NCBI RefSeq assembly: GCF_002934325.1
Contig: NZ_PTIV01000004.1
Span: 1-64,000, forward strand
Length of the DNA stretch: 64,000 nt
DNA from: Marinobacter persicus
GTDB taxonomy: Bacteria; Pseudomonadota; Gammaproteobacteria; Pseudomonadales; Oleiphilaceae
Reading direction: 5' to 3'
Of the stretch, positions 1 through 64,000 are shown in pieces. A program made the position numbers and the translations under genes. The notes below the pieces were generated by a model that was not told the DNA's origin, did no database searches, and saw only the letters and a program-made list of their open reading frames with translations. How positions within the stretch are numbered: the first letter of the stretch is position 1; every line of letters begins with the position of its first letter.

Positions 1-765
1 TGTGGCCGTCATCTGCTGGTGAGTTACCTGCGCACCAGCAACCGCAGCGACAGCCGCCACAGCTGGGCCATTCTGGCCCTGCTGGTAAAGTTCATCCGGC
101 AGTACTGGCCCAACACCCGCATCGTGTTCCGGGGTGACAGTGGATTCTATCGGCCTCGCCTGTTGAGCTGGTGCGACCGGAACAATGTGGATTACCTGGT
201 CGGTATCAGTAAGAACAGCCGGTTGCTCAAAGACGTTGAAGCACCTTCGAAGCTGGTTCGAGACACACACCAGAAAGTGGGCGATAAAATCGCTGCCACT
301 TACCGGTTCCGGTACCAGGCGCGTTCCTGGAAATACCCTCGCTGGGTGGTGGCCCGTCTGGAAGAAGGCGAGCTTGGCTCCAATCCTCGCTTTGTCATCA
401 GCTCCCGCTATGACGACGGCTTCAAACTCTACTACGAGCAGTACTGTGCCCGAGGCGACATGGAGAACAGGATCAAAGACCAACAGCTGTATCTGTTCGC
501 GGATCGAACGTCGAGCGTTCAGTGGTGGACCAATCAATGGCGGCTGATCCTATCTGGCTTCGCTTACACCTTGTTCGAGCGATTACGAGCGCACCTGAAA
601 AAGACGCCCTTCGAACGGATGAGCGCCAGCAACCTGCGGCTGAAGCTGATCAAGGTTGGCGCGGTCATCATCCGCAATACCCGCCGAATCCGGGTGCTGA
701 TGAGTGACAGCTATCCCTACAAAGACGAACTCACGGATCTGGTACGCCGCTTGGTTCCAGGGTAG
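1..765 (+). CDS. IS1380-family transposase, C-terminal part (5' end outside window)
   Basis: The frame is open from base 1 to the TAG at 763-765, giving about 254 residues of a DDE transposase of the usual ~430-500. Family hallmarks are the block RGDSGFYRP, which carries a catalytic Asp in the strand 'IVFRGDSGF', and the downstream RGDMENRIKDQ block with the catalytic Glu, followed by the typical 'LYLFADRTS' and 'WTNQWRLILSGFAYTLFERLR' segments (the latter given as family context). A GTG at 19 is only an internal Val codon; the real start is upstream of the window. The gene cuts and pastes its own element and has no metabolic role. No frameshift is visible in the part present. Confidence 0.9.
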   Translation, partial: CGRHLLVSYLRTSNRSDSRHSWAILALLVKFIRQYWPNTRIVFRGDSGFYRPRLLSWCDRNNVDYLVGISKNSRLLKDVEAPSKLVRDTHQKVGDKIAATYRFRYQARSWKYPRWVVARLEEGELGSNPRFVISSRYDDGFKLYYEQYCARGDMENRIKDQQLYLFADRTSSVQWWTNQWRLILSGFAYTLFERLRAHLKKTPFERMSASNLRLKLIKVGAVIIRNTRRIRVLMSDSYPYKDELTDLVRRLVPG

Positions 766-930
766 ATGCCCGGGCTCCCCCGGCCCGACGCAATGGGGGA
801 AAGGGGGCAGTGTATCCAAACGACAAAAAATGATTAATTATTAATCAATCGTGCCCACATCTGAGCGGTCATGGCGGTCACCCGCTTAGTCTGCGAGACT
901 TGCAGGGTGGCTGTGAGAAATCCGGGCTAA
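1..930 (+). mobile_element. IS1380-family insertion sequence, right part only
   Basis: The window opens inside an insertion sequence whose transposase ends at 765. The non-coding 3' end runs on to somewhere between about 900 and 935. There the minus-strand DUF58 reading frame loses family-like sequence, just after the residues VPAGEVREVS. The segment GTGAGAAATCCGGGCTA at about 913-929 is my best candidate for the IS terminus. I could not confirm it, because the left end and the target-site duplication lie outside the window. Inference: this insertion truncated the neighbouring DUF58 gene. Confidence 0.7.
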
Positions 931-1359
931 CGACACTTCCCGCACCTCACCGGCCGGGACATGAATGCCATCCGTCCGGGCAGAAGCGACTGATAGGGAA
1001 AGCCCGAGACTGTCGTCCTTACCACTGACAATCCGGAACCGGAATGGGACATCAGCTCCGGCTTCACCATCCCCCGCTGCCAACAGGGCCAACGTCAGGC
1101 CAGACAGATTACGATGGGTTTGATGCATGGCGCCGACAAAGATCGCTCCCAGCAGGAACACCAACAGGTAAATCAGGCTGTTCTGATAATTGATACCGGT
1201 AACCAGCATCACCAGCAGCAATAAGCCGAATACCATGCCAGCTCCAGTCGGCAGGATAAAAATGTTTTTCTGGCCAAAAACCTGGCTGTCTGAGCGTGGT
1301 AGACGGCGGTTGATCCATCGATTAAGGGGGGCGGCCAGTGATTTTCCGATCATGCCCAT
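886..1359 (-). pseudogene. DUF58-family membrane protein, 3' end lost to IS insertion
   Basis: The protein begins at an ATG (1357-1359) preceded by AGGGA at good spacing. It has an N-terminal basic segment, then two closely spaced hydrophobic helices at about residues 36-75 (PTGAGMVFGLLLLVMLVTG and SLIYLLVFLLGAIFVG), then the start of a beta-rich domain. This is the N-terminal third of the DUF58 family, usually ~300-420 residues. Family-like sequence stops near residue 140. The last ~15 codons (ISHSHPASLAD) probably come from the IS end. DUF58 proteins usually work next to a MoxR ATPase and VWA proteins; here the gene is alone and divergent from pabB. It is probably non-functional. Confidence 0.75.
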
Positions 1360-1402
1360 TAAGGTCCCTGAAATCCAAAAAAGTTCAGTGTGCGTTATCC
1401 GT

Positions 1403-1408
1403 TATAAT
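1403..1408 (+). promoter_or_regulatory. Perfect -10 box (TATAAT) for pabB
   Basis: TATAAT lies in the 87-bp gap between the divergent DUF58 remnant and pabB, 39 bases before the GTG start chosen for pabB. I see no convincing -35 hexamer at 16-18 bp spacing, so this is a partial promoter call. Confidence 0.45.
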
Positions 1409-1446
1409 GGGTGTTTTAACCACATCACAACTTGGAAGGCTATTGC

Positions 1447-2796
1447 GTGGGTTCCAGCGTTACACCCCTTGATCAGGCAAGTTACCAGAGACTGTTGTCA
1501 CATGCTGCCAAAAGCCACGATTTCGCCTATCTTGGCAGCCCCGGCTCTGAGGGCAGCCGCGGACAGCTTAGTGGCTTCAGTGCCCTGGCACTAAGCCGGA
1601 TCGACATCCCGGCCAACACTCAACCACTCGATAGTCAGGCCCTGGCCGAGCGCATGGATAGACTGCGCAACAAATACCCACTGGATACCGAAGACGCGAT
1701 CCCCGCCCTGCCCGGCGGCTGGCTGGGAATCCTGGGGTACGAACTGGGCTATGCCCGGGAAAAGCGCCTGGCCAGTCTGGTGCCCGACTGCCCTTTTCCG
1801 GCGATGTCCGCCGGATTTTATCTCTGGACCGCCAGCCACAATCACGAAACCGGTGGATATCAGCTCTGGATTCACCCGCAATGTCCAGTCGAGGTACGTG
1901 ATTCCCTGAATCAATGGCTAGCCACGCCCTCCGCGCCAGACACCGATGGCTGGCAGATGCCCACCGGTTTTGCGCCACGCCAGACTCCGGAGCAGTTCAA
2001 GGCCGGCGTGCAGGCGGTGAAAGAGTACATCCGCGCCGGTGACTGCTACCAGGCCAACCTGTCACAGGAATTTACCGGGCACTACCAGGGCAGCCCATGG
2101 CAGGCATTTCTGGCCCTGGCTAACGCCAACCCCACTCCATACAGCGCGTTTCTTCGGATTGGCGATGATTCCGTGCTGTCGATCTCGCCCGAACGCTTCC
2201 TGGAAATCCAGGATGGCGCAGTGGTCACCAGCCCCATCAAGGGCACCCGCCCCCGTGGTGCGACTCCGGAAGAAGACGCAGCCCTGGCTGCCGAACTCCA
2301 GGCTTCCGAAAAGGACCGGGCTGAAAACCTGATGATCGTGGACTTGCTGCGCAACGACCTGGGACTTAATGCCGAGCCGGGCTCAGTGATTGTTGATCAA
2401 TTGTTCGCGCTTGAGTCCTACCGCAATGTTCATCATCTGGTCAGCCACATCCGTAGCTCGTTGAAAGCCGGCGTCACACCGATCAAAGCCCTGATCGACG
2501 CCTTCCCCGGCGGCTCCATTACCGGCGCTCCGAAAATCCGGGCCATGGAAATCATCCGAGAACTGGAACCGCACTGGCGGGGCCCCTACTGCGGCTCGGT
2601 GTTCTACTATGGGCTGGACGGGCGGCTGGACAGCAACATCGCCATCCGCACCCTGTTGTGCGAAGGCGACGGCACCATTCGATGCTGGGGCGGCGGGGGC
2701 ATCGTGGTTGATTCAGAGCCAGAGGCCGAGTACCAGGAAACCCTGGCCAAGGTCCGGCCGCTGATGCGGCTACTGGAAACAGCCGGTCGCTCATAA
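1447..2796 (+). CDS. pabB: Aminodeoxychorismate synthase component I (PabB)
   Basis: Cytosolic enzyme of folate synthesis. With PabA-derived ammonia it converts chorismate to 4-amino-4-deoxychorismate, the precursor of p-aminobenzoate. About 449 residues, normal for the family. The chorismate-binding domain fills the C-terminal two thirds, with SPERFLEI, SPIKGTRPRG (Lys265, the active-site lysine characteristic of PabB and absent from TrpE), ITGAPKIRAMEII and YCGSVFYYGLDG. Start: the GTG at 1447 has GGAAGG at 1434-1439, 7 bases upstream. A TTG at 1432 is also in frame, but that would place the ribosome site inside the gene. It is convergent with thrH. TrpE is the main alternative; the PIKGT motif argues for PabB. 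Confidence 0.93.
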   Translation: MGSSVTPLDQASYQRLLSHAAKSHDFAYLGSPGSEGSRGQLSGFSALALSRIDIPANTQPLDSQALAERMDRLRNKYPLDTEDAIPALPGGWLGILGYELGYAREKRLASLVPDCPFPAMSAGFYLWTASHNHETGGYQLWIHPQCPVEVRDSLNQWLATPSAPDTDGWQMPTGFAPRQTPEQFKAGVQAVKEYIRAGDCYQANLSQEFTGHYQGSPWQAFLALANANPTPYSAFLRIGDDSVLSISPERFLEIQDGAVVTSPIKGTRPRGATPEEDAALAAELQASEKDRAENLMIVDLLRNDLGLNAEPGSVIVDQLFALESYRNVHHLVSHIRSSLKAGVTPIKALIDAFPGGSITGAPKIRAMEIIRELEPHWRGPYCGSVFYYGLDGRLDSNIAIRTLLCEGDGTIRCWGGGGIVVDSEPEAEYQETLAKVRPLMRLLETAGRS

Positions 2797-2802
2797 AACA
2801 AA

Positions 2803-2828
2803 CGGGCAGGTTCCTGGAAACCTGCCCG
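2803..2828 (-). terminator. Intrinsic terminator of thrH
   Basis: A perfect 10-bp stem, CGGGCAGGTT / AACCTGCCCG, with a 6-nt loop lies between the convergent genes pabB and thrH. Read on the minus strand the stem is followed by TTTGTTTTAT, so it terminates thrH. The plus-strand side has no T tract. Confidence 0.8.
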
Positions 2829-2856
2829 CTTGCCTATCCCAACACGTTTCGCCTTA

Positions 2857-3471
2857 TCAGGCTTCGTGCACCGCGCTGGCCTTCAGGAATTCCTGGCGCA
2901 GGTCATCAAAGTTGTGAACCGCAGGGAATTGCGGGAACTCGTCGATCACGTTTTGCGGGGCGTGGAACAGGATACCGGCTTCCGCCTGGCCCAGCATGGT
3001 GGTGTCGTTGTAGGAATCACCGGCGGCGATCACCCGGTAGTTCAACAACTGGAAAGCACGCACGGACTGGCGCTTCGGGTCGCGCTGGCGCAGCAGGTAA
3101 TCGGTAATCTGGCCGTTTTCCGCCACTTCCAGCTTGTGACACAGCAGAGTCGGGTAACCCAGCTTTTTCATCAGCGGCATGGCGAACTCGTAGAAAGTGT
3201 CGGACAGGATCACCACCTGGAAGCGCTCACGCAGCCAGTTGAGGAAGTCGGCGGCGCCGGGCAGCGGATCCAGGGTGCCGATCACTTCCTGGATTTCCGG
3301 CAGGCCGTAACCGTGCTCGTCGAGCAGGCGCAGGCGCTGCTGCATCAGCACGTCGTAATCAGGAATGTCCCGGGTGGTTGCCTTGAGCTCCTCAATGCCG
3401 GTTTTTTCCGCGAAAGCGATCCAGATTTCCGGGATCAATACCCCTTCAAGGTCAAGACATGCGAGTTCCAC
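2857..3471 (-). CDS. thrH: Phosphoserine phosphatase / homoserine phosphotransferase (ThrH)
   Basis: HAD-superfamily protein of 204 residues. Motif I is CLDLEGVL, with Asp7 and a Glu at the position where most HAD phosphatases have the second Asp (DxE rather than DxD); this is typical of ThrH. Motif II is ILSDTF and motif III/IV is AAGDSYNDTTM. In Pseudomonas, ThrH dephosphorylates phosphoserine and can transfer the phosphate to homoserine, linking serine and threonine synthesis; that role is assigned here by family. Cytosolic, apparently monocistronic, ended by the hairpin at 2803-2828. Confidence 0.9.
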   Translation of the reverse strand: MELACLDLEGVLIPEIWIAFAEKTGIEELKATTRDIPDYDVLMQQRLRLLDEHGYGLPEIQEVIGTLDPLPGAADFLNWLRERFQVVILSDTFYEFAMPLMKKLGYPTLLCHKLEVAENGQITDYLLRQRDPKRQSVRAFQLLNYRVIAAGDSYNDTTMLGQAEAGILFHAPQNVIDEFPQFPAVHNFDDLRQEFLKASAVHEA

Positions 3472-3684
3472 AACGGTCTCCTGAAAACTGATGAAAAGTG
3501 CGGGGGCGCGGACCTGCGTCCCTCATTGATGGCAGGTATGATATGAAAAACTGCACCAAAATGCATGGAAATCCGACAGAAGCGCAAACCGTAAGTGAAT
3601 AAATATATAGTTGTTAATTTCTTCAGGGTATAAGCCCATTAATGTTAGCCTTGAGGCTACCTTGCACACGCATACTGGATAACC

Positions 3685-4410
3685 ATGACTGATATCGATT
3701 CCCTGCGCTCAGACCTGGAAGACCAGAGCCCCCGAGCGATCCTGAAAGCCGCCCTGGCCCGCTACGACAACATCGCCATTTCCTTCAGCGGTGCCGAAGA
3801 TGTGGTGCTGATTGAGATGGCCCACAAGCTCACCGACAACCTGCAGGTATTCACCCTGGACACCGGTCGCCTGCACCCGGAAACCTACGAGTTCGTCGAC
3901 AAAGTCCGAAAGCATTACGGCATCGACATCGAAGTGCTGTTCCCGGATGCCGGCGAAGTGCAGGACATGGTGAACAAAAAGGGCCTGTTCAGTTTTTACG
4001 AGGATGGCCATTCCGAATGCTGTGGCATTCGCAAGGTCAATCCATTGAAGCGCAAGCTGGCCACCGTGGATGCCTGGATCACCGGCCAACGCAAGGACCA
4101 GAGCCCGGGTACCCGCAACGATGTGCCCGTGGTCCAGGCCGATACCACCTTCTCCGGCGAAGGCCGGGAACTGGTCAAGTTCAACCCGCTGGCGAACTGG
4201 ACGTCAAAAGACGTGTGGGACTATATCCGCATGTCCGAAGCGCCTTACAACGCCCTTCATGAGAAAGGCTTTGTCAGCATCGGCTGCCAGCCCTGCACCC
4301 GTCCAGTCCTGCCCGGACAGCACGAGCGCGAAGGCCGCTGGTGGTGGGAGGAAGCCACCCATAAGGAATGCGGCCTGCACGCAGGCAACTTGATCGGCAA
4401 GTCCGGCTGA
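3685..4410 (+). CDS. cysH: Adenylylsulfate (APS) reductase, [4Fe-4S] type (CysH)
   Basis: Assimilatory sulfate reduction: reduces activated sulfate to sulfite using thioredoxin, in the cytosol. 241 residues. The PP-loop-like nucleotide site is [10 protein letters not shown] (residues 33-42). A Cys-Cys pair at 112-113 and a CxxC at 201/204 are the four ligands of a [4Fe-4S] cluster. The C-terminal ECGLH motif (Cys229) carries the catalytic cysteine. The cluster cysteines indicate an APS-using enzyme as in Pseudomonas, rather than the cluster-free PAPS reductase of E. coli. The gene converges on cysB, its likely regulator, across a shared terminator. Confidence 0.93.
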
Positions 4411-4430
4411 ACGAGCGAAAGCCAGGCGTA

Positions 4431-4466
4431 AAAAAGCCCGCTGTCATGACTGGCAGCGGGCTTTTT
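4431..4466. terminator. Bidirectional terminator between cysH and cysB
   Basis: A 13-bp stem (AAAAAGCCCGCTG / CAGCGGGCTTTTT) with a 10-nt loop sits between the convergent genes. Both strands show an A-rich upstream side and a T tract, so it can serve both. Confidence 0.9.
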
Positions 4467-4486
4467 GCTTTCTGTGGGAGCCTTAC

Positions 4487-5485
<999 letters not shown>

Positions 5486-5606
5486 TCAGTCTACGAGCAT
5501 ACAATACGCATAAAAACAGCGCCACTCATTCTTTTTGGGTATACATTATTGCACTGTCATCAGTGTAGCCCAAATGCCGTTTTATGCGCTGCCCGCCCGC
5601 ACCTGA

Positions 5607-7790
5607 TCAGGAGTAATCGATGATTCGACGAAACGGTGGCAGGGAATCCAGCAGCAGTTGCCCATAGCGACGGGCCACAATGCGGCGGTCCAGGATGGTC
5701 ACCCGGCCGGTGTCCTGCTCGGTTCTGAGCAATCGACCTACCGCCTGCACCAGTTTCACCGAGGCATCCGGCACGGTAATTTCCATGAACGGGTTGCCAC
5801 CGCGCTGAGTTACCCATTCCGCCAGGCTGGCCTCGATGGGATCGTCCGGAACCGAGAATGGGAGGCGGGTAATCACCACGTGGTGCAGATACTTGCCCGG
5901 CAGATCGATGCCCTCGGCAAAGCTCGCCACCCCGAACAGCACGCTGGGCCGGCCTTCGTCCACGCGACTGCAATGCTGGCGCAGTACCTCATTGCGGGCC
6001 ATGTCATCCTGGGTCAGGATCAGTTCGGGGTATTCCGGTGCCAGTGCATCCCGGACCTGCTGCATTTGCCGGCGGGAAGTGAAAAGAACCAACGTGGCTT
6101 TCTCACCCGCCCAAAGTTCGGGCAGGCGCTTGATCAGGGCATCACCAAAACCATCATCGGTAGGCATGGCGGCCATGAATGGCACTTCCACGGTGGCCAT
6201 CTCGGCGTAACGGAAGGAGCTGGGCACCACCATGTAACGACTGGCCTCCGGCAGCCCGGCCCGGGCTCGCAGGCGATCAAACCGGCCCAGGGCCGTCAGC
6301 GTGGCACTGGTGAGTACCGCCCCGTAGGCGCGGGACCACAAGCGGCTGTAGAGAAGGTTATCCGCCAGCACCGGCGAGCTGTACAGGGTGATGTCTTCGG
6401 CGTGATCCCAGCGCTGGCGTACCGCCCAGCGCGCCGGGGCCGGACCGTAGCGTTTGGGGCTGGCGCCCTCCTCCGCCTTTTCGTCCTCGGTGGGGGCACT
6501 GACGCCTTCACACCAGGCTGCCCAGAGTCGCAGTTGCTCTTCCGCACGGCTGTGGAAACTGCCAATCACGGGGAACCAGGATTCCGCGGTGTCCCGGTCC
6601 AATTCCGGGTCCTTGCGTTCATCGAACGCGGTTTGCAGTTCATCCACCAGCACGCCCAGTTGCCGGACCAACCCGGCCGTTACAATACGCGTGTCCGCAG
6701 CCAGGGCAGCAAGAGCCTCCGGCAGTTCGCCCTCCGGGTAACGCCACTGGGCACTGCGTCGTTCTTCATTGAACTCCCAGCCGGTATTCTGCTCCACTTC
6801 CTCATACACCCGGGTCAGCTCGTGATCCAGATCCCGCCCGGAGGTGCTGATTTTTTCAATGGCCTTGGCAGCCTGGGAGCCGCCGGGCACCCAGGGTTGC
6901 ATTTTCACCAGCGCCTGGGACAGCTGTTTCAGCCACTGACGGGTGGCGTTCAGGGGGACCGACGCAGCAAAGTGGTTCAGTGCCTTGTCCGGCAAATGGT
7001 GCGCCTCGTCGAAAATGAACAGGGCGTTTTCCGGCTCAGGCAGGATCGCACCGCCGCCCAGGGCCAGGTCGGCCAGTACCAGGTCATGGTTAGCCACCAC
7101 CACGTCGGCGTCTTCCAGCTCCTTACGGGCATCGAAGAACGCGCAACTGTCGAAATAGGCGCAATGCCGGTTGGTGCACTGGCGATGATCGGTGGTCACC
7201 TGACGCCAGGTTTCATCCGGAATCTGCTCCGGCCAGTGATCCCGGTCACCGTCCCACTCCCGGGAGCCGTAGCTGGCCAGCATGCGCTCGAAGGTGGCCT
7301 TGTCGGCGGCATCCCCATCCTGGGGATTGTCCAGCAGGAACAGCGGCATGGTGTCGCTGTCGCCATGGCCTTCATCGTGCAGGCGGCTTTCCAGCCGGGA
7401 CATGCACAGGTAGCGGCCGCGGCCCTTGGCGAGAGTCCAGTTGAAATCCAGCTTGCTGTGTTTGCGCAGATCCGGCAGGTCTTTCAGGACAATCTGGTCC
7501 TGCAGGGCAACGGTAGCGGTGGAAATCACCAGCGTTTTGCCCAGGGCCCTGGCCACCGGAATGGCGGCAATCAGGTACGCCAGGGTTTTACCGGTACCGG
7601 TGCCAGCCTCGACCACGCAGGTGGCCGGTGGTGAGGTGCGCTGGCCGTCGTTGTCGTCGATCGACCCCATGTACTTGGCGATCTCGGCGATCATCAATCG
7701 CTGGCCGTAACGGGCACGGATCGACTTGCCCGCCAGGACATCCCGGTAGGCTTGCTGTATCTGTTGTTTGACCTCTTCCGACAGGGCCAT
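5607..7790 (-). CDS. dinG: ATP-dependent DNA helicase DinG
   Basis: Superfamily 2, XPD-like 5'-3' DNA helicase that unwinds R-loops and D-loops. About 727 residues. Walker A is EAGTGTGKT. A cysteine cluster (RYLC, then QCTNRHCAYFDSC) provides the four ligands of the [4Fe-4S] centre. Walker B is DEAHH. Late motifs are LTSATL, FASFAEGIDLPG and QAVGRLLR. Start choice: the ATG at 7788-7790 overlaps the gspB stop by one base (TAATG), pointing to translational coupling; a TTG 18 bases upstream is in frame but lies inside gspB. It is the last gene of the run mlaA-gspA-gspB-dinG. A repair helicase downstream of secretion-assembly genes is probably co-transcription rather than shared function. Confidence 0.92.
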   Translation of the reverse strand: MALSEEVKQQIQQAYRDVLAGKSIRARYGQRLMIAEIAKYMGSIDDNDGQRTSPPATCVVEAGTGTGKTLAYLIAAIPVARALGKTLVISTATVALQDQIVLKDLPDLRKHSKLDFNWTLAKGRGRYLCMSRLESRLHDEGHGDSDTMPLFLLDNPQDGDAADKATFERMLASYGSREWDGDRDHWPEQIPDETWRQVTTDHRQCTNRHCAYFDSCAFFDARKELEDADVVVANHDLVLADLALGGGAILPEPENALFIFDEAHHLPDKALNHFAASVPLNATRQWLKQLSQALVKMQPWVPGGSQAAKAIEKISTSGRDLDHELTRVYEEVEQNTGWEFNEERRSAQWRYPEGELPEALAALAADTRIVTAGLVRQLGVLVDELQTAFDERKDPELDRDTAESWFPVIGSFHSRAEEQLRLWAAWCEGVSAPTEDEKAEEGASPKRYGPAPARWAVRQRWDHAEDITLYSSPVLADNLLYSRLWSRAYGAVLTSATLTALGRFDRLRARAGLPEASRYMVVPSSFRYAEMATVEVPFMAAMPTDDGFGDALIKRLPELWAGEKATLVLFTSRRQMQQVRDALAPEYPELILTQDDMARNEVLRQHCSRVDEGRPSVLFGVASFAEGIDLPGKYLHHVVITRLPFSVPDDPIEASLAEWVTQRGGNPFMEITVPDASVKLVQAVGRLLRTEQDTGRVTILDRRIVARRYGQLLLDSLPPFRRIIDYS

Positions 7791-8500
7791 TAGCGCGGGC
7801 TCATCCAATTGCGGGTAGTACCAATACGGAACAACTGCCCACCCTGACTGAATACCACGCTGTCTTCGTTAATGCGTTCAACCTGGATGTCGCCCAGGCG
7901 ATCACCCACCCGCAGGTACTGATTGTTGATCATCACGCTGCTGGCCAGGGGATTGGAGGACAGAATATGGCTGTTGAAGGTCAAGTCGGGAATACTCTTC
8001 TGAAAGGAAAGCGGCAGTTCCACAAGGTGAGGTACCCTGCCCTGCGGCCGGGTTGGTGTCAACTCCCTTTGGCTCGCCGGCCTGGGAACAATAATGGTGG
8101 GCTGTTCCTCTACAGGCGTTTGTGCCATTTCCTGGGTAGGTCCAGCCCCAGAGGCTCCCGCGCTCGACGTTTCCTGGACCGGCCTCTTAGCTTCATTGCC
8201 GGGTACAGGATTAACCTGTGTTGCCATCTTCTTTTCACTCACTGGCTCGACTTCTGTCGACGCCGGTACTCGAGCCGTCTGTTGTGCGGGAGCGGTGGTA
8301 AAACGGGCCCGGATCTCAGGCCAGGACACGTAACCCAGAACACCGGCATTCAGCACGAGCACCAGGGCCAGCCAAAACGCCAGGGGCAGCGGCTTTCTGC
8401 GGGGTTTATAAACCATTTGCACTGGCTGCCCCAAGTCTGGCGCCTGGCCCTGGCGACGCTCGGCTTCGGATTTACGCAACGCTTCGAGAATATAGGACAT
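7790..8500 (-). CDS. gspB: Type II secretion assembly protein GspB
   Basis: 236 residues. The N-terminal MSYILEALRKSEAERR is the conserved opening of the GspB family. A single transmembrane helix spans about 38-58. A low-complexity Pro/Thr/Glu-rich periplasmic linker follows, then the folded GspB domain at about 160-232 (TFNSHILSSNP, NQYLRVGDRLGDI, VVFSQGGQLFRI). With GspA it forms an inner-membrane complex that helps insert the GspD secretin through peptidoglycan. It starts 3 bases after gspA ends and overlaps dinG by one base. The rest of the T2SS operon is not in the window. Confidence 0.88.
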   Translation of the reverse strand: MSYILEALRKSEAERRQGQAPDLGQPVQMVYKPRRKPLPLAFWLALVLVLNAGVLGYVSWPEIRARFTTAPAQQTARVPASTEVEPVSEKKMATQVNPVPGNEAKRPVQETSSAGASGAGPTQEMAQTPVEEQPTIIVPRPASQRELTPTRPQGRVPHLVELPLSFQKSIPDLTFNSHILSSNPLASSVMINNQYLRVGDRLGDIQVERINEDSVVFSQGGQLFRIGTTRNWMSPR

Positions 8501-8503
8501 CTG

Positions 8504-10189
8504 TTACCGCCCCCCGCTCGTTCCCGAGGAGCCAGACAAGGTAGGCACGTCGGCTGACAGATCCTCGTTCATCTGGATCAGGGTCCGTGCCCCCGGAATA
8601 CCGTCCACTTTCAAGCCCCGTTGTTGCTGGTACCACTGAACCTGCTCGTTCATCGCCATGGCCTTCACCCGGGCAATTTCCGGTTCGGAACCAGCCAGGC
8701 GCTCGGCCAACTGCATCATGCGGGCCCCAACCCAAAGCTCCTCACCAGCGGCATCCTTGTGAAGATCACCGTCGATCATGTAATCAGGGGCTTGCCAGAG
8801 GACATAGAAGTGGCCGAACCAATGTGACTCCACGTCATCAAAAGATACCATTTGTGGGCCCTCAGGTGTTTCAATCAGTGCATGGTTGCCCGCCAGAGAC
8901 CGCAGCACCACGTAGGTGGGCGCCCCTCCTTCAGACCGCAGTGAAAGAATCGCCGGGCGGTTCAGACGCGCAAGACTGCCGCGACTGCCACGTTGCTCCA
9001 GACAGGCCAGCCCAACCGTCCAGGCATATTCGCATGCCATCGACGTGGTTGAAGGATCGAAAGTCTCACCCCAAATCTCAAACAGTGTGACAAATGCCGG
9101 TGCCAGCGAGAGGGTATGGCGGTTTTCCGCAAATGGCGTGACTGGCGAAGGTTCTGTTACTTCAGGCTTCCCGGATACAGTGTCCCGCATAACCGGAGCG
9201 GGCACCCGTTGCACGGCACCTTCCGCCTGGGGTGTTTTGGGCGTCATCACGGGTATGGCCTCACTGGTCTGGCGCTCCAACAACAGGAACGTTCCCAGTA
9301 TGGCCAGAATCACCGATACCGACACCAGCCCGACATGCCTTGACCGGCTGACCCCGGCGACTTTGCTGCCCGAGTACCTTTCAGGACCAGCCTGGATTTC
9401 CCGGGCCGCCTGACGAATATGGCGTTTACTGACTTGATGATCGCCCTCGGAATAAGCGCCAAGCAGAGCCCGGTCTGCAACCAGATTGATCAGACGGGGA
9501 ACCCCACGGCTTGCGCGGTACAATTGACGGATGGCCCCTGGCGTGAATATTTCGCCTCTAATCCCGGCAACGCCCAACCGGTAATGGAGGTAGGCGGGTA
9601 GCTCCGAGCGTTCAATGGCATCCAGGTGATATCGGGCGGTTACCCGCTGGTTGAGCTGTCGAAGCTCGGGCAGTGCCAACAACCCCTGAAGCTCCGGCTG
9701 ACCAATCAATACGATCTGTAACAGTTTCTTTTCGGCGGTTTCCAGGTTGGTCAGTAGCCGTAACTGCTCAAGTACGTCCGCCGACAGATTCTGGGCTTCA
9801 TCAATCACCAGCACTTTATGACGGCCCTCAGCGTGGGCCTGCAGTAAGTCCCGGTTGATGGCATCCACCAGCATTTTAATACTGGCATCCGGGGCATGGT
9901 CGATGGCAAGTTCGTCACAAACGGCGGAGAGCAACTCCCGAGCGGACAGCCTGGGGTTGAGAATCAGGGCAATGTCGACATGGGACGGGGCGTTTTCGAT
10001 GAAGCACCGGCAGACGGTCGTCTTTCCGGTGCCCACTTCGCCGGTAACAACAATGAAGCCACCCTGACCCTGAACGCCATACATCAAGTGGGCCAGCGCT
10101 TCCTTGTGGCGAGCGCTCAGGTACAGATAGCGGGGGTCGGGTGCAATCGAGAACGGGGGTTCCCGAAAGCCGAAAAAGTCATAGTACAT
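8504..10189 (-). CDS. gspA: Type II secretion ATPase GspA/ExeA with peptidoglycan-binding domain
   Basis: 561 residues. The opening MYYDFFGFREPPFSIAPDP is diagnostic of ExeA-type proteins. The cytoplasmic AAA domain (about 1-270) has Walker A GEVGTGKT (50-57) and Walker B VLVIDEAQNL. One transmembrane helix lies near 286-305. A periplasmic region follows and ends in a peptidoglycan-binding fold at about 505-545 (WYQQQRGLKVDGIPGARTL). The ATPase is thought to drive peptidoglycan remodelling for secretin assembly together with GspB, which directly follows. The gap to upstream mlaA is 30 bases, so a common transcript is likely. Confidence 0.9.
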   Translation of the reverse strand: MYYDFFGFREPPFSIAPDPRYLYLSARHKEALAHLMYGVQGQGGFIVVTGEVGTGKTTVCRCFIENAPSHVDIALILNPRLSARELLSAVCDELAIDHAPDASIKMLVDAINRDLLQAHAEGRHKVLVIDEAQNLSADVLEQLRLLTNLETAEKKLLQIVLIGQPELQGLLALPELRQLNQRVTARYHLDAIERSELPAYLHYRLGVAGIRGEIFTPGAIRQLYRASRGVPRLINLVADRALLGAYSEGDHQVSKRHIRQAAREIQAGPERYSGSKVAGVSRSRHVGLVSVSVILAILGTFLLLERQTSEAIPVMTPKTPQAEGAVQRVPAPVMRDTVSGKPEVTEPSPVTPFAENRHTLSLAPAFVTLFEIWGETFDPSTTSMACEYAWTVGLACLEQRGSRGSLARLNRPAILSLRSEGGAPTYVVLRSLAGNHALIETPEGPQMVSFDDVESHWFGHFYVLWQAPDYMIDGDLHKDAAGEELWVGARMMQLAERLAGSEPEIARVKAMAMNEQVQWYQQQRGLKVDGIPGARTLIQMNEDLSADVPTLSGSSGTSGGR

Positions 10190-10219
10190 GCTGCCTCAGG
10201 GCCCCGCCCGGGTCAGTGC

Positions 10220-11005
10220 TCAGAAATCCTCGAGCATCAGGTCTTCATCGTCATTCGCGAAAGGGTCATCTGTAATTTTACCATCGTTAAGCAGAAATTC
10301 ACGGCGCTGCAGGAATGCGTTACGCATGAAAGTATAGCGGTCCCCGGAAATCATGCCTTCCACAGGAATCAGATCAGCTCTTACATCAATGATCTGAAGG
10401 GCACGCAGGTAATAACGGTCAGGATCTTCAATTTCATCCCAGGCCGACGGCAACACGAAACTGTCGGTCAGGAAACCGGTGGTATGGCGCGGTGTCGAGG
10501 GGCCCAACAAAGGCAGCACCAAGTATGGGCCGGATGTTACGCCCCAGACGCCCAGGGTCTGGCCAAAATCCTCATTTCGCTCGGGCAAATCAAAGCTGGT
10601 TGCAACATCAAATATGCCCCCTAGCCCGAAAATCGTGTTAAACGTAAACCGTCCAAAGGCGACCACCGCTGATTCGCCTTTACCTTGCAGCACACTGTTT
10701 GTGAAGTTGCTGACCTCACCCAGATTGTTGAAAAAGTTGGTCACCCCCCTGTCCACAAGATCGGGAGTAACGGTACGGTAGGCCTTGGCCACCGGGCGAA
10801 GGAACCAGCGGTCCACGCCGTCGTTGAAGGCGAATACTTTGCGGTTCCAGCTTTCGAACGGATCGTCCTCTGAAATCTTCGGAGCTTTTGCCGGGTCCAT
10901 CGGCTCCTGCACGTTCTGGGCAACTGCGGCATGGCTCCACAGCACCAGGAAAGCCAGGCTGATCACTGCGGAAGACAGTCCGCGCGAGAAGTACGTCTTT
11001 TCCAT
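10220..11005 (-). CDS. mlaA: Outer-membrane lipid asymmetry protein MlaA (VacJ), apparently without lipobox
   Basis: MlaA takes mislocalised phospholipids out of the outer leaflet of the outer membrane and passes them to the Mla transport chain. From the ATG at 11003-11005 the protein has 261 residues and a signal peptide ending AAVA|Q at 29/30. The MlaA domain begins DPFESWNRKVFAFND and continues with VTNFFNNLGEVSNF, GLGGIFDVATSFDL and GPYLVLPLLGPS. Most family members are lipoproteins; here there is no Cys near the cleavage site, so a signal-peptidase-I substrate is predicted. An in-frame extension upstream to 11092 overlaps the preceding gene and is unlikely. Confidence 0.9.
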   Translation of the reverse strand: MEKTYFSRGLSSAVISLAFLVLWSHAAVAQNVQEPMDPAKAPKISEDDPFESWNRKVFAFNDGVDRWFLRPVAKAYRTVTPDLVDRGVTNFFNNLGEVSNFTNSVLQGKGESAVVAFGRFTFNTIFGLGGIFDVATSFDLPERNEDFGQTLGVWGVTSGPYLVLPLLGPSTPRHTTGFLTDSFVLPSAWDEIEDPDRYYLRALQIIDVRADLIPVEGMISGDRYTFMRNAFLQRREFLLNDGKITDDPFANDDEDLMLEDF

Positions 11006-11037
11006 GTTCAGTCTCGGGTGGAAGTGATAGACACAGG

Positions 11038-12159
11038 TCAGCGGTGACGAACAACCACGCTGCCGATGGAGTAGCCGGCACCAAAGGAGCAAATGACGCC
11101 GAGATCGCCGGATTTCAGGTCATCCTGGTGCTTGTGGAAGGCAATCACCGAACCCGCCGAACTGGTATTGGCGTATTCGTCCAGAATGACTGGCGCTTCC
11201 TCTGCATCCGCTTCCCGACCCAGCACCTTTTTGGCGATCAAGTGGTTCATGTTGAGGTTGGCCTGGTGCAGCCACATGCGCTTGAGGTCGGCAGGCGCCA
11301 ATGAAAGGGACTCCAGGTGCTCCTGAATGGTCTGGGCGACCAAGGGAGACACTTCCTTGAACACTTTCCGGCCCTGCTGGATGAACAGCTTGTCGGGTTT
11401 ACCGACGCCGGCTTCATCGGCGCGGTTCAGGAAACCGAAATTATTGCGGATGTTATTGGAAAACTGGGTTTTCAGACGGGTACCCAGAATTTCAAACCCC
11501 TGCCCCGGCTGAGTTGCTTCCTCGCGCTCCACCAGGATGGCGGTGCAGGCATCGCCAAAAATGAAGTGGCTGTCGCGGTCACGGAAGTTCAGGTGAGCGG
11601 AACAGATCTCAGGACTGATCACCAGTACCGACCGGGCTGCGCCGTTTTCAACCGAGTTTACGGCAGCCTGCAGGCCAAAAGTGGCAGAGCTGCAGGCGAC
11701 GTTCATGTCGTAAGCGAAGCCTTCAATACCCAGGGCTGCCTGAACTTCAATGGCCACGGCCGGATATGGCCGCTGCAGGTTGGAACAGGCCACAATAACA
11801 GCTTCCACGTCGGCGGCGGTTTTGCCGGCCTGCTCCAGCGCTTCCCTGGCCGCTGCCACGGCCATTTCGCACTGTACCGACGGCTCGCCGTTGCTGCGTT
11901 CCGGGATATAGGGCTTCATGCGGGTGGGATCGAGGATGCCATCCCGGTCAATCACGTGGCGGCGCTTGATACCGGAGGCTTTTTCGATGAATTCGGAGGA
12001 GGAAGGCTGCAAGGCGTCGACATCTCCGCGCTCAATCGCCTCCGCGTGTTCGTTGTTGAACAATTCCACGTACTGGTTGAATGCCTGGACCAGCTCGTCG
12101 TTCGTTATGGTGGCGGGCGGCGTGTACAGACCGGTTCCGCTGATGACGGCTTTAATCAC
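11038..12159 (-). CDS. Beta-ketoacyl-ACP synthase III-like enzyme
   Basis: 373 residues of a thiolase-fold condensing enzyme. The catalytic triad is visible: Cys156 in NVACSSATFG, His298 in WLHQANLNM, Asn331 in YANTSSAGS. The protein is longer than E. coli FabH (~317) because of an insert at about residues 35-90. In length and motifs it resembles the second KAS III of Pseudomonas aeruginosa, which feeds medium-chain acyl-CoA into fatty acid synthesis. That assignment is by resemblance only, so I give no symbol. The start is a GTG (12157-12159) with GTGGGG upstream. It is the first gene before mlaA (32-base gap); both concern membrane lipids. Confidence 0.85.
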   Translation of the reverse strand: MIKAVISGTGLYTPPATITNDELVQAFNQYVELFNNEHAEAIERGDVDALQPSSSEFIEKASGIKRRHVIDRDGILDPTRMKPYIPERSNGEPSVQCEMAVAAAREALEQAGKTAADVEAVIVACSNLQRPYPAVAIEVQAALGIEGFAYDMNVACSSATFGLQAAVNSVENGAARSVLVISPEICSAHLNFRDRDSHFIFGDACTAILVEREEATQPGQGFEILGTRLKTQFSNNIRNNFGFLNRADEAGVGKPDKLFIQQGRKVFKEVSPLVAQTIQEHLESLSLAPADLKRMWLHQANLNMNHLIAKKVLGREADAEEAPVILDEYANTSSAGSVIAFHKHQDDLKSGDLGVICSFGAGYSIGSVVVRHR

Positions 12160-12280
12160 GATAACCCCACGTCACAGTTATAAATTCGGAATGTGATACT
12201 TGTCTGCGGAAATACTAACACAGTCGGTGGTAATTGCTTCCCGAATATGCATTGTCTCCCTGCCCTCCAATCCTCCCTCA

Positions 12281-15200
12281 TTAAACCCGCGTTTTCTCCC
12301 ACTGCTTATCCAGGCGTTTGACCGACACAGTCATCGCCGTCCCCAGTTGCTGGGCAAAGAACGACACCCGGAATTCCTCCAGCATCCAGCGGTAGAGTTC
12401 CAGCTCCGGGTCTTTCACGCCCTGGCGTTTCTGCTGGTCCCGCTTGGTGGCGTAGCGTGCCCACAACGGTTCGATGGTGTGCAGGAATTCCCGCTCCCGG
12501 CCCATTTCCCGGGGCATTTTTTCCAGCCGGATATCCGCCGCCTCGAAATAGACGCCAAAACGGGCCAGCCACTGAGCCGGGGTATCCACCAAAAAGCCCG
12601 GGTACACCAGGTTCTGCATCTGGAATTTCAGGTCCGCCATGCTGTTGGCCTGGGCCAGACTGATCTTTCCTTTGAGTTGTTTGGCAATTTTCTGGTAGCC
12701 GGTCATGGCCTGGTAGAGCCGTTCGTCAGCTTCCTCCAGTGCCGGGATGAAATCGCCACGGTGCTCATCAAAGCATTGCAAAAAGCTGTCCCGGTCCCGT
12801 GGCAGATCTTCGGCCAGGAAATGCTGCATCACGGTGGACAGCAGCAGATCATCCAGCAGCACCTTGGCCTTCCCGACCGGCGCGAACATCAGCGCCGACT
12901 GGCGGAACCGGGGGAGTTTACGTTCCAGATCGCTGAGCGTATTACCGAAACGATGAATGATCAGCCGGGCAATGCCCCGACGGGTGGTGTCTTCGGCGGT
13001 CAGCCGGTCGAGACAGCGGGTGGTGCGGACCTTTTGGCCCAGGTCTTCCAGGGCCGGGTAAACGGTGACCTGCATGCCGCCTTTCTCGGTCTGCACCTTT
13101 TCAGGCAGCTTGCCGAACTGCCAGTCGGTGTATTCCGCCGGCTCCCGGTCATCGGTCTCCTGGTCCGTGGCCGAGGCCAACGCCTGCTCGGCCCTGCCCT
13201 CCAGCTTGTCCTGAAGCTCACTGGCATCGCGGCTCTCGGCGATGGTCTTGCCCTTGTCGCCGGTCACCCGCAGGTTCATGCGCAGGTGCCGGGGCAGTTC
13301 GTCCTCCGGCCAGGCGTCCGGATCAATCTGCACGCCGGTCATGCGGCGCAGCTGCTCGCCCAGCTTCAACGCCAGGGGCTCGTTGTCCGGCTGCATGTTC
13401 TCCAGCGCGGCATCGACAAAATCCGGCACCGGCACGAAGTTGCGGCGCAGGGACTTCGGCAGGCCCTTGACCAGAGCGATGCATTTTTCCCGCAGCAAAC
13501 CGGGCACCAGCCATTCCAGCCGGCGCTCGGGAATTTGCTTCAGGGCCATTAACTGCACCCGCAGGGTCACGCCATCGCGTTCGCTCGTGGGCTCGAATTC
13601 GTAACTCAGCGGGTATTTGACCCCTTGCCATTCCAGGTAATCCGGATACAGCTCGGCAGCGGACTGGTCCACCGGGCGCTGCAACACATCCGCCTCGGTT
13701 AGCTCGAGTTTTTTCAGCTCCTCGGCGGACAATCTCTTCCACCAGCTTTCGAAGTGCCGGCCGCTGATAATGTCGTCCGGCAGGCGCTCGTCGTAAAAGG
13801 CCACCAGTACTTCGTCGTCCACCAGCAGATCGCGGCGACGGGTTTTCTTTTCCAGGTTCTCGACGGTGTCGAGCATTTCCCGGTTGCGGGCAATAAACGG
13901 CGCTTTGGAGCGGTAGTCGCCTTCCACCAGGGCCCGGCGGATGAACAGGTCCCGACATTCCTTGGGGTCCACCTTGGCATAGGGAATGCGGCGTTTGGGC
14001 ACCACGTCCAGCCCATACAGCGAGACCTTCTCATAACCCATCACCTGGGCGCGCTTCTGCTCCCAGTGGGGCTCAAAGTAATGGTGCTTGACCACGTGCC
14101 CGGCCAGGGGCTCGACCCATTCTGGCTGGATACCGGCCACCATGCGGGCGAAGACCTTGCTGGTTTCGACAATCTCCGCTGCCACAATCCATTTGGGACC
14201 ACTTTTCGCCACTTTCGAGCCGGGAAAGATCATGACCTTGCGATTGCGGGTAGCCAGGTATTCGCGCTTTTCCACTTTTACCGCCACCTGGCCCAACAGG
14301 CCGGCCAGAATCGCCTTGTGGATCGGGTCGTAACCGGCCGGTTCCTTGTTCAGGGCCAGCTTCTGTTCCCGGCAGATCAGCGTCAACTGGCGATGGATGT
14401 CGCGCCACTCGCGCATGCGCATCCAGCTCAGGAAGGTCTTCTGGCACAGCTTTTTAAGCTGGTTCTGGGACATTTCCTGGCGCTGCTCCTCGAACCAGTT
14501 CCAGATGTTGAGCAGCGTGGCGAAGTCCGACTCCTTGTCGTTGAACGGCGCGTGGGCCTGGTCGGCGGCCTGCTGCTTTTCCTGGGGCCGCTCGCGGGGG
14601 TCCTGGATGCTGAGCCCGGCGATGACGATCAGCACCTCGGCCAGACTGCCCTGGTCGGCCGAGGTCACCAGCATGCGGGCGAGTCTCGGGTCCAGCGGCA
14701 GCCGGGCCATGGTGCGGCCGAGTTTGGTGACCCGGCGTTTGGCATCAACGGCGCTCAATTCTTCCAGCAGCTTGTAGCCATCGTTGATCTGCTTGCGCTC
14801 CGGTGCCTCCAGGAACGGGAAGTGGCGAATCTCGCCCAGGCCGGAGGTGGTCATTTGCAGGATGACCGAGGCCAGGTTGGTTCTCAGGATCTCCGGATCG
14901 GTGTATTCCGGGCGGTTGATGAAGTCGGTTTCATCGTACAGGCGGAAACAGATACCCGGCGCCACCCGGCCACAGCGCCCTGCCCGCTGGTTGGCACTGG
15001 CCTGGGAGATAGGCTCAATGGGCAGACGCTGGATTTTCGAGCGCACGCTGTAGCGACTGATGCGGGCCACGCCGGTGTCGATCACATAGCGGATACCGGG
15101 CACCGTCAGCGAGGTTTCCGCCACGTTGGTGGAGAGCACAATGCGCCGGCCCTTGTGGGCCTGGAACACCCGGTTCTGCTCCTGGTTGCTGAGCCGGGAG

Positions 15201-16201
15201 TAAAGCGGCAGCACTTCGGTGTGGCGCAACTCGGCGTGGCGCAGCACCTTGCTCAGGGCCCGGATTTCCCGCTCACCGGGCAAAAACACCAGCACATCGC
15301 CGGGAGGCTTCTTCTCCTGACGCTCATGCTGTTCGATTTCCTCCATGGCCGAGAGCACGCCGTCGGTCCAGCTCTGGTCCCGGTCGTCTTCATCGCCGGC
15401 GAGTGGGCGGTAGCGAACGTCCACCGGATAGGTGCGCCCGCTCACTTCGATGACCGGTGCCTCGCCAAAGAATTCACTGAAACGCTCCACCTCAATGGTG
15501 GCGGAGGTGATGATGACTTTCAGGTCCGGGCGCTTCGGCAGCAGCTGTTTCAGGTAACCGAGCAGAAAGTCGATGTTCAGGCTGCGTTCATGGGCCTCGT
15601 CGATGATGATCGTGTCGTAGCGGTCCAGGAAGCGATCGTGCTGGATTTCAGCCAGCAGGATACCGTCGGTCATCACCTTCACCCGGGAGCTTTCCGAGGT
15701 GTTGTCGGTAAAACGCACCTGGTAGCCAATCTGCTGACCAACCTGCTCACCCAGCTCCTCCGCGATGCGACTGGACACGCTGCGGGCGGCGATACGCCGT
15801 GGCTGGGTATGGCCAATCAGGCCGCGCAGCCCCCGGCCCTGGTTCAGGCAGATCTTGGGAATCTGGGTGGTCTTGCCGGAGCCGGTTTCACCGGCAATGA
15901 TCACCACCTGGTGTTTTTCAATCGCCGCACTGATGTCATCCACCCGGTCACTGACCGGCAACCCCGCCGGAAAACTGGCTGGCTTATGCAGGGTCCGGCG
16001 CGCCTGGACCTTTTTCTTGCCCCGCTCCAGCCAATCGGACATTTTCGCCAGCTCTTTCTCACCCGGTTTGCCCTTATGGCGACTGACCGAACGAATGATT
16101 CGGGCTGCTTCCTGCTGGTTGCAATCGTCCAGCTGGCTCATCAGGTCAGCCACGGTGGCTTTGGGGTTGTCGGGGCGGTTTGTTTGAGTGGTGTCAGTCA
16201 T
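12281..16201 (-). CDS. hrpA: ATP-dependent RNA helicase HrpA
   Basis: DEAH-box RNA helicase of about 1306 residues, the normal size for bacterial HrpA. Walker A is GETGSGKTTQ near residue 105 and the DEAH box is DEAHERSLN near 200. SATI and QRAGRCGRVAPG (motif VI) follow, then winged-helix, ratchet and OB-like regions and the long HrpA-specific C-terminal part (DUF3418-type, about 700-1306). In E. coli HrpA rescues stalled ribosomes and processes fimbrial mRNA. Start: I prefer the ATG at 16199-16201; a GTG at 16253-16255 is in frame, but neither has a clear ribosome site. No partner is visible next to it. Confidence 0.92.
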   Translation of the reverse strand: MTDTTQTNRPDNPKATVADLMSQLDDCNQQEAARIIRSVSRHKGKPGEKELAKMSDWLERGKKKVQARRTLHKPASFPAGLPVSDRVDDISAAIEKHQVVIIAGETGSGKTTQIPKICLNQGRGLRGLIGHTQPRRIAARSVSSRIAEELGEQVGQQIGYQVRFTDNTSESSRVKVMTDGILLAEIQHDRFLDRYDTIIIDEAHERSLNIDFLLGYLKQLLPKRPDLKVIITSATIEVERFSEFFGEAPVIEVSGRTYPVDVRYRPLAGDEDDRDQSWTDGVLSAMEEIEQHERQEKKPPGDVLVFLPGEREIRALSKVLRHAELRHTEVLPLYSRLSNQEQNRVFQAHKGRRIVLSTNVAETSLTVPGIRYVIDTGVARISRYSVRSKIQRLPIEPISQASANQRAGRCGRVAPGICFRLYDETDFINRPEYTDPEILRTNLASVILQMTTSGLGEIRHFPFLEAPERKQINDGYKLLEELSAVDAKRRVTKLGRTMARLPLDPRLARMLVTSADQGSLAEVLIVIAGLSIQDPRERPQEKQQAADQAHAPFNDKESDFATLLNIWNWFEEQRQEMSQNQLKKLCQKTFLSWMRMREWRDIHRQLTLICREQKLALNKEPAGYDPIHKAILAGLLGQVAVKVEKREYLATRNRKVMIFPGSKVAKSGPKWIVAAEIVETSKVFARMVAGIQPEWVEPLAGHVVKHHYFEPHWEQKRAQVMGYEKVSLYGLDVVPKRRIPYAKVDPKECRDLFIRRALVEGDYRSKAPFIARNREMLDTVENLEKKTRRRDLLVDDEVLVAFYDERLPDDIISGRHFESWWKRLSAEELKKLELTEADVLQRPVDQSAAELYPDYLEWQGVKYPLSYEFEPTSERDGVTLRVQLMALKQIPERRLEWLVPGLLREKCIALVKGLPKSLRRNFVPVPDFVDAALENMQPDNEPLALKLGEQLRRMTGVQIDPDAWPEDELPRHLRMNLRVTGDKGKTIAESRDASELQDKLEGRAEQALASATDQETDDREPAEYTDWQFGKLPEKVQTEKGGMQVTVYPALEDLGQKVRTTRCLDRLTAEDTTRRGIARLIIHRFGNTLSDLERKLPRFRQSALMFAPVGKAKVLLDDLLLSTVMQHFLAEDLPRDRDSFLQCFDEHRGDFIPALEEADERLYQAMTGYQKIAKQLKGKISLAQANSMADLKFQMQNLVYPGFLVDTPAQWLARFGVYFEAADIRLEKMPREMGREREFLHTIEPLWARYATKRDQQKRQGVKDPELELYRWMLEEFRVSFFAQQLGTAMTVSVKRLDKQWEKTRV

Positions 16202-16290
16202 CAAAGGGTAATTGGCTCGCGACTCAGGGTTTTCTGTCGTTGAATAAGGCGCCACAGTCTAGCGGGAAAAGTGGCCCTTAGAAACACGAA

Positions 16291-16310
16291 GACCCCGCCG
16301 AAGCGGGGTC
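16291..16310 (-). terminator. Hairpin downstream of fadD
   Basis: A GACCCCGC / GCGGGGTC stem closed by a CGAA (UUCG on the minus strand) tetraloop. It lies 31 bases after the fadD stop. The minus-strand trailer TTCGTGTTTC is only weakly T-rich, so it is a plausible but imperfect intrinsic terminator. Confidence 0.55.
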
Positions 16311-16340
16311 CCTGGAGCTTAAGAAAGCCGTGTCTGGCGG

Positions 16341-18062
16341 TTATGCCTTGCTCTCTTCGCCCTGCTCACTGTCTTTATTTTGCTTGCTCTGATCATTGGC
16401 TTCGTCCCGCAGCTCCCGACGCAGGATTTTACCCACGTTGGTCTTGGGCAGTTCATCACGGAACTCAAAATGCTTCGGCACCTTGTAGGCGGTCAGGCGT
16501 TCACGACAGAACTCCTTGAGCTCGTTGGCGCTCACGCCTTCCTTGTTGGCCACGACGTAAGCCTTGACCACTTCCCCGCTCTTGTCATCCGGAACACCGA
16601 CTGCGGCACACTCCACCACGTTCGGGTGGCTGATGATCACGTCTTCCACTTCGTTCGGGTAAACGTTGAAGCCGGAAACGATGATCATGTCTTTTTTCCG
16701 GTCAACGATGCGCAGGTAACCGTCTTCCTGAATCAGCGCCACATCCCCGGTGCGGAAATAACCATCCTCGGTAAACGACTTACGGGTATCGTCCGGGCGC
16801 TGCCAGTAACCCCGCATAACCTGAGGCCCCTTCACGCACAGTTCGCCCGGCTCACCAATGGGAGTTTCGTTGCCCTCATCGTCAATGGTTTTCACGAAGG
16901 TGGACGGAATGGGCAGGCCAATCGTGCCAATCTGGACCGCACTGTGGGGATTGAAAGTGACCACCGGCGAGGTTTCGGTCAAACCGTAGCCCTCGGTGAT
17001 TTCACAGCCAGTCACCCGCTGCCAGGTTTTGGCGGTGTCACTGGTCAACGCCATACCACCGGAGGCAGTGAGTTTCAGCGCAGAAAAGTCCAGATCCTGG
17101 AAATCCTCGTTGTTGCACAGGGCCACAAACAGAGTATTGAGCCCCATAAACGCCGAGAACTTGTGTTTCTTCAGTTCTTTGACGAAACCCGGAATATCCC
17201 GTGGATTCGGGATCAATATGTTATGAGCCCCAGCTTCGAGCATGATGCCGCAGTTCAGGGTAAACGAGTAAATGTGGTAAAGCGGCAGAGGCGCAATGAT
17301 CACCTCCTGGCCGTCGATAATCTGGTCCTCAAGCATCGGACGAACCTGAATGACGTTGGCCATCAGGTTGGCATGGGTCAGCATGGCCCCCTTTGCCACA
17401 CCCGTGGTGCCACCTGTGTACTGCAGTACCGCCAGGTCATCCGGCTTGATTTCAACAGGGGTGAATTTTTCCTTTGCACCGGCGGCCAACACGGCGGGCA
17501 GCTTGTGGGCACCTGGAATATTAAAGGGGGGCACCATTTTTTTCAGGTACTTGACTGCGGCGTTCATCAGGGTGCGCTTGAACGGCGAATGCATGTCGGC
17601 CACTTCACTGACAATCACATGCTCAATACCGGTGTTGGGCACCAACTTCTCAGCCTTGTCGGCCATGTTCGCCAACACGACCAACGCACGGGCACCGGAA
17701 TCGTTGAACTGGTGCTCCATTTCCCGCTTGGTATAGAGCGGATTGGTATTCACCACTATCAGGCCCGCACGCATGGCACCATAGATAATCACCGGGTACT
17801 GGCTGACGTTCGGCATCTGGACGGCAATGCGATCACCAAGCTTGAGATCGGTATGATTCTGCAGCCAAGCCGCAAAGTTGCGGCTCTGAATATCAAGATC
17901 CCGGTAAGTCAGCGTTGCGCCAACGGCAGAGAATGCAGGTTTGTCCCCATATTTCTTCGTTGCCTGCTCGAACACATCCACCATGCTTTTGTACTGGTTG
18001 AGGTCAACGTCAAGCGACACACCAGCGGGGTATTTGTCCTGATAGAACTGCTTGAAATCCAT
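16341..18062 (-). CDS. fadD: Long-chain fatty acid-CoA ligase (FadD)
   Basis: Activates fatty acids to acyl-CoA via an acyl-adenylate, at the inner face of the cytoplasmic membrane. 573 residues from the ATG at 18060-18062, which has AGGAGAAGGTG just upstream; an in-frame ATG 36 bases earlier is less well placed. The P-loop-like AMP-binding motif is YTGGTTGVAKGA. It is followed by GYGLTETSP, GYFRTGDVA, the hinge and FACS-signature region IVDRKKDMIIVSGFNVYP, and the C-terminal catalytic Lys in PKTNVGKILRREL. The gene is divergent from a MaoC-type hydratase across a 221-bp gap with an inverted repeat. FadD paralogues are common in this group, so the exact chain-length preference is unknown. Confidence 0.92.
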   Translation of the reverse strand: MDFKQFYQDKYPAGVSLDVDLNQYKSMVDVFEQATKKYGDKPAFSAVGATLTYRDLDIQSRNFAAWLQNHTDLKLGDRIAVQMPNVSQYPVIIYGAMRAGLIVVNTNPLYTKREMEHQFNDSGARALVVLANMADKAEKLVPNTGIEHVIVSEVADMHSPFKRTLMNAAVKYLKKMVPPFNIPGAHKLPAVLAAGAKEKFTPVEIKPDDLAVLQYTGGTTGVAKGAMLTHANLMANVIQVRPMLEDQIIDGQEVIIAPLPLYHIYSFTLNCGIMLEAGAHNILIPNPRDIPGFVKELKKHKFSAFMGLNTLFVALCNNEDFQDLDFSALKLTASGGMALTSDTAKTWQRVTGCEITEGYGLTETSPVVTFNPHSAVQIGTIGLPIPSTFVKTIDDEGNETPIGEPGELCVKGPQVMRGYWQRPDDTRKSFTEDGYFRTGDVALIQEDGYLRIVDRKKDMIIVSGFNVYPNEVEDVIISHPNVVECAAVGVPDDKSGEVVKAYVVANKEGVSANELKEFCRERLTAYKVPKHFEFRDELPKTNVGKILRRELRDEANDQSKQNKDSEQGEESKA

Positions 18063-18167
18063 CACCTTCTCCTGTCTCGTTAGCGCTTTGGGAGGCACCG
18101 GATGGCTGCGGCACCCCCTTTCTTATTATATTGTTCGAAGGTCGAATTGGTTAAAAAATCAACCCTA

Positions 18168-18185
18168 CAAAGGTCTCAACCTTTG
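18168..18185. promoter_or_regulatory. Inverted repeat in the fadD/hydratase divergent promoter region
   Basis: Perfect 7-bp arms CAAAGGT and ACCTTTG with a 4-base centre. It sits about 105 bp upstream of fadD and 98 bp upstream of the hydratase gene, a good place for an operator serving both. It does not match the PsrA motif (GAAAC-N4-GTTTC) as I know it. No regulator can be named. Confidence 0.3.
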
Positions 18186-18283
18186 AAGACGGAAAGAGAA
18201 TAGCAGTTTTATTCCTTATGAGGTAGCTTTCAGCGAACAGATCCTGCAATACCCCACAAAATACTGCCAAATCGGAGCTTTTG

Positions 18284-18769
18284 ATGAGCGATACCCTGGA
18301 CATTTTGGAGAACATCACCTACGACGAGCTGAATGAGGGTGACTCTGCCACTTTCACCCGAACGCTCACCGAAGACGAGCTGGTTCTCTTTGCCGCTGTC
18401 TCTGGGGATGTGAACCCGGTGCATCTGGATTCCGAATTTGCTGCAGAGTCCATGTTCAAGGAGCGTATTGCCCACGGCATGTGGAGTGGCTCGTTGATTT
18501 CTGCCGCCCTGGCAACCGTCATGCCGGGCCCCGGCACGGTTTACCTGGAACAGAGCCTGGCCTTCAAGCGCCCCGTCAAGCTCGATGACACACTCACGGT
18601 CACCCTCTCGGTACTGCGCAAGGAACGCCGGAACCGGGTTGTTTTCCAATGCGAAGTCCGTAACCAGAATGATGAGAAAGTGGTTACCGGCGAGGCGAAG
18701 GTGGTCGCGCCCTCCGAAAAAATTTCCCTGCGCAAACCCAGCCTGCCAAAAATCACCATTGAAAGCTAA
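18284..18769 (+). CDS. MaoC-type (R)-specific enoyl-CoA hydratase
   Basis: 161 residues forming one hot-dog fold. The hydratase signature is present: AAVSGDVNPVHLD carries the catalytic Asp and His, and ERIAHGMWSGSLIS the second half. Such proteins hydrate trans-2-enoyl-CoA to (R)-3-hydroxyacyl-CoA, linking beta-oxidation to polyhydroxyalkanoate or lipid synthesis (PhaJ-like). Some relatives are fused to phosphotransacetylase; this one is stand-alone. Start: the ATG at 18284 has GGAG 6 bases upstream. Divergence from fadD supports a role in acyl-CoA metabolism. PhaJ is likely but not proven, since no PHA synthase gene is in view. Confidence 0.82.
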   Translation: MSDTLDILENITYDELNEGDSATFTRTLTEDELVLFAAVSGDVNPVHLDSEFAAESMFKERIAHGMWSGSLISAALATVMPGPGTVYLEQSLAFKRPVKLDDTLTVTLSVLRKERRNRVVFQCEVRNQNDEKVVTGEAKVVAPSEKISLRKPSLPKITIES

Positions 18770-18907
18770 AAGATTGGCCAGCCAAGTGTCAGCTTAGTTA
18801 ACACTACGGAGTCTGCAACCACCGGAGGGAACGCGTTTCCGCCTCTGACTGTTTGATTTGAGTGGAAATAATGGGAACTGGTCTTGTACTTGCCACGTAA
18901 GTAACCA

Positions 18908-18946
18908 GGCAGGGAATCCCTTCGAGCCAATTTTGGCCTCCCTGCC
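18908..18946. other. Structured intergenic hairpin of unknown role
   Basis: In the 221-bp gap after the hydratase gene an 8-bp stem (GGCAGGGA / TCCCTGCC) encloses a second short stem (GCCAA / TTGGC). No open frame of useful length covers it, and an intrinsic terminator follows 17 bases later. It could be part of the 3' UTR or a small RNA; nothing else in 18770-18962 stands out. Confidence 0.3.
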
Positions 18947-18962
18947 GAACACGCCGAGCCTT

Positions 18963-18992
18963 GCCGATGCGCATACGCGCATCGGCTTTTTT
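18963..18992 (+). terminator. Intrinsic terminator after the hydratase gene
   Basis: A perfect 10-bp stem, GCCGATGCGC / GCGCATCGGC, with loop ATAC and a run of six T. The T run overlaps the stop codon of the convergent CoxE-like gene at 18991. Confidence 0.9.
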
Positions 18993-20169
18993 ATCGGCTC
19001 AATTCCCGCATGGCCGCCTCGAGACCTTCAATGGTCAGGGGATACATCTGGTCGTTTACCAATTGTCGGGTAATACCCAGTGAGCCGCCAGGCTGCCAGT
19101 ACTCCTCCGGGAGCGGGTTGAGCCATACCACCTTCTCGAAATGCTCAGTGATACGCTGAAACCAGGTGGCACCGGACTCTTCGTTCCAGTGCTCAATTGA
19201 CCCGCCCGGATGGGTGATCTCGTACGGCGCCATGGTGGCATCACCAACAAAAATAACTTTGTAATCCGGCGAATAGGTGTGCAGCAGGTCCCAGGTGTTG
19301 ACGGTCTCATTCATGCGCCTCAGGTTGTGCTGCCAGACGCTTTCATAGACAAAGTTGTGGAAATAGAAATACTCGAGGTGTTTGAACTCCAGACGGGCTG
19401 CTGAAAACAGCTCTTCACACACCCGGATGTGCGGGTCCATGGAACCGCCCACATCGAAGAAAATCAGGACATTGGCGGTGTTGTGTTTTTCCGGCACCAT
19501 TTTCAGATCCAGATAGCCGGCATTGCGAGCCGTGGACCGGATGGTGTCGTCCAGGTCGAGTTGATCCGCCGCCCCCTGTCGAGCAAATTTACGCAATCGG
19601 CGCAACGCCAGCTTTATGTTCCGAGTGCCCAGCGTCACGCTGTCGTCCAGATCACGGAACTCACGTTTCTCCCAGACTTTCACCGCCCTGCCGTGGCGCC
19701 CCTTGTCCTGACCGATGCGGTAGCCTTCCGGATTATAGCCATAGGCACCAAAGGGAGATGTGCCACCGGTACCGATCCATTTATTGCCCCCGGCATGGCG
19801 CTCTTTTTGCTCTTCCATGCGCTTTTTGAAGGTCTCGATCAGCTCATCCAGACCCCCAAGGGAGTTTATTTTCTCTTTTTCCTCTGGAGTCAGGTGCTTT
19901 TCAAATTCCTTGCGAAGCCAGTCATCCGGAATCATGGCCTCCAGCAATTCATCCAGATCTTCAATACCTTCAAAGTAAGCCCGGAAGGCCCGGTCGAACT
20001 TGTCAAAATGGCGCTCATCCTTCACCAGGCAAAGCCGAGCCAGGTGATAGAAAGCTTCGATGTCTGCAAACGCCAGGTGGTTCTGGAGCGCTTCCAGCAA
20101 GTCCAGAAACTCCCTCAGGCTTGCGGGAACGCGGGCTCGACGCACTTCCAGAAAGAAATCGATCAACAT
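18991..20169 (-). CDS. CoxE-like von Willebrand factor A protein
   Basis: 392 residues, no signal peptide, predicted cytosolic. The N-terminal half is helical and charged. The VWA domain fills the C-terminal part and its metal-ion site reads FFDVGGSMD, i.e. DxGGS where the classical motif is DxSxS. This loss of the first serine is seen in CoxE/YehP-like proteins. These proteins partner with MoxR AAA ATPases to act as metal-insertion or protein-activation chaperones. The MoxR gene lies 21 bases upstream, so the two are probably one unit. The substrate is unknown. Confidence 0.8.
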   Translation of the reverse strand: MLIDFFLEVRRARVPASLREFLDLLEALQNHLAFADIEAFYHLARLCLVKDERHFDKFDRAFRAYFEGIEDLDELLEAMIPDDWLRKEFEKHLTPEEKEKINSLGGLDELIETFKKRMEEQKERHAGGNKWIGTGGTSPFGAYGYNPEGYRIGQDKGRHGRAVKVWEKREFRDLDDSVTLGTRNIKLALRRLRKFARQGAADQLDLDDTIRSTARNAGYLDLKMVPEKHNTANVLIFFDVGGSMDPHIRVCEELFSAARLEFKHLEYFYFHNFVYESVWQHNLRRMNETVNTWDLLHTYSPDYKVIFVGDATMAPYEITHPGGSIEHWNEESGATWFQRITEHFEKVVWLNPLPEEYWQPGGSLGITRQLVNDQMYPLTIEGLEAAMRELSR

Positions 20170-20190
20170 AAAACGGGCTCACGCCAGTGA

Positions 20191-21033
20191 TCAGTTTTGG
20201 CGACGGACCATGAACGCCAGCTTCTGTAGCAGGTGAACATCCTGCTCGTTCTTCACCAGGGCGCCATACAACGGCGGTAGCGCGGAACTCTTATCCTGGT
20301 CCTGAAGCGCCTGGGCCGACAACTCATCGGCCATCAGCAGTTTGAGCCAGTCAATCAGCTCCGAGGTGGAGGGCTTTTTCTTCAGACCCGGCACCTTCCG
20401 AACATCAAAGAAAACATCCAGAGAGTCGCGCACCAGCCGCTGCTGAACGCCGGGAAAATGCACATCCACGATGTTGCGCATGGTGTCGTGGTCGGGAAAG
20501 CGGATGTAGTGGAAGAAACACCGCCGCAGGAAAGCATCCGGGAGTTCTTTTTCGTTGTTACTGGTGATCACCACGATGGGCCGGTGCTTGGCCTTTACGT
20601 ACTGCTGGGTTTCATACACAAAGAATTCCATGCGATCGAGTTCCAGCAACAGATCGTTGGGAAATTCAATGTCCGCTTTATCGATCTCATCAATCAGCAA
20701 GACCACCGGCTCATCGGCCTCAAAGGCTTCCCACAGTTTGCCCTTGACGATGTAGTTGCGGATGTCATTAACGCGTTCGTCGCCCAGCTGGGAGTCCCGC
20801 AGCCTTGAGACAGCATCGTACTCATAAAGCCCCTGCTGGGCCTTGGTGGTGGACTTGATGTGCCAGGGAATCAGGCGCATTCCCAGGGCGTCCGCCATTT
20901 CCTCAGCCAGCAGAGTTTTTCCGGTGCCGGGCTCGCCTTTGATCAGCAACGGGCGCTGGAGTGAGATGGCCGCGTTAACCGCCATCTGCAGATCGTCGGT
21001 GGCTACGTATTTTTCGGTACCGGTGAACTTCAT
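20191..21033 (-). CDS. MoxR-family AAA+ ATPase
   Basis: 280 residues. Walker A is GEPGTGKT (33-40), Walker B VVLLIDEIDKAD, sensor 1 VVITSNNEKELPDAFLRRC, with a short helical lid at the C-terminus. MoxR ATPases use ATP to remodel client proteins together with VWA-domain partners. Here one VWA gene lies on each side: the CoxE-like gene downstream and a large secreted or membrane VWA gene upstream. AGGAAA stands 8 bases before the ATG. The client is not evident. Confidence 0.87.
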   Translation of the reverse strand: MKFTGTEKYVATDDLQMAVNAAISLQRPLLIKGEPGTGKTLLAEEMADALGMRLIPWHIKSTTKAQQGLYEYDAVSRLRDSQLGDERVNDIRNYIVKGKLWEAFEADEPVVLLIDEIDKADIEFPNDLLLELDRMEFFVYETQQYVKAKHRPIVVITSNNEKELPDAFLRRCFFHYIRFPDHDTMRNIVDVHFPGVQQRLVRDSLDVFFDVRKVPGLKKKPSTSELIDWLKLLMADELSAQALQDQDKSSALPPLYGALVKNEQDVHLLQKLAFMVRRQN

Positions 21034-21051
21034 GCGTCTATTTCCTGTTGG

Positions 21052-23349
21052 TTACTGTTTGTTTTCCTTGTTTTTGTCGCCCTTTTCGGAGGCATCTTCG
21101 CCGGTAGCATCGGCTTCGCCCTGCTCCTCCTCCAGCTTATCAAATTCGCTTTCATAATCCGGCAGATCATCAAATTCGGACAGATCGAAATCTTCCAGGC
21201 CGAATTCCTCAAGATCATCTTCGGGTTCCGGTTCCGGTTCCGGTTCCGGTTCGGGTTCAGCTTCGGGCGCTTCGGGCTCTGCTGGCGACTGGGGCTCTTC
21301 CGACGTCTCCCCTTCCGTAGCCAGCAAGTCATCGATGTCGTCATCTGTTACTGGCGTATCCGCAACGGGGATGTCCTCGTCGGCAAGTGTCTCGTCAGCC
21401 AGCTCGTTATCAACCAGTTTTTCTTCGTCCGACGGCTCCGCCTCAGGCTCGGCTTCCGATTCCTGTTCAGCTTCTTTTTCGGGCTCAAGCTCCGGAATAT
21501 CCTCAACCTCCGGCTCTTCCGTAGTCACCTCCGGTGGCTCTTCCTGCTTCTCCCGTTCTGGTTCCGGCTCAGGCTCGGGTTCAGCCTCTGGTTCCGGCTC
21601 AGCCTCGCTCTCGGGCTCTTCACTGGCCTCTGGTTCAGCTTCCACAACCGGTGGAGCCTCTTCTTTTTCAGGTTCGGGCTCTTGCTCCGGAGGCAAATCG
21701 TCGACGGTTTCACGATCCGCAGCGGCCGCCTTTTCTGCTTCTGCCTGGGCTTTTTTCTTGCGATAGGCGACAAACAGGCCAAAACCAAGGGCACCAGCAA
21801 GGCCAGCTCCACCGGCGCCAAGCGCCCAGATAGGCATGCCCAGGAAGCCTTCATCAGCAGGCTCTTCTGAGGGCGTAGGCACTGCCGGTTCCTCAGCCAC
21901 TTCGGGAGCCGGGGTTGGCTCAGGCTCGGGAGCCGGCTCAGGCTGGGGCTCAGGCTTCGGTTCCGGGGTTGGTTCAGGCTCCGGTGCCACTTCCGGCTCG
22001 CCGACCAGTTCCGGCGATCCCGCCTGCTGGCTCAGATCGGGCACCAACGGCTCGGAGACCACTGGCACCGGCAGTTCCTCACCCGGCACAACGAATGTGG
22101 TGGTTGCACTGAATTTGCGAGAGAAGGTTTCCGCCTTGGCAATCACTTCCACCGTGTACTGACCGGTCTCCGGCAGCTTACCAACCTGGTCGCGATAAAC
22201 ACCGTCTTCCGGCGGTGCCTCGGGCGAGAGAACTTTTCGGCCCTTGCGACCATCACTGGCGGTAATTTCCAGCGCCACTTCCATGACATCCAGGAAGTCC
22301 GTGTCTGTCAGCTTCTCCGCGTCTTCATAAAAAGCCACTTCGATCTGGAAGGGGTCTTCCTCGGAAAACTCTGGCGGAATCTCTTTCACCGCCATGCGCA
22401 TGTCGCTAACCACCGTGACCCGGCTGCCCTGGCCCAGTGTGCCCCGAATGCGCCATTCACCCGCCTGGGGGTTACTGACCGTGATCAGGTCGTAACCCGG
22501 CTCTTCCGCCCAGCGGACGTTGTCTGGCGTGTTCGCCACGGAAAACGGTTCACCATTCGGGGCAGTCAACTCGAGAGGACCTTCCTGCTCTGCGTCGCCA
22601 CCGGAAAAAATCAACGCGGTAAACTCTTCCACGCCTTCATCAACGGTAAAGCCATTACCTTCAATGGGAATCTGTTCCTGGGGTACGGCGGTGTTGAGGG
22701 CGTTGGCAAAGGCAAGATTCAGGGCGTCTGCACTCTGGGCCAGACGGAAACTGCCACCAGTCGTACGCGCCAGTTCACGCAGAAACTCAATGTCCGCTCG
22801 CTCGGAGAGACCCACGGTATGAATGGTGAGACCCTGCTCGGCAAGTCCGGCGACCAGGTCCTGAAGAATCCGTTTTTCTTCCGCCCGGTCAGCGGCATCC
22901 CCCTCGGGAATATCCACCTTGCCGTCACTCAGGAGAATCAGGTGAGTGTTTTCCAGCGTCCCGCCCGACAGCCAGTCGTCACTGGCTTTCTCAATGGCCA
23001 GGCCAAGGTTGGTGTGCAATGCCACGGAGTTGATCTGCTCGGACCGGTCAATGGCCATCTGGCGCCAGTCGTCGTCAATGGCCCCATGTGGCACCAGCAT
23101 GTTGACGTACTGCCCGAAGGTCCAGAGCCCGGCAGAGGCGTCTTCGGGTAGCATCCGGGCCAGCAGGCGCACTGCCGGCCGGCGCAGGTTTTCCGGGTCG
23201 GTTTCCTTCATGGAACCGGAGATGTCCACGACAATCCTGACGTCCGCCTGTTCGGGCATGGTCAGGGCTGGATCCTGCGCGAACGCTCGCAAAGGCAGAA
23301 AAACAGCTACCAGAAACACCAGGGATAATCTGTGAAGTCGTGTCGTCAT
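21052..23349 (-). CDS. Large VWA-domain membrane protein with Glu/Pro-rich C-terminal region
   Basis: 765 residues. A signal peptide ends AFA|Q at 24/25. The VWA domain (about 35-225) has an intact metal site, DISGS at 42-46. Beta-rich domains to about residue 420 follow, then a Pro-Glu-rich stretch and a transmembrane helix near 505-528 followed by RKKK. The cytoplasmic tail is very acidic and dominated by EPEP runs. The extreme C-terminus (about 715-745) is an acidic motif with repeated D/E-F residues. Topology predicts a periplasmic VWA sensor tethered to an acidic cytosolic tail, which may contact the MoxR ATPase encoded 18 bases downstream. It resembles uncharacterised VWA proteins of marine gammaproteobacteria (TIGR03503-like); function unknown. 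Confidence 0.75.
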   Translation of the reverse strand: MTTRLHRLSLVFLVAVFLPLRAFAQDPALTMPEQADVRIVVDISGSMKETDPENLRRPAVRLLARMLPEDASAGLWTFGQYVNMLVPHGAIDDDWRQMAIDRSEQINSVALHTNLGLAIEKASDDWLSGGTLENTHLILLSDGKVDIPEGDAADRAEEKRILQDLVAGLAEQGLTIHTVGLSERADIEFLRELARTTGGSFRLAQSADALNLAFANALNTAVPQEQIPIEGNGFTVDEGVEEFTALIFSGGDAEQEGPLELTAPNGEPFSVANTPDNVRWAEEPGYDLITVSNPQAGEWRIRGTLGQGSRVTVVSDMRMAVKEIPPEFSEEDPFQIEVAFYEDAEKLTDTDFLDVMEVALEITASDGRKGRKVLSPEAPPEDGVYRDQVGKLPETGQYTVEVIAKAETFSRKFSATTTFVVPGEELPVPVVSEPLVPDLSQQAGSPELVGEPEVAPEPEPTPEPKPEPQPEPAPEPEPTPAPEVAEEPAVPTPSEEPADEGFLGMPIWALGAGGAGLAGALGFGLFVAYRKKKAQAEAEKAAAADRETVDDLPPEQEPEPEKEEAPPVVEAEPEASEEPESEAEPEPEAEPEPEPEPEREKQEEPPEVTTEEPEVEDIPELEPEKEAEQESEAEPEAEPSDEEKLVDNELADETLADEDIPVADTPVTDDDIDDLLATEGETSEEPQSPAEPEAPEAEPEPEPEPEPEPEDDLEEFGLEDFDLSEFDDLPDYESEFDKLEEEQGEADATGEDASEKGDKNKENKQ
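21224..21253. repeat. Tandem hexamer repeat coding for Glu-Pro
   Basis: Four perfect copies of GGTTCC plus a GGTTCG copy lie inside the VWA gene and encode an (EP)n run on the minus strand. Such arrays can change copy number by slippage in steps of two residues without breaking the frame. Confidence 0.8.
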
Positions 23350-23391
23350 CCGTTACTTACCTCATTTTTGTTTTCTTCAGTTGCTTCTGGC

Positions 23392-23736
23392 TTACTTCTT
23401 AACCAGCCGGTAGCGAACCAGATCCAGAATCCACACCAGCAGCATAATTACCCCGGCAACGGCAAAGTTGAACAGGCCCCGGCCGGCCGCTTCAGTGTGG
23501 CCCAAGATGAATTCGTATCCCGTGAACAACCATGCCGGTATCCACCAACCCGCCACCTCCGGTGACTGGACCGGCGTGAGGAACAGGACAACCAGGGCGG
23601 CCAGCAATAAAGAGCGAAGGCCATACACCGGTAACAGCCGGAACAGTGCTTTCATCATGTAGAAAAACACCACGAAAGCGATGGCGTAGGCGGCCCAGAA
23701 AATTCCGTAGGCCAGTGTCGTTTCAGTATCAAGCAT
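23392..23736 (-). CDS. Small membrane protein of unknown function
   Basis: 114 residues with three or four hydrophobic segments (about 8-28, 38-56, 62-75 and 88-108) and a basic C-terminus (RYRLVKK), predicted to sit in the inner membrane. It starts directly after the ycgN stop (TAA-ATG), so translation is coupled to ycgN. The VWA gene follows 42 bases later. I recognise no domain. The position between ycgN and the VWA/MoxR genes suggests a membrane partner of the VWA protein, an inference from context only. Confidence 0.65.
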   Translation of the reverse strand: MLDTETTLAYGIFWAAYAIAFVVFFYMMKALFRLLPVYGLRSLLLAALVVLFLTPVQSPEVAGWWIPAWLFTGYEFILGHTEAAGRGLFNFAVAGVIMLLVWILDLVRYRLVKK

Positions 23737-24183
23737 TTACAGAACCCAATGAATTATATGTTCTTCCCAGTCTCGCTCCGGCACGCTGTCTTCGCTGACC
23801 ACCTTGCCCCGAACCGAAAGGCCGGCCCGGTGAACCGACTCCGGATCCCCGCTGCGCAGCGGATGCCACTCTGCCAGTGGTCGGCTCTCGGCCAATGTCC
23901 GGTAAGCACAGGTTCGTGGTAGCCAGTCGTAGTCGGCCACGGTATCCGGGGTTAGCACGGTACACCCCGGCACCTTCTGCAAACGTTGGTCATACACCGT
24001 ACATCGGCAGCTATCCGTATTCATGTAGCGGCAAACCAGTTCGGTGTGGTAAACCTCGCCGGTGTCTTCGTCTTCAAGCTTCTGCAGGCAACATTGGCCG
24101 CAGCCATCACAAAGCGATTCCCACTCCGCTTGCGTCATCTCATGCAAGCGCTTGCGTTGCCAGAAAGGCACCTGGGCGATCAT
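23737..24183 (-). CDS. ycgN: YcgN family cysteine-cluster protein (UPF0260)
   Basis: 148 residues. Cysteines occur in the pattern LCDGCGQCCLQK, VCRYMNTDSCRCTVYDQR, PGC and TCAY, typical of the YkgJ/YcgN zinc- or iron-binding cysteine-cluster proteins. Function is not established. It overlaps ycgL by four bases (ATGA); the two are neighbours in many gammaproteobacteria and follow rnd here. Confidence 0.88.
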   Translation of the reverse strand: MIAQVPFWQRKRLHEMTQAEWESLCDGCGQCCLQKLEDEDTGEVYHTELVCRYMNTDSCRCTVYDQRLQKVPGCTVLTPDTVADYDWLPRTCAYRTLAESRPLAEWHPLRSGDPESVHRAGLSVRGKVVSEDSVPERDWEEHIIHWVL

Positions 24184-24473
24184 TGGCGATGCTGCTCGAT
24201 CTTGCGCTTGAAGTCGACGATGTAGGTTTCCTGCTCTTCGGGCATTTGCAGATAAAAATCTTTCTCCGCCAGCGCCTCAAGCACTTCCTTGCCCGACGTT
24301 CTTGCCAACTTTTTTTCCGGGTCCAACAGCAGGTCCATGGAGTGGATCGGCTTGCCGAAGATCGAACGCAGACCTTCGGGGAGTTCCTGCCAGTCCTGGC
24401 CACGGCACACATAAATGTAGGTATCGGCTTTCTTGCTGCTGCGAAATACCGAGACAAATTGTCGGTCTGTCAT
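24180..24473 (-). CDS. ycgL: YcgL domain protein
   Basis: 97 residues, a small soluble alpha/beta protein. Family features are the N-terminal VFRSSKKADTYIYV and the C-terminal KDFYLQMPEEQETYIVDFKRKIEQ. The biochemical role is unknown. It shares ATGA overlaps with rnd upstream and ycgN downstream, so all three are translationally coupled. Confidence 0.88.
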   Translation of the reverse strand: MTDRQFVSVFRSSKKADTYIYVCRGQDWQELPEGLRSIFGKPIHSMDLLLDPEKKLARTSGKEVLEALAEKDFYLQMPEEQETYIVDFKRKIEQHRQ

Positions 24474-25621
24474 TGCTTCAGAAGTTCCTCAATGTCGTTT
24501 CGTGCCGGCGTCAGCAGTTGCAGGCGCCAGCCTTCAAAAAAGGGATCACCGGCCAGGCAGCCATCTTTGACAACTTTTTCAAGACGCTTGCGCGGTGCCA
24601 GTATTTCTATCGGAATATCAAAGTCTTCCGCCACCTTCCGGACGTGCTTCTTGACCTGTCGGTAGGTAGCCTGCTGGTCACGGGTCAGGGGGCCGGGAAT
24701 CAGCTCCAGGTCAGAGTGGTCCTGTTCGCGGGCATTGGCTATCAGGCTCAGGATGGTCTCGCCATAACGCCGCACGAAGCCACCCGGCACGCCCTGGACA
24801 TCCTTGAGCTCTACGGCGGTGGATGGCAATCGATCTGCCACGGCAATCAGAAGCCCGTCGTTCAGCACCCGCCCCCGGGGCCGATCCAGGTGCTGGCACT
24901 CACCTTCTCGCCAGGCAACGAGGGCCTGCAACACACCCTGCTTTTCCCGGGACAAGGTCCAGCCGCCACGCAGCTTCAGGTAATGCAACTGAGCATCTGC
25001 GCTGTCCTCGCCCTGATCGGCAAAGCGTCTGGATTCCTCCTCAAAGGCCGGCTCCAGATTTCTGGCCTGCAACTGCTTTTGTACCCATTGGTACAATGGC
25101 CACAGGAAACGGATGTCATCCACCGCGTAGCGCTGCTGCTCAGGGCTCAGCGGACGGGCGAGCCAGTCGGAACGGGTGGCGGACTTGTCCAGGGTTTCCC
25201 CGAACAGGGTTTCCACCAGGCGGGCGTAGCCCACGGAAAATCCGGCACCGGCCAGGGCGGCACCAATCTGCAGATCCAGCACGCCGGCCGGGACCACACC
25301 CAGCCAGTGGCGGAACAGCTCCAGGTCCTCGCTCATGGCATAGAGCAGTTTCGGCCGGTTTGGGTCCGCCAGCACTTCGCGAAAAAGTCTGGAAGCTTCA
25401 GCGACTTCCGGCTCAACCAGCCAGAACTCGCCATTACCACCCAGTTGCACCAGGCCGGGGATGGGATAGAACGTGGAAACCCGTTCAAATTCGGTATCCA
25501 GGGCCAGGGGTTCTCTCGGGCCCAGCTTGTCCAGCCAGGTGTCCAGTGTCTCCGGACTTTCCAGCCAGCGAACGTTGTCCGGGGAAGGGGGAACTGCGAT
25601 GGCCGTATCTGTTTCGGTCAT
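24470..25621 (-). CDS. rnd: Ribonuclease D
   Basis: 3'-5' exoribonuclease that trims tRNA and other stable RNA precursors in the cytosol. 383 residues. The DEDDy catalytic set is visible: Asp42 and Glu44 in LALDTEFERV, Asp in AMSEDLELF, and Tyr/Asp in QQRYAVDDIRFL. The HRDC domain at about 215-290 begins RGGWTLSREKQGVLQ. It follows recR at a 14-base gap and overlaps ycgL by four bases. Confidence 0.93.
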   Translation of the reverse strand: MTETDTAIAVPPSPDNVRWLESPETLDTWLDKLGPREPLALDTEFERVSTFYPIPGLVQLGGNGEFWLVEPEVAEASRLFREVLADPNRPKLLYAMSEDLELFRHWLGVVPAGVLDLQIGAALAGAGFSVGYARLVETLFGETLDKSATRSDWLARPLSPEQQRYAVDDIRFLWPLYQWVQKQLQARNLEPAFEEESRRFADQGEDSADAQLHYLKLRGGWTLSREKQGVLQALVAWREGECQHLDRPRGRVLNDGLLIAVADRLPSTAVELKDVQGVPGGFVRRYGETILSLIANAREQDHSDLELIPGPLTRDQQATYRQVKKHVRKVAEDFDIPIEILAPRKRLEKVVKDGCLAGDPFFEGWRLQLLTPARNDIEELLKQ

Positions 25622-25635
25622 AAAAAGCCTGATAG

Positions 25636-26238
25636 TTATTCGGCGAGGGGTTTGCGCCCCCGGAAGGCGTGGGTCAGCGTAAAGCCATCAACATAGCCCA
25701 GTTCCCCACCCACCGGAATGCCATGGGCAAGCCTGGTGATCAGGACGTTACGGCCATCCAGGCGATCAGCGATGTAGTGGGCCGTCGCCTCGCCTTCAAC
25801 GGTTGGGTTGGTGGCCAGGATCATTTCGGTGACGCCTTCGCTATGAACGCGCTCAAGCAAACGCTCGATACCGATTTCCTCGGGCCCTACCCCGTCAATT
25901 GGGGAAAGATGGCCCATCAACACGAAATAGCTGCCCTTGTAATCTCCGGCCTGCTCAATGGCCAGCAGATCCGACGGGCTCTCCACCACGCAGAGGGTGC
26001 CATTACGGCGTTCGGGCTTTTCGCAGATGGGACAGAGTTCGGTGTCGGCGAAGTTCTGACAACTGTTACAGCGCCGCACACCGTCCATCGCCTGGTTCAG
26101 TGCGCCGGCGAGGCGAACACCGCCGGAACGGCCACGCTCCAGCAGGTGAAACGCCATGCGTTGGGCGGTTTTCTGGCCCACGCCCGGCAGGCACCGAAGG
26201 GATTCCACCAATTCATCAACCAGCGGGCTGAATGCCAT
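25636..26238 (-). CDS. recR: Recombination mediator RecR
   Basis: 200 residues. The helix-hairpin-helix [17 protein letters not shown] is followed by a zinc finger with Cys57, Cys60, Cys69 and Cys72, then a Toprim domain starting [14 protein letters not shown], and a C-terminal Walker-B-like region. It works with RecF and RecO to load RecA on gapped DNA. A strong ribosome site, GAGGAG, stands 7 bases before the ATG. The order dnaX-ybaB-recR is the widely conserved one. Confidence 0.96.
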
Positions 26239-26269
26239 GAAAACTCCTCAAAAAACGCGATAAAGCAAA

Positions 26270-26593
26270 TCAGAAGGGCATCTTAAAGCCAGGCGGCATA
26301 CCCATGCCCGACATCATACCGGACATCCGGTCTTTCTGGTCGGCTTCCACCCGGCGCACCGCGTCATTCACGGCGGCGGCGAGCAGGTCTTCGAGTATTT
26401 CCTTTTCTTCAGACAGCAACGAGGGATCGATATCGACCTTGCGGACGTCGTGGCGGCCGTTCATGGTCACTTTCACCAGGCCCGCACCGGCTTCGCCCGT
26501 CACCTCGGCCTTGGCCGCCTCTTCCTGGGCCTTTTTCATTTCTTCCTGCATTTGCTGGGCTTTTTTCATCAGGTCGCCCATGTTGTTCATCAT
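26270..26593 (-). CDS. ybaB: Nucleoid-associated protein YbaB/EbfC
   Basis: 107 residues. The N-terminal coiled-coil helix is [19 protein letters not shown]. The beta-sheet core, with [20 protein letters not shown], forms the tweezer-like DNA-binding dimer. The C-terminus is Met/Gly-rich. Start: the ATG at 26591-26593 has AGGAGA 7 bases upstream; longer versions would run back into dnaX. The ribosome site lies in the last codons of dnaX (stop at 26598), which couples the two. Confidence 0.93.
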
Positions 26594-26597
26594 CTGA

Positions 26598-28445
26598 CTA
26601 TCTCCTGCCTGAGTCGGCCGGGCGAATGCTCTCGGTAACCACCCGCCCCTCAAATTGTTCGACAATACGTTTCACCAAAGGATCCTGGGCAATGGCCTGC
26701 TCCGCAGCCTGCTGGCGTGCCGCGCGCTGCCGCTCTTCATAGGCAGCCGGCGTATGAGAGCCAGGATTCCCCTGCTCTATTTTCAGAGTTGTGGTGTCTC
26801 CAAAGCGGGATCTCAAGGCAGCCAGGATCTTTTCTTCGTGGCGTGCGTTCAGCAACCGGGCATGGCCTTCATCCAGCGTTAACACCACGGCGTTGCCGTC
26901 CATTGCCATGGCGCTGTTACTGGCCAGGTTCCCCGGCATACCGTTAATGCCCAACTGGCGGAAATCCCGCTCCCAGACGAAATCACCGGTCACCGGCGCT
27001 TCGGCTTCCACGCGGGCCGGCGCAGGCTCGCTTTCCGGCGCGACAGCGTGCTCCACCGATGTCTCCGCAACGGCGGTTTCCTGTGCCTCCGGCTCAGGCG
27101 CGGCGGGAAGTTCTGGTTCTGCCTCTAACTGCGGCTCCGGCTCGACCGGGCGCGAGTCAGGCTCAAATGGCGGAGGCTCGGGGTATTCCTCCGGCACTGG
27201 TGCAACCGGGAGCTGGTGGGCAGGCTCGGGTGCCGGGGGCGGCGTATCCAGAGCAGGCGCTTCGGCTGCTGGCTGTGGGGCCGGGCCAGGTTCGGGGTCT
27301 TCGCTGTGGGAGCCACGGTCGCTGTTGCCTGCACCAATAGCCGGTGGCTCACGACGATCCGCGCCGGGACGGAAAGCCAGCATGCGCAGCAATGTCATTT
27401 CGAACCCCATGCGGGCATCCGGTGTGACAGCGAGATCTTTGCGGCCAATCAGGGCGGTCTGGTAGAACAATTGAGCGTCTTCAGCGCTGAGCTTACGAGC
27501 CAGCGCCTGCACCTGCGCGGCATCGCCCATGGCGTTGTCGGCACTCCCAGGCACCACCTGCTCCATGGTGACCCGGTGGAACAGTGAAAGCATGTCCGAG
27601 AGAATCACGCCATAGTCTGGCGCGAATTCGGCAATGCGCCCGATCTCGGTCAGCAGGCCAGGCCCGTCGCGCTCAACCAGGGCGTTAACGATGCGTTCGA
27701 TGTCTCTCTGGTCAATGGTGCCCAGCATGTTGCTGACATCACTGGCCGACAGTTTTTCATCGCCAAAGGCGATGGCCTGGTCCGTCAGGCTCAGCGCATC
27801 ACGCATACTGCCATCGGCCGCCCGGGCGAGTAGCCAGAGCGCGGGCTCTTCGAACGGGATCTGTTCTTCGCCCAATACATGGCGCAGGTGACCAACGATA
27901 TGCTCGGGCGTCATGCGCTTGAGGTTGAACTGCAGACAACGGGACAGCACCGTGACCGGCAATTTCTGCGGATCCGTCGTGGCCAGCAGGAACTTGACGT
28001 GCTCGGGAGGTTCTTCCAGCGTTTTCAGGAACGCGTTAAAGGACTGATTGGTGAGCATGTGCACCTCATCAATCAGGTACACCTTATAACGGCCCCGGGT
28101 CGGCGAGTACTGCACGTTATCCGTGAGTTCCCGCATGTCGTCCACGCCGGTGCGTGAAGCAGCATCGATTTCAATCAGATCAACGAACCGGCCGTCGAGG
28201 ATTTCCCGACAACTGTCACACTCGCCACAGGGATTGGGCGTAATGCCGGTTTCGCAGTTCAGGCAACGGGCCAGCAGGCGGCCAATGGTGGTCTTGCCCA
28301 CCCCTCGGGTGCCGGTAAACAGGTAGGCATGGTGCAACCGCTCGTGCTCAAGGGCATGGACCAGTGCCTGCAGCACATGCTCCTGCCCAACCATGTCTTC
28401 AAAGGTGCGGGGGCGCCATTTTCTGGCTAAAACCTGATAGCTCAT
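26598..28445 (-). CDS. dnaX: DNA polymerase III subunits gamma/tau
   Basis: Clamp-loader ATPase of 615 residues. Walker A is GTRGVGKT (45-52). A zinc-binding set follows with Cys64, Cys73, Cys76 and Cys79. Walker B is [10 protein letters not shown] and the SRC motif is TVLSRCLQF. Domain III reaches about residue 370. A Pro/Glu/Ala-rich linker (about 380-490) joins the C-terminal tau part (about 495-615) that contacts polymerase alpha and helicase. I did not identify a frameshift signal for a separate gamma form. First gene of the long minus-strand run ending at the CoxE-like gene. Confidence 0.95.
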
Positions 28446-28524
28446 GTTCCATCAACTGCTGTGAAAAATGGGCTTAACTCTAGCACGGACCGGAGTTGAT
28501 AAGAAGAAAGGGGGAGGGAAATCT

Positions 28525-28639
28525 GGGGGTGACCCCATCAGCGATCCTCCGGCACACAATTCCACCGCTGCGGCTGCTCCCTTCCGGGCCTGACCGGGTT
28601 CACGGTTTCATGTTGCGGAGGCACCAATGGGGCCACCAT
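28525..28639 (-). ncRNA. ffs: 4.5S RNA of the signal recognition particle
   Basis: The minus strand contains the universal SRP core GGTCAGGCCCGGAAGGGAGC at about 28573-28594, which forms the GGAA-type apical loop and symmetric loop that bind Ffh. The ends pair as GGTGGCCCCAT with ATGGGGTCACC (one G-U). Inner helices pair around TGCCTCCGCAAC and GTGTGCCGGAGGA, as in E. coli 4.5S RNA. The length of ~110 nt fits the short bacterial form. Exact ends are estimated to within a few bases. It lies upstream of dnaX, a common location. Confidence 0.93.
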
Positions 28640-28717
28640 AACGGCGTTTCAGGACTTTTCCCTGAAAGCGGCGCGCATAGTAACAGAAGGTTTCGGCCTT
28701 CACAACGCCTGGTTACC

Positions 28718-29479
28718 CTACAACGGCAATGGCACCTCATCCTGGCGGAACCAGCAGGCGATACTGAATCGGGTGCGGTTGGCCGGCAGCACTTCGTGGG
28801 GTATTTCCTCACTCAGAAACAACGCCGCCTTGCCATGCTCGGGACGCATCAGACCAACCACGCGCTCTTCATCTTCGGCACTGAACACCCGAAGCTCGCC
28901 ACCGTCTTCCAGGCCCCAGCCTTCATTGAGATACATCACCAGGGTGACCACACGAGAGGCCCTGCCCCTGAAACTGTCCAGGTGCCGCTTGTAGAAATCG
29001 CCCGCCTCAAAGGTGGCGTAGTGGGCTTCATAGCGTTTGAGGCCCAGAAACAGGCGCCGGTTCAGCCCCGCCATAAGCTCATCAAGAAAACGGAACAGCA
29101 TGGCTTGTGGTTCAGTAATACCTTCCATCCAAGCGATCTGGTCACGGCGAATGCTGCGGTCTTTCATCAGGTCTTCACCACGACCAATCCCCGCCCGGCG
29201 CATGGCTTCGGCGTTATGCAGGACACTGACCTCGTGGTGCAGCGCATCCAGAAGCCCCGCAGGCATTCGTGCAGCCAGGTCCAGCTCCATCCAGGCATGC
29301 TCGCTCAGGCCATCGGCCAGCTCATCGAGCCACAGCTCATCAAGCGCCGGGGCAGCCGCGAGCCCACCATTAAATACACCCGGCTCTTCGCCAGCTGCCT
29401 TATCGAGCTGTTGCGCCCCCATCTGCAGCCGGGGCTCAGGCATGGGGATCACCACGGCGCCAGTGTCTTCTCTGTCCAT
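28718..29479 (-). CDS. 2-oxoglutarate/Fe(II)-dependent oxygenase (prolyl-4-hydroxylase-like)
   Basis: 253 residues, predicted cytosolic. The C-terminal double-stranded beta-helix has the iron-binding triad: HLD in FYKRHLDSF and a distal His in EEIPHEVLP. The 2-oxoglutarate-binding Arg is in NRTRFSIACWFR. These enzymes hydroxylate proteins or small molecules; the SM-20/PHD-like layout suggests a protein target. The N-terminal ~60 residues are not conserved to my eye. Its stop is about 80 bases from the start of the 4.5S RNA gene. The substrate is unknown. Confidence 0.82.
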   Translation of the reverse strand: MDREDTGAVVIPMPEPRLQMGAQQLDKAAGEEPGVFNGGLAAAPALDELWLDELADGLSEHAWMELDLAARMPAGLLDALHHEVSVLHNAEAMRRAGIGRGEDLMKDRSIRRDQIAWMEGITEPQAMLFRFLDELMAGLNRRLFLGLKRYEAHYATFEAGDFYKRHLDSFRGRASRVVTLVMYLNEGWGLEDGGELRVFSAEDEERVVGLMRPEHGKAALFLSEEIPHEVLPANRTRFSIACWFRQDEVPLPL

Positions 29480-29580
29480 TAACAGACCTCCTGAATTTTG
29501 AGCTATTGTAAGAGCAAATGTGCTCGCGCGAAGGCTTTAATTCACTTCGCGGATAAGCAGATACACTTAAGGACAGGCCG

Positions 29581-31761
29581 ATGCTCAGGGATCCAGGCAT
29601 CATCAGCTACGGCACTGCCGCTGCGCTGTATGGAGTGCTGGCAGTGCTGGTTGCCACCCGCTACCTCAGGCGCGATATCGACCGGGCACTGTTTCTTGCC
29701 GCCATTATCAGCACCCTTTGGGCCGCTATTCTGGTGGCGCAGGCATTGCTCGGGCAGCCAGGGTTTCTGGCTCGTTACCTCCTTGAACTCTTCCGTGACA
29801 GCGCCTGGATCCTGTTGCTGTTCGCCATACTGCAAACCGCCTTGCGCCAGGGCGGACGAACGGACTCCCTTAAGAAGGGGCTCGGAATTGCGGCGGCGGT
29901 ACTGGTTACATCGCTGGCCGTTCTGGGCATCGTCGAGGCCCTGTTTTCTGTCAATCTCATTACTGGTAAGCCCCGAATCATTGGGCAACTGGCGCTTTCC
30001 CTGCTCGGGCTTTCACTGGTGGAACAGATCTGGCGCAACTCACCCGCGTTTGGGCGCTCATCGCTCAAGTATCTGTGTGTCGGTACTGCCACCCTGTTTG
30101 CTTACGACTTCCTGATGTACTCCGATGCCCTGCTGTTTGGCCAAATCACCGAGCCGCTTTGGGATGCCCGGGGATTCGTGAACGCCGCACTCATCCCACT
30201 GTTCGCTGTTAATGTCCTGAACACCCGCCGGCAACCGGTGGATTTCCACCTCTCGCGCACCGCCGTTTTCCATGTGGGAACCCTGATATTCGCCGGGGGG
30301 TATCTGCTCTTCCTGGCCGCGGGCGGCTACTACGTACGAGCCATGGGAGGCGACTGGGGCGAGGCGTTGGAAGTTGTCTTCATCACCATCGCCCTGGCAT
30401 TCCTGGCCACATTGATTCTGTCGCGCAGGATCCGGGCGCGGTTAATGGTTTTCATCAGCCGGAATTTCTTCGACTACAAATACGACTACCGCGAGGAATG
30501 GCTGAAGATGACCCGGGAACTGGCCAATCTTGGCGACGATCCCCCTCTGCCCGAACGGGTCATCGGAATACTGGCGGGGCTGGTGGAGAGCAATGCGGGC
30601 GCGTTATGGCTGCAGGACGATCAACAGAACTACATTCTGCAGGCGAGCCTGAACATGAACGTGCCCCGCTATACCATCATCGACAGGGATGCGGAACTGG
30701 TCATGTATCTTCAGGAACGGGAATGGATTATCGACCTGACAGATTATGAAGCCACTGCCCTGGCCCATAAACTGCCCCCTCTGCCCGACACCCTTACCAA
30801 GCTACCGAACGCCTGGCTGATTATCCCGCTCTACCTCGGCAAGGACCTGTATGGAATGGTGGTTGTTGGCAAATCCTGGGCGAACGTGGAGCTGAACTGG
30901 GAAAACTTTGACCTGATCAAGGTGGTGGCGCGCCAGAGCTGCAACTTACTGGCCCAGGCCGATGCCCAGAATCGCCTGTCGAGAGCCATGCAGTTTGAGG
31001 CGGTCAACAAGGCCACCGCGTTCATGGTTCACGACCTCAAGACACTGATCGCCCAGCTTTCCCTTATGGTCAGCAATGCCCCCAGGCACCGGAACAACCC
31101 GGCGTTTTTTGATGACATGATTGCCACCACCGACCATGCGGTCCAGAAGATGTCGAACCTGGTGGAGCAGATTCGCAATCCCATGGAGAACAATACCGAG
31201 CCGCTAACCACCACAGACCTCTGCTCCCTGCTTCTGGAAGTCACCGAAGATCTTTCGCGGCGGCTTCCCGCTCCGGTGCTTCAGCAACCGCCTGCCGATG
31301 TCATTGAGGTGCGCGCTGACCGCAAGCAATTACGAAACGTGTTAGCTCATCTGGTGCGAAATGCCCAGGACGCCACTCCGCCAGATGGCGAAGTCACCCT
31401 CAACCTGAAAACCACCAAAAGCAGTGTTGTGCTGTTTATTCAGGACAACGGCAGCGGCATGACCGAAGAATTCATCCATACCCGCTTATTCAAACCGTTC
31501 GAGAGCACCAAGGGCCTCACCGGAATGGGTATCGGCGCCTACCAGGCCAAGGAATACATCCGGGAGCTTGGCGGTGATATGGATGTCACCAGCGAACCCG
31601 GTGTGGGGTCGTGCTTTTCCATCAAACTGCCTCTTGCCCACCCCGACAACTCACCATCCAAGCATGCCGAACCATTCTCTGACATCGATGAACCGGATAG
31701 TGCGCCAATAAATCGTCACAAAAAACTATTTTCAGCAATCAGCGTTGCAAAGCGTCAATAA
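29581..31761 (+). CDS. prsK: XrtA/PEP-CTERM system histidine kinase PrsK
   Basis: 726 residues. The N-terminal membrane domain has about eight or nine hydrophobic helices to residue ~280. A GAF-like sensor domain follows (about 320-460), then a dimerisation helix with the phosphoacceptor His484 in FMVHDLKTLIAQ, and an ATPase domain with N box NVLAHLVRNAQDA, DNGSGM and GMGIGAYQAKEYI. It should phosphorylate PrsR encoded next. PrsK-PrsR-PrsT sets accompany exosortase A loci. AAGGA stands 7 bases before the ATG. The sensed signal is unknown; the membrane domain suggests an envelope cue. Confidence 0.9.
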   Translation: MLRDPGIISYGTAAALYGVLAVLVATRYLRRDIDRALFLAAIISTLWAAILVAQALLGQPGFLARYLLELFRDSAWILLLFAILQTALRQGGRTDSLKKGLGIAAAVLVTSLAVLGIVEALFSVNLITGKPRIIGQLALSLLGLSLVEQIWRNSPAFGRSSLKYLCVGTATLFAYDFLMYSDALLFGQITEPLWDARGFVNAALIPLFAVNVLNTRRQPVDFHLSRTAVFHVGTLIFAGGYLLFLAAGGYYVRAMGGDWGEALEVVFITIALAFLATLILSRRIRARLMVFISRNFFDYKYDYREEWLKMTRELANLGDDPPLPERVIGILAGLVESNAGALWLQDDQQNYILQASLNMNVPRYTIIDRDAELVMYLQEREWIIDLTDYEATALAHKLPPLPDTLTKLPNAWLIIPLYLGKDLYGMVVVGKSWANVELNWENFDLIKVVARQSCNLLAQADAQNRLSRAMQFEAVNKATAFMVHDLKTLIAQLSLMVSNAPRHRNNPAFFDDMIATTDHAVQKMSNLVEQIRNPMENNTEPLTTTDLCSLLLEVTEDLSRRLPAPVLQQPPADVIEVRADRKQLRNVLAHLVRNAQDATPPDGEVTLNLKTTKSSVVLFIQDNGSGMTEEFIHTRLFKPFESTKGLTGMGIGAYQAKEYIRELGGDMDVTSEPGVGSCFSIKLPLAHPDNSPSKHAEPFSDIDEPDSAPINRHKKLFSAISVAKRQ

Positions 31762-31772
31762 TCAGTTATAAC

Positions 31773-31824
31773 TCAGGTCAGGAATGGCTAAAACATAACC
31801 ATGTGTCAGCCATTCCTGACCTGA
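31773..31824. repeat. Perfect 17-bp inverted repeat between prsK and prsR
   Basis: Arms TCAGGTCAGGAATGGCT (31773-31789) and AGCCATTCCTGACCTGA (31808-31824) are perfectly complementary around an 18-base loop. It begins 12 bases after the prsK stop and ends 32 bases before the prsR start preferred here. No T tract follows, so it is not a standard terminator. It may stabilise or attenuate the transcript, or be an operator. Confidence 0.85.
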
Positions 31825-31856
31825 CAATAATATCGATCAAAGGACTGGTTGTTGCC

Positions 31857-33227
31857 GTGAAGCATTTGCTGATAGTTGAGGACGACCCGGGCCTGCAAAG
31901 CCAGATGCGCTGGTGTTTCAGCGAGGACATTGAGGTATCGGTCGTCGCTGATCGCACATCGGCGTTGGCTATCCTTCGCCGTCTGGAGCCCCAGGTGGTA
32001 ACACTTGATCTCGGATTGCCTCCAGACCCCGGCGGCGCGACGGAGGGGTTTGCCCTTTTGGAAGACATCCTGAAACTGGCTCCGGCCACCAAGGTCATTG
32101 TTGTCACCGGAAGGGAAGATCGTGAGAATGCCATCAAGGCGATCGGCATGGGTGCGAGTGATTTTTACCAGAAGCCATTGGATGCGGACATTCTTACCTT
32201 TGTCGTTAATCGTGCCTTCCGCCTCGCCGAGCTGGAAAAAGAAAACAGCGAACTGACCAGCGGCAGTACCTACTCCAACATCAAAGGCATTGTCGCGGCC
32301 AGCCCGGAAATGCTGGCCATTTGCCGTACCATCGAAAAAGTAGCTCCAACGGATGTGACCACGCTGATTACCGGCGAAACCGGTACCGGCAAGGAACTGC
32401 TGGCGCGGGCCCTGCACGACCGCAGCCCCCGGTCAGAAAAGCCTTTTGCGGCCATCAACTGTGCTGCCATTCCCGAAAACCTTCTGGAAAGCGAACTCTT
32501 TGGTTTCGAAAAAGGCTCTTTCACCGGCGCGACCCAGGCAAAGAAAGGCAAGATTGAAAGCGCCAATGGCGGCACCCTGTTCCTCGACGAAATTGGCGAC
32601 ATGCCAATGGCCCTGCAGGCGAAACTGCTTCGCTTCCTGCAGGAACGGGTCGTGGACCGGGTAGGCTCAGTCAACCCCATACCCGTGGACGTGCGGGTGG
32701 TCTGCGCTACCCATCGCAACGTCCAGGAACTGGTGGATCAGGGGGAATTCCGGGAAGATCTTTATTACCGCATCGCCGAAATCACTCTGGACGTTCCCGC
32801 CCTGCGTGAACGCAACGGGGATGCCCTGGTAATTGCCCGCTCTCTGCTCAAGCAGCTGGGTACTGACATGGACCGCCCCAACCTGTGCTTCGCCGAGGAT
32901 GCAGTCCAGGCCATCAATGGCTACCACTGGCCTGGCAACGTCCGGGAAATGATCAACAAGATCAAACGAGCCATCATCATGGCTGACGGCAAACGGGTGT
33001 CGGCCGATGATCTTCAGTTGGAGCAGTCGGACGAAGACCATGCCAACCAGTTGAATCTCCGGCAGGTTCGGGAAAAAGCAGAACGCGGCGCCATCGTCCA
33101 GGCCCTTCAGAACACTGGTTTCAATATGTCCAGGGCGTCGCGGCTCCTGGGCGTTACCCGGCCCACCCTTTATAACCTGACGGACAAGTACCGCATTGAA
33201 ACATCCACGCCCGTGTCCACGTCCTGA
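31857..33227 (+). CDS. prsR: Sigma-54-dependent response regulator PrsR
   Basis: About 456 residues. The receiver domain (1-~120) has acidic residues EDD at 8-10 and phosphoacceptor Asp51 in VVTLDLGLP. The AAA+ sigma-54-interaction domain (about 150-385) has Walker A GETGTGKE, the sigma-54 contact loop as GSFTGA (consensus GAFTGA) and Walker B LFLDEIGDM. The C-terminal Fis-type helix-turn-helix is SRASRLLGVTRPTLYNL. Start: GTG at 31857, because homology begins KHLLIVEDD; the only ribosome-like sequence, AGGA at 31841, is 12 bases away. An in-frame GTG at 31803 would put the start inside a large hairpin. It probably drives the sigma-54 promoter at 35772. Confidence 0.9.
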   Translation: MKHLLIVEDDPGLQSQMRWCFSEDIEVSVVADRTSALAILRRLEPQVVTLDLGLPPDPGGATEGFALLEDILKLAPATKVIVVTGREDRENAIKAIGMGASDFYQKPLDADILTFVVNRAFRLAELEKENSELTSGSTYSNIKGIVAASPEMLAICRTIEKVAPTDVTTLITGETGTGKELLARALHDRSPRSEKPFAAINCAAIPENLLESELFGFEKGSFTGATQAKKGKIESANGGTLFLDEIGDMPMALQAKLLRFLQERVVDRVGSVNPIPVDVRVVCATHRNVQELVDQGEFREDLYYRIAEITLDVPALRERNGDALVIARSLLKQLGTDMDRPNLCFAEDAVQAINGYHWPGNVREMINKIKRAIIMADGKRVSADDLQLEQSDEDHANQLNLRQVREKAERGAIVQALQNTGFNMSRASRLLGVTRPTLYNLTDKYRIETSTPVSTS

Positions 33228-33286
33228 GCCTTGGCACCGGGGCTTGCCCCGCTCATTGTCATACCTATCAAGGAGGAGCCCAAACA

Positions 33287-35626
33287 ATGAAAACATTCGG
33301 CCTCAAAGCCAGACATCCCCTGCTCGCACTGCTGGCGACAGGCGTCATCCTGCTGCCCCTTCTGACAGGCTGTAACGGCGGCGATTCATCGAATACCGAT
33401 GAAGCGGCGTCTCACATTGAACGGGCAGAAACCTACACCGATCAGGGGCAGTACCGCTCGGCGTTGCTCGAAGTCAGAAATGCCATCAAGGCAGACCCGG
33501 ACAACGTCGATCATGTGGTCATGCTCGCCGAACTCTACCTGGACATTGGAGCCGCCAGGGAAGCTGCGGAGCTCCTTGAGCCGTGGATGGAAGGCCACGC
33601 CAGCGACGTGGCCCTGCCGTTAGCCACCGCCTACGTGCGCCTGGGCAAACACCTGTCCGCCCGGGAAACCCTGGACCAATATCAGCCACAAAGCCCCGTC
33701 CAGCAAACCGAAGCAAGCCTGTTGCGGGCCGAGGCACTGCGGCTTTCGGGAGATGCAACCGAAGCGCTGTCACTGTTTCGCAACCTGATGGAGAACCACC
33801 CATCCAACCCTCAGGCGGTGGTTGGCACCTTGCGGGCGCAGTTGGACCTCAACCAGGCCAGCCAAGCCGTGCGCACCGCTAACGACTGGCTGGAGCAAAA
33901 CCCTCCAGAGCCCCAGGTTCGCTATTGGAAAGGCGCCGCCCAGTATCAGGAAAATGACCTGGATGGCGCGGCCCAGACCCTCACTGACGCGGCCAGCGAG
34001 TTGCCGGCCTCGGATGTATTCCTCCCGGTACGACGCAACATCCTGACGCTGTTGTCCCGGGTACTGACCGAACAGGGCAAGGCGGTGGAGGCTCAGGTGT
34101 ATAACAAGATCCTTGCCGAACACCAGGACACCACCGCGCGCGAACAGGGAGAAGCAGCCATCGCAGCACTGCAGGAAGGCAATGTTGACGAGGCCAAGCG
34201 AATTCTCGGAGATATGCTGGAGATGGATCCGGACAACCGGGCTGCTGCGCTAATGCTCGGTGCCCTGAGTACCAGCACCGGTAATGCCGAAGAAGGGAGT
34301 CGGCTGCTGGCCGAAAACCTGGACCCGGAAACCACGCCGACACCCTTTCTGCGTTCCGCCACCATGGCACAGATCGACACCGGCAAACGGGAAGAGGCCC
34401 TGCAGACACTGGAGCGCGCCATGGAGGCCCGCCCCAATGACAATGACATCCTTGCCATGCACGGCATTCTTGCCCTGTCTTTTGACGATGAGGAGCGTCA
34501 GACAGCTGGCATCGCAAGCCTGCAGAAGGCCATCAACAACGAACCAGAGCGCACCCGCCTGCGCCTGGCACTGGCCCATCACTACATAACATCTGGACAG
34601 CCCGACGCTGCCATCACCCAGCTTCTGGAAGTGGCGCGCCTCACACCTGATCGTATTGAAGCGTTACAACAGGCCACCAGGCTTTACGCCCGAAGCCATC
34701 CGCCCCAGGACACTGTGGATTGGCTCGATGGTTTGGCAGAACAAACTCCGGAGTTGGAACAAAACGCTGATGTACTCGCTGCGCTCGTCAACATTGGAGT
34801 GGGTAACCTTGCACAGGCACGGGAACGTCTTGCCCCGTACCAGCAAACCGACTCCGAGTATGTAAAGCAGGCTGACATTGAGCTCCTACTGGCAGAAACC
34901 CGCGCTGCGGTGAATGCCGGTAACTACGAAACAGCCCGGGCCAAAGCCTCGGAAGCCATTGGTTTGGCGCCCAACTCCTTGCGGGTGTTATTGCTCCCGG
35001 CAGCCATCTCCCAGGCCGAGGGCGACCTTGATCGTGCCCTGGAAGAAATTGATGCGGCGGAAGAGGTAACCGGTAAAGCCGGCCCAACGATTATCGCCCG
35101 CACGTCTGTGCTCGAAGCCAATAATGGCACCACGCAGGCGTTCGACTATCTGTTTTCCCAGTGGCAGGAACAACGGCGTGATGTGCTCATTCCGCCCTTG
35201 TTAAGACTGGCACGGAGCGAAGGCGCCGAGGCTCTGGGCTCGGTGACCCAAGCGTGGATCGAGCAGCAGCCTCAGAACCCGGCCGCCAATATGGCGCGGG
35301 CAGACTGGCTGGTAAGCGACGGCCAGGAGCAACTGGCCATAAGCCACTATGAAACGGTTCTGGACAGCAACCCCGGCAACCCCGCAGCCCTGAACAACCT
35401 GGCCTGGGTTCTCCGGGAAAGTGACCCCCAGCGGGCTCTGGCTCTCTCCGAACAAGCCTCCCAAAAAGCAGCAGACAACCCCATGGTATTGGACACCTAT
35501 GGTTGGCTGCTGCACCTGGCTGGCCAGAATGACGAAGCCATCCGTGTTCTTGAACAGGCCGTTGCCCTGGCTCCGGAGAACGAAGAAATCTCCGCACATC
35601 TGGAAGCCGCCCGGGAGGCGTTGTAA
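33287..35626 (+). CDS. prsT: PEP-CTERM system TPR-repeat lipoprotein PrsT
   Basis: 779 residues. The lipoprotein signal has lipobox LLTG|C at Cys29. The rest is built of tetratricopeptide-type helical repeats (for example YRSALLEVRNAIKADPDN, EAAELLEPWM, AAITQLLEVARLTPDR, ALNNLAWVLRESDP), ending at a strong TPR pair. PrsT proteins are named for their constant presence in exosortase A loci. They are assumed to scaffold polysaccharide export or assembly in the periplasm or at the outer membrane. A perfect AAGGAGG lies upstream of the ATG. It follows prsR by 59 bases and a strong hairpin follows the stop. Confidence 0.9.
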   Translation: MKTFGLKARHPLLALLATGVILLPLLTGCNGGDSSNTDEAASHIERAETYTDQGQYRSALLEVRNAIKADPDNVDHVVMLAELYLDIGAAREAAELLEPWMEGHASDVALPLATAYVRLGKHLSARETLDQYQPQSPVQQTEASLLRAEALRLSGDATEALSLFRNLMENHPSNPQAVVGTLRAQLDLNQASQAVRTANDWLEQNPPEPQVRYWKGAAQYQENDLDGAAQTLTDAASELPASDVFLPVRRNILTLLSRVLTEQGKAVEAQVYNKILAEHQDTTAREQGEAAIAALQEGNVDEAKRILGDMLEMDPDNRAAALMLGALSTSTGNAEEGSRLLAENLDPETTPTPFLRSATMAQIDTGKREEALQTLERAMEARPNDNDILAMHGILALSFDDEERQTAGIASLQKAINNEPERTRLRLALAHHYITSGQPDAAITQLLEVARLTPDRIEALQQATRLYARSHPPQDTVDWLDGLAEQTPELEQNADVLAALVNIGVGNLAQARERLAPYQQTDSEYVKQADIELLLAETRAAVNAGNYETARAKASEAIGLAPNSLRVLLLPAAISQAEGDLDRALEEIDAAEEVTGKAGPTIIARTSVLEANNGTTQAFDYLFSQWQEQRRDVLIPPLLRLARSEGAEALGSVTQAWIEQQPQNPAANMARADWLVSDGQEQLAISHYETVLDSNPGNPAALNNLAWVLRESDPQRALALSEQASQKAADNPMVLDTYGWLLHLAGQNDEAIRVLEQAVALAPENEEISAHLEAAREAL

Positions 35627-35640
35627 ACCAGACTGACAGT

Positions 35641-35678
35641 CCGCTCGGCAATTCTGTTACATGCGAATTGCCGAGCGG
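35641..35678 (+). terminator. Strong hairpin after prsT
   Basis: A perfect 13-bp stem, CCGCTCGGCAATT / AATTGCCGAGCGG, with a 12-nt loop, 14 bases after the prsT stop. The trailer CTTCAAACCCTTCTT is only moderately T-rich. It probably separates the prsKRT transcript from the PEP-CTERM unit. Confidence 0.55.
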
Positions 35679-35771
35679 CTTCAAACCCTTCTTCCACGGC
35701 CGTTGTCGAAATCCTTTACACACGCCTTCCAAAACAAAATTATTTACCATTAATTTCAACACCTTAACAAC

Positions 35772-35787
35772 TGGCACGGTTATCGCT
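35772..35787 (+). promoter_or_regulatory. Sigma-54 (-24/-12) promoter of the PEP-CTERM gene
   Basis: TGGCACGGTTATCGCT matches the RpoN consensus TGGCAC-N5-TTGCW: the GG and GC doublets have the exact 10-base separation, with one mismatch in the -12 element (TCGC for TTGC). Transcription should start near 35798, leaving a ~140-nt leader. The PrsR activator with a sigma-54 contact domain is encoded 2.5 kb upstream, so the regulator and its likely target promoter are in the same locus. Confidence 0.75.
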
Positions 35788-35810
35788 ACCAATATTATAA
35801 GCTTCGGGGA

Positions 35811-35892
35811 GCACCCGACCGGTGCCAAACCATTCGTGAGGATGGGACGGAAAGCCAAGGATCTCTCAAGCAAAGGAGACCGCCTGGTTGCA
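35811..35892 (+). promoter_or_regulatory. Cyclic di-GMP-I (GEMM-I) riboswitch
   Basis: The leader of the PEP-CTERM gene fits the GEMM-I aptamer. It has the core CCAAACC (35825-35831), then a hairpin closed by a GTGA (GNRA) tetraloop at 35836-35839, then GGGACGGAAAGCC (35844-35856). A second helix is formed by GGATCTCT (35859-35866) with GGAGACC (35875-35881), and the 3' strand GCCTGGTTGC (35882-35891) closes on the 5' side. Against the Vibrio Vc2 aptamer the pair at its positions 21/46 changes from G-C to C-G (35825/35850), a compensatory swap, and the G at position 20, which recognises the ligand, is kept. The expression platform is probably translational: the ribosome site GGAG is at 35925-35928 and no terminator is seen. 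Confidence 0.85.
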
Positions 35893-35936
35893 AAGCAAAC
35901 TACAAGGAATTAGAGCTAACAACCGGAGATACTCTC

Positions 35937-36674
35937 ATGAAACTCAAACTTATCGTAGCGGCGGTCGCTGTATCTGCCTGGGCTACCTCAGCAAGTGCTC
36001 TTGTGAGCACCACAAGTCCCGACCCGGGAAACCCCAACCTGCAGTCAATTCTTGATGGCATTACCGTGGGAGGCGACTCTTCCGTGAATGCCTATGAAGA
36101 CTACCTGGACGACGGAATGGACAGTTATTGGCAGGTAGCCGGGTCTGGCGGCTCTGTCAGCACATTCGTTATCGAGATCGCGGGCAACTCGAACATCAAC
36201 ACCTTTGGGGTCTATGACAGATACGACTCAGGCTCCTGGGTCGAGCTGTTCAGCGGTCCACAAACAACCGGATCGCAATCCTTGCTCTCGATTCTGGCGG
36301 ATGGTTCCGTGGTTGTGAACTTTGACGACACAACGGTTGATTTTGCCGCCAACGAATTTGGCTTCTACATGGGCACCAGCGACGGCCCCCTGTTTTATTC
36401 AGACAGCCTTCTGAATGGCGATAACGATCAGATGGTTGCCTATAACGGCACCGGAGATCAAATCCAGATTGATCCGTTCTCTGCGGGGCCCTGGATTCCT
36501 GGCGAGTATATTCTGGCCTGGGAAGACGTGCTCTACGCCAACTCGGATCAGGACTTCAATGATCTGGTAGTCATTGTCGAATCCGTGGTCCCGGTACCCG
36601 AGCCCGGCACCCTGGCGCTGCTGGGACTGGGCCTTGCTGGCCTCGGAGCCGCACGCCGCCGTCAGAAAGCCTGA
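35937..36674 (+). CDS. PEP-CTERM sorting-signal protein with DUF4114-like region
   Basis: 245 residues. The signal peptide ends SASA|L near 21/22. The mature part is acidic and Ser/Gly/Asn-rich, without cysteines. Residues about 190-216 (ILAWEDVLYANSDQDFNDLVVIV) match the end of DUF4114, including the D-x-D-F-N-D motif. The C-terminus is a textbook sorting signal: VPEPG at 220-224 (PEP at 221-223), a hydrophobic Leu/Gly/Ala helix and the basic tail RRRQKA. XrtA, encoded next, should cut at the PEP motif and release or transfer the protein to the cell surface or matrix. It is expressed from its own sigma-54 promoter and c-di-GMP riboswitch, and ends at a strong terminator. Confidence 0.92.
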   Translation: MKLKLIVAAVAVSAWATSASALVSTTSPDPGNPNLQSILDGITVGGDSSVNAYEDYLDDGMDSYWQVAGSGGSVSTFVIEIAGNSNINTFGVYDRYDSGSWVELFSGPQTTGSQSLLSILADGSVVVNFDDTTVDFAANEFGFYMGTSDGPLFYSDSLLNGDNDQMVAYNGTGDQIQIDPFSAGPWIPGEYILAWEDVLYANSDQDFNDLVVIVESVVPVPEPGTLALLGLGLAGLGAARRRQKA

Positions 36675-36687
36675 CCAGAACACAGGG

Positions 36688-36713
36688 AAAGCCAGCTCCG
36701 GCTGGCTTTTCTT
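36688..36713 (+). terminator. Intrinsic terminator after the PEP-CTERM gene
   Basis: A 9-bp stem, AAAGCCAGC / GCTGGCTTT, with loop TCCG and a trailing TTTTCTT tract. It isolates the PEP-CTERM gene from xrtA. Confidence 0.88.
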
Positions 36714-36776
36714 GTATCTCTCGCTTTTGCGTACCCATAATGTCGTAAGAGACACGCGACAGGTCGGCCCGAGACG

Positions 36777-38204
36777 ATGTTAAGGAAGACACTGGACAAC
36801 CTTCATTTATACCGCCCTTATCTGCTGGTTACCGCAGTATCCGTCGTTCTTTTTTTTCCTACCTGGGCCCGGCTCTTCGGGCAATGGCTCGAATTCGAGC
36901 AGGTACTTGCCCACGGTCTGGCAACCGGTATTATTTTCCTCATCCTGCTGGTGATCCATCCACCTCACGCTCCCGGTAAAAAGCCTGGCCTGATCCAGGA
37001 ACATAGTCTGGCCGGTGCGGTATTACTGGTCCTGGTAACATTGGCATGGGCACTGGTGGAACTGGTGCGTATCGATACCCTGAGCTACCTGCTATTGCCC
37101 GCCGGCATGCTGTGCGTCGCCTGGACCCTGCTGGGATTAAACAGCGCTTTACGGTTTCTGCCCTACGTATTGCTGTTATCCCTCTCGCTACCAATCTGGG
37201 CAGACTTCATACCCGCTCTGGTTGCCCTTGCCAGTGCGGTGGTCAGTTATTGGATCCAGTTGTTCGATATGACCGCACTGATTGAAGGCAATTCGATCAC
37301 CCTGCCCTGGGGCCGGTTGATCATTGCCGACGGCTGCTCCGGCATTCGCTACTTCGCCATCTCCATTCTGCTTGCCGCAGTTGTCTCCATTCTTAACGAT
37401 TACCGCTGGAAGGGCTGGATGGGACTGGTAACAGCGGCCATGGTGATTGGCCTGATCGCCAACTGGGTGCGCATTTTCATGCTGGTGGTGATCGGCTATC
37501 AAAGCCGGATGCAAAGCCCGTTACTGACCGATCACGAGATGCTGGGCTGGCTGGTGTACGGTGCTTTCATTCTTCCGGCGCTGTATTTTGCGCCCGCTCG
37601 TCGACGGACCGTCCATGTGCCTGAGACTCAGCCGACCACGATCTTCCGCAAGGGGTTTGCGGCGCTGGTTATCGCTTTCCTGGTTGGACCACTTGCGATT
37701 AACCTGGCCCAGTTTACCGCCACAGCCGCCCCGGCATGGAAGCCGGGTAACTCCGAACTCAAGCCGGTCGAGCCGTCGCAACTTCCTGTCACGCTGAGAC
37801 TACCCGCCAGCCTGAACCAGGAACTCTGGCAGGACGGTGATGGCGTCTGGGTATCCCTGGCACAATCCGTCCGTTCACCCGCCACAGACCACAAGCTGGT
37901 GCCCTACCTGCGCCCCACCATCGATGGTGAACTTTGGCTAAAGGCTGACACCCGGAACAATATCAACATCTACCAACACCTGATAAACCGCCAGAAGGTG
38001 GCTGTTTCCCAGTGGTACCAGGTGGGTAGCTACCGGGCCTATAGCTACCGCGACGCCAAGCTTCTGCAAATACCGGCTACACTCAAGGGAGAAAGCCGGT
38101 TTGCCTTGGTCACACTGCTTGCGGCCTGCTCGCCGCTGAGCTGTGACGATGCAACGGCCGCCATCAACGAACGGCTTGATACCATCCGTTTACATAATCG
38201 GTAG
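36777..38204 (+). CDS. xrtA: Exosortase A (transpeptidase-like, membrane) with EpsI-like tail
   Basis: 475 residues. The N-terminal ~275 residues are a polytopic membrane domain with eight or so helices. They carry the exosortase catalytic residues Cys187 (ADGCSGIRY), Arg232 (ANWVRIF) and His253 (TDHEMLGW). After a last helix near 285-305, a periplasmic domain (about 310-475) resembles the EpsI/DUF3485 domain often fused to XrtA. It is divergent, and I could not recognise all EpsI motifs. XrtA cleaves PEP-CTERM proteins after translocation, and exopolysaccharide production is needed in characterised systems. The flippase gene follows at a 3-base gap. Confidence 0.9.
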   Translation: MLRKTLDNLHLYRPYLLVTAVSVVLFFPTWARLFGQWLEFEQVLAHGLATGIIFLILLVIHPPHAPGKKPGLIQEHSLAGAVLLVLVTLAWALVELVRIDTLSYLLLPAGMLCVAWTLLGLNSALRFLPYVLLLSLSLPIWADFIPALVALASAVVSYWIQLFDMTALIEGNSITLPWGRLIIADGCSGIRYFAISILLAAVVSILNDYRWKGWMGLVTAAMVIGLIANWVRIFMLVVIGYQSRMQSPLLTDHEMLGWLVYGAFILPALYFAPARRRTVHVPETQPTTIFRKGFAALVIAFLVGPLAINLAQFTATAAPAWKPGNSELKPVEPSQLPVTLRLPASLNQELWQDGDGVWVSLAQSVRSPATDHKLVPYLRPTIDGELWLKADTRNNINIYQHLINRQKVAVSQWYQVGSYRAYSYRDAKLLQIPATLKGESRFALVTLLAACSPLSCDDATAAINERLDTIRLHNR

Positions 38205-38207
38205 CCA

Positions 38208-39668
38208 ATGTCTGCCAGCCTTCGTGTCGTTAAAAGTGCCGGTCTGCTGCTGAGCCTCCAGCTGATACAGCGCGGGCTGGGCATTGTCAGCACCCTGATC
38301 CTTGCCCGGCTGCTGTTGCCGGAGCACTTCGGCGTCGTGGCACTGGTGATGATCGCCCTGCAGTTCTTTGAATTACTGGTGGAAACGGGCAGCCAGCAGT
38401 ACATCATCCAGAAGACAGAGGTGAGCAATACCGACCTCAATACCGCCTGGAGCATGGACATCAGCATAAAATCCGCCATGTGCCTAGTGATCATCATGCT
38501 TTCCGTTCCCATTGCTTCGTTCTTTGATACACCAGCCCTGGCGCCTGCCTTGGCCGTGGCTTCGGTAACCCTGCCCATTCGTTCCCTGAAAACACCCGGC
38601 GTGATGCTCCTGGCCCGGGAAATTAACTACCGGCCTGTGTTCCGATTGACGCTATGGCAAAAACTGCTGTCGTTCGCCACCGTTGTTACCTGGGCGTTTA
38701 TCAGCCCCAGCCATTGGGCGATGATTGCCGGGACGGTAGTCTCAGCTGTTGTGTTCACCATCGGCTCCTACCGCGTGCATGATTTTCGGCCATCCTGGAC
38801 CCTGGCCCATCTCGGCCAGCAGTGGCGATTTTCCCAGTGGTTGCTGATGCGGGGAATCGTCGGATTCACCCGTTCCCAGATTGATAACCTGATGGTCTCC
38901 CGTTGGTTCGGCACCACCCAGCTGGGTGGCTATAACCTGGTCCGGGAAGTGAGCCTGTTGCCAGCTTTATCTGCGATCATCCCAATGACTGAACCGCTGC
39001 TGGCAGCCATTGCCGAAGGCAAAAAGGAAGCGGATACCCTCGCTTTTCGGGTTCGGTTGGGAATGGCGTTGCTGATCACAGTGCTCACGCCGATCACCGC
39101 TTTCATCATGATGTACCCGGAGCTGATTGTGCGTGTGCTGCTGGGGCCGGACTGGAGTGAATTTGCGGGCCTGCTACGGCCATTTGGGCTGTTCTTCTTT
39201 ACGTTTTGCCTGTTCTCCGTGATCAGTGACGCCCTGATTGCCCAGGGGCGAGTGAAATTGCTGTTCTGGTTTGATCTGTTATCCACGCTGATCATTATTG
39301 CCGTGCTCGCCGGCATAGCACGGGAAAGCCTCTACACCATGGCCTGGGCCAGGGGCTGGCTGGCGGTGGCGACCACAGTATTGTTGCTGGTCATCCTGGA
39401 CCGGGAAACAAAATTCAGCGTTGGCCGGCTTGCGTTACTCTGCCTGCCCGCGGCCGCAGGCACACTGTTCGCTCTTTCCCTGACCATCGCATTACCGCTT
39501 GCCAGCCAGCACTTTCTGGTGGAGTTCCTGACCAGGGGTGTCGTTTTTGTATTTTCAGCAGCGGCAGCCACACTTGTCATAGCCTGGCTCTGGATGCGAG
39601 GTAGCGAGGAAGGACACCAGCTGCGATTCCTTGTCAAAAAACTTTACAGTGAACGGAAAAGCGCCTAA
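38208..39668 (+). CDS. Polysaccharide flippase, Wzx/WzxC-like
   Basis: 486 residues with about 12-14 hydrophobic helices and the MOP-superfamily opening LLLSLQLIQRGLGIVSTLILARLLLPEHFGVVAL. The second half has the GGYNLVREVSLLPALSAII block common to lipopolysaccharide flippases. It should move lipid-linked oligosaccharide units across the inner membrane. It sits 3 bases after xrtA. A second flippase domain occurs in the fusion gene at 53579-55975, so the locus holds two. Confidence 0.88.
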   Translation: MSASLRVVKSAGLLLSLQLIQRGLGIVSTLILARLLLPEHFGVVALVMIALQFFELLVETGSQQYIIQKTEVSNTDLNTAWSMDISIKSAMCLVIIMLSVPIASFFDTPALAPALAVASVTLPIRSLKTPGVMLLAREINYRPVFRLTLWQKLLSFATVVTWAFISPSHWAMIAGTVVSAVVFTIGSYRVHDFRPSWTLAHLGQQWRFSQWLLMRGIVGFTRSQIDNLMVSRWFGTTQLGGYNLVREVSLLPALSAIIPMTEPLLAAIAEGKKEADTLAFRVRLGMALLITVLTPITAFIMMYPELIVRVLLGPDWSEFAGLLRPFGLFFFTFCLFSVISDALIAQGRVKLLFWFDLLSTLIIIAVLAGIARESLYTMAWARGWLAVATTVLLLVILDRETKFSVGRLALLCLPAAAGTLFALSLTIALPLASQHFLVEFLTRGVVFVFSAAAATLVIAWLWMRGSEEGHQLRFLVKKLYSERKSA

Positions 39669-39670
39669 AT

Positions 39671-39685
39671 GTAATTTTATGTTAC
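39671..39685. promoter_or_regulatory. Copy A of a recurring TGTAAC-N5-GTTACA palindrome
   Basis: GTAATTTTATGTTAC, one mismatch from a perfect palindrome, begins 2 bases after the flippase stop and ends 44 bases before the start of the lyase-like gene. It may overlap the -35 region of a promoter with a -10 at TATGCT (39699-39704). Confidence 0.4.
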
Positions 39686-39729
39686 AACAAATGGGCGCTA
39701 TGCTCTTGAAGAGCAAACGGACTTGAGCT

Positions 39730-42333
39730 GTGGGCAAAACCATGGAACCGATCGCCATTCGACTTACCGAAACCACCGGCATCGCCAGGAACAGCGAGCC
39801 TGTTTTCGTGGGCGTCCCCCTGGCGCGCGGGTTGATTCGTGACGCCTCAAAACTGGCGCTGACCGTGGCAAACAGTGACCAGCCCCTGCCAGCCTGTTTT
39901 ACCGTGTTGTGCCGATGGCCCGATGCCAGCATCCGGTGGGTGTTGGTGGAGTTCGAAACCGATTTGGCTCCCCGTTCAGACCAGACCCTATGGGTTCGGG
40001 AAGCCACCAACACTGCTAGTAACCAGCCCATGGACATCGACTCCGCCATTGGTGGCTGGCAAATCCAGACCGCCGGCGGCACGTTCCGGCTGACATCCAA
40101 CCAACCAATCTGGCAAAACCAGAGCAATGCCGGGAGCATCACCACCCAACCCGAGCTGAGAGATGAGCATGGCAGCCTGTGCAAGACGGTGGCGGATGCC
40201 GACTGGCACCTGCGCCGCAGTGGCTCCCTGTATGTCTACGCGACACTCACCGGCCAATGGCTGCGGCCCGATGACAGCCCCCTGGCCCGGTTTCACTGCC
40301 AGCTCCGCATTTCTTCTCACACCGGCGTGGTTAGGGCGCAGGTGCAGATTCACAACCCAAATCGTGCCCGCCATCCCGGCGGTTTGTGGGACCTGGGAGA
40401 CGAAGGCTCCGTGCTGTTTCGCAGTCTGGAGCTGGTCACCAACACGTCAGGCCATCACGACACTGCCAGTCTCCAGGCCGATGCCACAGCTCCCGACAGC
40501 CAGTGGCAAACCGCAGCCGAGGTCACCCTCTACCAGGATTCCAGTGGCGGCGAAAACTGGGACAGCCTGAACCACGTTGACCGCCACCAGGAAAGAACCA
40601 CCCACCTGCCGGGCTACCGGTTACTCACCGATGGGGCCGAGGCCAGTGGTAAAAGAGCCAACCCACAGCTGAAACTCAGCGGCCCGGAATACCAGCTCCA
40701 GATCGCGGTCCCGGGGTTCTGGCAGAACTTTCCTTCGAGCATCCATCACAACAACCAAACCACGGCGGTGGGGTTGTTTCCGGCGCAGCCAGATAACCGG
40801 CTTCACGAACTGCAGGGTGGTGAACGCCGAACCCTGTGCTGCCTGTTCAGTTATCAGGACCCGGCCTTTGACCTAGCGTGGGCCTACGCGCCGCTGGTGC
40901 CGGTCCTACCAGGATCGACCTACCAACAGGCCCACGCTTTCCCCTGGTTCTCTGCCAACGCCGAGCACGACCCGCTTTCCGGCCTGCTGCAGCTGGGTCT
41001 GGACGGCCCCTCTAACTTCTTCGCAAAGCGCGAAGCAATCGATGAATATGGCTGGCGCAATTTCGGCGATATTTTTGCGGATCACGAATGCCTGTATCAG
41101 CCCGATGACGAGCCACCACTGGTTTCCCACTACAACAACCAGTACGACGCGCTCTACGGCTTCGCCCGTCAGTTTGCGGCCACCGGGGACCGGCGCTGGT
41201 TTGAACTGATGAACGACCTGGCGTCCCACGTCGCCGACATTGATATCTACCACACCCAGAAAGACCGATCGGAATACAACAACGGCCTGTTCTGGCATAC
41301 CGATCATTACCTGCCGGCCCAGACGGCCACGCACCGGACGTTCAGCCGCCACAACCAGACCAGCAGCACACCGGGGCAAACCGGCGGTGGGCCGGGTGCG
41401 GAGCATTGCTATACCACCGGCCTTCTCTACCACTACCTGATGACCGGACAGGCCACCTCCCGGGAAGCGGTCATGGACCTGACCCGCTGGATGGTGGGAT
41501 TACACGAGGGCTGCGGCGGCTTTCTGGAGCAGGTACTGGCGGTCAAGAAGCAGGATCTGCCAAAAATCAAAGCCATACTCCATCTGGAGCGCCCCACCCG
41601 TCACCGTTACCCCCTTACCCGAGGTACCGGCAACTACCTGAACGCTTTGCTGGATGCCCATCTTCTGGAACCTGGATACGACTGGCTGGAACGCGCCCGG
41701 GATGTCATTGAACAGACCTGCCATCCAGACGATGATCTCGATGCACGAAACCTGCTGGACCGGGAGGCGAACTGGCATTACCTGGTCTTTCTCAGCAGCC
41801 TGTGTCGATATTTACTGCTCAGCCATGAAGCCGAATGCCATGACTGGCACTACCAGTATGCCCTTGCCTGTTTTCGTCATTACACACGCTGGATAGTGGA
41901 AAACGAGCAACCCTTCCTCGCCCAGTCCGAAGACCTGGAGTTCGACAACCACACCTGGGCGGCGCAGGATATTCGCAAGGCCATGCTGATGTATCAGGCC
42001 GCCTGTTTTGATCCAGAGTACCGGAATCGCTATCTGGAAAAAGGACAGCAGTGGCTTGATTACGTGGTCAGCACCCTTGAAAAGAGCCCGGAAAAGCATT
42101 TCACCCGCATACAAATGATTCTGCTACAGAATCACGGCCCCCACCTGGCAACCATGACCCTGCCAGAGGTGGCCCTGCAGACGGACCTGATCCAGGCATC
42201 GCGCCTGGCACCGCCGGTTTTACCCCTACCCGAACTGCTCGGACGCGTCACTGCCCGAGTCTTTCGGGGCCTTAAAACCTTCAGGCTTGACCACGAACGG
42301 GCCTGGCTGGCATCAAGGTTGGATCGCCGATGA
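39730..42333 (+). CDS. RIFT-barrel / exo-rhamnogalacturonan-lyase-like protein
   Basis: 867 residues with no signal peptide or transmembrane helix, so predicted cytosolic. The N-terminal ~65 residues (EPVFVGVPLARGLI, LPACFTVLCRWPDASIRWVLVEF) match the opening of the RIFT/PcRGLX-type lyase family. The central beta-rich part is followed from about residue 420 by an alpha/alpha-barrel-like region rich in His, Trp and Tyr (HYNNQYDALYGFARQFAATGD, EYNNGLFWHTDHYLPA). Related proteins act on acidic polysaccharides. In a synthesis locus it might trim or edit the polymer. The start is uncertain: GTG at 39730 or ATG at 39742. It overlaps the next gene by four bases. Confidence 0.65.
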   Translation: MGKTMEPIAIRLTETTGIARNSEPVFVGVPLARGLIRDASKLALTVANSDQPLPACFTVLCRWPDASIRWVLVEFETDLAPRSDQTLWVREATNTASNQPMDIDSAIGGWQIQTAGGTFRLTSNQPIWQNQSNAGSITTQPELRDEHGSLCKTVADADWHLRRSGSLYVYATLTGQWLRPDDSPLARFHCQLRISSHTGVVRAQVQIHNPNRARHPGGLWDLGDEGSVLFRSLELVTNTSGHHDTASLQADATAPDSQWQTAAEVTLYQDSSGGENWDSLNHVDRHQERTTHLPGYRLLTDGAEASGKRANPQLKLSGPEYQLQIAVPGFWQNFPSSIHHNNQTTAVGLFPAQPDNRLHELQGGERRTLCCLFSYQDPAFDLAWAYAPLVPVLPGSTYQQAHAFPWFSANAEHDPLSGLLQLGLDGPSNFFAKREAIDEYGWRNFGDIFADHECLYQPDDEPPLVSHYNNQYDALYGFARQFAATGDRRWFELMNDLASHVADIDIYHTQKDRSEYNNGLFWHTDHYLPAQTATHRTFSRHNQTSSTPGQTGGGPGAEHCYTTGLLYHYLMTGQATSREAVMDLTRWMVGLHEGCGGFLEQVLAVKKQDLPKIKAILHLERPTRHRYPLTRGTGNYLNALLDAHLLEPGYDWLERARDVIEQTCHPDDDLDARNLLDREANWHYLVFLSSLCRYLLLSHEAECHDWHYQYALACFRHYTRWIVENEQPFLAQSEDLEFDNHTWAAQDIRKAMLMYQAACFDPEYRNRYLEKGQQWLDYVVSTLEKSPEKHFTRIQMILLQNHGPHLATMTLPEVALQTDLIQASRLAPPVLPLPELLGRVTARVFRGLKTFRLDHERAWLASRLDRR

Positions 42334-42965
42334 GTACTCGCCATCAAATCAAGAAACTGATCAAACTCGTGTTCCTGGTACTGGCACTGCCGCTGTTCCT
42401 GCTGTATCGGGTAGTGAGCTTGGCGGGCAACAAAGACAGTGTCTTCCAGTCTTTTTCACAACTGCTGAGCCTGATCCCCGGCAAGATCGGCGTATACCTT
42501 CGTGCCGCCTTCTACAAGCTGGCTTGCACACACACCTCGGACAACATCAGCGTAAGCTTTCTCACCCTGTTGTCCCATCAGGACACCACCCTGGGCGAAG
42601 GCATTTACATCGGCCCCGGGTGCAACATTGGCAAATGCAGTATTGGCGATAACACCCTGCTGGGCAGCGGAGTGCATGTGCTCAGCGGCAGCCGCCAGCA
42701 CAACTTCACCGATCCGGAAACCCCCATCAAAGAACAGGGTGGCCATTTTGAAAAGATTCACATCGGCCGCGATTGCTGGCTGGGCAACCAGGCCATCGTC
42801 ATGGTCAGCCTGGCTGACAAGACCCTGGTGGCCGCCGGCAGTGTGGTGACCCGCAGTGCCGAGCCTGGGGCCATTCTGGCGGGCAACCCTGCCAAGGTGA
42901 TCGGCAACCGCCTGACCCCAAAAACCGAATCCGCCAAAAAAGAGGCCGATTCCGATGGCCAGTAA
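42330..42965 (+). CDS. Left-handed beta-helix acyltransferase (hexapeptide repeat)
   Basis: 211 residues. An N-terminal hydrophobic segment (about 12-30, LVFLVLALPLFLLYRVVSL) probably attaches it to the membrane. The hexapeptide-repeat domain runs from about 85 to 195, with IYIGPGCNIGKCSIGDNTLLGSG and the typical closing pattern GRDCWLGNQAIVMV...AGSVVTRS...AGNPAKVI. The family transfers acetyl or other acyl groups to sugars. It overlaps the lyase-like gene (ATGA) and the following PaaK-like gene (11 bases), so it is co-translated with both. The acceptor is presumably the exopolysaccharide unit. Confidence 0.85.
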   Translation: MSTRHQIKKLIKLVFLVLALPLFLLYRVVSLAGNKDSVFQSFSQLLSLIPGKIGVYLRAAFYKLACTHTSDNISVSFLTLLSHQDTTLGEGIYIGPGCNIGKCSIGDNTLLGSGVHVLSGSRQHNFTDPETPIKEQGGHFEKIHIGRDCWLGNQAIVMVSLADKTLVAAGSVVTRSAEPGAILAGNPAKVIGNRLTPKTESAKKEADSDGQ

Positions 42966-44337
42966 CGCAGAAGCCATCTACCTGGCCTCACCGGTCTGGC
43001 TTCAAAACCTGCTGGTTACCGGCATGGGATACCGGTTATTCCAGAAACGCTACACCGGTCTTTATCACCACTTGTTACAGCAGGCCCGAGACGCCCGCGA
43101 ATGGACGCCCGCCCAGCGCGAAACCTGGCAGAATCAGCAACTGCACCGCATGGTCAGGCATTGTCGAAACGCCATCCCCTACTACCAGCGACTGTTCGCC
43201 GAACATGGGCTGCATGAGAACGACATCACCGCGCTATCGGATTTGCATAAAATCCCACCCCTGGACAAGCAAACCGTCCGGGAAAATGCTGAAGAACTAC
43301 GCCATGCCGGGGAGAAACCCTGGCTTGTGCAGCACACCAGCGGCAGCACCGGCACGCCCCTGGCGCTTGGGGTCAACGAGCACACCTACAAGCTGGCCAT
43401 GGCCCTGGTGGTTGATCATGAGGAAAGCCATGGTGTGCCTTTCGGCGCCCGCCGCGCCACGTTTGCCGGTCGCATGGTACAACCCCCCGATAATATGTCG
43501 CCGCCGTTTGCCCGCTACAATCGGGCAGAAAACCAGCGCCTCTATTCGGCTTATCACCTGAACGACCAAACCTTTGATTGGTATCGGCGGGACCTGGACC
43601 GCTTCCAACCCCGGGAGCTGATTGGCTACCCCTCCGCCATCAGTGAACTGGCTTCCTGTTATCTGCGCTCGGCCACAGAGCCAAAATTCCAGCCAAAAGC
43701 CATCGTCACCAATTCCGAAACACTCCTGGACTGGCAGCGGGAGAAAATAGAGTCCGTGTTCAACTGCCCGGTCTTCGACTACTACGGCACCGCAGAGTAC
43801 CTGGTCTTCGCCGGCCAGGATCAAAGCGGCCTTTATCGGACCAACCCTCTGCTCGGCATTGCCGAAGTCTGTACCAGTGAACAGCAACCCGACTCAGGAC
43901 CGATACTGGCGACAACACTCACCAATACCTGCATGCCTATACTGCGATACCGGATTGGTGACACCGCTACCCTGGAGTCACCGAGAGCCCCCGGGTCCGG
44001 CCCTGTCAGTATCCTTAAGGCGATCAACGGTCGCGAGGATGATTACATACAGACGCCCGATGGACGACGTCTTGGGCGTATGGACCATATTTTCAAAGGT
44101 GTTCGTGGTATCCGGGAAGCCCAGATCATCCAGACAGCTCCAGACCACTGCACGGTCAAGCTGGTGCCCGAGGGCCTACTGGAGCCATCAGACTCCGACA
44201 CCATCCGGGCCAATTTCCGGAAACGGGTCGCGGATGCCATGGTGCTGACAATTGAACCCGTGGAGAGTATTCCGCGGGGGCGCAATGGTAAATTCAAGAA
44301 CGTCATCGGGATGGATGGCATCGATCATGGCTACTGA
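42955..44337 (+). CDS. PaaK/CapK-like adenylate-forming enzyme
   Basis: 460 residues. The nucleotide-binding motif HTSGSTGTPLAL (near 125-136) and later DYYGTAEY, RYRIGDTATL and GRMDHI are those of phenylacetate-CoA ligase-like proteins. CapK-type members occur in capsule loci and are thought to activate an acid for attachment to sugar. Overlap with the acyltransferase gene upstream and the glycosyltransferase downstream places it in a polysaccharide-decoration step. The acid and acceptor are unknown. Confidence 0.8.
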   Translation: MASNAEAIYLASPVWLQNLLVTGMGYRLFQKRYTGLYHHLLQQARDAREWTPAQRETWQNQQLHRMVRHCRNAIPYYQRLFAEHGLHENDITALSDLHKIPPLDKQTVRENAEELRHAGEKPWLVQHTSGSTGTPLALGVNEHTYKLAMALVVDHEESHGVPFGARRATFAGRMVQPPDNMSPPFARYNRAENQRLYSAYHLNDQTFDWYRRDLDRFQPRELIGYPSAISELASCYLRSATEPKFQPKAIVTNSETLLDWQREKIESVFNCPVFDYYGTAEYLVFAGQDQSGLYRTNPLLGIAEVCTSEQQPDSGPILATTLTNTCMPILRYRIGDTATLESPRAPGSGPVSILKAINGREDDYIQTPDGRRLGRMDHIFKGVRGIREAQIIQTAPDHCTVKLVPEGLLEPSDSDTIRANFRKRVADAMVLTIEPVESIPRGRNGKFKNVIGMDGIDHGY

Positions 44338-45349
44338 CAGAATCTGGCTCTCCTGGGAGACCCAACGCCGAACGGTGGAGCTTTCACGCAAATTCAATGC
44401 GCAGCTTCATATTCTTGAAACCAGCAAAAAGGGTGTCCCGCGCTATCTCGTGCTCACGCAGAGAACGATCAGAACCCTCCTCACCTGCAAACCAAAGATC
44501 GTATTCGTCCAGAATCCATCCGTAATCCTGGCCACGCTGGTGTTGCTATTAAGGCCCCTTTTCGGTTATCGGGTGGTCGTTGACCGCCACACCAACTTCA
44601 AGTTCGGTACCCGCCATTCCAGGCAGCTTAAATGGCGGGTATTCCATGCACTGAGCCGATTCACCCTTCGCACCGCCGACATTACCATCGTCACCAATCG
44701 CTATTTGCGGTTGTACATCAAACAACAGGGCGCAAACGCCTACATTCTCCCGGATCCCCTGCCGGCGCTGCGACCTGGTGATAATCACAGTGCCGGGGAA
44801 ACCGGGAAACTGTCGGGGTTCTTTGTCTGCACCTTTGCTGAGGATGAACCCTATCGGGAAGTTTTTGAGGCCATGAAACAGCATCCCGACACAGACTTCT
44901 ATGTAACCGGAAACTTCAAAAAAGCGAATCCGCACACCCTGGATGCTGTCGATAACAATATTCATCTGTTGGGCTTTGTGCCGGAGCAAGACTACATTGA
45001 TCACCTGTTCAGGTGTGACTTCAGCATTATCCTGACAACCCAGGAATTCACCCTGAACTGCGGGGCCTATGAGTCTCTGGTGGCCAATAAACCGGCCGTG
45101 CTTGCAAACACCCTGACCATCCGGCGCTATTTCTCAAAAGGCTTTGTTTACACCGATCCATGCTCGGTAGACGCCATTAATCACGCCATAGGCGAGGTTG
45201 GCCGTCGTCTTGACGAACTGAAAGCGGATCAGGTTACGCTCCGGAAGGAACTGACGCAGGAATGGTCAACCCTGAAAAACAGGATTGACCAGCAGATACA
45301 GGTACTAACCCCAACCGGTGCAACAGATCCGACATCTAATCAACAGTGA
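44327..45349 (+). CDS. Glycosyltransferase, GT-B fold
   Basis: About 340 residues from the ATG at 44327, which overlaps the preceding stop by 11 bases. The longer frame from 44252 would overlap it by 86. The N-terminal Rossmann half (IWLSWETQRRTVELSRKF, KIVFVQNPSVILATL) and C-terminal half (FFVCTFAEDEPYREVFEAM, IHLLGFVPEQDYIDHLF, CGAYESLVANKPAVL) follow GT4-type organisation, with the Glu of the donor-binding motif at YESL. It transfers a sugar in repeat-unit assembly at the inner membrane. Its last 14 bases overlap the end of a convergent gene. Confidence 0.8.
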   Translation: MATDRIWLSWETQRRTVELSRKFNAQLHILETSKKGVPRYLVLTQRTIRTLLTCKPKIVFVQNPSVILATLVLLLRPLFGYRVVVDRHTNFKFGTRHSRQLKWRVFHALSRFTLRTADITIVTNRYLRLYIKQQGANAYILPDPLPALRPGDNHSAGETGKLSGFFVCTFAEDEPYREVFEAMKQHPDTDFYVTGNFKKANPHTLDAVDNNIHLLGFVPEQDYIDHLFRCDFSIILTTQEFTLNCGAYESLVANKPAVLANTLTIRRYFSKGFVYTDPCSVDAINHAIGEVGRRLDELKADQVTLRKELTQEWSTLKNRIDQQIQVLTPTGATDPTSNQQ

Positions 45350-46502
45350 TCTGAGGGGGTGCTGAAGGCGGCGCCAGGGCTGTATCGGTCTGCAGATAGC
45401 TGGGTATATCCGTCCTTATCACCAGGTCATCGTAGGCATACCACTCTTCGTGGCGCTGATCGTTCGGGTAAGTCTGGAAGAAGTCATTGCCGCCGATGGC
45501 CACCAGGTTCCACTTGGCATTTTCATCTTCGGTGGTTGAAGGCCGGATCCAGGGAATGGTTTCCAGTTTGAATATCTGCTGGTCATCCATCCATTCGATC
45601 AGCACGCCGTCTTTGGCACCCGGTGAGGAGTTCATCTTTACGAAGAAGGCCATTTTGGTCCAGGTGTCACCCGGGCCAAAGATCTGGTCATGGGAAACGC
45701 TGGCGTACGGATCGGTGGTAATGAAGCCACCGTTGAGCTTGTCGGGTATTTTTGGCGTTGTACCATCAATGCCACGCCCCTGCACATCGCCCGTAAAGTT
45801 CATGTTCAGGTCCCCGGAACCAACCAGGGATCGCGGCGCATCCTCAATATCACCTGTCACAAAGCCGTAGTTGTCGCCATGGGGGCCGCCCCGTAACGAC
45901 ATGGCGTTTCTCACGCCGTACCCGGTAATGTTGTGATCCCAGATAAAGATCGGCCCCAGGTCGCCGCCGCCAAAGGCCTGGTATTCGTTGCCCTGACCTT
46001 CACCACGCCAACTGGAAATTCGGAACATTTTTGAGCCGGCCGCATCGGTGCCCTGGACGTACTCCCGCATCCAGTTGTCGTCAAACCGCACCCAGAATTC
46101 CACATAAAGCTGGTCATAGCCCTGTGGAAAATATTTAACCATCATTGATTCCGAGCCCCAGTAATCCCAACCGGCATCATAGGAGTCACGCCAACTGACA
46201 TAAGACTTACTGCCACTTCTGGCCTTGTCAGCGTTACTTTCCAGTATCTCGATGGATTCGTGCCTGTCCGGATGGCCGGTTGAGGGGGCCCAAACGGGAT
46301 CCTGACGAATGGAATACCAGCCTTCGGGAATGATATGCGTGTCCGCGCTTTGCACCGTGTCGCTACTGTGCATGGCACTCGTCCAATCCGGCTGATCGTC
46401 AAAATTCTCTTCAAATATAACCTCTGCCTGCGCGGCAAAAGGCCCTGACATGCCGACCAGCGCAATGACAAGGCCCAGCGAACGTCTGCGTGAGAAAGTC
46501 AT
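45336..46502 (-). CDS. Secreted polysaccharide-lyase-like / jelly-roll protein
   Basis: 388 residues from the ATG at 46500-46502, with a signal peptide ending AQA|E at 26/27. The mature protein is Trp/Asp/Gly-rich: FEENFDDQPDW, LYVEFWVRFDDNWM, KMAFFVKMNSSPGAKDGVLIEWMDD and EEWYAYDDLVIRTD. This is the pattern of concanavalin-like jelly-roll domains of polysaccharide lyases and lectins. It ends in a Pro-rich tail, PPSAPPQITVD, which looks like a truncated Fn3 linker. I cannot assign a lyase family. It is the only minus-strand gene between two plus-strand groups. A palindrome (copy B) lies 36 bases upstream. Confidence 0.6.
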   Translation of the reverse strand: MTFSRRRSLGLVIALVGMSGPFAAQAEVIFEENFDDQPDWTSAMHSSDTVQSADTHIIPEGWYSIRQDPVWAPSTGHPDRHESIEILESNADKARSGSKSYVSWRDSYDAGWDYWGSESMMVKYFPQGYDQLYVEFWVRFDDNWMREYVQGTDAAGSKMFRISSWRGEGQGNEYQAFGGGDLGPIFIWDHNITGYGVRNAMSLRGGPHGDNYGFVTGDIEDAPRSLVGSGDLNMNFTGDVQGRGIDGTTPKIPDKLNGGFITTDPYASVSHDQIFGPGDTWTKMAFFVKMNSSPGAKDGVLIEWMDDQQIFKLETIPWIRPSTTEDENAKWNLVAIGGNDFFQTYPNDQRHEEWYAYDDLVIRTDIPSYLQTDTALAPPSAPPQITVD

Positions 46503-46537
46503 GACCACCCCTTCCAAACCGTTTGGCCCATCAAAAA

Positions 46538-46552
46538 GTAACATCATGTTAC
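46538..46552. promoter_or_regulatory. Copy B of the TGTAAC-N5-GTTACA palindrome
   Basis: GTAACATCATGTTAC, perfect 5-bp half sites, 36 bases upstream of the minus-strand lyase-like gene. Read on the minus strand its centre and flanks (TGTAACATGATGTTAC) are nearly identical to copy C, 105 bp away in front of wecB. Confidence 0.55.
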
Positions 46553-46656
46553 ACACGGTAAAAGTCTAGCATTGGTTTTCAGCGTCTGCACAAGCGCTTC
46601 CTGTGCGAGATGTAAATTTTTTTGACTAATTTCTGTGCAGAAAATCGAAACATTGT

Positions 46657-46671
46657 GTAACCTGATGTTAC
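46657..46671. promoter_or_regulatory. Copy C of the TGTAAC-N5-GTTACA palindrome
   Basis: GTAACCTGATGTTAC, perfect 5-bp half sites flanked by T and A, 37 bases upstream of the wecB start. A TTGACT at 46622-46627 could be a -35 hexamer, which would place the palindrome just downstream of the -10 region, as for an operator. Confidence 0.55.
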
Positions 46672-46708
46672 AAACAAAATCAACAGCACTCTCCAGGGAA
46701 GGTCTTGT

Positions 46709-47863
46709 ATGAGAGTACTAACCGTCTTTGGTACCCGGCCGGAAGCCATCAAAATGGCGCCTCTGGCCCTGGCTCTGGCGAATACTCCCGGTTTCCATGC
46801 GAAGGTCTGCGTCACTGCCCAGCACCGGCAGATGCTGGATCAGGTTCTCGAGCTTTTTGATCTCCGCCCGGACCACGACCTTAACCTGATGAAACCCGGC
46901 CAATCCCTGAGTCGCTTGACCGGCGATATCCTCCAGGGCCTGGAACCGGTATTTCAGGAGGAACGCCCTGACCTGGTGTTGGTGCATGGCGATACCACCA
47001 CGACCCTGGGCGCCAGTCTGGCGGCCTATTACCAACACATTGCCATAGGCCACGTAGAGGCAGGCCTGCGCACCGGCAACCTGTATTCACCCTGGCCCGA
47101 GGAAGCCAACCGCAAGCTCACCAGCGCCCTGGCGAACCTGCATTTCGCACCCACCAATACCGCCCGCGACAACCTGCTGCGTGAAGGGGTGTCAGAGCAA
47201 CATATCCGGGTTACGGGTAATACAGTTATTGATGCTTTGTTGATGGTCCGGGATCGCATTGATGGGGACCGGGCCCTGGCTAAACGCCTGCAGCACCAAT
47301 TTGCCTTTCTGGATGGCCATAAAAAGCTGGTCCTGGTCACGGGCCACCGTCGGGAGAGCTTTGGTGCAGGCTTCGAACGTATCTGCCAGGCCATTGCCCG
47401 GATGGCGGACGAACATCCGGACCTGGAGGTTGTCTACCCGGTACACCTGAACCCCAACGTTCGCGAACCCGTCCTGCGCCTGCTCGGCAATAACCGGTCG
47501 GTTCATCTGATCGAACCGCTGGATTACCTGCCTTTTGTGTACCTGATGAACCGCAGCCACCTGATCCTGACCGACTCCGGTGGCATTCAGGAAGAAGCCC
47601 CCTCCCTCGGCAAACCCGTGTTGGTTATGCGCGACACCACCGAGCGTCCGGAAGCGGTGGAAGCCGGCACGGTCAAGCTGGTAGGCACTGACATTGAGCG
47701 CATTGTTGGCGAGGTGAAACGGCTCACCAAGGATCGCTTTGCGTATCGGAGCATGGCCCGGGCCTATAACCCTTACGGCGATGGCCTTGCCTGCCAACGA
47801 ATCATCAAGGCGCTGCAGGCCGATCCCTCCTATTTCCGCAAGGTACAAGGACTCTGTTTATGA
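46709..47863 (+). CDS. wecB: UDP-N-acetylglucosamine 2-epimerase (non-hydrolysing)
   Basis: Interconverts UDP-GlcNAc and UDP-ManNAc in the cytosol. 384 residues, normal length. Signature segments are [13 protein letters not shown] (7-19), [20 protein letters not shown], the [10 protein letters not shown] block and [35 protein letters not shown] stands 6 bases before the ATG. It overlaps wecC by four bases, so the pair makes UDP-ManNAc uronic acid for the polysaccharide. Confidence 0.94.
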
Positions 47864-49134
47864 ATGACCTCAAACGCATTGTCGTCATGGGATTGGGTTA
47901 TGTCGGGTTACCCACCGCTGCGGTGTTTGCATCCCGGCGGGTTGATGTTCTCGGTGTGGATGTGAATCAGCGTGCGGTGGACACCATCAATCAGGGCAAA
48001 GTGCACATTGTGGAGCCCTCCCTGGACATTGTGGTTCGAGCCACAGTGACCGAAGGGTACTTGCGCGCCGCAACCCGGCCCGAACCCGCCGACGCCTTCC
48101 TGATTGCCGTGCCCACACCGTTCAAGGATGGCAACGTGCCCGACCTGAGTTACGTGGAAGCCGCCACGCGCTCACTAGCCGCTTCGTTGCGGCCGGGCAA
48201 TCTGGTGGTCCTTGAATCCACTTCCCCGGTTGGCACCACCGAAGCGGTATGTGAATGGTTGGCCGAGGAACGCCCTGACCTCACTCTTCCCCATTCCCAT
48301 GGCTCTGCTTCCGACATCCGGGTGGCTCACTGTCCCGAGCGGGTGCTGCCAGGACAGGTTATCCGGGAACTGGTGGAAAACGACCGGGTGATTGGCGGCA
48401 TCACGCCCTACTGCGCTGAAACCGCTGTCACACTCTACCGCCAGGTGGTCCAGGGAGAATGCGTCATTACCACGGCCCGGACGGCGGAACTGGCAAAGCT
48501 GGCCGAAAACAGCTTCCGGGATATCAACATTGCCTATGCCAATGAGTTGTCACTGATCTGCGATCGCCTGGATATCAACGTCTGGGAAATGATTCGGCTG
48601 GCGAACCGGCACCCAAGGGTGAACATCCTGCAGCCCGGTGCCGGTGTGGGTGGCCACTGCATCGCCGTGGACCCCTGGTTTATTGCCCACAGTGCCCCCG
48701 AGCAAGCGCGGCTCATTCGCACCGCAAGAGACATCAACGATCATAAGCCCGACTGGGTCATGACCAAGGTGCAAAGTGCCATTGAACGAATGGAGCAGGA
48801 CCACCCGGGCACCCAGCGCAGCGATATTCGTGTGGCCTGCCTAGGCGTGGCGTTTAAACCCGACATCGATGACCTCCGGGAAAGCCCAGCCCTGCGAATC
48901 ACCCAGGGCATTGCGAAACTGGGGTGCCAGGTGCTGGTGGTGGAACCCAACGTGCGGGAATTGCCGCCGTCATTGCAGGCCGACAACATCAAACTGGTGA
49001 ACATGCTGCAGGTTTTGCAGACAGCAGACATTACCTGCGTGCTGGTCCGCCACGCCTCATTCATGGAAATACGCAACCTGCTCCACGAGGTTGACGGATT
49101 AATCGATGTGGTCGGCCTGACGGAAGCCCCGTAA
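47860..49134 (+). CDS. wecC: UDP-N-acetyl-D-mannosamine dehydrogenase
   Basis: Oxidises UDP-ManNAc to UDP-ManNAcA with NAD+. 424 residues. The NAD-binding motif [14 protein letters not shown] is at 11-24. A catalytic Cys lies in [15 protein letters not shown], with the upstream [10 protein letters not shown] and [18 protein letters not shown] blocks of the UDP-sugar dehydrogenase family, and the C-terminal domain starts [22 protein letters not shown]-glucose dehydrogenase is the main alternative; pairing with wecB decides for the ManNAc enzyme. Confidence 0.92.
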
Positions 49135-49158
49135 CACATTCGCAACAGGGAGTGCACA

Positions 49159-50580
49159 ATGACCGCCAAACAGCAGGCCGCCCTGCCCGAAGCCGATCTG
49201 GGAGGCAGCAACGTCCTGTTTGTTGCCTACTTCTTTCCGCCCACCATCAGTACCGGGGTACCGGGCTGCATGCGCACCATCAAGTTCCTGCGTAACCTCA
49301 AGGGTGGCCAGTGCCATGTTTTGACCACCCCCGAGGCACAGCTATCGCCGGAGCAGTCGGCCCTTTCGCACATTGAGTTACCGGTGCACGATGAAACCAT
49401 TCACCGTGTGGCCAGCCGCGATGTATTCCAGGTGCTACTGACTGCCCGTCGCTCGGTTAAGGGCCTGGTAAAACGTGGGGGCAATTCAGGCCGGGCAGAA
49501 CCTGCAACAAGCTTCCGAACGGCCACCAGCGCAACAGCGCAGCCCGACAACGGTCTCCCGGAGACTGGCAGGTTCCAGCAAATGAAGGACTTCATCTACA
49601 ACCTGTGTTATTTCCCGGACCAGGCCGGACCCTGGGTATTGCCGGCCGTTGCCCGGGCCCGCCGGATTGTCAGGGAGCAGAACATCGATGTCATTTTTGC
49701 CACCGGTTCGCCCTGGTCCGACCTCATCGTCGGCTACCTGGTCAGCCGACTGACGCGAACACCCCTGATTGTCGATTTCCGGGACCCGTGGATGAACAAC
49801 CCGTTCCACCCATCCAAGGGCGCCCTCCTCGATGCCTGGGCCCTGCGCTGGGAGCAGCGTATTGTGGAACACGCCAATGCCGTGTCACTGAATACCGAAC
49901 CACTGAAGCAGGAGTTCCTCCAACGCTACCCCCGGCAACCCGCCGACAAGTTCTTCGTTATGCCCAATGGCTTTGATCTGGCGGATTTCACAGCCTCGGA
50001 GGCAGCCGTCCCGGATAGCCGTTATTTCACCCTGTGTCATGCCGGATTCCTGTACGGCGTGCGTGATCCTGCCCCATTGCTCCAGGCCATAGAGCAGGCA
50101 AACCGGCAACTCGCCGATAGCAGGCGCCAGATCCGCTTCCGGCAGATTGGTGATATACTGCTGAATTACGATGTCAGGAAACGCTTTGGGGCCCTGATTG
50201 ATGATGGCAGCCTGATGATCGAGCCACCGCAGCCCTACCAGCAATGTCTACAGGCGCTCACAGGTGCTGACATGGTCGTCAACATCCAGCCGGCGACCCG
50301 CAGCCAGGTGCCCTCGAAGCTTTACGACTACCTGGCCATCAACCGCCCGATCCTGAACATTACGCCCAGGGACGGCGCTCTGGGCACCATGGTGGAGGAG
50401 TATGGACTGGGTGAACTGTTCGACTTCGAGGAAAGCGAGGCATTGGCCCGGCGACTGGTGGAAATTGTCCAAAATGACGAATACTCAGGCAGTTTCGACG
50501 GCTACAACAACCGTTCGCGCTTCGACAGCCGTCATACCGCCTGGGACCTGGCCGAAAAAATAAAGGCACTGACCAGTTGA
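49159..50580 (+). CDS. Glycosyltransferase, GT4-like
   Basis: 473 residues, GT-B layout. The first half starts NVLFVAYFFPPTISTGVPG and contains DVIFATGSPWSD and LIVDFRDPWMNNPF. The second half has VMPNGFDLADF, TLCHAGFLYGVRDPAPLL and VPSKLYDYLAINRPILNI, the donor-binding end. A ~35-residue low-complexity insert (about 110-145) is unusual for the family. AGGGAG precedes the ATG. It follows wecC by 24 bases and may attach the ManNAcA or the next residue; the specificity is unknown. Confidence 0.83.
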   Translation: MTAKQQAALPEADLGGSNVLFVAYFFPPTISTGVPGCMRTIKFLRNLKGGQCHVLTTPEAQLSPEQSALSHIELPVHDETIHRVASRDVFQVLLTARRSVKGLVKRGGNSGRAEPATSFRTATSATAQPDNGLPETGRFQQMKDFIYNLCYFPDQAGPWVLPAVARARRIVREQNIDVIFATGSPWSDLIVGYLVSRLTRTPLIVDFRDPWMNNPFHPSKGALLDAWALRWEQRIVEHANAVSLNTEPLKQEFLQRYPRQPADKFFVMPNGFDLADFTASEAAVPDSRYFTLCHAGFLYGVRDPAPLLQAIEQANRQLADSRRQIRFRQIGDILLNYDVRKRFGALIDDGSLMIEPPQPYQQCLQALTGADMVVNIQPATRSQVPSKLYDYLAINRPILNITPRDGALGTMVEEYGLGELFDFEESEALARRLVEIVQNDEYSGSFDGYNNRSRFDSRHTAWDLAEKIKALTS

Positions 50581-50595
50581 ACCGGCCAGTGCCTT
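50562..50595. terminator. Terminator between the GT4 gene and the PA14 lipoprotein gene
   Basis: AAAGGCACTG and CAGTGCCTTT pair across 14 bases. On the minus strand the stem is followed by TTTATTTTTTC, a good T tract for the PA14 lipoprotein gene. It overlaps the last codons of the plus-strand GT gene. Confidence 0.8.
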
Positions 50596-50622
50596 TGGCA
50601 CCCTAGTACAGCCCACTGCCCC

Positions 50623-52575
50623 CTACTGCACTTCTCCCGAGACCACTTCCGACCCGGGGCTCACCAGTCCACCGGTGTCCACCACATATACCTGGAAGTA
50701 CCAGGTACCGGTCGCCAGCCCGTCGAAGGTGTAGCTGGTGGTGCCAGCTTCAACGTCAACGGTCTGTGAGAGATCTTCGATCTGCTGCCCATAATCAACC
50801 CGGTAGTGATCAATTTCACTGAGTGAGATTGAGCTACCGTCGATACGGGTACCCGGTGCCGTCCAGGAAAGGGTTATCTGTCCACCGGTGTCCGGAGTGG
50901 TTGTGGTCGGTGGCGTAACCTCAACCGGTTCAGTCACATCTTCCAGTGTCCAGGGATGAACGCCCATCTGATAAGCCTCCAGGCTGGTCAGCCCCTGGCT
51001 ATTGTGGACGGTTCCAGCGTCATCTTCCCAGGGATTCAGGCCATAACTAAGCTCCCAGACATCCGGGATGCCATCCGCGTCGGAATCCACCAGAAGTGTT
51101 TGTTCCGTCATATCCAGAACTGGCCTCTGGAAAGTGCTGGCTTGATCAATAACAGTACCGGTCTGTGGATCCGACAACCACAGCTCTACCGATGCCCCTC
51201 CCTGGCCCTCGTAATATTCAGCCACCAACTCATAGGGAGCCTGTCCGGCATCCAGTTCAATGGTCGCGGAATAGGTGGTGGGCGCCTGTGCTTTCCAGCC
51301 GGAGAGGACCTGCTCACCATTCAGCCAGGCTCGTACGCCGTCATCCCCCCGCATGTTCAACTGGTAGGTTTTTGTACCCGTATCGTGGGGCGGATAAATC
51401 TGTGCAAACCAGCGCACGGCAAACCAGTCACTCGGTATGGCTGGATCCGGACTGCCATTACCCCAGCTAAACTTGATCGCTTCATCGGTACGGGTAAAGG
51501 CGAAATCGATAAACCGGTCACTGGCAAAATAATGGCCTACAAAACCATTCTGCATAACCAGCGCCGGGGGCTCAGGTTCGCCGTGAAGGTATTCGTAGAG
51601 GTTGACGGTTTCCCCCTCGATTTCAACATAGAGGTCATTTGGATCCAGTGGATCCAGGCCATAGGCGTACTTCTCCCCATCCGTCAGGCCATCGCCGGAA
51701 GTATCGGGATTGGTCGGATTGGTGCCCACCAGAAACTCTTCTTCGGCACTCAGGAGATCTCCATCCGTGTCGGTTGAGGCATCAGAGGGGTCGGTTGGGT
51801 CCAGGCCATAATAGACTTCCCAATTGTCGTAGAGACCGTCTTCATCCTGGTCCAGCGGGGGGTAGTCCTGTGAGAAAGCCAGCCCCTTGTCGCCATCAAA
51901 ATACCCAATTCGATATCCCAGGCTGTAACTCTGCGAGGCATCACCACTCTCAAAGGCCGAAGGTGCCCAGGAGGCAAGATAATCACCGCTAATAATCTGC
52001 TGGCCCATATTCGGTCCGGTCCAGGCAACGCTGAAGTGATCGCCGCCGCCGGCCTGCTTATGGAGCAGCTCGAAATAGTACCGGTTGCCACCACTCAGGC
52101 TAATCGATCCAGACCGTTGTGACGCATACTGGCTATAATCTTCGGCTTTGGTCCACCTCGGTACATGAGCAACCTGGCGCAGATTGTCCGCTGACGCATC
52201 GGAACTCAGGAACAGCTCCGACTCATCATCCGAGGCGACAAAGAACTCATAGCTACCATCCGTCGGTGGAATAATGTAACCGCGAACCAGTGTCCCGTAG
52301 TCGTTGCCTCGCTTGGTCAGACGTGCCAGCTGGTTCAACGCGGCAACCTCCGTGGGTTGGTCCGGGAAAATCGCAGAAGCGGTCAAGTCGTCCAGCACCA
52401 TACCTGACACATCATCGTAGTATTGCGCGTAGACGGTTCCGGGCTCGCTGGTAGAGGGAATGGCAGCGGTTGGTGGCAGATCGTCGATGGACCTTCCGCC
52501 CATGGACTGGCAACCCGCCAACACAGTCATTGCCAACAATATGGAAATCAGACCTGTTTTACCCATGGCAGACAC
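50623..52575 (-). CDS. PA14-domain lipoprotein with calcium-type repeats and Fn3 domain
   Basis: 650 residues. The start is the GTG at 52573-52575, with AAGGAGG 5 bases upstream; an ATG three codons later is less well placed. The lipobox is VLAG|C (Cys22). Domain order: PA14 (about 45-170, VYAQYYDDVSG, FFVASDDESELFLSSD), Asp-rich thrombospondin-3-like repeats (about 225-300: DQDEDGLYD, DTDGDLLSAEE, DTSGDGLTDGE), a second PA14-like domain (about 330-470), another DSDADGIPDVWE repeat, and a C-terminal fibronectin type III domain (about 550-650). PA14 domains bind carbohydrate. This suggests a surface-anchored protein that holds the exopolysaccharide. The family is unnamed. Confidence 0.82.
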   Translation of the reverse strand: MSAMGKTGLISILLAMTVLAGCQSMGGRSIDDLPPTAAIPSTSEPGTVYAQYYDDVSGMVLDDLTASAIFPDQPTEVAALNQLARLTKRGNDYGTLVRGYIIPPTDGSYEFFVASDDESELFLSSDASADNLRQVAHVPRWTKAEDYSQYASQRSGSISLSGGNRYYFELLHKQAGGGDHFSVAWTGPNMGQQIISGDYLASWAPSAFESGDASQSYSLGYRIGYFDGDKGLAFSQDYPPLDQDEDGLYDNWEVYYGLDPTDPSDASTDTDGDLLSAEEEFLVGTNPTNPDTSGDGLTDGEKYAYGLDPLDPNDLYVEIEGETVNLYEYLHGEPEPPALVMQNGFVGHYFASDRFIDFAFTRTDEAIKFSWGNGSPDPAIPSDWFAVRWFAQIYPPHDTGTKTYQLNMRGDDGVRAWLNGEQVLSGWKAQAPTTYSATIELDAGQAPYELVAEYYEGQGGASVELWLSDPQTGTVIDQASTFQRPVLDMTEQTLLVDSDADGIPDVWELSYGLNPWEDDAGTVHNSQGLTSLEAYQMGVHPWTLEDVTEPVEVTPPTTTTPDTGGQITLSWTAPGTRIDGSSISLSEIDHYRVDYGQQIEDLSQTVDVEAGTTSYTFDGLATGTWYFQVYVVDTGGLVSPGSEVVSGEVQ

Positions 52576-52678
52576 TCCCGCCTCCTTGATTTTCAGGGCT
52601 TCAGGTACAGTATTGGTGTCAACCTACGATGACGCCAAACAACTAATGAAACAATTCGAAATATAAAAGCACTATATT

Positions 52679-52693
52679 GTTACATTTAGTTAC
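52679..52693. promoter_or_regulatory. Copy D (degenerate) of the TGTAAC-N5-GTTACA palindrome
   Basis: On the minus strand GTAACTAAATGTAAC, one base from the palindromic form, is followed two bases later by TATAGT, a good -10. It lies ~105 bp upstream of the PA14 lipoprotein gene and overlaps the last codon of the GT2 gene. Confidence 0.35.
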
Positions 52694-53595
52694 TTAAGGA
52701 TGAGCTTGCGCACCCACAAGGCATAAGCCAACCCGGCCCGACCAGAGCCCAGACAGGCCAGGTAATGACGTAGCGCCTTCCCCCTGAACCCCTGGGTCAG
52801 CGCGGCATTGGCAAAGCTGATGTGCTTGGCTGCCAGTTTTCGATGGAGATGGCGCCGGAAAGGCTTTGGCGTATCCAGCTCGTTCAGCACCCGAAGCAGG
52901 AAATCCAGCTCCCGGGTGAGGTAAGCGAGAGATTTTGAGAGTGAGTCCGGCGTGTCATTCACTACAAATGTGGGAATATCCCGAAAGCGGATGTTACGGG
53001 TGAGCGACAGCCGTATGGCCAGCCAGGACCATTCGAAGTATTTCTGGATCCCGTTAAAGTATTCCGGGCCGACAGTGGCCGACCGGAACAGGCCACCGCA
53101 GGAAGCCAGCCAGTTAGCCCGGGTCAAGCCCATCAGTGGGTTCTCTGCATTGTCTGTCAGCCCGGAAAACATCAGTGTCTCTGTTTCCCGGCCGCTATCA
53201 TCACACTGGCGACGGTACCCATTGGTCACCAGAACATCGATCAAGGGATGGCGATCCATTAACCGCAGGCGTGTACTCAGTGTGCCCGGCAGGTACTCGT
53301 CATCGTCATCAAGAAAGCAGAAATACCGCCCCCTGACCGCCTGGCGGCCCCGCGCAATCGCCCGGGTAAGATCCCCCTCCGGCAAATAGATCAGCCGGAC
53401 ATCCGGACGTGACTCCAGAGAGGCCCGCAAATTCGGGCAGTAACGATCGCCATTGAGAACCACCACAACTTCGATCCCGATATCGTTACCGGCCCTGACC
53501 GAGGTAATGGCCCATTCCAGCGACTGCCAGCGGCTGGCTTCTCCTGCCGTCGGAATAATCACGCTGACTGCCGGTGCGTTACCCATCTTCACCAT
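52690..53595 (-). CDS. Glycosyltransferase family 2
   Basis: 301 residues. GT-A fold: SVIIPTAGEASRWQSLEWAI at the N-terminus, VVVVLNGDR, and the metal-binding Asp cluster FLDDDDEYLPGTL near residue 95. The acceptor side carries GGLFRSATVGPEYFNG and FEWSWLAIRLSL. The C-terminus is basic. Start: the ATG at 53593-53595 has GAGG 8 bases upstream and overlaps the fusion gene by 17 bases; a second ATG 9 bases on is possible. Last gene of the minus-strand operon. Confidence 0.85.
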   Translation of the reverse strand: MVKMGNAPAVSVIIPTAGEASRWQSLEWAITSVRAGNDIGIEVVVVLNGDRYCPNLRASLESRPDVRLIYLPEGDLTRAIARGRQAVRGRYFCFLDDDDEYLPGTLSTRLRLMDRHPLIDVLVTNGYRRQCDDSGRETETLMFSGLTDNAENPLMGLTRANWLASCGGLFRSATVGPEYFNGIQKYFEWSWLAIRLSLTRNIRFRDIPTFVVNDTPDSLSKSLAYLTRELDFLLRVLNELDTPKPFRRHLHRKLAAKHISFANAALTQGFRGKALRHYLACLGSGRAGLAYALWVRKLILK

Positions 53596-55975
53596 GTTCC
53601 GCCCTCATTTCAGCCAACACACGGCGCGCCACCATTTCATAGTAGCCGCCCCGGTGTTTGAGGATGAAGTGCACGTAGCGTGCGCGTGAAAAATCCACCA
53701 AACGACGGGTTTCCGGCCGGGCATTCGTCACCAGCGGGTATTTCGAAAACTCCAGTGCCGAGGCCGGCCGGTGTGCGAGGATCAAGCGCCAGATGCACTC
53801 ATCGCCATAGAGCGGCAGGTCCGGGTTTTCCAGCAGTTTCTCCAGCACCTCGGCCACCAGTTCCGTGGTAACAACATCCCGGGAGTAGCCGAACAGGCCA
53901 CCATTGAAGCGTTCCGGGTACTCAAGCCCGGGGAAGCAAGCCTCACACGCCGCCTGCGAGAGTCTGAAATTCGGTCCCCAGGGAACACTGTAGAACGACT
54001 TCTGGTCCCCGGATTCAATCCACTCCATCAATTCCACTGGTGGATTAATGAACAGGGTGTCGGAGTCCAGCACAATGATCCGCTCACGCTTAGCCAGCAC
54101 ATGAAAATCCAGCACTTTCAGGGCCCAGGCTGCCCTCTGGCGGTCATACCCTGGGCCAAGCGTGAACCTTGCCGGAATACGATCCCGAAGTTCCGCCAGC
54201 CATGGATGCGAAGCCATGGCCTGGTCAGCCTCCGCCAACAGGATTACCCGACAACCCGGCACCTGGTTTTCCAGAAAGCGCTTGTGCTCCGCTGTCAGGG
54301 TGGCATCACCGTGAACAACCACAGCCAGTCCCGGGCGGAACCGCAACAGCGATTTCAGCGATGCCAGCGCCATGTCCAGATCATGCACGCAGGTGAGCAT
54401 GTGCAGTTCCACCTCTGCCTCGGGCTGGCATGGAATCGGAGGTAATTGCGCAAAGCCGGCCAGAGTCTTTCTGAGAGGTTTCCGGTACCGCACCTCGTGA
54501 TACTTGCGAACCCAACTGACCGGCAGGCGCTTCTCACGGATAAACACCTGATAGAGTCTCGGAAAGATATTCACCTCCTGCCACAAGGGATGCCCAATCA
54601 GGCCCAGGGTAAAAAACCAGACCGGCGTGATCACAACCGCCATCACCAGCACCGACAGCCAGGGCGGTGCCGTGTCGAAACCAATCCACAGATCAAGCGC
54701 AAGAGCGGTTCCCACACAGATGAGCGCAAGTGCCGCATTCCGCCACCACGCCTTTAATAGCTGCTGCGCAGACAGCTGGAACTGACGCCAGACAATCCAG
54801 GTCGTCAGCGTAATGTCCACAAGCCCCACCAGGACAAACGCAAACGCGGCGTAGATAAGTCCGAAAGGAAACAGCCCGATCACGCCCAAAATGCAAACCG
54901 ATAGCAGGGCCAGCTCCCGAAACATCAGCAGCTTCTCACGGCCACTGGACAGCAGCAGCTCCGGGGCCAGACCGTGGACGCAGCGCATCATCGCCCAAAC
55001 CGCCAGCACAGAGGCCAATGGTGCCGCCTGGTCCCACTGGTCGCCGAAGAAGAACCGGATCACCACCAGGCTACTGACAGCGGCGACCGCCAGCACCGGC
55101 CACAACACGCCACCCAACAATACCCCGGCCCGCAGATAGGCCTCACCCACATCGCCCCGGGTTCGGACCTTGTCGGAAAGATAAGGCAAGACCACCGGTC
55201 CCACGCCCTGCTGGACAGTATTCGAGAGGAAATCGACAAATCCCAGCCCCCGGGAAAACAGGCCCACATGGGTGGTGGTACCAAGTTTGCCAATAATCAT
55301 GTCGGGCACGGTCAGCAGGGACTTTTTCATCATGTTGGAAGCGGAGCTGAACACACCCAATTGCATGACCGGAAAAATGCCACGAAAGACCGGGCGCCAA
55401 TACCGATCGTGGCTCAGCCTATTGGCCAGTAGCATCTGGATGAGGGTGTTGGCCGCAAGCCCCACGGCCATGGAGTAGTAACTCAGGCCCATAAAAATAC
55501 CGCCCAGGGTCACCAGGAAGCCCCCACCGGCACCGCAGACGCCAATAACCAGTAGCCGGCCAAAATCCATCTGGCGCTGGAGCAGCGCGGTCGGAATGCT
55601 GACAAACGGTGCCAGGAAAAAACTCAGGGACAGCAAGTAAAACAGTGTTTCCAGACCGGCGATGTCATAGAAATCAGCCACCCAGGGAGACGCCAGCACC
55701 ACGGCACCACCCAGTCCCCAGGAAATCAAAAAGGTCACGCCCAGTGCACTGCGGATTTTTGTCTCGGACAACTCGGGCTCACGCACCAGGTACACCCCGG
55801 CGCCCAGCAAGCGGAACTCACTCAGCACCATGACAATGGCACTGCCAATGGCCCAGGTACCAATTTCACCCGGTGTCAGCAGGCGCGCCACCACCACCGT
55901 CGACAGCAGACCGATGGCCATCAACAGATAGCGCGACAGCGATGAATAGATAACCGATTGCCGGACGGATGCCAT
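53579..55975 (-). CDS. Fusion: Wzx-type flippase plus glycosyltransferase domain
   Basis: 798 residues in one uninterrupted frame. Residues 1-~480 are a MOP-family polysaccharide flippase with about 12-14 helices (opening QSVIYSSLSRYLLMAIGLLSTVVVARLLTPGEIGTWAI given as its start). After a basic linker, residues ~515-798 form a soluble domain with LHMLTCVHDLDMALASLKSLLRF, the metal-binding DSDTLFINPP near 638, and FNGGLFGYSRDVV. These features are typical of GT-A glycosyltransferases of the glycogenin/GT8-like kind. The topology puts the transferase on the cytosolic side if the helix number is even. The domain pairing suggests addition of a sugar just before export. I know of no named family with this pairing. 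Confidence 0.8.
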   Translation of the reverse strand: MASVRQSVIYSSLSRYLLMAIGLLSTVVVARLLTPGEIGTWAIGSAIVMVLSEFRLLGAGVYLVREPELSETKIRSALGVTFLISWGLGGAVVLASPWVADFYDIAGLETLFYLLSLSFFLAPFVSIPTALLQRQMDFGRLLVIGVCGAGGGFLVTLGGIFMGLSYYSMAVGLAANTLIQMLLANRLSHDRYWRPVFRGIFPVMQLGVFSSASNMMKKSLLTVPDMIIGKLGTTTHVGLFSRGLGFVDFLSNTVQQGVGPVVLPYLSDKVRTRGDVGEAYLRAGVLLGGVLWPVLAVAAVSSLVVIRFFFGDQWDQAAPLASVLAVWAMMRCVHGLAPELLLSSGREKLLMFRELALLSVCILGVIGLFPFGLIYAAFAFVLVGLVDITLTTWIVWRQFQLSAQQLLKAWWRNAALALICVGTALALDLWIGFDTAPPWLSVLVMAVVITPVWFFTLGLIGHPLWQEVNIFPRLYQVFIREKRLPVSWVRKYHEVRYRKPLRKTLAGFAQLPPIPCQPEAEVELHMLTCVHDLDMALASLKSLLRFRPGLAVVVHGDATLTAEHKRFLENQVPGCRVILLAEADQAMASHPWLAELRDRIPARFTLGPGYDRQRAAWALKVLDFHVLAKRERIIVLDSDTLFINPPVELMEWIESGDQKSFYSVPWGPNFRLSQAACEACFPGLEYPERFNGGLFGYSRDVVTTELVAEVLEKLLENPDLPLYGDECIWRLILAHRPASALEFSKYPLVTNARPETRRLVDFSRARYVHFILKHRGGYYEMVARRVLAEMRAEHGEDG

Positions 55976-55979
55976 CGGC

Positions 55980-57104
55980 TCAGGACTCCTTGTGGGCCGC
56001 TTCCCGATAAATCTCCTGGTAGGCGTTCACCATGACCTCCCGGGAGAAACGTTCGTCAAATCGCGTCCTGGCGCCCTGCCCCAGCTGCGATCTGGTTTCG
56101 GGCTCCTGCCAGAGCCCGATCATTGCCTCGGCGAAGGCCTGTTCGTCGTCCACTGGCACCAGCATGCCGTTGATGCCCTCACGAACAATCTCGGGATTAC
56201 CTCCGACATCGGTCGCCACAGCCGGGATACCCAGGCTCATGGCTTCCAGAAGGGTCATGGAGGTGCCTTCGGTGAACGAAGACAGCAAAAACACCTCCAT
56301 CAACGCCATATGATTAGCGGGCTGAGACACCGAGCCGGTAAAAGTCACCCGCTCGCTGATGCCCAACTCCCCGGCCAGGAACTGCAACGATTCCCGCTCG
56401 GCTCCGTCGCCCACCACCAGCAGCCAGCCTTCCGGGCACTGTTGCAGGAACCGGTGAAAGGCGCGCAGCATCATGGACTGGTTTTTCACCGGGTCCATGC
56501 GTGAGACCGTGCCCATCACAAACGCCTCCTCCGGAATCCCCAACTCCGCACGCAACGCCGCCACCCGGTCATGGTCGGGCTGCAAAGCAGCGATGCCGTT
56601 ATAGACCACCCGGATGCGCGAGCGCGGCAGGAATTCATACCGGGCAAGTGCCTGACGAGTGGCGTCGGAAATCGCCACCATCGCCCGGCTTGTCCGGGCC
56701 ATTGCCTGGTTCACCAATGCCGCCTTGTAGCGATAGCGGTCGGGGTAAAAACGGCCATGCTCCGTGAACACAACACTGACCGGCAACCCCAGCGCGGCGA
56801 ACCAGCCATAAACCCAGGGGGTGTATTGGTGGCAATGGACAACATCAAAATGGCCCTTGCGCAAACGGGTCCGGATGATGCGGATCAGACTGCGATCAAA
56901 CCCCGGGCGCCGCTGTACTGCCACTATGGGAATGCCAGACTCCCGGAGCTGCTCACCTATGGCGCCCACCTGGCCGTCAATACACAGGATTTCACTGGTC
57001 ACCTTCTCCGAATCCAGGCCCGTAATCAGCTGACGTATTACCTGTTCGGTGCCGCCGATCCCCATATTGAAGGTCACATGCAGTACTCGCACCGTGTCAG
57101 TCAT
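55980..57104 (-). CDS. XrtA/PEP-CTERM-associated glycosyltransferase, GT4
   Basis: About 374 residues from the ATG at 57102-57104, which forms an ATGA overlap with the amidotransferase gene; an in-frame upstream start would overlap by 31 bases. GT-B fold: VLHVTFNMGIGGTEQVIRQL, FDVVHCHQYTPWVYG and FTEHGRFYPDRYRYK, then VVYNGI, GTVSRMDPVKNQ and the donor motif FTEGTSMTLLEAMSLGIPAVATDVGG (E-x7-E). It resembles the GT assigned to exosortase A loci (TIGR03088-type). It adds a sugar at the inner membrane; specificity unknown. Confidence 0.87.
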   Translation of the reverse strand: MTDTVRVLHVTFNMGIGGTEQVIRQLITGLDSEKVTSEILCIDGQVGAIGEQLRESGIPIVAVQRRPGFDRSLIRIIRTRLRKGHFDVVHCHQYTPWVYGWFAALGLPVSVVFTEHGRFYPDRYRYKAALVNQAMARTSRAMVAISDATRQALARYEFLPRSRIRVVYNGIAALQPDHDRVAALRAELGIPEEAFVMGTVSRMDPVKNQSMMLRAFHRFLQQCPEGWLLVVGDGAERESLQFLAGELGISERVTFTGSVSQPANHMALMEVFLLSSFTEGTSMTLLEAMSLGIPAVATDVGGNPEIVREGINGMLVPVDDEQAFAEAMIGLWQEPETRSQLGQGARTRFDERFSREVMVNAYQEIYREAAHKES

Positions 57105-58999
57105 GCCAGATGCCCTCCATAATTCCGCCACCAGAGGGCGAACGCCACCATGCTCCAGAGTTCCTGGGTGTGGCGGTCATTGCCATCGAGGTGGGATTGC
57201 CAGAGCTTTTTCACTTCGCCCATGTCAAAACACCGGGCCAGGCCGCCTTCGGGATCGGTCAACAGCTCATCAGCCAATGGCCGGATTTCCCGGCGCAGCC
57301 ACTGGGCCAGGGGCACGGAAAAGCCCATTTTTTTCCGGTAGAGAATGTCGTCGGGTAGTAACCGACGAAAGCTGCTTTTGAGAATCGCCTTGCCTTCCTT
57401 GCCGCGAAGCTTCAGGCCCGCCGGGATGGAGGCGGCGTACTCCACCACCCGGTAATCAAGCAGCGGTGCCCGGGTTTCCAGGGAATTGGCCATGCTCATC
57501 CGGTCCACCTTCACCAGGATATCCCCCGGCAGATAGGTCTTGATGTCGGTGTAGAGGATCCTGGAAAGATGGTCATCCGCCGGCGCCTCGCGGTAATGCT
57601 TGCGGGTGACGTCCGCCGGATCGTAATCGCGGGTACTGGCGGCAAATTCTGGCGTTACCAGGCGGTCCCACACCGACTGTCGGAAGAAGCAGTTGGACAT
57701 GAAAAAGCCGGTATCAGGCTCCTGGGCCAGGGTTTCCATCAAGGTCTGGGCCTTGTTGGTCAGCGTGTGCCGGAAGCAGCCAGCGATGCCGGCCAATGGC
57801 GGCAACAGGTGATGCCGGAGTGTTCCGGGAACAAGGCTGCGCAACCGGTTTTCCACGGCGTCCGTCTGGTACTTGCTGTAGCCGGCAAAGTTTTCATCGC
57901 CACCATCGCCGGCCAGGGCGACCGTCACTTGCTGCCGGGCCAGCTGCGAAACGAACCAGGTGGGCACAAAAGAAGCATCCGCAAAGGGCTCGTCAAAATA
58001 GCGGGCAATGCTTTCCAGGCGCTCCGCCACGTTGTCACGAACCGTAAATTCGTGATGATCGGTTCCAAATTGCTGGGCCACCTGGCGTGCGTAGTGCACC
58101 TCGTCAAAGCGCTCGGAATCAAAGCCAATAGCACAGGTGGTGACAGGCCGGGGCGCGTGGCCGGCCATCAGCCCAACCACGGCACTGGAATCGACACCAC
58201 CACTCAGGAAGGCCCCCAGAGGAACATCACTGATCATGCGCTGGCACACCGCTTCATCGATCAAACCAAACAGCTCGTCTTCAATCTGCCCGACACTGCG
58301 CCCGACCAAAGGGTGAAAGGACAACTCCCAATAACGACCGGTTATTGTATTCAGGCCATCGGTCTTCAACCAGCAGCCCGGTTCCAGCTTGAACACATCC
58401 TGGTAGATGGTTTTAGGGTCCGGCACGTATTGATAGGCAAAGAAATCCTTCACCGCATCCGGTCTCAACGCGGGCCTGAAGAAGGGCAACTCCAACAGAG
58501 CCTTGATCTCGGAGGCAAAAGCCAGCTGTCCTTCACCAAACCAGTAGTACAGGGGTTTCTTGCCCAAGCGATCCCGGGCCATGAACAGCTCTCCGCCCTG
58601 CCGATCCCAGATCGCAAAGGCAAACATACCGTTCAAACGCTCCAGACAGGCCTCGCCCCGACGTTCATAAAGTTCCAGCAGCACCTCGGTGTCTGTCCGG
58701 GTGTGGAATACGACGCCCTGCTGTTCCAGCTCCCGGCGGAGCTGGGCGAAGTTGTAGATTTCACCATTGAAAACGATGACATAACGCCCGGAGGTGGAAA
58801 CCATGGGCTGAGTGCCAGCGTCACTGAGATCGAGAATGCTCAAGCGGCGGTGGCAGAGCCCGATACGGTCATCCAGATAGATGGCACCGGCGTCTGGCCC
58901 CCGATGAACAATCGCCTGCCCCATGGCCTGGAGCCAAGGTTCATGGTTGGAGCGCTCGGGAGTACCAGGATTGCGAAAAAAGCCAGCCAGTCCACACAT
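57101..58999 (-). CDS. Asparagine-synthase-like amidotransferase (XrtA system)
   Basis: 632 residues. The N-terminal glutamine amidohydrolase domain has catalytic Cys2 (MCGLAGFF) and HRGPD, NGEIYNF and RTDTEVLLELY. The C-terminal ATP-pyrophosphatase domain has the PP-loop SGGVDSS near 265, GDGGDENFAGY and KVDRMSMANSLETRAPLLD. By family it transfers glutamine nitrogen to an acid via an adenylate. In exosortase A loci the acceptor is more likely a uronic acid of the polysaccharide (possibly ManNAcA from WecBC) than aspartate; that is inference. All catalytic motifs are intact. Confidence 0.9.
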   Translation of the reverse strand: MCGLAGFFRNPGTPERSNHEPWLQAMGQAIVHRGPDAGAIYLDDRIGLCHRRLSILDLSDAGTQPMVSTSGRYVIVFNGEIYNFAQLRRELEQQGVVFHTRTDTEVLLELYERRGEACLERLNGMFAFAIWDRQGGELFMARDRLGKKPLYYWFGEGQLAFASEIKALLELPFFRPALRPDAVKDFFAYQYVPDPKTIYQDVFKLEPGCWLKTDGLNTITGRYWELSFHPLVGRSVGQIEDELFGLIDEAVCQRMISDVPLGAFLSGGVDSSAVVGLMAGHAPRPVTTCAIGFDSERFDEVHYARQVAQQFGTDHHEFTVRDNVAERLESIARYFDEPFADASFVPTWFVSQLARQQVTVALAGDGGDENFAGYSKYQTDAVENRLRSLVPGTLRHHLLPPLAGIAGCFRHTLTNKAQTLMETLAQEPDTGFFMSNCFFRQSVWDRLVTPEFAASTRDYDPADVTRKHYREAPADDHLSRILYTDIKTYLPGDILVKVDRMSMANSLETRAPLLDYRVVEYAASIPAGLKLRGKEGKAILKSSFRRLLPDDILYRKKMGFSVPLAQWLRREIRPLADELLTDPEGGLARCFDMGEVKKLWQSHLDGNDRHTQELWSMVAFALWWRNYGGHLA

Positions 59000-59001
59000 A
59001 C

Positions 59002-60156
59002 TCAGCCTGCGCCCCCTGCCATGTGAACTGACGCGCTTCCGCGCCCCATCAGTTGGGCGAACAGCAACGAGTACTCCCGGGCCATTCGCCCGGCGGAATA
59101 CTCCGTTTCAATGGTTTTTCGGGCGGCTGCAGCCAATCGTCGGCCCCATTCGGCATCCGCAAGCAATCGCCGGCAGCTGTCGGCCAGGGCTTGCTGGTCT
59201 CCGTAGGGCACCAGCAGACCGTTGTGCTCATGCTCAATCAACTGATCAACCCCCGGAATGTCATAAGCAACCACCGGAACCCCCACAGCCATCGCTTCCA
59301 TCATGCAACGCGGAATACCTTCCAGTGATGACGTCATCACAAACAGATCAAACCGGCTCAACAACGCCAGCCGGTCGTTGCGAAAGCCCAGAAACTCGAT
59401 GCCCGGCGCACTGTCCTGTGCCGCTGCCTGCTGCTCGAGCTCCGGTCGTTGTCTGCCATCACCCAATAGCTGCAGACGCAAGGAAGGATCACGGCCGTAG
59501 AGTTGGTCAAATACCGACAGCAGGTCCGGAATACCTTTCCTGGGAATCATCTGGCCCACAAAACCGATGACTTTCCGGTCCTCAACCGGTTCTCTCGGTG
59601 GCATTTCGCAGAGCGCCTGGTCGATCTCCGCCAGGTCCACGCCATTACGGATAAACCGAACCTTATGCTCAGGCACTCCGAACCGGGCCATGTCTGCCAC
59701 CAGCTCTTCGGACAACGGAGCAACGGCATCAAAATGGCGAAGCGTGTAGGTACCCAGCCGGATGAAGAGGGCCATTTTCAGGCCTACCCTGCCCGCAAAC
59801 CCGTGGGGCGTGCTGACACAACGAATACCAGTCTTGCGGGCCGCCAGAAAACCCAGGATGTCGGATTTGTAGCCATGGGAATGAATGATGTCGATCTCAC
59901 GCTCCCGGATAATCGCCGCCAACCGATTGACCACCCGCCAGTCAAAGCGACCAGCCATCGGGACGCGATGAACCTGCCCTACCGAAGCCGGGTAGAGTTC
60001 AGCCAGCGTCAGGTCCTGGTCAGAAGTCTCCTGACTGACGGCCAGGTCACACACCACCTGACCCGGTTCCAGGTTATTGGCCAGAGCCAGTATCCAGCGC
60101 TCGGCGCCATAAAAACCCGATGGCGTAATAAACTGCAGAATCCGAAGAGGTCTCAT
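59002..60156 (-). CDS. Glycosyltransferase, GT4
   Basis: 384 residues. GT-B fold: ILQFITPSGFYGAERWILALANN at the N-terminus, IDIIHSHGYKSDILGFLAA and STPHGF, then FIRNGVDL, VIGFVGQMIPRKGIPDLL and the donor motif SSLEGIPRCMMEAMAVGVPVVAYD. It overlaps the upstream polymerase-like gene by four bases and ends two bases before the amidotransferase start. One of several inner-membrane transferases that build the repeat unit; donor and linkage unknown. Confidence 0.87.
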   Translation of the reverse strand: MRPLRILQFITPSGFYGAERWILALANNLEPGQVVCDLAVSQETSDQDLTLAELYPASVGQVHRVPMAGRFDWRVVNRLAAIIREREIDIIHSHGYKSDILGFLAARKTGIRCVSTPHGFAGRVGLKMALFIRLGTYTLRHFDAVAPLSEELVADMARFGVPEHKVRFIRNGVDLAEIDQALCEMPPREPVEDRKVIGFVGQMIPRKGIPDLLSVFDQLYGRDPSLRLQLLGDGRQRPELEQQAAAQDSAPGIEFLGFRNDRLALLSRFDLFVMTSSLEGIPRCMMEAMAVGVPVVAYDIPGVDQLIEHEHNGLLVPYGDQQALADSCRRLLADAEWGRRLAAAARKTIETEYSAGRMAREYSLLFAQLMGRGSASVHMAGGAG

Positions 60157-61499
60157 GAGTCAACACGTCCATTTGCAACCTGAGGGTATTTCCCGCCTCC
60201 GGTATCGCTGCGGCTCGCCTTGTCCTGCAGGTAGTAGACATTGATGGCCGCAGCCAGGAAAAGAATCATCCAGTAGAGGATCTCGGCCCGGAACCGGTCG
60301 ATAAACGAGCCGGCCACCAGGAAGCCGATCAGAGCGCATTCAAGGGCCAGCAGCTTGAAATAGGCTCTCGTGTTCTCCTGCTCCAGCACATGGCGTTTGG
60401 CCCGCCGGGATAACCGGTACAGTGACAGCAACAAAAACCCGAACACCACCATGCCCTGCCACCCGGTCTCCGCCAGGCCCTGGAACCACATGGAATGCAC
60501 GGCCCGATGTTCCACACCTCCCCGGGTCTCTTCATCCATGTAAACCGGCGACAGGGTTTCATAGCCACCCACGCCAATACCCAGGGGGTAATCGTCCATC
60601 ATGTCGAAGGTGGCCCACCAGAAGGCCAGCCGGCTCGCGCCGCTGACATTGCGATCTTCGGACTGGAGCGTCTGGACCCGCTCCCAAAACAGGTCATCGG
60701 CAACATACAGGCCACCACTGATGCCCACCACAATCATGAGTATCGCCGCCGCCCGCTGGCCTTTCTGCTGGTACCTGGAAAAGAGCATATAAAACAGGAA
60801 GACGGTCAGGCTGAGCGCAACACCAAGAAACGCGCCCCGACTGTTGATCAGCACCAGGCCGTTGGCGATGAACGCGCCACAGAACAGTGCCAGCAGGCGC
60901 ACCTTCATGTTTCCCAACCAGGCGTAATACATAAGAATCACCGCGGCCGGCACCAGCGCCGCGGCAGTGTGGTTCGCATCCGGCGCATCCACCATGCCGA
61001 TGCCTTCCACCCGGCCATAGGCATTGCGCCCGTTAAGCCAGGCCAGGTAGCCGATGTAGGTGGCGCCGATCACATACGCCCATAGGCAAGCCGTCAGCGC
61101 CCGCTCGGAATAGATCAGTTTGTAGGCGATCATCATGATGATCACCAGCTTCAGGAACTGAAAGCTGTAGGCCTTGTGCAGCGGCAGGTTGACCGCGTAC
61201 AGGTACCCCACGTAATACAGAATCACCAAGGCAATCATGTACTTGAAGATCGGCATCTCCGACCAGGGGGCCAGCCGGCCGTAATCCCGGAACTTCAGGG
61301 CCACTACGAGCATCATCAACAGCACGGTGATCATGGAATAACGCAAACCAGGGATCACCGCTGACCACCAGCGATCATCGGGATTCAGGAAATAGACCAG
61401 CTGGTAGATTACCAACGCGGCCGTGCCGCTGTAGACCAGCGCGGCGATCAGGCTTCCGAAGAACACCGTTAAAAACAGCAGCGCGAACTTCGACATCAC
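60153..61499 (-). CDS. O-antigen polymerase/ligase-like membrane protein (XrtA-associated)
   Basis: 448 residues with about 11-12 hydrophobic helices and one large extracytoplasmic loop. The Wzy_C/ligase region contains SRGAFLGVALSL, YPLGIGVGGYE and VHSMWFQGLAETGW. The last includes the conserved His of the family. In exosortase A loci such proteins are annotated as probable O-glycosylation ligases, which might attach glycan to sorted proteins; polymerisation of the exopolysaccharide is the alternative. It overlaps both neighbours by four bases. Confidence 0.83.
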   Translation of the reverse strand: MMSKFALLFLTVFFGSLIAALVYSGTAALVIYQLVYFLNPDDRWWSAVIPGLRYSMITVLLMMLVVALKFRDYGRLAPWSEMPIFKYMIALVILYYVGYLYAVNLPLHKAYSFQFLKLVIIMMIAYKLIYSERALTACLWAYVIGATYIGYLAWLNGRNAYGRVEGIGMVDAPDANHTAAALVPAAVILMYYAWLGNMKVRLLALFCGAFIANGLVLINSRGAFLGVALSLTVFLFYMLFSRYQQKGQRAAAILMIVVGISGGLYVADDLFWERVQTLQSEDRNVSGASRLAFWWATFDMMDDYPLGIGVGGYETLSPVYMDEETRGGVEHRAVHSMWFQGLAETGWQGMVVFGFLLLSLYRLSRRAKRHVLEQENTRAYFKLLALECALIGFLVAGSFIDRFRAEILYWMILFLAAAINVYYLQDKASRSDTGGGKYPQVANGRVDS

Positions 61500-62674
61500 T
61501 CCTGCTCCCGTTTCTGGGCCGGTCGGGCGCTGGCCCAGGTTACCTGGGTCTCACCGGACAAGGCCCTGAGAATGCCCCGTAATGCATACAGGTTGACCAT
61601 CGCAAAGTAATAGGGAACTGAAACCAAACCCGGCAGGCGATTCTTGTCCCGGACCAACATTCCAGCAGCCGCCAACAGCAAACAAGCCACCATGAATATT
61701 GCCAGCCACTGGAATACCAAAACTCCCGCCATTGCCAGCAGCACCGAGCCGACGGCTGCCACCAGCAGGAACACGGGGATCAGCCAGCGCAGCAATTTGT
61801 GCGATACCACCTGCCAGGCAAAGACGCCGACCCGGAACGGATTCATGGTGACTTTCACTCGCATAAGCCCGCGGATGCTTCGATTGACGATGCGCTCCTT
61901 ACGGGCGATTTCACCTTCGAAATGACCTGCTGTTTCCTCGAAACAACGTGCCTCCGGGTCAAATACGCCCCGATACCCAAGCGCGATGATCTGGAGCGGA
62001 TTCACAAAGTCGTTGATGTCTTTTGATTGCAGGGGTTGCCAGAGCGCCCGGCGAATGGCGTATATGGCGCCATCTCCACCCACCACGGAATGCAGGCGGG
62101 TTTCCATCTGTTTGATGGCCAATTCATAGCGCCAGTAAAGATTTTCACTACGGGCACTGGCTCCGGTATCACTGTCGGTATAGAGCGCCGCCCCCACCGC
62201 GTAACCAACCGCCGGGTCGGCGAAATGCCGCACCAACATGCGCAGGGCATCCGGCGCGTACATGGCGTTGGCATCACTGAATACCACCAGCTCACCACGC
62301 GCCTGCTCCATGGCCAGGTTCAGACCCATGGTTTTGCCCAGCCGCCCTTCCTGGCGAATCAGTTGCACGCCCTGGTCGGCAAACGTTCGTACGATCTCGT
62401 CGGTGCCATCGTCCGAGCCATCGGAGACCACCAGAATCTGCAACTGTTCCACCGGATAATCCAGGCTCAGGGCATTCACCAGCTTGTCGTGAATGACCGC
62501 CGCTTCGTTGTAGCAGGAGATGATCAGGGTTAACGGCGGGGTCATGTCTGACTGACGAGCGGGCCTGAACGTGCGCCGGCGGGTCAGCAGCCACAACATG
62601 GCCGGATAACCGACGTACACATACGCCGGCACCAGAAGACTGCACATTGTGATCACCGCCAGAAACTCAATCAT
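61496..62674 (-). CDS. Membrane glycosyltransferase family 2
   Basis: 392 residues from the ATG at 62672-62674, which overlaps the FemAB-like stop as ATGA; a frame running 63 codons further upstream lies inside that gene and is spurious. A transmembrane helix at about 5-25 is followed by the GT-A domain: LTLIISCYNEAAVIHDKL, VVSDGSDDGTDEI, FSDANAMYAP (DxD-type) and QSKDINDF. Two or three C-terminal helices (about 295-350) follow. This is the layout of processive or lipid-acceptor GT2 enzymes. Confidence 0.85.
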   Translation of the reverse strand: MIEFLAVITMCSLLVPAYVYVGYPAMLWLLTRRRTFRPARQSDMTPPLTLIISCYNEAAVIHDKLVNALSLDYPVEQLQILVVSDGSDDGTDEIVRTFADQGVQLIRQEGRLGKTMGLNLAMEQARGELVVFSDANAMYAPDALRMLVRHFADPAVGYAVGAALYTDSDTGASARSENLYWRYELAIKQMETRLHSVVGGDGAIYAIRRALWQPLQSKDINDFVNPLQIIALGYRGVFDPEARCFEETAGHFEGEIARKERIVNRSIRGLMRVKVTMNPFRVGVFAWQVVSHKLLRWLIPVFLLVAAVGSVLLAMAGVLVFQWLAIFMVACLLLAAAGMLVRDKNRLPGLVSVPYYFAMVNLYALRGILRALSGETQVTWASARPAQKREQE

Positions 62675-63744
62675 AAGCTGATGTGCTTCCTCAGATGCGG
62701 GCCAATCCGGTTGGCCAGGCCCAGGGGTAAACGCTGCCAACAGGCTTCCACCAACTGACGGGAATGCCGGGCCAGTTTGCCGGGACCACTCCCCCCGACA
62801 CTGGTTATCCGGCCATCGACGTGCCAGTTCTGCCATTGAAGCTCTACCGGCCACGCCCCCCACTGGCGCTTGAAACGATAAGTGCCCTCGCCCAGGCTGG
62901 ACCGCCCGAAATCAAACTGTTCACACCCCAACCGGGTGGTTTCGCTCAGCAGTTGCCAGTACAACAGCATGTTAGGAGCCAGGTGGTTGTACTCGCTCAG
63001 CGTCGACGCCCAGGGAATACAGGCCTGCCGGCCCTGGATCAACACCACGCCTGCAGCCACCACACGCTGCTCCAGCCGCACCAGACCGACCAGCAGCTGC
63101 GGCCCGAAAGTTGCCTGAAGGGCCTGGAACCAGGCTCTGGCATGCACCGGCGACCCCAAGCGCCGCATGTTGGCGGCGAAAACCGGATAGAAGGCGTCTA
63201 TCGCCTCCGGACCGTACTCAACGGTCGCCGTCAGACCGTTTTTTTCCGCCTTGCGAATCTGACTTCGCAACTTGGTCCGGAAGCCGGCAAACAGGGCCTG
63301 GGGTGTGGCGGGCAGATCCGCCAGCAAACTGACTTTTTCTCCCAGGCTTTCCGGATCGGGCCGAATCACGGATTCCTCATCGAGTGGCTGCCCGCGCTGG
63401 CGTATTTCCATCCGGCCTATTCCCAGGTCATCCAGCAGGGTCCGGGCTCCTTCTGCCAGCGCAGAGCCACTGTCCTCTCCCTCGGACACAGGGCCGCCCA
63501 GATCACAAAAAGGCAGCGACACCAGGGCATCCCGCCCAGGTCGGCGCAGCTGGCAGACCGGTAGAACACCAACCATGGCGCCATCCTGCCAGGCCGAGAC
63601 CAACCAGCCAGGGTGTCCGTAGGACTGCTGAATAGCCTGCAGCCAGGCCGGGTGGTGATAGGCTGTTGCCTGGGGCTGCTGGGCAATGAACCGCCGCCAG
63701 GCCTGATGATCCGCGTATTGGAAACGATCAATCCGGATCTGCAT
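62671..63744 (-). CDS. FemAB-family protein (XrtA/PEP-CTERM-associated)
   Basis: 357 residues. Two GNAT-like halves typical of FemAB: FIAQQPQATAYHHPAWLQAI, LFAGFRTKLRSQIRKAEKNGL and the C-terminal YWQLLSETTRLGCEQFDFGRSS with GTYRFKRQWGA. FemAB enzymes use aminoacyl-tRNA to add amino acids to cell-wall or other acceptors. The exosortase-associated branch (TIGR03019-like) has no proven substrate. The start overlaps the stop of the GNAT-like gene by one base (TAATG). Cytosolic. Confidence 0.85.
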   Translation of the reverse strand: MQIRIDRFQYADHQAWRRFIAQQPQATAYHHPAWLQAIQQSYGHPGWLVSAWQDGAMVGVLPVCQLRRPGRDALVSLPFCDLGGPVSEGEDSGSALAEGARTLLDDLGIGRMEIRQRGQPLDEESVIRPDPESLGEKVSLLADLPATPQALFAGFRTKLRSQIRKAEKNGLTATVEYGPEAIDAFYPVFAANMRRLGSPVHARAWFQALQATFGPQLLVGLVRLEQRVVAAGVVLIQGRQACIPWASTLSEYNHLAPNMLLYWQLLSETTRLGCEQFDFGRSSLGEGTYRFKRQWGAWPVELQWQNWHVDGRITSVGGSGPGKLARHSRQLVEACWQRLPLGLANRIGPHLRKHISL

Positions 63745-64000
63745 TACTTCACCCTTCCCTTAAGCCGTTCCTTGAGCTTTTCGGCACTTTCCTGCCGCAG
63801 ACGATTGCGGGCATTGCGAACCACATCCTCCAATCGGAGTTTGAAGCGGCTGCGTTGCAGGGAGACCTGCACCAGTTGGCAGTGGAAGCTGCCCAGTTGC
63901 GACTTGTAGCGTTCCTCACCGCCCATAAAGTCATAGTAGTGGAAGCCGTGCTGGCGATAGTCCTCTATGCAAAGGCTGTGGCCTAAAAGGCCGGGTTTAA
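63744..64000 (-). CDS. GNAT/BioF2-like acyltransferase, C-terminal part (runs off window)
   Basis: The frame is open from the stop at 63744-63746 to the window edge (about 85 codons). The segment HSLCIEDYRQHGFHYYDFMG, followed by GGEERYKSQLG, is the typical end of BioF2-like acetyltransferases (CelD/Acetyltransf_6 type), followed by a basic helical tail. Such proteins acylate sugars or peptides in polysaccharide loci. It overlaps the FemAB-like start by one base. The true start is outside the window. Confidence 0.75.
   Translation of the reverse strand, partial: KPGLLGHSLCIEDYRQHGFHYYDFMGGEERYKSQLGSFHCQLVQVSLQRSRFKLRLEDVVRNARNRLRQESAEKLKERLKGRVK

Follow-up and report, generated by a model that had tools for sequence, protein, structure and literature searches.

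A MOP flippase and a GT8-like glycosyltransferase are encoded as a single polypeptide in Marinobacter persicus, in a genuine gene fusion that constitutes a rare natural link, as one long protein, between sugar-chain building and export. The window, by which we mean the whole stretch of DNA analysed, comprises positions 1-64,000 (64,000 nt) of the forward strand of contig NZ_PTIV01000004.1 (GCF_002934325.1) and contains no N. The original prediction of one 798-residue frame at 53579-55975 was confirmed as uninterrupted, at full length and at its exact coordinates; it was silent on the strand, which is minus, the plus-strand reading of the same interval having stops. The account that we favor, and consider reasonably probable, is that an EPS flippase is fused to a cytoplasmic GT8-like glycosyltransferase which glycosylates the unit that its own flippase then turns over. 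Features of the fused gene are as follows.

53579-55975, minus strand: fused gene, MOP flippase plus GT8-like glycosyltransferase; 798 aa, ATG start
54572-55975, minus strand: flippase domain, residues 1-468; 14 predicted helices, WzxE/MurJ fold, positive-inside loops
54571-54579, minus strand: AGGAGGTGA, a 9-base Shine-Dalgarno match within the fused gene; candidate relic ribosome site
54446-54571, minus strand: residues ~469-510, comprising the junction and a basic helix; shares homology with the N-terminal region of the glycosyltransferase that two congeners encode separately
53582-54571, minus strand: glycosyltransferase domain, residues 469-798; DSD 637-639, His769

Results

The N-terminal half is a MOP flippase

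A full Wzx-like membrane domain had been proposed for the N-terminal half, and both Pfam profiles and the predicted fold identify it as a MOP flippase. A Polysacc_synt profile covers the N-terminal core: PF13440 matches residues 28-319 of the fused protein (E 9.6e-45; 153.5 bits against a cut-off of 23), and PF01943 matches the N-terminal part with 50.7 bits against 28.2. NCBIfam flippase models match below their cut-offs, the best spanning residues 9-466. In a structure search with the predicted model, the best solved-structure matches were WzxE (Z 33.3, residues 7-400) and MurJ (Z 32.1, residues 5-473), and the prediction places both ends of a MOP fold, with a helix number in the 12-14 range, on the cytoplasmic side. 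By the predicted helix borders, 21 K/R residues are distributed across the eight cytoplasmic segments, compared with 3 across the seven outer ones. The fused protein shares its fold, an even helix number and an EPS-locus context with MurJ and with WzxE and other PST-family MOP flippases, but it is only 12-14% identical to WzxE and MurJ and adds about 330 C-terminal residues that form an enzyme. The fused flippase is predicted to possess helices 13-14, which MurJ and TacF also have; the available part of PMC13385700 describes Wzx as belonging to the 12-helix type.

The C-terminal half is a GT8-like glycosyltransferase

NCBIfam scans of the whole fused protein and of the congener glycosyltransferases assigned nothing to this domain, a Pfam scan of the domain gave no match up to E = 10, and a phmmer search with it against the PDB returned chance matches only; its identity was then resolved by fold search and family profile. 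The predicted model of the domain (mean pLDDT 85.9) matches GT8-type GT-A enzymes with VIA-align Z scores of 16.5-18.9 among the 50 matches listed, including LARGE1 (Z 18.9), glycogenin-2 (Z 18.2) and LgtC (Z 18.0). A 13-row family profile matches glycogenin-1 (E 4e-4) with the DxD motifs aligned, and a further segment, which is very weak, aligns the glycogenin HF as well. The C-terminal GT-A domain expected from the original prediction is thereby upheld as a predicted glycosyltransferase fold of GT8 type; a C-terminal fold of some other kind had been named as what would count against it. The DSD motif anticipated near residue 638 is present at residues 637-639 and, with H769, provides the DxD and C-terminal His, which we take to be the metal ligands in GT8 enzymes. 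Across the 13-row alignment, the second D of DxD and the His are invariant and the first D is kept in at least 90%. PF01501 is matched by 3 of the 13 homologues scanned (E 0.0018-0.079), all below cut-off, and because the domain has no match to this profile above cut-off we call it GT8-like and not a GT8 member.

The domain has its fold, DxD and the position of the C-terminal HF in common with LgtC, glycogenin and the GT8 domain of LARGE1. Unlike these it lies beyond the reach of the Pfam GT8 model and is attached to a transporter, and its identity to them in structure alignments is 9-18%. An hhalign comparison of the family profile with the neighboring GT2 at 61496-62863 gave no match.

The fused gene lies in an XrtA/PEP-CTERM EPS region

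Neighboring genes are listed below.

38208-39668, plus strand: second MOP flippase of the region, unfused (Pfam/NCBIfam)
52690-53595, minus strand: GT2, sharing 17 bp with the end of the fused gene
55980-57131, minus strand: GT4, resembling TIGR03088 (below cut-off); lies upstream of the fused gene, 4 bp away
57101-58999, minus strand: amidotransferase of asparagine-synthase type, matching TIGR01536 above cut-off and XrtA TIGR03108 below it
60153-61499, minus strand: Wzy_C / O-antigen-ligase type membrane protein
62671-63744, minus strand: FemAB XrtA/PEP-CTERM-associated protein (TIGR03019 above cut-off)

An XrtA/PEP-CTERM EPS locus is indicated by matches above cut-off to PrsK TIGR02916, FemAB TIGR03019, TIGR04178 (exosortase signature) and TIGR02595 (PEP-CTERM). 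XrtA TIGR03109 (140.3 of 208 bits) and PrsT TIGR02917 (253.9 of 312.2 bits) fall below theirs, as does an O-glycosylation-ligase-like neighbor (83.5 of 188.1 bits). This one region holds both the fused gene and the separate flippase at 38208-39668, which the original prediction had correctly noted; the genome has a third flippase on another contig. The suggestion in that prediction that the fused flippase may serve a glycan of its own, for example one for sorted proteins, is a conjecture, as the features of the region do not tell the substrates of the two flippases apart.

Two congeners encode the same proteins as separate genes

This glycosyltransferase is present in 3 of 124 genomes of the genus and fused in one of the three. 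The other two encode the flippase and then the glycosyltransferase as separate adjacent genes on the same strand, with gaps of 95 bp (G979) and 102 bp (G1164), and have homologues of the amidotransferase, GT4 and Wzy_C genes of the window nearby. Against both congeners the fusion is 42% identical in the flippase and 42% in the glycosyltransferase, while the congeners are 91% and 90% identical to each other; the two halves have diverged equally from their counterparts. In trees, both halves group with the congener proteins (support 100/99 and 100/100). The congener pairs thus resemble the fusion in each half, in flippase-then-glycosyltransferase order and in type of locus; they differ in being two genes and in the surrounding gene order. 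Beside the sister flippase of the fused clade (G151), no gene of the fused glycosyltransferase family is present. We infer that the genes were joined in the lineage leading to this genome and did not come apart in the congeners.

Links between flippases and glycosyltransferases elsewhere

Of 14 other glycosyltransferase loci examined, 5 include a flippase within the stretch, and in 3 a same-strand flippase directly adjoins the glycosyltransferase; two of these 3 belong to the close congeners. Flippase and glycosyltransferase are not generally linked. In a genome of another family (G359), 0 bp separate a different flippase from a distant member of the family of the fused glycosyltransferase. 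Both proteins of this pair fall outside the clades of the window in trees, which suggests that the pairing arose more than once.

A survey of domain architectures had been proposed as a check. PF13440 gave 91 matches in 62 of 134 genomes of the class, 3 of the 91 being in the genome of the window, and frames longer than 700 aa accounted for 3 of the 91: the fusion described here, G154 and G118. G154 (L069:4280-6613, 777 aa) is an independent flippase fusion which likewise joins a MOP flippase to a C-terminal, possibly transferase, domain. The domain joined there differs in type from the one described here, and its identification is weak: it is weakly GT-B-like, with a group-1 glycosyltransferase match (PF13692, E 0.0058) below cut-off and a CoA_trans model (E 0.0028) beside it. 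G118 was not counted, as its long frame overlaps a sulfatase-like frame and its flippase part is an ordinary match. For PF01943, at least 90 of 150 genomes of the phylum had a match; among the matches listed, frames above 700 aa were that of the window and two others, which run through unreadable bases and were set aside.

Relatives of the whole protein were sought in GTDB contigs by a single-protein scan, which yielded 22 pattern matches and 0 relatives, and by a two-row-alignment scan, which gave 2 loci, one apparently the already known G109 contig, which is of equal length. A phage search gave no match. Plasmids gave 2 weak records, of which the Gloeothece row was used in the analysis and the Sphingobium row, a match at E 0.1 lying beneath a relaxase gene, was dropped. 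A single-sequence search of 369 genomes of the class found 6 with a match at E <=0.01, the genome of the window included; one of the five others (L008) was judged a chance match because its frames are unlike a glycosyltransferase. Very weak matches in L040 and L041 (E 1.4e-6 and 8.9e-6) were left out. No description of a flippase-glycosyltransferase fusion was found in the available portions of the open-access literature. Uncommon Polysacc_synt plus glycosyltransferase architectures may exist in domain databases.

The junction

The two domains meet at about residues 468-470 (nt 54566-54574), with almost no linker. The model has a low-confidence tether over residues ~468-490 (to nt 54506), followed by a helix at 486-510; block pLDDT values in the full-length model are 31 and 37 over residues 471-490. 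The linker had been placed at about 54400-54560; the tether overlaps the upper end of that interval. The mutual placement of the two domains is poorly predicted (full-length model pTM 0.58).

Discussion

In our preferred account, neighboring genes of an EPS run, one for a MOP flippase and one for a GT8-like metal-dependent glycosyltransferase, would have merged into one frame. Since the predicted helix number is even, both flippase ends should be cytoplasmic, and the glycosyltransferase would therefore be tethered at the cytoplasmic face, the site of nucleotide sugars. In what we infer of its activity, substrate, step order and any hand-over, the tethered enzyme would most likely add a sugar, perhaps a late or terminal one, to an undecaprenyl-linked unit that the fused flippase would then turn over. 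The likely advantage would be that the finished unit is handed over locally and that both proteins are held at a 1:1 ratio. Several observations count against this account: the fusion occurs in a single genome, gene order around the pair is different in the congeners, the two domains are poorly placed relative to each other in the model, flippases and such glycosyltransferases are not generally linked, and the sister flippase of the fused clade lacks a glycosyltransferase of this family beside it.

A simpler possibility, to which we give appreciable but clearly lesser weight, is that fusion only fixes the amounts and membrane attachment of existing partners, without hand-over or gating. The congeners do manage with separate flippase and glycosyltransferase genes, the separate enzyme already opens with a homologue of the basic segment that follows the junction, for which a membrane-touching role may be supposed, and the tether is probably flexible, given its low-confidence prediction. 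That joined or abutting flippases and glycosyltransferases recur in unrelated lineages (G359, G154), in tiny numbers, is nevertheless a hint of some benefit.

The original prediction raised the idea of a quality-control gate, in which the glycosyltransferase adds the last sugar and only a completed unit is offered to the flippase. According to the available parts of PMC4863624 and PMC6436433, flipping is poor when a unit lacks a terminal side branch, complete units are preferred, and mutants of this type can grow badly. TacF of Streptococcus pneumoniae, a teichoic-acid MOP flippase which also has 14 helices and whose substrate selection controls export, is called a gatekeeper in the title of PMC13385700. 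In TacF, however, selection resides in the transporter itself, with no naturally fused enzyme described in the available part of that source, and known Wzx selectivity likewise requires no fused glycosyltransferase. As the model also predicts no confident contact between the two domains, we consider such a gate rather unlikely. Slightly more doubtful still is a finish-and-flip machine, in which the GT8-like domain would add the last sugar and pass the lipid-linked unit directly into the flippase cavity of its own polypeptide, export would depend on completion, and flippase-glycosyltransferase fusion would have evolved repeatedly and independently to keep unfinished units from leaking.

It is improbable that the domain is a degenerate, inactive enzyme retained as a sensor or scaffold: distant as its sequence is from every Pfam glycosyltransferase model, DxD and His are kept in the fusion and almost throughout its distant homologues. 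We think just as little of the prospect that the glycosyltransferase is also made alone, by internal initiation at AUC (residue 470) behind AGGAGGTGA. This is the longest anti-Shine-Dalgarno match of the fused gene and is well spaced from the in-frame ATC (I470), which begins 5 nt after its AGGAGG and aligns with the ATG start of several separate homologues. AUC is, however, a very poor start codon, a well-spaced in-frame ATG, GTG or TTG is absent (the next is GTG 477, 26 nt from AGGAGG), and the match was spotted post hoc. It is perhaps a fossil ribosome site of a formerly separate enzyme gene.

Least probable is an assembly or sequencing artefact in which an intergenic stretch was lost between genes that are separate in the organism: the fusion is known from one assembly and absent from all other genomes searched, and in both congeners the genes stand 95-102 bp apart, but such an error would need, if spacing were congener-like, in-frame loss of ~100 bp including a stop and a start, third-position GC is level across the junction (0.70 for residues 451-500 and 0.70 for 501-550), and both homologies reach the junction in one frame, the unbroken homology to two separate congener proteins also making unlikely the frameshift at the linker that had been named as a possible refutation.

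Two questions are unsettled for Wzx/Wzy pathways: whether the enzymes form a complex at the membrane side, and how unfinished units escape flipping. A complex of Wzx with partners has often been proposed, with only the Wzy-Wzz contact confirmed as of 2015, according to the available part of PMC4863624. A natural covalent link between a glycosyltransferase and a flippase indicates which glycosyltransferase works beside the flippase. The fusion is a ready construct for cutting the link and killing the DxD motif, with flipped units as the readout, and the separate congener pair provides its matched control.

Results

The window is, to judge by its sequence, an XrtA/PEP-CTERM exopolysaccharide (EPS) region. 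Its gene set includes PrsK, an exosortase, a PEP-CTERM protein and FemAB, together with a PrsT-like protein below cut-off and an amidotransferase that is an XrtA-type relative below the XrtA-type cut-off. Features around the fused gene are:

38208-39668, plus-strand half of the window: separate second flippase
46709-47863 (WecB-type epimerase) and 47860-49134 (UDP-ManNAc dehydrogenase, WecC-type): adjacent genes for UDP-ManNAcA, both above cut-off
50623-52575 (-): 650-residue protein with PA14, GLEYA, TSP3 and fn3, between two EPS gene runs
Ending 4 bp before the start of the fused gene: GT4 gene
53579-55975 (-): fused flippase and glycosyltransferase (GT) gene
Next after the fused gene, overlapping it by 17 bp: GT2 gene

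The single frame of the original prediction lies on the minus strand, where it begins with ATG and stays open over all 798 codons; the plus-strand frame across 53579-55975 contains stops. No N occurs in the window sequence, and the two 50-residue blocks flanking residue 500 each have a third-position GC of 0.70. Since the gap to GT4 is 4 bp and the overlap with GT2 17 bp, the fused gene belongs to a minus-strand gene run that is densely packed. The second flippase predicted for the region is present as a separate gene, and a third MOP flippase of this genome lies outside the window (G000:C13:56049-57392). Given the adjacent epimerase and dehydrogenase genes, the EPS probably contains ManNAcA. 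We read the start of the 650-residue protein as lipoprotein-like.

The N-terminal half is a flippase, as had been proposed. PF13440 matches residues 28–319 (E 9.6e-45) and PF01943 residues 5–268; NCBIfam flippase models match below their cut-offs, the best spanning residues 9–466. A full-length AlphaFold2 model, built on a 10-row alignment (mean pLDDT 81.9, pTM 0.58), has by our count 14 long helices, an even number. It superposes on WzxE over residues 7–400 (Z 33.3, 2.5 A, 391 residues) and on MurJ over residues 5–473 (Z 32.1, 3.3 A, 445 residues). One recent account (PMC13385700) gives 12 helices for Wzx and 14 for TacF, MurJ and RFT1, so that the window flippase shares the 14-helix type of the latter and differs in this from Wzx. 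With helix borders taken from the same model, eight cytoplasmic segments carry 21 K/R, as against 3 in seven outer ones, and the C-terminus of the flippase part should therefore be cytoplasmic.

The C-terminal part gave no Pfam match even at E = 10, and as a lone query against PDB sequences only chance matches. Modeled alone, aligned with 12 homologues (pLDDT 85.9, pTM 0.87), it has the predicted GT fold: over residues ~50–328 of the 330-residue model it matches LARGE1 (Z 18.9), glycogenin-2 (18.2), LgtC (18.0) and pneumococcal GlyE (17.9), and Foldseek agrees with these GT8-type matches. A 13-row GT profile found glycogenin-1 in the PDB (E 4e-4) with the DxD aligned, and a second, very weak segment aligned the C-terminal HF. 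The DxD is intact, as first noted (D637/D639), and H769 is the His of the HF. These are metal-ligand residues: all 13 aligned rows keep the second D and the His, and conservation of the first D is at least 90%. As PF01501 matched just 3 of 13 homologues scanned, all below cut-off, we describe the domain as GT8-like and not as GT8. The same domain is C-terminal in two proteins of ~595 residues elsewhere (L038:4430-6223 and L039:4624-6408); the N-terminal part of the former, the one scanned, matches HtrL_YibB (PF09612). The GT module evidently joins another partner besides a flippase.

Of 124 genus genomes searched with a three-row GT profile, 3 carry the domain: this one and two congeners, G979 and G1164. 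In both congeners flippase and GT are separate adjacent genes on one strand, flippase first, with gaps of 95 and 102 bp. Homologues of the window's amidotransferase (67%), GT4 (60%) and Wzy_C (51%) lie near these pairs, in a gene order that differs from the window's. Frames adjoining the G979 locus (L037:10105-12422) are, judging by their motifs, transposase-like and group II intron maturase-like. The junction is clean, since the G979 flippase aligns to fusion residues 1–472 and its GT to 469–786: the flippase tail HPLWQEVNIFP passes straight into the GT start NIFPRLYQVF. With both homologies running into the junction in one frame, the sequence data, as far as they reach, show a real fusion. 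Both halves have diverged in step: each shares 42% identity with its counterpart in either congener, and between the congeners the figures are 91% and 90%. In maximum-likelihood trees the halves group with their congener counterparts (support 100/99 and 100/100), the flippase bootstrap being not fully settled.

The coding strand at the junction reads CAG GAG GTG AAT ATC TTT. Nine bases here, AGGAGGTGA, form the longest anti-Shine-Dalgarno match in the fused gene; matches of at least 9 bases have 4 start positions in the 59,664 bases of the window's long frames. Counting both strands, the window has two copies of the motif itself, against 0.45 expected (at least two in 8 of 100 shuffles). Five bases after AGGAGG lies an in-frame ATC (I470), a position at which several separate homologues (L021, L022, L023 and L030) have an ATG start; in both congeners the GT starts about ten residues before it. 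On a simple reading, the GT gene was once separate and the motif is what is left of its ribosome site and start codon, ATG having drifted to ATC; as the motif was noticed after the fact, this is no more than suggestive, and a rival explanation is cryptic initiation at AUC within the fused gene. From this candidate relic site, and from the lack of a flippase join in the other members seen, we infer that joining occurred in the window's lineage rather than splitting in that of the congeners.

With the A1 profile, members of the GT family were detected in 10 of the 369 genomes searched in the class (5 of the 10, own included, had supplied profile rows) and in 6 of the 390 searched in the order, this genome being one of the 6 and 2 of them matching very weakly. 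With a single sequence as query, nothing beyond this genome turned up in 58 relatives or in 398 phylum genomes; in the 369 class genomes there were 5 further weak matches, of which one was dropped. The domain is patchily distributed, as expected for EPS genes. At 14 other GT loci (a Gloeothece locus being left out of the count), a flippase was in the fetched stretch at 5 and immediately adjacent on the same strand at 3, namely the congeners and G359, which belongs to the same class but another family; such pairing is thus only weakly general. In G359 no base separates the TGA stop of the flippase from the ATG that opens the GT gene in the same frame (L029:9569-9574). This pairing probably arose separately, as both its proteins fall in branches other than the window's. 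G151, whose flippase is sister to the fused clade, has no GT of this family beside it.

In a survey of 134 class genomes PF13440 matched 91 times, spread over 62 genomes (3 of the matches in this one); the frames over 700 residues were the window's fusion and one each in G118 and G154. The G118 frame was set aside as an apparent false extension. The G154 protein (L069:4280-6613), a MOP flippase with ~330 added C-terminal residues, is an independent flippase fusion in another genome. Its extension weakly resembles a group-1 (GT-B) transferase (PF13692, E 0.0058, below cut-off), also matches CoA_trans (E 0.0028), and has no GT match in PDB or NCBIfam. In a second flippase survey no further fusion was assessable among the matches listed. 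Flippase–GT joins are thus rare, though apparently not unique.

Discussion

On the pattern of the Wzx/Wzy pathway, the GT domain would be suspended from the cytoplasmic end of the flippase's last helix and would add a sugar to an undecaprenyl-linked unit, which the flippase would then move. The stretch after that helix is probably flexible (block pLDDT 31 and 37 over residues 471–490) and is followed by a basic helix, residues 467–518 holding 11 K/R and 3 D/E; the full-length model does not constrain how the two domains sit relative to each other. Hong and Reeves report poor flipping of units without the terminal side branch, whose build-up at the cytoplasmic face harms growth (PMC4863624); a preference of Wzx for complete units is argued in another paper (PMC6436433). 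Given these accounts, holding a late-acting GT at the flippase would suit the logic, and the gate of the original prediction, by which a unit is exported only once completed, is possible. We found no account of a natural MOP flippase–glycosyltransferase fusion in the parts of the open-access literature searched. Each half has a known fold; the novelty of the fusion lies in the covalent combination of flippase and GT.
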